In this document: piece by piece, positions 1-20,508 of the stretch
Layout of the letters: every line of letters begins with the position of its first letter
Numbering within the stretch: the first letter of the stretch is position 1
Origin: a virus
IMG/VR virus record: IMGVR_UViG_3300017956_000178
Coordinates: 1 to 20,508 of that record
Strand: one strand, 5' to 3'
Length of the DNA: 20,508 nucleotides
Translations under genes and position numbers: made by a program
Notes under the pieces: generated by a model
What the model saw: only the letters and a program-made list of their open reading frames with translations
Told to the model about the DNA's origin: nothing
Databases searched by the model: none

Positions 1-1098
1 ACGATTATCTATAGAGATGCTGATGGTAATGAAGTTCCAGCTAATGCAGAAGGTGCTTCAACTACAAATGTAGAAAGATCAGCTTCACCTTTAGAAGATA
101 AAAAACTTGGTCCACATGGGCAAGAGCAAAGATTTCCAAGAGAAACAGTTGATTATCTTATAAGAAGAGCTGAACCTTATGCAAGTGAAGCAGCTGTTGG
201 TGGTTTGACAGATTTTGTAAGAGGTTATATAGAATTATCTCATGATAAGCAGGATTACAATGTTTATACAGACATGGTTATACCTGGACCTAATGGAGAA
301 AAGTTAAAACTGGAAGCATATAATGGTAAAGATGACCAGCTAAGTTTGTTTAATCCAGTGTATAGAGATCAAATATTATCGATAGCAGATCCTACAAAAA
401 TAAAAATACAAGAAGTTTATCATTTTTCACCTCAAGCTGCGTATAGATTTTTTGATACAACATCAGCAATAAACTATTTGAATAATCAATTTTCATTTGA
501 GTCTTTTACTCCAGAAACTGTTTTTTATGTTTTACCTGTTTTTGAAGATTTATTAAGAGCAAGCCAGCTTGATATATCAAATAGAGTTAGAAGAAGTAAT
601 TATTCTTATAAATTACAAGGACAGAATCTAAGAATATTTCCAAAACCTTCAAATGATAATCCTATGAATTTGTTTATAAAATTTTCTTTTCCATCTAATC
701 CGTATAAACCATCATTACCTTATGATGATGCTTCAATTGATGGTGTTTCAAATTTATCTAATGTTCCTTTTGGAAATATACAATATAGTAAAATAAATCA
801 AATGAGTCGTCAATGGATAAGGCAATATACATTTGCTCTTTGTAAAGAAACGTTAGGACTTGTAAGATCAAAATTCAGTTCAGTGCCAATTCCAGGAAGT
901 GAATTGCAAATGAATGGTTCAGACTTAATAAGTCAAGGTCGAGAAGATAAGCAGCGTTTATTAGATAGTTTATCCTCGACTTTAGAAAAGTTAACATATC
1001 AAAAGCTTTTAGAGGCAGATGCAGCGCAAGCTGAGTCTATGCTAAATATTTTAAAGAAAATACCAGTTCCTAACGGAAGAGCAATAATTATAGGATAA
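1..1098 (+). CDS. gp13-like neck (head completion) protein, 5' partial
   Basis: The reading frame is open from the first base, so the gene starts upstream and 365 codons are visible; TTG at 205 is an internal codon, not a start. The C-terminal third resembles T4 gp13: a W-(I/V)-R-Q-Y-T-x-A-L-C-K-E-x-L-G stretch (about 811-855), then a P-G-x-E-L-Q-M-N-G-x-x-L-I-x-Q-G-R-E-D-K segment, and a short hydrophobic end (AIIIG) like the T4 ILVG end. T4 gp13 (309 aa) joins gp14 to form the neck that closes the filled head and receives the tail. The next gene is gp14-like and begins four bases later, which supports the call. The visible part already exceeds T4 gp13 in length, so it carries extra N-terminal sequence. 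The family is recognised from motif memory; the missing start hides the true length. Confidence 0.8.
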   Translation, partial: TIIYRDADGNEVPANAEGASTTNVERSASPLEDKKLGPHGQEQRFPRETVDYLIRRAEPYASEAAVGGLTDFVRGYIELSHDKQDYNVYTDMVIPGPNGEKLKLEAYNGKDDQLSLFNPVYRDQILSIADPTKIKIQEVYHFSPQAAYRFFDTTSAINYLNNQFSFESFTPETVFYVLPVFEDLLRASQLDISNRVRRSNYSYKLQGQNLRIFPKPSNDNPMNLFIKFSFPSNPYKPSLPYDDASIDGVSNLSNVPFGNIQYSKINQMSRQWIRQYTFALCKETLGLVRSKFSSVPIPGSELQMNGSDLISQGREDKQRLLDSLSSTLEKLTYQKLLEADAAQAESMLNILKKIPVPNGRAIIIG

Positions 1099-1102
1099 AA
1101 AA

Positions 1103-1759
1103 ATGGCTAGATTATTTGTCGGACAAAGAGAAGTTGATTTTTTTGCAGATATTACAAAAGAAATTATTAAAGACGTTGCAGGTCAAAAAATATATTATTA
1201 TACAGTAAGAAATGATATATCTGAAGTGCATGAAATGTATGAAGAGTCGATAGATAAAATTTTTAATCCGCCTATTGAAATAGAATGTCTTGTTGAATGG
1301 CAACCTTCAGAAACAAAAACAACAAAATTTGGTACAGAATATATTAAAACATTAAGTATTTATATGCAATATAGAGACTTATTGGATAGAAATATTGACT
1401 TTAAGAAAGGTGACTATTTTTCTTATGGTTCTTATTTCTTTGAAGCTACATCAATAATTTATGATAAGCTAATTTATGGACAAATTGAAAGAATAGCGTC
1501 GATGAAAGTTACTGGGAAACAAACACGTCTTAATCAAATCAATGTTAGACCTCATGGACCTATTGATGAATGGTATTCAGACCAAGATGCAATTCAAACA
1601 ACATTTGAACAACAAAGAGGAACAAATGACGCTGATATAAGACGATTGAGAAAAGATGGTGTTTTAGAAGATCCTATTACAGGACCTAAAAAAGTTGCAC
1701 CTGATGGCACTGTTAAAAGTATCAACGGAATAGGATCTTCTTTTTATGGAGATGAATAA
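1103..1759 (+). CDS. gp14-like neck protein
   Basis: This 218-aa protein has a short N-terminal segment and a central part (about residues 98-145) with F-K-K-G-D-Y-F, a Y-F-F-E-A turn, then G-Q-I-E-R-I and a K-V-T-G-K-Q motif. The same order occurs in T4 gp14 (EGDLIYF, LFEI, GQNAIRKITAGKF). T4 gp14 (256 aa) builds the neck with gp13, and here it directly follows a gp13-like gene with a four-base gap. The start ATG is preceded by AGGA at 1092-1095, seven bases upstream, inside the end of the previous gene. The C-terminal tail (residues 170-218) is polar and rich in Gly, Asp and Lys, probably flexible. The call rests on weak sequence similarity plus strong position; a different head-tail connector is possible but less likely. 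Confidence 0.75.
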   Translation: MARLFVGQREVDFFADITKEIIKDVAGQKIYYYTVRNDISEVHEMYEESIDKIFNPPIEIECLVEWQPSETKTTKFGTEYIKTLSIYMQYRDLLDRNIDFKKGDYFSYGSYFFEATSIIYDKLIYGQIERIASMKVTGKQTRLNQINVRPHGPIDEWYSDQDAIQTTFEQQRGTNDADIRRLRKDGVLEDPITGPKKVAPDGTVKSINGIGSSFYGDE

Positions 1760-2982
1760 TGAGCACAAAGTTTAATTTAGATTCTAAAAACAGATATGCA
1801 CCAACAGGTTACGAAGGTGAGAACATACCTGATTATGTAATTCCATCATGCGGTTTAGAAGACTTAGATAAAGCTGTCTTTAATTTATTTGATAAAGATA
1901 TTCCTCTTTATTATATGCTGCAAGAAGAACAAAGAAAAATACCCGTTATATTTGCGACAGGTGAAAGATTTGCATTAATACAAAGAAAAGAGCCTATTAT
2001 TGACAGAAATGGTACTCACGTTTTACCACTTATATCTATAACTAGAAATAATATCGATCAAATTCCACAAAAAGGAATTGCTAATAATCAAATGTTTCCA
2101 CATGTCATAACAAAAAGAATTTCAGAAAAAGACCTGGCTTTTAGACAAAACAAAAATATAGAAAATCTTTCAAATATAAATGGTGAAGATTTACAAAATA
2201 ATGCTGATTTATCTTTAAAGCCAAGAATAGATAAAAACATAATCGAAACTATTGAAATGCCTCCTGTAAAATATTTTGGAGCAAGTTATGAGATTACAAT
2301 CTGGTCATCTTTTACGCAACAAATGAACGAAATATTAGAAACAATAATGAGTGCTTACACGCTTAATCCTGGTCATCAATTTAAAATAGAAAGTGACAAA
2401 GGATATTGGTTTAGCGCTTTTGTTGATTCTTCGCTAAGTCCAGATACAAATTATGCAGACTTTACAGATGCTGAGCGCTATATTAAATATAGCATGACAA
2501 TATCAGCAACAGGCTATATTATTTCTCCAAATATTTTAGGTGGAAAAACAGCACTAAGATCTTTTAGAAGTGCTGCTGAAGTTTCTTTTGAAGTTGCTAC
2601 AGACTTTGTTGATTTAGAACCAAGAAGCCTTGGCGGAGTAGTTGATTCGAATCCAGATGCACACATTTTAGATGATTTAGCAACAGAATATTCTTATATT
2701 CCTGCGCAAAGAATAGGTCAAAATAGCGCAAATAATATTAATGATTTGTTAGATACTGATTCTTCTAAAGGAAGCGCAATAAATAAAAACGAAAAAGATT
2801 ACACATCAGACTTTGTTGGAGCAAGAGGGTCTGACTATAAAAATAATAAAAAAGTTTTTATGAGAAATAGTGAAGGAAAATTAATTCCTGTTGGTGTTAA
2901 ATCAAGCAAAGGCAAAGGAGAAACTGTATATGATTCAAGATTTGCTGAGGTTTTGTTTAATATTTCAACAAATAAAGAATAA
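1759..2982 (+). CDS. gp15-like tail terminator / tail completion protein
   Basis: The protein is 407 aa. In T4, gp15 forms the hexamer that caps the finished sheath and tube and binds the neck. Shared features are K-I-P-V-I-F-A-T-G-E-R-F near residue 60 (T4 has RVPITYASKEHF), a LPLIS(I)TR segment near residue 95, and Y-E-I-T-I-W-S-S-F-T-Q-Q-M near residue 177 followed by an amphipathic helix (T4 has YELSIFTRYEDDM). The core ends near residue 255 (SATGYIISPN), while T4 gp15 is 272 aa. About 150 extra residues follow, polar and Lys/Asn-rich, with a short ordered-looking end (KVFMRNSEGK, YDSRFAEVLF). The ATG overlaps the upstream stop by one base (TAATG), with GGAG just upstream, so translation is probably coupled to the gp14-like gene. 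Confidence 0.8.
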   Translation: MSTKFNLDSKNRYAPTGYEGENIPDYVIPSCGLEDLDKAVFNLFDKDIPLYYMLQEEQRKIPVIFATGERFALIQRKEPIIDRNGTHVLPLISITRNNIDQIPQKGIANNQMFPHVITKRISEKDLAFRQNKNIENLSNINGEDLQNNADLSLKPRIDKNIIETIEMPPVKYFGASYEITIWSSFTQQMNEILETIMSAYTLNPGHQFKIESDKGYWFSAFVDSSLSPDTNYADFTDAERYIKYSMTISATGYIISPNILGGKTALRSFRSAAEVSFEVATDFVDLEPRSLGGVVDSNPDAHILDDLATEYSYIPAQRIGQNSANNINDLLDTDSSKGSAINKNEKDYTSDFVGARGSDYKNNKKVFMRNSEGKLIPVGVKSSKGKGETVYDSRFAEVLFNISTNKE

Positions 2983-3002
2983 TTAAGATAGATACTGATA
3001 TT

Positions 3003-3010
3003 TATAAATT
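3003..3010 (+). promoter_or_regulatory. candidate T4-type late promoter box (TATAAATT)
   Basis: TATAAATT differs at one base from the T4 late -10 consensus TATAAATA and ends 28 bases before the first sheath start, in the 56-base gap after the gp15-like gene. The same octamer also occurs inside the first gene near 606, so alone it is weak in such AT-rich DNA. Its intergenic placement ahead of a gene needing high expression is the main support. Confidence 0.4.
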
Positions 3011-3038
3011 GAATAAGATTAATTAGGAGCATAGAATT

Positions 3039-6000
3039 ATGGCTGAACAGACATTTAAGTCTCCAGGGTTTTTTGAAAGAGAAATAGAAGTTATTTCTCG
3101 TCCTCTTTCACGAAATTTAAGCACCCCTGTAGGAGTTATTGGCCCGGCAGAAAAAGGACCAGCTTTTGTCCCGACAACAGTAACAAGTAGCGAAGAATTT
3201 ATTAGAATTTTTGGTGCCCCTGACCAAAATAGATCAGCAGCTCACTCTGTTGTTGAATACTTTGCAAATAGCGGCCGAGCTGCAACTTTTTGTAGAATAC
3301 TAGGAACAGGAACATCTTCAGCAAACGGAAGCGTTGGATACGCAGGCTTTAAAGTTCAAGGAACAGCAGAATCAGGAGATGATGCTGCAACTAGAGCACA
3401 TGGCGCTGTTCAGTTTATTGTTGCAGATCACTTAGTTAATAATGCAGAACATGTTACACTAGGTATCATTAATGACAACGATTCCATCACAACTCAAATG
3501 GATGAGGATCCGTCAGATAATGATCTTACTAATGATAATAAAACCGATAACCAAATACAATTAGTTCGTGCTATGATTTTTATGCACAAAGATTATACCT
3601 TGAGAATAGGACCTTCAGCGGACATTGCTGTTAATGATACAGCAACTTTATCTAATGATGGTTTATTTGATTTGCATATTGTAAAATCAGATGGTACTGT
3701 TGCTAAGTCATTTAGTGTTTCATTAGATCCAAGCAGTCCTTCTTATATTAGTAAAGTTTTAAATACAGATTCTTTTGCTTTTGATACAAAGTTTCACTTT
3801 TTATATGCAGACTTTCCGGTAGACGACCAAATTGCAACTGTTAATACTGCTAATGAATCTGTTGCTGTTGTTAGAGGTAATAATACTCACATGAATAACT
3901 TTGGAGACTTTTCTTCAAGATTCTCAGCGCCTCAAACAACTTCTTTTATTTCGCAACCTTTCGGTAAAACAGAATACGATCTATTTCATGTTGAATCATT
4001 AGACGATGGATCTTATGCTAGCAGCAAATATAAACTATCAATTGCTGACTTAAGAGCTTCAACAGAAAAAAATTATAAGTTTGGAACATTTACAGTTCAA
4101 TTAAGAGACTTGAAAGATACAGATGATAATCCTATTATTTATGAATCTTATAGCAGATGTAGTCTAGATCCAAATTCAAAAAACTTTGTTGCAAGAATGA
4201 TTGGTGATCAAAAAATTAAATTATCTTTAGATGTAGATGACGAAGACGAAAAGAGACTAGTAAGAGAGGGAACTTTCCCGAATAAATCAACAAGAGTTAG
4301 AGTCGTAATGTCAGATAGCGTACTTCGTGGTGAAGTTCCTGATGAAGCTCTTCCTTTTGGATTTAGAGGTATTCCTGCGCTAAGAACAACACCTGACGGT
4401 AAAGACGGAGGTGCAAATCAAGTTCCTTTTGTTACAGGAAAAGTCGTAGATATAACAGGTGCAGCTAATAAACTAGGCTCAGCAATATTACCTCCTTTGC
4501 CTTTTAGATCAAAAGTAACTCGCGGTGATATGAAAAATGCAAGTGGACAATATTTTCAAAAATATTTCGGTCAATCTTTGAATGACACCACAAGAGCAAA
4601 AATCACAAGCGAATCAGTCAAGACAAACTTCTATTGGGGTCTTTTCAATATGCAAGTAACTGATATTGATAATCCTAATAAAGAGTCTGACGTTTCTAGA
4701 TATTCAAGACTTACGGAAAATTTGTGTAAATTGCTTACAAATCATAGCACACTCAAGTTTGATGGAGCAGATGCTGACAAATTTAATAATAATAAGTTTA
4801 CTTTAGCAAAAGTTTCTTTTCCTTATGCAGATCTTGCCAGCGTAACAGGTTCTTCACTAGATGCATTTTTAGAAGCAGCTTATATTAGAAACGCTGATGT
4901 TGATGGACTAAATAATATGTATGACTCTGTTAATCATACAATTAATATGGCACACGCCAAAGATCCTTTTGATGCTGAAGATGCTGTCGAAGATAATTTT
5001 GATATTAGAGTAACAATGGCAAAAATGTTAAATGAAGATCCTGTTAAGTTTAACAAGTATAGTTTGATGGCCAAGTTTACAGCTCCTTTCTTTGGCGGTT
5101 TTGATGGCGTTAATATTCTTAATAGAGACTCTTTTTACTTTACAGATAGATCTTCTTCACAAGACGAAAATGGTCATGCAGCGCCAGGAGGATTTTCAAG
5201 CGGGTTAACTCTTACAAATTATTTTGCTGATCCTATGCAGGGTGAAAGATTAAATAATAATTCTGTAGTATCATACCAGAACGCTGTAAGATTAATGACA
5301 GATGAGTTAATTGTTGATACAAATATTTTAATTGTGCCAGGAATTAGAGAATCTTTAATTACAGACTTTGCTGCAAGAAGAGTAAAAGAGTATGGCAAAG
5401 CAATTTATCTGATGGATATACCTCATTACACAAGTTCTTCAGAGAGAATTTATGTTTCATCTAACGGTATTGCATCTGGTAGAGCTGATGTTGATGTTAC
5501 TTCATCTACATTTGATTTAAGAGAAGTTGATTCATCATATGTAGCAACATATTTCCCAGATGTTGTTATGATTGATAGAGGTGATGATGCAACAGCTTCT
5601 TTAACAAATCAAAGAACTGTTAGAGTTCCGTCATCTGTTGTTGCACTAGGTGCTATGGCTAAGTCAGATGCTGCTACAAGAAGTCCTTGGTTTGCGCCTG
5701 CAGGATTTTCTCGTGGAGCCTTAAGTTCTGTAAGGTCTACAGATGTAAGATTAAACGCAGCAGATCGTGATACACTCTATGAAGCAAGAATTAATCCTAT
5801 CGCAAACTTCCCCAATAATCAATTCGTAATTTTTGGTCAAAAGACATCACAAATTGCTAGAACATCTTTGGACAGAGTTAACGTAAGACGTCTTATGATT
5901 TACATTAAGCGTAGAATTCAAAAGATTGCACAAAGTCTTTTATTTGAGCAAAATGATTCTGTAACAAGAACTAGATTTATTGACGCTACTAGCGAAATTC

Positions 6001-6185
6001 TTCAGGCAGTACAGATTGGCCAAGGTATAGAGGACTATAGAGTTATAATGGATGATACAAACAATTCTGCTGAAGATGTTGATAACAATAGATTAAATGG
6101 ACAAATTATTGTTGTTCCGACCCGCGCTGTTGAGTTTATTGCAATGGACTTTGTAATTACAAATAGCGGCGTAGAATTCCCATAA
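3039..6185 (+). CDS. contractile tail sheath protein, paralog 1 (gp18-like)
   Basis: At 1048 aa this is much longer than T4 gp18 (659 aa). It opens with the usual sheath arm (SPGFFEREI), then V-I-G-P-A-E-K-G-P-A-F-V-P near residues 33-45. The sheath hallmark G-G-F-D-G-V-N lies near residue 686. Further on come PWFAPAGFSRG near residue 885 and FGQKT followed by LDRVNVRRL near 932-950. It ends with VEFIAMDFVITN, the strand that in contractile sheaths augments a neighbouring subunit. The extra length is a middle insertion (about residues 100-400) with two copies of an LDPxS-(Y/F)-(I/V) motif, likely surface domains. AGGAG sits nine bases before the ATG. It would polymerise around the tube and contract to drive injection. 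The family call is very safe; which copy is the major sheath is not known. Confidence 0.95.
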   Translation: MAEQTFKSPGFFEREIEVISRPLSRNLSTPVGVIGPAEKGPAFVPTTVTSSEEFIRIFGAPDQNRSAAHSVVEYFANSGRAATFCRILGTGTSSANGSVGYAGFKVQGTAESGDDAATRAHGAVQFIVADHLVNNAEHVTLGIINDNDSITTQMDEDPSDNDLTNDNKTDNQIQLVRAMIFMHKDYTLRIGPSADIAVNDTATLSNDGLFDLHIVKSDGTVAKSFSVSLDPSSPSYISKVLNTDSFAFDTKFHFLYADFPVDDQIATVNTANESVAVVRGNNTHMNNFGDFSSRFSAPQTTSFISQPFGKTEYDLFHVESLDDGSYASSKYKLSIADLRASTEKNYKFGTFTVQLRDLKDTDDNPIIYESYSRCSLDPNSKNFVARMIGDQKIKLSLDVDDEDEKRLVREGTFPNKSTRVRVVMSDSVLRGEVPDEALPFGFRGIPALRTTPDGKDGGANQVPFVTGKVVDITGAANKLGSAILPPLPFRSKVTRGDMKNASGQYFQKYFGQSLNDTTRAKITSESVKTNFYWGLFNMQVTDIDNPNKESDVSRYSRLTENLCKLLTNHSTLKFDGADADKFNNNKFTLAKVSFPYADLASVTGSSLDAFLEAAYIRNADVDGLNNMYDSVNHTINMAHAKDPFDAEDAVEDNFDIRVTMAKMLNEDPVKFNKYSLMAKFTAPFFGGFDGVNILNRDSFYFTDRSSSQDENGHAAPGGFSSGLTLTNYFADPMQGERLNNNSVVSYQNAVRLMTDELIVDTNILIVPGIRESLITDFAARRVKEYGKAIYLMDIPHYTSSSERIYVSSNGIASGRADVDVTSSTFDLREVDSSYVATYFPDVVMIDRGDDATASLTNQRTVRVPSSVVALGAMAKSDAATRSPWFAPAGFSRGALSSVRSTDVRLNAADRDTLYEARINPIANFPNNQFVIFGQKTSQIARTSLDRVNVRRLMIYIKRRIQKIAQSLLFEQNDSVTRTRFIDATSEILQAVQIGQGIEDYRVIMDDTNNSAEDVDNNRLNGQIIVVPTRAVEFIAMDFVITNSGVEFP

Positions 6186-6199
6186 GAAGTATAGTTATA

Positions 6200-6207
6200 G
6201 ATAAATG
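6200..6207 (+). promoter_or_regulatory. weak late-promoter-like box (GATAAATG)
   Basis: GATAAATG differs at two bases from TATAAATA and ends 22 bases before the second sheath start, within the 44-base gap between the two sheath genes. It is listed mainly because its position matches the other boxes; read-through from upstream could equally express this gene. Confidence 0.2.
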
Positions 6208-6229
6208 AATTTAACAGGAGAAATATAAT

Positions 6230-9200
6230 ATGGCTGGACAAGGCTCAGCGAGAGTAACACTACGTGAAATCGACTTATCACAAGTTAGAAATCCTCAAGA
6301 ACTGCCTCAAGGCGTTCCAGCTGCTGTTGTTGGCCCTGCGAGAAAAGGTCCAGCCTTTGTTCCGCAAACATTTGCCAATATGCAGCAGTTTAATGAAAAA
6401 TTTGGGTCAATGATTGAAAACAATAGAGAAAGCAACTCAAATCTATTCGCACCTCTAGCACTTAACGAATGGATGCGTAACTCCAAAGCAGGTACATATC
6501 TTAGAGTTTTAGGCGTAGGTAACGGTTTAAAAAGCGATAGCTACGGCAAAGTAGGTGAAGCTGGATTTGTTGTTGGTCAAGAATTAGTTCAAGAATCAAG
6601 CTCAGATGTAGGAAAAGTTAATAAAAATAAATGGGCAAACATCACAGATAATGATATATCAAGAGAGAAGGCAACAACAAATGCTAGAACTTATATGCTT
6701 GGCTGCTTTATGCAAGATGCTGTAGGATCTGACTTTCTTGCTGACGCTGGCGTTCAAATAACGCCTTCAGGAGCAAGAATTAGCAATCCAATAGTTGTAG
6801 ATAATACTGCACAAGCAGGTGACACAATACAAATACTTGTTCCACATGAAGTTTTAAGTGCAACAGATGACGAATCATTTACAAATCCTGCTAACACAGA
6901 TGTTACTTTGGTAATAAAGTTAGTTAATGCTTTAGCTAATGATATAACTACTCTAAACGATAATGAAATTGAAATATTATTTGATAATAATCAACACACT
7001 ATAGCTACTAGAATTAGAGCAGCTTTAGGTCACTTACTGTTGCAAGCTAAAACTGACGACTTTCAGTATAATAAATTATCTTTTAAACCTGGAAAAGTTT
7101 TTGGATCTTCTATTGGTGCAGCAGGAACTGCAACAATTACAGAATTAATTCTAAGAACAAATATTTCTGAAGGTAGTAATGTAACGATAAGTCAAACAGT
7201 AGGTGCAGGCAATAAAGCAACATTAATGAATGTTAATGAAGCTGCAAATGCACTGAACCCATATACGAGAAGCTTTTCTGATGCTTCAAAAGCAGCACCT
7301 ATTATAAGAGGAATGCTAATGGCTCCCCAAGGTGTTGTTATAACAATGGAGCCTAATTCTAATTTAGGTGATTATACGCATGCATCTGTTGCAACTGACA
7401 CTCAAATAAGAAGTGAAGTTAATGCTAAAACTTTTGGGAATGATGAGGATGCAAATTTAATTGGGTATATGATAGGCGACGTTGATTTAACAGACCAGTC
7501 ATTTAAACTAATTCTTAACGGTTTTTCAAATACTAACAAGCCTGCAGTAATTACATGTTCTTTTGATCCAGACTCTACGACTTATATATCAAAAGTTTTA
7601 AATACAGACCCGACCAAAATTGAAGAGTTTGGTCACTATTTATACTTGCATTTAGATGTAGATAAAAATGTTGCAGTTCCTTCAAACGATGGTCTTGAAA
7701 GAGATGGTGCACAATTAGCAGGGAATTATGCAAACATGATAGGCTTCTTGCTTACAGGTGCAAAAGGTCATGCTGATAGTGATCCTTCGCAGCCTGATTA
7801 CGAAAGCTTTGATACAAGATTTAAAACAGCTAGTTCTCCTTGGATTGTTTCTCAGTTTTATTCAGGAAGTGATTCTGCTTTAAGACCTGATACAGCATCA
7901 GCAGGAAGTGCTTATAAACTATTTAAATTGCATGCGCTTGATGATGGTGAAATAGGTAATTCTCAATTTAGAGTTTTAGTGAGCAATTTAAGATATGTAA
8001 GTAGCACAGAGTTTGGATCTTTTGATTTAACCCTTGAAGCTTTTGATTCAGATCCTATCGCGGGTGAAGCTCTTGCAAGTTGGAAAAATCTTACTTTGGA
8101 TCCAAATAGCAGAAACTTTATTGGTCGTGTTATTGGTGATAAGCACACATATTTTGACTTTGACAGAGATCTAAACAAACAAAGACTTGTTGAAGAAGGT
8201 TTATATGAAGTTAGAAATAATTTTGTAAGAGTAGAACTTTCAAGTGATCTAGTTTCTGAAAATGTACCTGTTGATGCATTGCCATCGGGTTTCCAAAGTT
8301 TAACGCACTTGCATACAGCAACTGATCCTACACATGCTGTAAAGAATTTTGTTGAAGATGCTGGTGGAGCTTTGGCTGCAGGTAATCATGTCTTTAAAAA
8401 CACTGACAATTCAAAGCAAAGCATTTTAAATGAAGCAGTAACTTTGCCTGTTGACTATGTTAAATCAATCAATAGAATGGTCGCATCAGAAGAAGAAGCT
8501 GATTCTATTTTGCCTTGGGGTGTTAAGCTATCTGTAAGAGAAAATGGTGATGCTGAGAACAAAGAGCTAGTTGAGCAAGTATTTAATAAAGCAGTTTATA
8601 GTTTGACAAAATATTTGCCTGCGTTAGATGCAAACCCTGCGTCACTTTCTGGTGACGATGCTGATGGTTTCCAAAAATCAATGTTTTCTTTAGAGAAGGT
8701 GCATATTCCTTCTGCAAGTCTAGATAGTGATGTTATTAGTACTTGGAATGGCGCTAAATATGTTAAGGGTGGTGGTGATAATCCATTAGATCTAGATAGT
8801 GGTTCAAGATTTGTTAATATTTCTAAGGACGCAAAAGGCGGAAATTCAAAGTATCTTAAGTTCCGTTGTATAATGCAGGGTGGTTTTGATGGTGTTAATA
8901 TTTTTGACAAAGAAAAGGCTTCATTATCTGGTGTTGCATCTCTTAGAGAAGGTGCAGATGAAACAGGAACACAGAAGTTTACAGGACCTACTGTTTCTTC
9001 ATATCAAAGAGCAATTGATGTTTTAAGTGACAAATCAGCAACTGAATTTCAGGTTTTAGCTATTCCTGGACAAAGAACTGCAGAAGTTACAAATTATGCA
9101 ATTGATGCTTGTGAAGATAGGTTTGATGCATTGTTTGTAATGGATATTGAGCCAGTTGATGGTAGCACAATTTTGATTGAAGATGATCTTAGAAAGCCAA

Positions 9201-9868
9201 GTGTTCGTCAGACGATAAAGAATTTTGAGAATAGAGCATTAAATACATCTTTTGCAGCTGCATATTTCCCAGATGTTTTGATGAGAAGACCATCAGATCG
9301 TGCACCAATTGTTGTGCCTCCTTCAGTTGGAATGATGGGAGTAATGAGTCGTAATGATGCAATTGCTGATCCTTGGTTTGCTCCTGCTGGTTTAAATAGA
9401 GGTAGACTAAGCGCTATTGACTCAAACTTGCAGATGAATCGTGATCTTCTTGACGAGTTGTATGATGCAGATATTAATCCAATTTATGTTCCTGCAGGAC
9501 GTCCTGGTGAGGTTTATGCGTTTGGACAAAAAACTTTATTGCAAGACCAATCAGCTCTTGACAGAATTAACGTAAGACGTCTTTTGATTAACATTCGTAG
9601 AAGAGTTAGAAAAATTGCTGAATCGTTATTGTTTGAGCCTAATAGAGAATCTACATTGGTTAGATTTAATAATCTAGTAGAACCTATTATGGCAGATGTT
9701 CAACAACGTCGTGGTGTTACACGTTATAAAGTACAGATTGATACAACAACAACGACACAAAACGATATTGAGAACAATACAATTCGTGGCAAGATTTATT
9801 TGCAACCTACAAAGTCCGTAGAATTTATTTCTCTTGACTTTGTTGTGACAAATACGATTCAAGATTAA
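6230..9868 (+). CDS. contractile tail sheath protein, paralog 2 (gp18-like)
   Basis: This 1212-aa protein shares the order of paralog 1: V-G-P-A-R-K-G-P-A-F-V-P near residues 34-46, L-D-D-G near 570, T-L-D-P-N-S at about 622-627, G-G-F-D-G-V-N near 884, FAPAGLNRG near 1050, FGQKT and LDRINVRRL near 1098-1120, and a final VEFISLDFVVTN strand. All core sheath motifs are kept, so it should be able to polymerise. It is about 160 residues longer than paralog 1, mostly in the middle insertion (residues 100-560), and the first LDP-type motif (SFDPDS) is near residue 444. AGGAG precedes the ATG by nine bases, as for paralog 1 and the tube gene. It may form a mixed sheath with paralog 1, or a separate zone of the tail; the sequence cannot decide. 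Confidence 0.95.
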   Translation: MAGQGSARVTLREIDLSQVRNPQELPQGVPAAVVGPARKGPAFVPQTFANMQQFNEKFGSMIENNRESNSNLFAPLALNEWMRNSKAGTYLRVLGVGNGLKSDSYGKVGEAGFVVGQELVQESSSDVGKVNKNKWANITDNDISREKATTNARTYMLGCFMQDAVGSDFLADAGVQITPSGARISNPIVVDNTAQAGDTIQILVPHEVLSATDDESFTNPANTDVTLVIKLVNALANDITTLNDNEIEILFDNNQHTIATRIRAALGHLLLQAKTDDFQYNKLSFKPGKVFGSSIGAAGTATITELILRTNISEGSNVTISQTVGAGNKATLMNVNEAANALNPYTRSFSDASKAAPIIRGMLMAPQGVVITMEPNSNLGDYTHASVATDTQIRSEVNAKTFGNDEDANLIGYMIGDVDLTDQSFKLILNGFSNTNKPAVITCSFDPDSTTYISKVLNTDPTKIEEFGHYLYLHLDVDKNVAVPSNDGLERDGAQLAGNYANMIGFLLTGAKGHADSDPSQPDYESFDTRFKTASSPWIVSQFYSGSDSALRPDTASAGSAYKLFKLHALDDGEIGNSQFRVLVSNLRYVSSTEFGSFDLTLEAFDSDPIAGEALASWKNLTLDPNSRNFIGRVIGDKHTYFDFDRDLNKQRLVEEGLYEVRNNFVRVELSSDLVSENVPVDALPSGFQSLTHLHTATDPTHAVKNFVEDAGGALAAGNHVFKNTDNSKQSILNEAVTLPVDYVKSINRMVASEEEADSILPWGVKLSVRENGDAENKELVEQVFNKAVYSLTKYLPALDANPASLSGDDADGFQKSMFSLEKVHIPSASLDSDVISTWNGAKYVKGGGDNPLDLDSGSRFVNISKDAKGGNSKYLKFRCIMQGGFDGVNIFDKEKASLSGVASLREGADETGTQKFTGPTVSSYQRAIDVLSDKSATEFQVLAIPGQRTAEVTNYAIDACEDRFDALFVMDIEPVDGSTILIEDDLRKPSVRQTIKNFENRALNTSFAAAYFPDVLMRRPSDRAPIVVPPSVGMMGVMSRNDAIADPWFAPAGLNRGRLSAIDSNLQMNRDLLDELYDADINPIYVPAGRPGEVYAFGQKTLLQDQSALDRINVRRLLINIRRRVRKIAESLLFEPNRESTLVRFNNLVEPIMADVQQRRGVTRYKVQIDTTTTTQNDIENNTIRGKIYLQPTKSVEFISLDFVVTNTIQD

Positions 9869-9883
9869 AACAAATTAGATATA

Positions 9884-9891
9884 TATAAATA
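9884..9891 (+). promoter_or_regulatory. candidate T4-type late promoter (exact TATAAATA)
   Basis: This is an exact match to the T4 late promoter -10 octamer, in the 43-base gap before the tube gene and ending 20 bases before its ATG. It is part of a longer GATATATATAA element (from 9878) that recurs before the third sheath gene. T4 late promoters have this octamer and no -35 box, and are read with gp55/gp33/gp45; whether this phage has those factors cannot be seen here. Confidence 0.6.
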
Positions 9892-9911
9892 AGAACTAGG
9901 AGTAGAACAAC

Positions 9912-10400
9912 ATGGCAGAGACACTATCAGTCGCAGAAATGATACCAAATAAATTTGAACCGAAAAGAAAAAATCGCTGGATTTTTGCTATCGAAGGTAT
10001 TGATGCATTTTTAATTAAAACAGCTGCTAGACCATCATATACTACTAATGAAACAGCAATTCCTTTTATTAATAGTACAAGATATTTAGCAGGTAAAACT
10101 ACATTTGACACTATGTCAGTAACATTGCATGATCCAATTGCACCATCAGGCGCACAACAGGTTATGGAATGGGTACGTACACACTTTGAGTCAGTAAGTG
10201 GTCGTGCTGGTTACGCTGATTTTTATAAGCGTGATTGCCAACTTAAATTACTTGACCCTGTAGGTACTGTAGTTGAGCTTTGGGATATTAAAGGCGCTTT
10301 CTTGACGCAAGCTGGTTTTGGTGATCTTTCTTATGACGGTGATGAGCCTCAAGAAATTTCATTAACATTACGCTACGACAACTGCGTTCTTCAATACTAA
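9912..10400 (+). CDS. tail tube protein (gp19-like)
   Basis: At 162 aa it matches T4 gp19 (163 aa) closely in size. The fold signature of T4-type tube proteins is visible: an N-terminal N-R-W-I-F-A-I-E-G-I strand after a PxKFEPKRK lead, a central T-F-D-T-M-S-V-T-L-H-D-P-I-A loop near residues 63-77, a W-x-x-x-H-F helix region, and the end I-S-L-T-L-R-Y-D-N-C-V-L. Gp19 stacks as hexameric rings to form the inner conduit, with the sheath outside. It follows two sheath genes, as gp19 follows gp18 in T4. AGGAG stands nine bases before the ATG, an exact TATAAATA lies upstream, and a strong hairpin terminator lies just downstream, consistent with a separately controlled, highly expressed gene. It is the only tube gene in the window, although there are three sheath genes. 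Confidence 0.92.
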   Translation: MAETLSVAEMIPNKFEPKRKNRWIFAIEGIDAFLIKTAARPSYTTNETAIPFINSTRYLAGKTTFDTMSVTLHDPIAPSGAQQVMEWVRTHFESVSGRAGYADFYKRDCQLKLLDPVGTVVELWDIKGAFLTQAGFGDLSYDGDEPQEISLTLRYDNCVLQY

Positions 10401-10421
10401 TTAACAAAAGCTAAAAATTTT

Positions 10422-10470
10422 AAAACTCGCGTAATTCTTGTTGTTCTACAACTGCGCGAGTTTTATTGTA
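10422..10470 (+). terminator. rho-independent terminator after the tube gene
   Basis: A 10-bp perfect inverted repeat, AAAACTCGCG (10422-10431) and CGCGAGTTTT (10455-10464), has a six-pair GC-rich core. Its 23-base loop contains a smaller hairpin, GTTGT-TCT-ACAAC (10440-10452). The right arm runs into TTTTATTGTATTT. It stands 21 bases after the tube stop codon, so it should end transcripts carrying sheath and tube. The A-run before the left arm means it could also work on the reverse strand, although no reverse gene is seen. Confidence 0.85.
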
Positions 10471-10479
10471 TTTGATATA

Positions 10480-10487
10480 TATAATTA
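10480..10487 (+). promoter_or_regulatory. candidate late promoter box (TATAATTA) before third sheath gene
   Basis: TATAATTA lies after the terminator and ends 23 bases before the third sheath start. It sits in GATATATATAA (from 10474), identical over 11 bases to the element before the tube gene. Because the terminator would block read-through, a promoter is expected here. Confidence 0.35.
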
Positions 10488-10510
10488 GAATTTATTCATA
10501 AAGGCTAAGT

Positions 10511-13500
10511 ATGTCAAATAACTTATTTAACAGCGAAGTAGCAGTAAGATTAGGCTCTTCAATAAATGACAGTGCAATAAATCTTTTTCAAACGCTAGAA
10601 GGAAGAACATTATGCGTTTTAGGCCCTTCACACAAGGGAAAAGCTTTTGTTCCAACAAATATAACTAATACTGAAACTTTAGATGTAGCTGGAACAACTT
10701 TTAAAGTTGCTAATAGTTTAGACAATAAACTAGGTAACGCAAGAAGTAATAGACATAGACATATTAAAGATTCACTATCTTGTTACACAGAAAGTCAAAG
10801 CTATGATGCAATAAAAACATGGCTTGACAACGGCGGAGATCAATCAACATTTATTAGACTTCTTGGAATAGGCAGCGGAAAAAAGTCAATAGAAGGAAAT
10901 TACACTGGCGCAGGATTTAATGCTGAAGGAATTGTTTCTCAAAATTCTGAAGATAATTTAACAAAATCAAATAATCCATTTGTTGAAACACCTATAACAG
11001 TTTCAGGAAACGTTAGTTTTATTTTACAAAAGTTTATTAATAATCAATCAGGTTATTTAGAAGACTTAGGGCTTAATACTGCTAATAATAACTATTTTAT
11101 AACTAGCACAATAATATCTGCACAAGGCGTATTACCTTCATTACTTGTTAACGAAGGCACACCTTTAACAACTAATGACTCGATTGAAGCAGCTTCATAT
11201 AATAATCAAGTAAGATCATCATCGACAATAAATCCTAAAATATTGTTATTAGGATTAAATTCTGGATTTGTTACAGGCACTGAAAATACTCGACTTTTAA
11301 ATGTTTCAAATGAGTTTGTTATTAATAATGATTTAACTGTTTTGCAATCATCTAATAGGTATAGCGATTTCTTCTTAGAAAAAGGTCATATTAAATACGC
11401 AGAGTTTACGTCGTCTGGTTTCTTGAGGTCAGATAACGATATAAAGATTATTACCACACGAAACTTTAGCACTTTAAACAATAGCAATCTTCCTGATTAT
11501 AACTCTTTTGAAAACAAATACCAGACAGCAAAAACACCTTGGGTAACCAGTCAGCCTATTGATAGAAATGGATTGTTAAATACTAGAGAAAATATACAAA
11601 CAAAAGTTGTTAATTTATTTAAGTTTCATGCATTAGACGACGGAGAAGTTGGTAATAGATTTAGAATTAAAATAAATCCTTTAACAAGAGGCAACATTGA
11701 TGAGAACACTTATGCTACTTTTGAAATATACATTTTTGAGTATGATCCAAGAGATAATACTTTTACACAAGTTGATCATAAGCAAGAAGTAAATCTTAAT
11801 CCAGACAGCCCAAATTATATTGCACGTTTGTTTGGAGATGAAAACACTTATTATCATATTGAAAGTAATAAAACTGTAACAGAGCTTAAATATGAAACAC
11901 GAAATTTATATCTAAGAGTTGAAGTAGATCAAGACGTTGAAAATAAAAAAATAAGATGTGACTTAATACCTTCAGGTTTTAGAGCATACCCGCATATTAG
12001 AATTAATCCAAACTGCTTTTTAGATTATAATGATCTAAACTTAGACTTTAACAATGTATACCAAATGCCAATTCATTACACTAATGCTGAATTAAATGAT
12101 AATATAATGTCTGATATTAGTGCATCTATACAAAATTCTTGGGGAGTTTTATTTAATTCTTACAAAAAGCTTAGTGACAGCAATAATGTAGAAGTTTTTA
12201 AAGATTACTTGGATGAGTATATATCGCCTTTTTACTATTATACAAAATATTTTTTGCATGACTTAAACACAGAATCTAAAAACATATGGGTCGAAGATGA
12301 CAGCTATTTAAACTCATTTTTTCATTTAGAAAAGATATATCATAACGGCACTTTTGATAATTTAAAATATACAAGAAAAGCTGCAGAAGGTAATACGTAT
12401 TTAAACTTAGATGACAATAGTCTATGGGTTGAAGATGATAAAACGCTAGTAGCAAAACTTCAAGATAAACTTTCGTTTGACTTCTTTACTTATGGTGGGT
12501 TTGATGGCGTTGACATAAGAGATACAGACAAGAAGTTTTTTACAAATACGGCGCTTATAAGAGAAGAGCATTTAGAAGATAGCAATATTAGTCTTAGAGA
12601 TAATCCAACAATTAAAGCATATTTGACTGCAATAGATGTTGTTAAAAATAGAGAATTAAACCTAGATTATTTGTTATTACCTGGTGTGAGTAATAAAGTA
12701 TTAACTAGAGAAATAATAGACTACGCTGAAGATGAAAAAGATTTTTTGTTTATTAGCGATGTATTTAGTTATTCTGATACTATTACAGATGGATTATTAA
12801 TTGAAGAAACTAATGACAATATAACAAATAAGTTAAAAAGTAATTTTTCTGTAACTTTAGTTAAAAATAAATTATCTGATTACATCAAAGACGCAGAGGA
12901 ATTTACTGACATTAATATATTTCCTACAGAAAGTAAAGATAATAACAATATTATATTTAGCAATACAATTAGTTATTTACAAAGTTTAGGATTAAATAGT
13001 AAATATGCTTTTTATACATTTGGGTCTTTAAAGGCATCAGATGCTGATGATAATATTAAATTATTAGATCCTTCAATTTTTGTAATTAAAAAAATTGCTC
13101 AAGATTTAGGAAATATTACACAACCTCTAACTGTAAGTGAAACAATTAATAACTATAGTAGTTTAAAAATACTTCAACCGGGATTGAATAATTCAGATGT
13201 AAACTGGGAAAGTAATAAAAAACTATTTAGAAGCAATTTATTAAATCCTTTATATTATAGTTCAAATAAAATTATTAATTTAGATTCACAAGTTACATCA
13301 TATGAGCAAAGACTTTCAAGTTTTAGTTTGTTTAGTATAGTAAATAATTTACTAAAAGTTAAAAAAGAAGTTAAGTTAGCTCTTTTGACGCAAAGCGTGC
13401 CTGGATCTTTATTTAGAGGAGGACCTTTGTTTTTTAATCAAAATAGTAGTCAGTCTAATTTATATCTAAATATAAAATTAATGATAAATAATATATTAGA

Positions 13501-13726
13501 TAATTTAGTTAACAATGGAGTAATTGTAGGTTATAATGTTATAATACCTAATAGATTAGATGATAGAATTATACTAGATGCTGAACGTAATATTTTTAGA
13601 GGAACTATTAATTTAGAATTTAACAATAATATAAAAATTAATAATCTAAGAATAGATGATATATTATACGAATATAGTTTAATAGAAACTTCTAATCTAA
13701 ATAGAATACAAGCGCCGCAAATCTAA
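10511..13726 (+). CDS. diverged third tail sheath paralog
   Basis: The 1071-aa protein keeps the sheath N-terminal signature L-G-P-S-H-K-G-K-A-F-V-P near residues 34-46, FIRLLGIGSG near 115, F-H-A-L-D-D-G-E-V-G-N near 372, N-L-N-P-D-S-P-N-Y-I-A-R near 428, and G-G-F-D-G-V-D near 662. In the LDDG region it is closer to paralog 2 (PW-(I/V)-x-SQ, LFK-(L/F)-HALDDGE) than to paralog 1. The two best-conserved C-terminal sheath motifs, PWFAPAG and LDR(V/I)NVRRL, are not recognisable; that region is rich in Asn, Leu, Ile and Lys. A weak version of the terminal strand remains (RGTINLEF). The frame is fully open, so it is not a plain pseudogene. The ribosome site is weaker (AAGG, six bases before ATG), suggesting lower output. 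It could be a minor sheath, for example a baseplate- or neck-proximal ring. Confidence 0.85.
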   Translation: MSNNLFNSEVAVRLGSSINDSAINLFQTLEGRTLCVLGPSHKGKAFVPTNITNTETLDVAGTTFKVANSLDNKLGNARSNRHRHIKDSLSCYTESQSYDAIKTWLDNGGDQSTFIRLLGIGSGKKSIEGNYTGAGFNAEGIVSQNSEDNLTKSNNPFVETPITVSGNVSFILQKFINNQSGYLEDLGLNTANNNYFITSTIISAQGVLPSLLVNEGTPLTTNDSIEAASYNNQVRSSSTINPKILLLGLNSGFVTGTENTRLLNVSNEFVINNDLTVLQSSNRYSDFFLEKGHIKYAEFTSSGFLRSDNDIKIITTRNFSTLNNSNLPDYNSFENKYQTAKTPWVTSQPIDRNGLLNTRENIQTKVVNLFKFHALDDGEVGNRFRIKINPLTRGNIDENTYATFEIYIFEYDPRDNTFTQVDHKQEVNLNPDSPNYIARLFGDENTYYHIESNKTVTELKYETRNLYLRVEVDQDVENKKIRCDLIPSGFRAYPHIRINPNCFLDYNDLNLDFNNVYQMPIHYTNAELNDNIMSDISASIQNSWGVLFNSYKKLSDSNNVEVFKDYLDEYISPFYYYTKYFLHDLNTESKNIWVEDDSYLNSFFHLEKIYHNGTFDNLKYTRKAAEGNTYLNLDDNSLWVEDDKTLVAKLQDKLSFDFFTYGGFDGVDIRDTDKKFFTNTALIREEHLEDSNISLRDNPTIKAYLTAIDVVKNRELNLDYLLLPGVSNKVLTREIIDYAEDEKDFLFISDVFSYSDTITDGLLIEETNDNITNKLKSNFSVTLVKNKLSDYIKDAEEFTDINIFPTESKDNNNIIFSNTISYLQSLGLNSKYAFYTFGSLKASDADDNIKLLDPSIFVIKKIAQDLGNITQPLTVSETINNYSSLKILQPGLNNSDVNWESNKKLFRSNLLNPLYYSSNKIINLDSQVTSYEQRLSSFSLFSIVNNLLKVKKEVKLALLTQSVPGSLFRGGPLFFNQNSSQSNLYLNIKLMINNILDNLVNNGVIVGYNVIIPNRLDDRIILDAERNIFRGTINLEFNNNIKINNLRIDDILYEYSLIETSNLNRIQAPQI

Positions 13727-13741
13727 GGAGAATAGATAAGA

Positions 13742-14587
13742 ATGAATGATTTAGATACACCGATTAATCCTGACCAAATTAGAAGAGATGGTCCTATCCA
13801 AGTTTCAAATGTAATGAAAGACGATTTTGGATTTGAAATTCCAGCTGAAAGTGTGCCATTACCTTCTAGAGGTATTATTTATCCGGACGATGGTATATTG
13901 CATGGTCAAGATACAGTAGACATTAAGCCAATGACAGCAAAAGAAGAAGACATTCTTACAAGTCGCGCATATATTAAAAGTGGAACTGTTTTAACAAAGC
14001 TTTTAGAATCATGTATTATTGATAAAAGAATTAAACCAGACACATTAATTTCAGGTGATAGAAATGCTTTGCTTGTTTCTTTAAGAATTACTGGATACGG
14101 TGCAGATTATGATGTTGAAGTTGATTGTCCAGAATGTGGAATTAAGAGCAAGCAATCATTTGATTTATCGCAACTAGAAATTAAAAGATTAGAAGTTGAG
14201 CCTGTTGAAAGAGGTCAAAATTTATTTGAAGTTAAGCTTCCAGTAACAAAAAAGAATGTAAGAGTTAAATTTTTAACAGGTTCTGATGAACGTGATATGA
14301 TGATTACTTCTGAAAGAAGAAAAAAGAGTGGCATGAAGATTGAATCTGCTATTACAGACAGGTTATCTAGATCAGTAGTTTCAGTTGATGGTATTACAGA
14401 TAAAAACAAGCTAAACTTTTTTGTTAAAAGTCTACCTGCTAGAGATTCTTTAGCTTTACGAAGGTTCTTAGACAAGCACGAGCCGGGAATTATCATGAAG
14501 TCATGGATGAATTGTACACATTGTCATGAGCAAAGTGAGGTAGGTCTTCCTATGGGTGCCGCATTTTTTTGGCCTGACACCGAATGA
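13742..14587 (+). CDS. gp26/gp51-type baseplate hub / tail assembly protein
   Basis: This 281-aa protein resembles the T4 gp26/gp51 family (Pfam T4_baseplate). It has the family opening P-L-P-S-R-G-I-I-Y near residues 39-48, then D-I-K-P-M-T-A-K-E-E-D-I-L-T near 60-73. Two CxxC pairs follow: Cys129/Cys132 in DCPECG and Cys258/Cys261 in CTHC. These four cysteines could bind one zinc. It ends with AAFFWPDTE. T4 gp26 and gp51 act in assembly of the baseplate hub. Here the gene sits between the sheath genes and the tape-measure-like genes, the usual place of tail assembly chaperones, which in many phages make a longer form by frameshifting. A second frame overlaps its end on a T7 run (next entries). 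AAGGAG overlaps the upstream stop, 11 bases before ATG. Confidence 0.78.
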   Translation: MNDLDTPINPDQIRRDGPIQVSNVMKDDFGFEIPAESVPLPSRGIIYPDDGILHGQDTVDIKPMTAKEEDILTSRAYIKSGTVLTKLLESCIIDKRIKPDTLISGDRNALLVSLRITGYGADYDVEVDCPECGIKSKQSFDLSQLEIKRLEVEPVERGQNLFEVKLPVTKKNVRVKFLTGSDERDMMITSERRKKSGMKIESAITDRLSRSVVSVDGITDKNKLNFFVKSLPARDSLALRRFLDKHEPGIIMKSWMNCTHCHEQSEVGLPMGAAFFWPDTE

Positions 14588-14801
14588 TAAAGATCTATAT
14601 TTAGAACAAATATTTGCTTTAGTATACCATCTTGGATTTACCTATAAAGATGCTTATAGTTGTCCTGTTTGGCAAAGATTTTGGTTTATAGGTAGATTAA
14701 AAAAGGAGTTCGAAGAAGCAAAACAGCAGCAATCTCAAGCCTATTCAACATCACAAAGAAATACAAGTGGTGGAAGATCTTTTAGGAAGTCTTTTGGCTG
14801 A
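14556..14801 (+). CDS. frameshift extension of the gp26-like protein (tail assembly chaperone C-part)
   Basis: This frame is open from 14544 (after TAG at 14541) to the stop at 14799-14801. The only possible start is GTG at 14556, inside the previous gene and without a well-placed ribosome site; there is no ATG in the frame. The peptide therefore most likely begins at the T7 slip site and is made as a fusion to the gp26-like protein. Its sequence (D-L-Y-L-E-Q-I-F-A-L-V-Y-H-L-G-F-T-Y-K-D, then C-P-V-W-Q-R-F-W-F-I-G-R-L-K-K-E) looks like the short helical protein that often follows gp26-like genes in T4 relatives, with a Gln/Ser-rich basic tail. In lambda-type phages the equivalent T domain recruits the tape measure and tube subunits. 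Independent translation by re-initiation is possible. Confidence 0.6.
   Translation: MPHFFGLTPNDKDLYLEQIFALVYHLGFTYKDAYSCPVWQRFWFIGRLKKEFEEAKQQQSQAYSTSQRNTSGGRSFRKSFG
14564..14572 (+). other. candidate programmed frameshift site (T7 followed by GG)
   Basis: In the gp26-like frame the codons read GCA TTT TTT TGG. A +1 slip lets both Phe tRNAs re-pair perfectly with TTT TTT (65-70 of the local numbering, i.e. 14565-14570), with Trp TGG waiting in the A site; reading then continues GGC CTG ACA. A -2 slip reaches the same frame but pairs worse (CAT TTT). The product would be 276 codons of the first gene plus 76 of the second, 352 aa. A GAGG element at 14537-14540 lies upstream but too far away to act like the prfB stimulator. 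A homopolymer sequencing error is the main rival explanation. Confidence 0.5.
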
Positions 14802-14809
14802 TGAATATA

Positions 14810-14817
14810 TATAATAT
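14810..14817 (+). promoter_or_regulatory. weak late-promoter-like box (TATAATAT)
   Basis: TATAATAT ends 23 bases before the ATG of the 83-aa gene, in the 39-base gap. It lies in ATATATATAA (14805-14814), a 10-mer also found before the tube and third sheath genes. Promoter function is inferred only from this recurrence and position. Confidence 0.25.
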
Positions 14818-14840
14818 ACAACAAACTATTAGGTAATATT

Positions 14841-15092
14841 ATGAATCACAAAAAAGAAAAATTGTTGCATTACATAGCAGCCAAATATATAATGAATGAA
14901 GAAGTTAACGTATCAATAAATGCTTCAGACGCACAAATAGATTGTTTGTATGAATTATTGGAAGTTTCAAAAAAGCTCAAGATGGTTCTAGATGAACAAA
15001 AAGATTATGATCTAGCTTGTATTTTAGCTAAACAAAAAAAACATATTGCCAATAAATTTCAAAATTTAACAGGTATAGTCTGGAGACTCTAA
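14841..15092 (+). CDS. small protein of unknown function with a UVR-like helical pair
   Basis: The 83-aa protein has no signal peptide or membrane segment. Its first half is Lys/Glu/Asn-rich. The second half (about residues 46-75) reads KKLKMVLDEQKDYDLACILAKQKKHI. The pattern of two short helices joined at D-Y-D-x-A resembles the UVR motif of UvrB/UvrC and of small phage proteins, in which an acidic-aromatic turn is followed by an Ala-rich helix. The resemblance is modest. AGG lies seven bases before the ATG, and the stop is one base from the start of the tape-measure-like gene, so the two are probably translated together. The place between the assembly chaperone and the tape measure suggests a role in tail assembly, but none can be assigned. 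Confidence 0.7.
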   Translation: MNHKKEKLLHYIAAKYIMNEEVNVSINASDAQIDCLYELLEVSKKLKMVLDEQKDYDLACILAKQKKHIANKFQNLTGIVWRL

Positions 15093-15093
15093 A

Positions 15094-18000
15094 ATGGCTG
15101 AGTCTTTAGAGTTACAAGTTCAATATTCGCAACAGCTAATTAAATCTTTAGACTCTATTATTGACAATGCTGATACAATTGATCAAGGTTTTCAGCAGCA
15201 ATTAAGAATCTCTCAAAGTCTTAACGAATCTTTAATTAGATTTAGCAATAGATACGAAAACATGTCAAATAGCTTTGCTGATGCAGCCAATAAAATGCAA
15301 AAAGCTTTTGGCAATAATATTATACCAGAACAAGCAAGACTCGAAAAAGACTTAGAAAAGTCTTCAAAGAAGGCAAAAGAAAACGCAGAAGGTGCTAAAT
15401 CGGTTTCACAACAGCTTGCTGATGATACAAATAAACGTACAGATCTTAATAAAAGCCAGACAGAAATGGCTAAACAAAGAGACAAATCAACTAAACAATA
15501 TTCTTATAATTCAAAGTTATGGTTAGTAACAGACGCCATATTTGGTTATGTTGGAAAAAAATCAAAAGAGATATCTGATGGCTTTATGAATTTAGACATT
15601 GTTAAAAGAGCAATTAGCTCTGGAGGCTGGTCATTAGTTATTGACATACCTAAAATGATTGTAATGGGATTATTTAAAGTTATAGGCTCTGTTATTGGGT
15701 TAGTATCTAATTTTTTTAAGATGTCTATATCATTGCCTTTTATGGTTGCTGCTAAAGCTGTAGAGATAGGAAATGCTTTTAGACAAGACATTATAGAAAC
15801 AATTGGTAATGCACACCAGGCGACAAGAGAATATTCTGATGCGAATTCTATGATCGGCAAAGGTATTGCAAAAATGCATAATATTGCTGTAGGTTCGCTT
15901 AAAACATTTGAAAATCCTAGATCTTTAATGGTAAAAATGTTTGGTGAAGGTGCAGCTGGTGCTGCTGCATTTCTATCAGAAATATCTAAAGCAATTGATG
16001 ATATGGGAACTGTTGCTGAAACTATTGGTCCACAAGTTACAAATGGATCAAAAAGTGCAGAATATCTATTAGTTGCAATGAGAACGCTTGGAATTAACAG
16101 CAAAGATCTTTCTTATTACGCTTTAGATACAAGTGTTAGAGTTGGTAATATAGCTACAACTTTAGATAATGTAAGAGCCGCAACAGAACAGGCAGCTAAT
16201 ATGTTTGATGTAGATACAAAGCAAGTGTTACAAGGTTTTCATAAATTGAGAACAAACATAAAAGACTTTGGACATTTATCAGATCAAAATTTAGCAAACA
16301 CAGTTGCAAGAATGCGTCAATTAAACGTAGGTGCTGAAGATCTTGTTAATATATTTAATAAGTTTACTTCTTTTGATGAAGCAGCAAAAACTTCAGCAAT
16401 GTTATATCAATCTTTTGGAATGAGTATTGATTCTTTAGACTTGCTAACTGCAAGAGATCCTGGCGAAATTGTAGAAAAATTTAGAGACGCTATGTTTGCA
16501 ACAGGAAGAGATTATCAAGATCTAAATAGACATGAAAAACAATTAATGCAAACAACAACAGGCATGTCAGACGCAATGCTCAAGTCTTTAATGACATATC
16601 AAAACATGGGTCTTACTTATTCTGAAGCAAAACAAAAAATTGCAAATGATAATCCTACAAAAAAACAAATAAAAGCAATTAAAAGCTTGACATCTTCTAT
16701 AAAACAAATTCAAAAAGTTATGACTTTTAAATCTCCTTTTGAAGCATTTTTAAAAGGTTTAATGAAAAACAGTGTGTCAAGTAAAAAAGTAGTAAAAGTA
16801 GCAAAAAGCTTAAGCTCTATGTATGAGTCAATATACTTGTTTGGTTTAAACTTAGATAAATCTGCAATATCAGCAATTACTAAGCCTATTATTATGATTG
16901 TACAAAAAGTTGATACTATATTTAAAAGTCAACAATTCAAAGATTCAATTTTTCAAGCAACAAAAATTGTTTCTAGTGTAGTTGGATTTGTATCACCACA
17001 AAAGTTTAAGAGTGAAAATAGAAAAAAAGTTGATAATATTTTAAATGTCTTAAAAACAACAGAAACAGCGCAACTTGACTCTGATTATGTTAAAAGAGCT
17101 AAACTTAGAGAAAAAACTAAATTAGCTCTAAAAATAATGACTACAAACAAAGAAACAAATAAACTACTTAAAGAAAGAAACCTATTAGATACAAAAAATA
17201 ATAAAAAGCTTTCCTTAGATGTAGCTTTAAAACATATAAGAGAAATCGCTAGCGAAGTTAAATCAATAAAAGGTAAAGAAGCAATGAACAATATCATTGA
17301 TGATTTACAAACAAACACATTTAATATTTTTGGTGACATTATAGCTTCGAACGAATATAAAGAAAATTCAGGCATTGCTGGGCAAGTTAAAAGAACTTCA
17401 GAAGATATGAAAAATTTGTTTAGGCAAGGCGGCGGATTATTTTCTGATATATTTTATCTTGGTGGAAAAATTATGGGAAGTATAATAAAAGGTGCTGCAA
17501 TTACTGTATCAGTATTTTTTAATTTGCTGACCTCTACACTTGATTCTACAGATAATCCTAACAGTCCTTTAATGAAGTCTTTACGACAACTTGGTTTTGA
17601 TATCAATAAAGACTTTTCTATTTTAGACTGGCTTGGAATATCAAAAAAAGAACATGAAGATTTAGTAAAAGAATTATCTTCAGCATGGACAGGATTTACA
17701 TGGGAGTCACATAGAATATTTGCAGCAGGAAGCTTAGTAGTAAAAGAACTAGCTTCAATGTTTACAAGCCTTGCATACTCTATGGTTGGTGCTTTTGCTA
17801 ATATGTTAGTTACAGGAATAGACAGCTTAGATTTGCATGAAAAAGTAATAATAGAATCTCTTTTAGGGACCAAAAGAATGCAAAATCTTAGAGACGCTGC
17901 AACAATAAAGACATTTGATAAAAGTAACGTATCAAATGTAACTCTAGCAATTACAACTGCTAAAAAACAATCACAAAGTAGTGCTGCAAGGGGCATTTTT

Positions 18001-18933
18001 GGTTCTGGTGTAGGAGCAGAATTTATTTTAGGCGAAAAAGCTGCACAAGAAAAGTTTGATCAAATAAAAAGTTCGCTTAAAAAAGATTTAGGTGACGATT
18101 TGTTTAAAAAAGGTAATCCTTATTATGATCAATTTACAGAAACAGAAGATAATTTTAACAAAATCAAAGCTACGAATTATATGCTCGATCAAGATGAGAA
18201 AAAATATCACATGGCAATATTAATGACAGATGCTATGAGAAAACATAAAATACTAAGCGAAATTATTCCTCCAGGAGACTTAAGAAATACTATAGAAGGA
18301 ATAGATGAAAAAACATATGACAATAAAAACAAGAGAGATATATACAAAGGTTTATCAAAATCGAAGGTTATAAACAATCTTTACGCAACAATAAATAAAT
18401 CTTTTAAAGCTAAATATATACCAAAAAATTATGTTGAAGAACAAATGGATTATCCAAGAGGCTGGGGAACTCTTGGAATGTTTAGCGAAGATGCTGCTAA
18501 TAAAAACTACATAAGAGCATTAAATGCAATTAAAGATAATTATAATAATTCACCAAGTATAACTAGCAAAACTTATTTAGAAAATTTGCAGACCAATCTA
18601 GATAAAAGAACAGACAAAGTTCAAGATGGCGGTTTATCGTCAATACTTGCAAATGATGGATTAAAGTTATTTACTGAAGATGGTAAAGTTATTGTACCTC
18701 ATACGATGGATGAATTAATAAATCTTTCAGGTGATGATAAGGCTAGCTTGGTTAGCGTTTTTGCTAATATTGGATCAACATATGCACAGGTATCAAAAGC
18801 AATTACTACTATAAATGAGATTAAAAAAGAAAAGAAGAAGAAAGCTTCTATAAAAAAGTTAGTTGATAAAGCACTTCAAGTTATTGAAGTTTACAATGAA
18901 AAAATTGAAAACAGCAAAGTAGAGTTTGTATAA
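15094..18933 (+). CDS. tape-measure-like large tail protein, paralog A
   Basis: This 1279-aa protein follows the assembly-chaperone genes, the standard place for a tape measure. Residues 1-140 are Gln/Ser/Lys-rich and predicted helical or coiled-coil. A hydrophobic belt runs from about residue 178 to 225, with S-N-F-F-K at 205-209. An Ala-rich helical core follows, with FGEGA at 283, HLSD at 394 and ATGR at 469. A second hydrophobic zone lies near 796-816 and a third near 880-915. Long helices plus internal hydrophobic belts are usual for tape measures, which span the tube lumen and leave ahead of the DNA. It is about twice the length of T4 gp29 (590 aa). Direct similarity to gp29 was not seen. 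GGAG precedes ATG by eight bases. The main alternative is another large virion protein. Confidence 0.65.
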   Translation: MAESLELQVQYSQQLIKSLDSIIDNADTIDQGFQQQLRISQSLNESLIRFSNRYENMSNSFADAANKMQKAFGNNIIPEQARLEKDLEKSSKKAKENAEGAKSVSQQLADDTNKRTDLNKSQTEMAKQRDKSTKQYSYNSKLWLVTDAIFGYVGKKSKEISDGFMNLDIVKRAISSGGWSLVIDIPKMIVMGLFKVIGSVIGLVSNFFKMSISLPFMVAAKAVEIGNAFRQDIIETIGNAHQATREYSDANSMIGKGIAKMHNIAVGSLKTFENPRSLMVKMFGEGAAGAAAFLSEISKAIDDMGTVAETIGPQVTNGSKSAEYLLVAMRTLGINSKDLSYYALDTSVRVGNIATTLDNVRAATEQAANMFDVDTKQVLQGFHKLRTNIKDFGHLSDQNLANTVARMRQLNVGAEDLVNIFNKFTSFDEAAKTSAMLYQSFGMSIDSLDLLTARDPGEIVEKFRDAMFATGRDYQDLNRHEKQLMQTTTGMSDAMLKSLMTYQNMGLTYSEAKQKIANDNPTKKQIKAIKSLTSSIKQIQKVMTFKSPFEAFLKGLMKNSVSSKKVVKVAKSLSSMYESIYLFGLNLDKSAISAITKPIIMIVQKVDTIFKSQQFKDSIFQATKIVSSVVGFVSPQKFKSENRKKVDNILNVLKTTETAQLDSDYVKRAKLREKTKLALKIMTTNKETNKLLKERNLLDTKNNKKLSLDVALKHIREIASEVKSIKGKEAMNNIIDDLQTNTFNIFGDIIASNEYKENSGIAGQVKRTSEDMKNLFRQGGGLFSDIFYLGGKIMGSIIKGAAITVSVFFNLLTSTLDSTDNPNSPLMKSLRQLGFDINKDFSILDWLGISKKEHEDLVKELSSAWTGFTWESHRIFAAGSLVVKELASMFTSLAYSMVGAFANMLVTGIDSLDLHEKVIIESLLGTKRMQNLRDAATIKTFDKSNVSNVTLAITTAKKQSQSSAARGIFGSGVGAEFILGEKAAQEKFDQIKSSLKKDLGDDLFKKGNPYYDQFTETEDNFNKIKATNYMLDQDEKKYHMAILMTDAMRKHKILSEIIPPGDLRNTIEGIDEKTYDNKNKRDIYKGLSKSKVINNLYATINKSFKAKYIPKNYVEEQMDYPRGWGTLGMFSEDAANKNYIRALNAIKDNYNNSPSITSKTYLENLQTNLDKRTDKVQDGGLSSILANDGLKLFTEDGKVIVPHTMDELINLSGDDKASLVSVFANIGSTYAQVSKAITTINEIKKEKKKKASIKKLVDKALQVIEVYNEKIENSKVEFV

Positions 18934-20508
18934 TGAGTGATGACATGATGGATCAAGCAGCTTTAGCAAAAAGCTTAAACGAAATGCTCAATCAAATAAA
19001 TAACAAAATGAACACATATGCATCTTCTGCAAGAGATCAAGCAACTTATGCAAGTCAAGTTGCTGAATCTTTTAGAAAGTCTTCAGAAACATATAACAAG
19101 ATAACAAACTCATCACAAAGTATATCTAAAAATATTACTCAGTTTTCTGCTCAAATTGAAAAATCTCTTGACAACAATAAGGTTTTAAACTATTTTGATA
19201 ACTATTCTAAAGACATGGAAAAAGTTACAGAAAAATATGAATCAACATCAAAAGCTTCTAAAGAATTAACAGACGCAGCTAAAGATGCTAATAAAGCAGC
19301 AACAGAAAACGCAAAATCTTTTGACACTGCTTTTAAAGCAAATAAGTCAGGATTAGATAAACTTCATAAGGCAAATAAAGAAAATTTAAATAGTTTATCA
19401 AAATTAAATAATACTTTAAGCTCAATTACAGACTCACATAATGAATTTGTTCAAAAGTCTGAAGAAGCTGCAAATGCAGCAAATAAGTTTGCAAATGCTC
19501 TTAAAAGTGTAACAGCAGGCGCATTTGGATTTCTTAAAGTTTTAGGTAGTATTGTTGGTTTAATATCAAACTTTTTTAAGTCAGCTATGACGCTACCGTT
19601 TATGGTTCTTGATCGAGTTGCTCAATTAGGAAATGCTTTAAGAGAAGACATAGTTGTAACAATTGGACAGGCAGCGCAAGACTCAAAAGAATTTTTTGAT
19701 TCGCTTTCTTCTATCGGACAAGGTATTCAAAATGTTGCAAATATTGGTATAGGAATGCTTAAAACATTTGAAAATTATAATTCAGATGCAGTAAAACTCT
19801 TTGGTGAAGGAGCAAGTGGTATTGCAAATATGACTAAAGAGACAACTGAAAGCATTAAGAATATGGGACATTATTCTGAGTATTTTGGTCAAACAATAAC
19901 AAGAAACAAAGAAGCTTTGTTTCATTATACAAGAATAAAAAGAATAATGGGTTTAACTGCAGAACAAGAAGCTTACTACGCACAAGATGCAGGTATAAAC
20001 TTAATGAGTGTAAGTAAAAGAATAGGTGAGGTAGCACTTATGACTGATGCTGTTGGCAAGCAATACGGCATTGATGGCAAAAGGCTTATGCTTAATTTTA
20101 ATAAACTTAGAACTGATATTGCATTGTTTTCGCATCTTTCAGACGAAGAACTATTAAAGACAACTTCACGATTAACTCAAATGAAAATATCAGTTGAAGA
20201 TGCTTCTGCTGTATTTAAAAAATTTAATACTTTTGAAGATGCTGCTAATTCTGTTGCGATGTTATCTCAAACGTTTGGTATGAATTTAGACGCGATGGAT
20301 ATAATTCAAGCAAACAATCCAGAAGATATTATTAATATGTTTAGAGACGGCATGATTGCAACAGGAAGAACGTTTGATGAATTAAACAGGTTTGAAAAAC
20401 AAATTCTTGCAGATCAAACTGGAATGTCGCAAGAAGGTCTTAAAGCTTTGATGACTTTAAGAGATAAAGGTTTAACACATAGTGAAGCTGTTCAAGCTAT
20501 GCAAGATC
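18933..20508 (+). CDS. tape-measure-like large tail protein, paralog B, 3' partial
   Basis: The start ATG overlaps the stop of paralog A by one base (TAATG), so the two are probably translationally coupled. The frame stays open to the window end; 525 codons are visible. The N-terminal 190 residues are Ser/Lys/Asn/Ala-rich and helical, as in paralog A but not closely alike. From about residue 196 the two proteins align without net gaps: SNFFK is at 212-216, FGEGA at 290, HLSD at 401 and ATGR at 476, each exactly seven residues later than in paralog A. The hydrophobic belt (GFLKVLGSIVGLISNFF) is also kept. It is a clear tandem duplicate of the preceding gene, at least over its first 525 residues. 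The ribosome site is weak (only AGAG, about nine bases upstream), which fits coupling. Full length is unknown. Confidence 0.7.
   Translation, partial: MSDDMMDQAALAKSLNEMLNQINNKMNTYASSARDQATYASQVAESFRKSSETYNKITNSSQSISKNITQFSAQIEKSLDNNKVLNYFDNYSKDMEKVTEKYESTSKASKELTDAAKDANKAATENAKSFDTAFKANKSGLDKLHKANKENLNSLSKLNNTLSSITDSHNEFVQKSEEAANAANKFANALKSVTAGAFGFLKVLGSIVGLISNFFKSAMTLPFMVLDRVAQLGNALREDIVVTIGQAAQDSKEFFDSLSSIGQGIQNVANIGIGMLKTFENYNSDAVKLFGEGASGIANMTKETTESIKNMGHYSEYFGQTITRNKEALFHYTRIKRIMGLTAEQEAYYAQDAGINLMSVSKRIGEVALMTDAVGKQYGIDGKRLMLNFNKLRTDIALFSHLSDEELLKTTSRLTQMKISVEDASAVFKKFNTFEDAANSVAMLSQTFGMNLDAMDIIQANNPEDIINMFRDGMIATGRTFDELNRFEKQILADQTGMSQEGLKALMTLRDKGLTHSEAVQAMQD

Follow-up and report, generated by a model that had tools for sequence, protein, structure and literature searches.

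The sheath of a contractile phage tail is usually pictured as one protein repeated many times; why, then, does an uncultured T4-like virus from the sea, like dozens of its relatives, encode three distinct but related sheath proteins, and do the three serve the same purpose? The stretch analysed here (the window) is the complete 20,508-base virus record IMGVR_UViG_3300017956_000178, in which every listed gene lies on the plus strand, the strand to which all coordinates below refer. Its tail genes follow the order neck protein, a neighbour of 218 residues, gp15-like terminator, first sheath paralog (S1), second sheath paralog (S2), tube, third sheath paralog (S3) and hub, after which come two small open reading frames and two tape-measure-like paralogs. 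Our preferred answer, to which we assign a probability of about one half, is a heteromeric sheath in which S1 and S2 form the trunk, while a scarce and specialised S3 probably sits near the baseplate.

The first-pass annotation of this DNA had described three sheath paralogs around one tube gene, and the open reading frames are indeed found in that arrangement: S1 (3039..6185; 1048 aa), S2 (6230..9868; 1212 aa, including a large, variable insertion in the first half), the tube gene (9912..10400; 162 aa) and S3 (10511..13726; 1071 aa). The three window proteins are related by BLASTP (S1–S2, E 2e-84; S2–S3, 3e-43; S1–S3, 5e-13), and alignment confirmed in all of them the motifs that had been noticed by eye, namely GP(A/S)xKGxAFVP, LDDG and GGFDGV. 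Family searches assigned S1 (PF17482, 1.5e-10; PF04984, 1.1e-7; phrog_23, 3e-55) and S2 (PF17482, 4.8e-7; phrog_23, 6e-47) to the sheath, in Pfam with scores above the gathering threshold, and an S1 profile matched T4 gp18 at 8e-46. The neighbours are likewise tail genes. Wherever the locus sequence covers the left side, S1 is immediately preceded by a gene for a gp15-like tail sheath terminator (1759..2982 in the window; phrog_227, and PF16724 with E 1.7e-5, slightly under the curated cut-off); the tube protein matches phrog_4542 (1e-28) and, under the curated cut-off, PF06841 (3.8e-5); and the first gene 3' of S3 encodes a hub protein of the T4_baseplate family (13742..14587; PF12322, 5e-19; phrog_150).

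S3 is the difficult member of the set. The window protein matched no family in Pfam or PHROGs, and none of 11 S3 members (window S3 and ten aligned relatives) matched a sheath family in Pfam, so that sheath profile hits are confined to S1 and S2. Profile–profile comparison nonetheless aligned the 11-member S3 profile with the S2 profile over 893 columns (hhalign, E 4e-104). The C-terminal part of S3 alone gave E 5e-19 to the S2 core and 4e-16 to the S1 core, as against E>0.1 for four unrelated tail and neck profiles used as controls. Structure prediction, too, returned the sheath fold. An AF2 model of S2 (residues 13-1212; pLDDT 82) had only sheath proteins among its best 50 PDB matches (top E 1.4e-16), and the AlphaFold model of S3 (pLDDT 76, pTM 0.84, low confidence for N-terminal residues 1-17) found T4 gp18 at the top (E 7e-10) and only sheath proteins among its best 46. 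The alignment behind the S3 model contained S1 and S2 rows, which may have biased it in favour of the sheath fold; the sequence comparisons are therefore the cleaner evidence for this protein. Taken together, the profile alignment with S2 and the predicted fold mark S3 as a sheath relative. An unrelated protein with short common motifs is ruled out by the same two comparisons.

The three-sheath set is a trait of a lineage. Searches seeded with S1, S2 and S3 yielded more than 200 loci, and those that span the whole stretch between gp15 and the hub gene, both included, were counted as complete. Three gene orders recurred: gp15-S1-S2-tube-S3-hub in 17 complete loci, gp15-S1-S2-tube-hub in 37 and gp15-S-tube-hub in 13, counts that are not natural frequencies, as the searches were seeded and some loci represent overlapping parts of the same contig. 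Gene order was constant across 17/17 complete three-sheath loci; these come from several metagenomes, and their identical order rules out an assembly artefact. On 13 longer contigs (77-369 kb, all possibly incomplete), the cluster accounted for every sheath gene found. A tree of 219 sheath proteins had S1 in one clade and S2 plus S3 in another, both with support 1.0 barring a few outliers, and S3 was monophyletic (support 1.0); in one further complete locus (L043) the copy at the S3 position scored as S2-like, yet clustered with S3. FastTree placed S3 inside S2, beside the S2 proteins of three-sheath loci (support 0.87), and an unfinished IQ-TREE run on the middle region, which carries no support values, gave nearly the same placement. 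The corresponding unfinished run on the whole protein, also without support values, made S3 sister to all S2, and given this disagreement we go no further than to place S3, a divergent copy, on the S2 side.

S1, S2 and S3 are not equivalent, a point that goes beyond the first-pass annotation. Over the same eight loci, the mean patristic distance was 0.72 for S1, 0.75 for S2 and 2.10 for S3; S1 and S2 thus evolve at the same rate and S3 about three times faster. As reference we took 69 positions whose conservation extends over S1, S2 and the single-sheath proteins, and counted a position as kept when at least 70% of S3 members retain it. By this measure S3 has kept 18/21 in the middle domains and 6/11 in the N-terminal part, whereas the C-terminal core, where the WxAPAG loop, GQK and LDRxNVR are gone, has kept 8/37. 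In sheath proteins, tube contact and assembly are attributed to the conserved core, which the N- and C-terminal parts make up (PMC9230969). S3 is kept under purifying selection all the same, as its dN/dS of 0.11-0.20 indicates (S1 and S2 pairs mostly 0.05-0.10, a few S2 values reaching as high as 0.31). Besides, it is AT-rich, with GC below that of S2 in 51/51 loci, many of them overlapping contigs; third-position GC is similar in both, which points to amino-acid make-up as the main source of the low value.

Such a loss of core residues could mean that S3 has left the lattice altogether. The sheath would then consist of S1 and S2 only, and S3, a former sheath protein that does not polymerise with them, would decorate the outside, belong to the neck or collar or help in assembly. 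The poorly kept core, the low-confidence residues 1-17 and the fast evolution all speak for this explanation. Against it, S3 shows almost no change in its middle domains and the GGFDG region, and its C-terminal core can still be recognised as that of a sheath; on balance we regard a complete exit from the sheath as unlikely, if well worth keeping in mind.

S3 also stands apart in its expression signals. Among three-sheath loci, AGGAG precedes 100% of the S1, S2 and tube genes (9898..9902 for the window tube gene) vs 3% of the S3 genes (n=37), and the predicted ribosome pairing amounts to -7.0, -7.2 and -7.1 kcal/mol for S1, S2 and the tube vs -4.0 for S3, with p<=2e-6 in both comparisons, a nominal value as the sequences are related. 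The window S3 has a weak AAAGG site instead (10500..10504), although a weak ribosome site is no proof of a low S3 protein level. The terminator that had been proposed after the tube gene corresponds to a terminator-like hairpin (10421..10465) in the 110-nt spacer between tube and S3, which folds at an MFE of -22.8 (z -3.1) but was missing from the output of a simple terminator consensus scan. The loci L011-L015 have the same hairpin with changed stem letters. Between the hairpin and the S3 ribosome site lies GATATATATAATTA (10474..10487), which is invariant in 7/7 near relatives while the rest of the spacer varies, and which might be a promoter-like element. A T4-type late promoter match, TATAAATA (9884..9891), stands 5' of the tube gene; among six near relatives including the window it is exact in three and has one mismatch in the other three. 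Its putative promoter function is only suggestive, as exact copies are not clearly enriched across the whole family (7 observed vs 1.5 expected 5' of the tube gene, 4 vs 1.7 5' of S3) and the sequences are related.

Another subclade has a shorter spacer between tube and S3, ending in a long hairpin (z -3.3 to -6.0) whose 3' arm spans the S3 ribosome-site region and ends at the ATG or a few bases from it. In eight such spacers, 6/16 pairs have changed on both sides with pairing preserved, and 90.6% of the cells are paired, vs 42-56% after a shift of the partner by 1-3 columns. Terminator-like hairpins 3' of the tube gene also occur in some two-sheath loci, from which it appears that S3 joined the head of the hub operon and not the trunk operon. 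We hold a little short of even odds for a more specific version of our reading, namely that free phages evolved a zoned three-protein sheath independently of AFP and PVC, and that its end-specific S3 is kept scarce through RNA structure, by a terminator in one subclade and by a covarying hairpin that buries the ribosome site in another.

How might the three proteins work together? In the heteromeric sheath that we favour, a free phage of the T4 superfamily would build its contractile sheath from unlike subunits. S1 and S2, the products of an old duplication, share intact cores and match in rate and ribosome site, and therefore look like joint components of the trunk around the tube, where they might form one mixed lattice or alternating or neighbouring zones, both being able to contract. 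S3, presumably made in small amounts and with a changed inner face, would fill a special place; our best guess is the point near the baseplate at which the sheath begins, as for Afp4 in AFP. Both the AFP parallel and the neighbours of S3, which lies behind the terminator-like hairpin and ahead of the hub and tape-measure genes, point to that end of the tail. The copy number and location of S3 and the arrangement of S1 and S2 are what we infer from such signals, and gene neighbourhood is weak evidence for where S3 sits.

Gene order could also be taken further, to a trunk in which S1 and S2 occupy different stretches (e.g. head-proximal and baseplate-proximal) and S3 a third zone, without any mixed lattice. 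S1 adjoins gp15, S2 the tube and S3 the hub, an order that runs parallel to the tail axis. However, gene order in T4-like phages is generally no guide to virion position, and an equal mixture of S1 and S2 would account for their equal rates and ribosome sites just as well; strict zoning of this kind strikes us as rather doubtful. That all three proteins are trunk subunits in a fixed ratio is improbable: their co-occurrence and a sheath fold known or predicted for each would suit such a sheath, but the ribosome site of S3, the context of its transcription, its rate and its core residues all set it apart. Redundant or decaying copies with no distinct roles, which the fast evolution and AT-richness of S3 might suggest, are very hard to credit given full-length S3 in more than 40 loci, its dN/dS values and the finding that, among contigs extending far enough, no locus of this clade lacks S3.

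A sheath made of more than one protein has precedents. Some phages encode two sheath proteins according to a survey of sheaths (PMC9230969), and PMC7412058 describes two, arisen by duplication and 38% identical, in Pseudomonas phage PaBG and its 'Lupandier' group (citing Kurochkina 2018), with gp76 and gp213, of ~58 kDa, both among the virion bands. PaBG resembles the present virus in being a free phage with duplicated sheath genes. It belongs to another phage group, however, and the numbers of its two genes (76 and 213) place them far from each other, whereas those of the window flank one tube gene and include a third, divergent copy. The literature searched, which lacked most subscription journals, yielded no account of a phage with three sheath genes. 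The Far-T4 paper (PMC4360716), on a group that is probably a neighbour, does not mention the sheath.

Three sheath paralogs per machine, encoded together as in the window, are also known from the contractile injection systems AFP (Afp2-4) and PVC (Pvc2-4); AlgoCIS has one sheath protein, while PVC and AFP have several (PMC8894135). By PDB content, five AFP entries contain Afp2 and Afp3, those of trunk, cap and baseplate among them, but only two contain Afp4, namely 6rao (baseplate) and 6rgl; Pvc3 and Pvc4 are confined to 6j0n (PVC baseplate). The AFP entries thus suggest a layout of two trunk proteins and one end protein, which the window set would fit in kind. To this extent the parallel drawn in the first-pass annotation stands; kinship with AFP and PVC, by contrast, is unsupported in view of the single-sheath relatives and the different gene order. 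These systems are without capsid genes, whereas the window has phage neck genes and a Gp23-family capsid gene was present in 4/5 long relatives searched. Besides, the window paralogs cluster with single-sheath phages in our tree, which was built without AFP or PVC sheaths. A further comparison is T4, with which the window shares a gp15-like terminator, a gp18-family sheath and a gp19-family tube in that order as well as relatives with Gp23-family capsids, but which has a single sheath of 659 aa in place of three of 1048-1212 aa. A mixed or zoned sheath, as first suggested, is the likeliest reading, given a sheath fold known or predicted for all three proteins and a set that is constant throughout a lineage of free phages.

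Searches among named phages returned no close relative; the nearest, Microcystis phage Mel-JY01, Flavobacterium phage immuto and Rhodothermus phage RM378, share ~32-36% identity with S1 over the matched parts. All three differ from the present lineage in having a single sheath gene, which in Mel-JY01 and immuto stands in the same sheath-tube-hub order. As to the host, most of the contig matches fell on metagenome bins whose labels contradict one another (Flavobacteriales, Methylococcaceae, Halobacteriovorax).

Since single-, double- and triple-sheath relatives have one gene order, the family allows one to trace, step by step, how a uniform sheath became a specialised one, and a division of labour like that of AFP may have arisen in it a second time. 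The system would also offer a direct test of how far a contractile lattice tolerates unequal subunits and of how its composition is dosed. Sheath duplication itself may have happened more than once: the huge phage LR756508 (L096) and a further locus (L180) have two sheaths each that fall outside both the S1 and the S2 plus S3 clades, which suggests separate duplications.

Across the collected loci, the second sheath protein (S2) ranges from about 960 to 1783 aa, and its longest versions are held by the loci with three sheath genes; S2 therefore seems to acquire variable domains. In L190, S2 is broken into two ORFs (791 and 424 aa), as is the first sheath gene, S1, in L160 (946 and 97 aa), be it through a frameshift, an intron or an assembly error. 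Besides, L054 (from 11594 onward) and L055 (from 7161 onward) carry a third, S2-like sheath gene directly 3' of S2, within which both contigs stop, and L180 carries two outlying sheaths. The huge phage L096 (LR756508.1; 484 kb) has two sheath genes (10777-13251 and 14266-16740), which apparently stem from a separate duplication event; its first tube gene lies only at 24072.

Upstream of the third sheath gene, S3, L045 bears a long hairpin (18049-18127), and the region of the S3 ribosome site lies within its 3' arm. Such a hairpin also precedes S3 in L040, L146, L179, L130, L133, L124, L143, L126, L078 and L137, and covariation was demonstrated in eight of these hairpin spacers.

Downstream of S3, the hub gene is overlapped by an 81-aa plus-strand ORF (14556-14801) whose position is conserved family-wide and whose DUF6760 match is weak and under the cut-off (E 0.002). 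Two adjoining tape-measure-like paralogs (15094-18933 and 18933-20508, both plus strand) share 42% identity across 325 aa. This gene is doubled in the window's subclade (L013, L015, L099, L101, L104, L114), while a single copy, followed by a protein of 855-949 aa, was recognised in L115, L121, L127, L132, L135 and L137.
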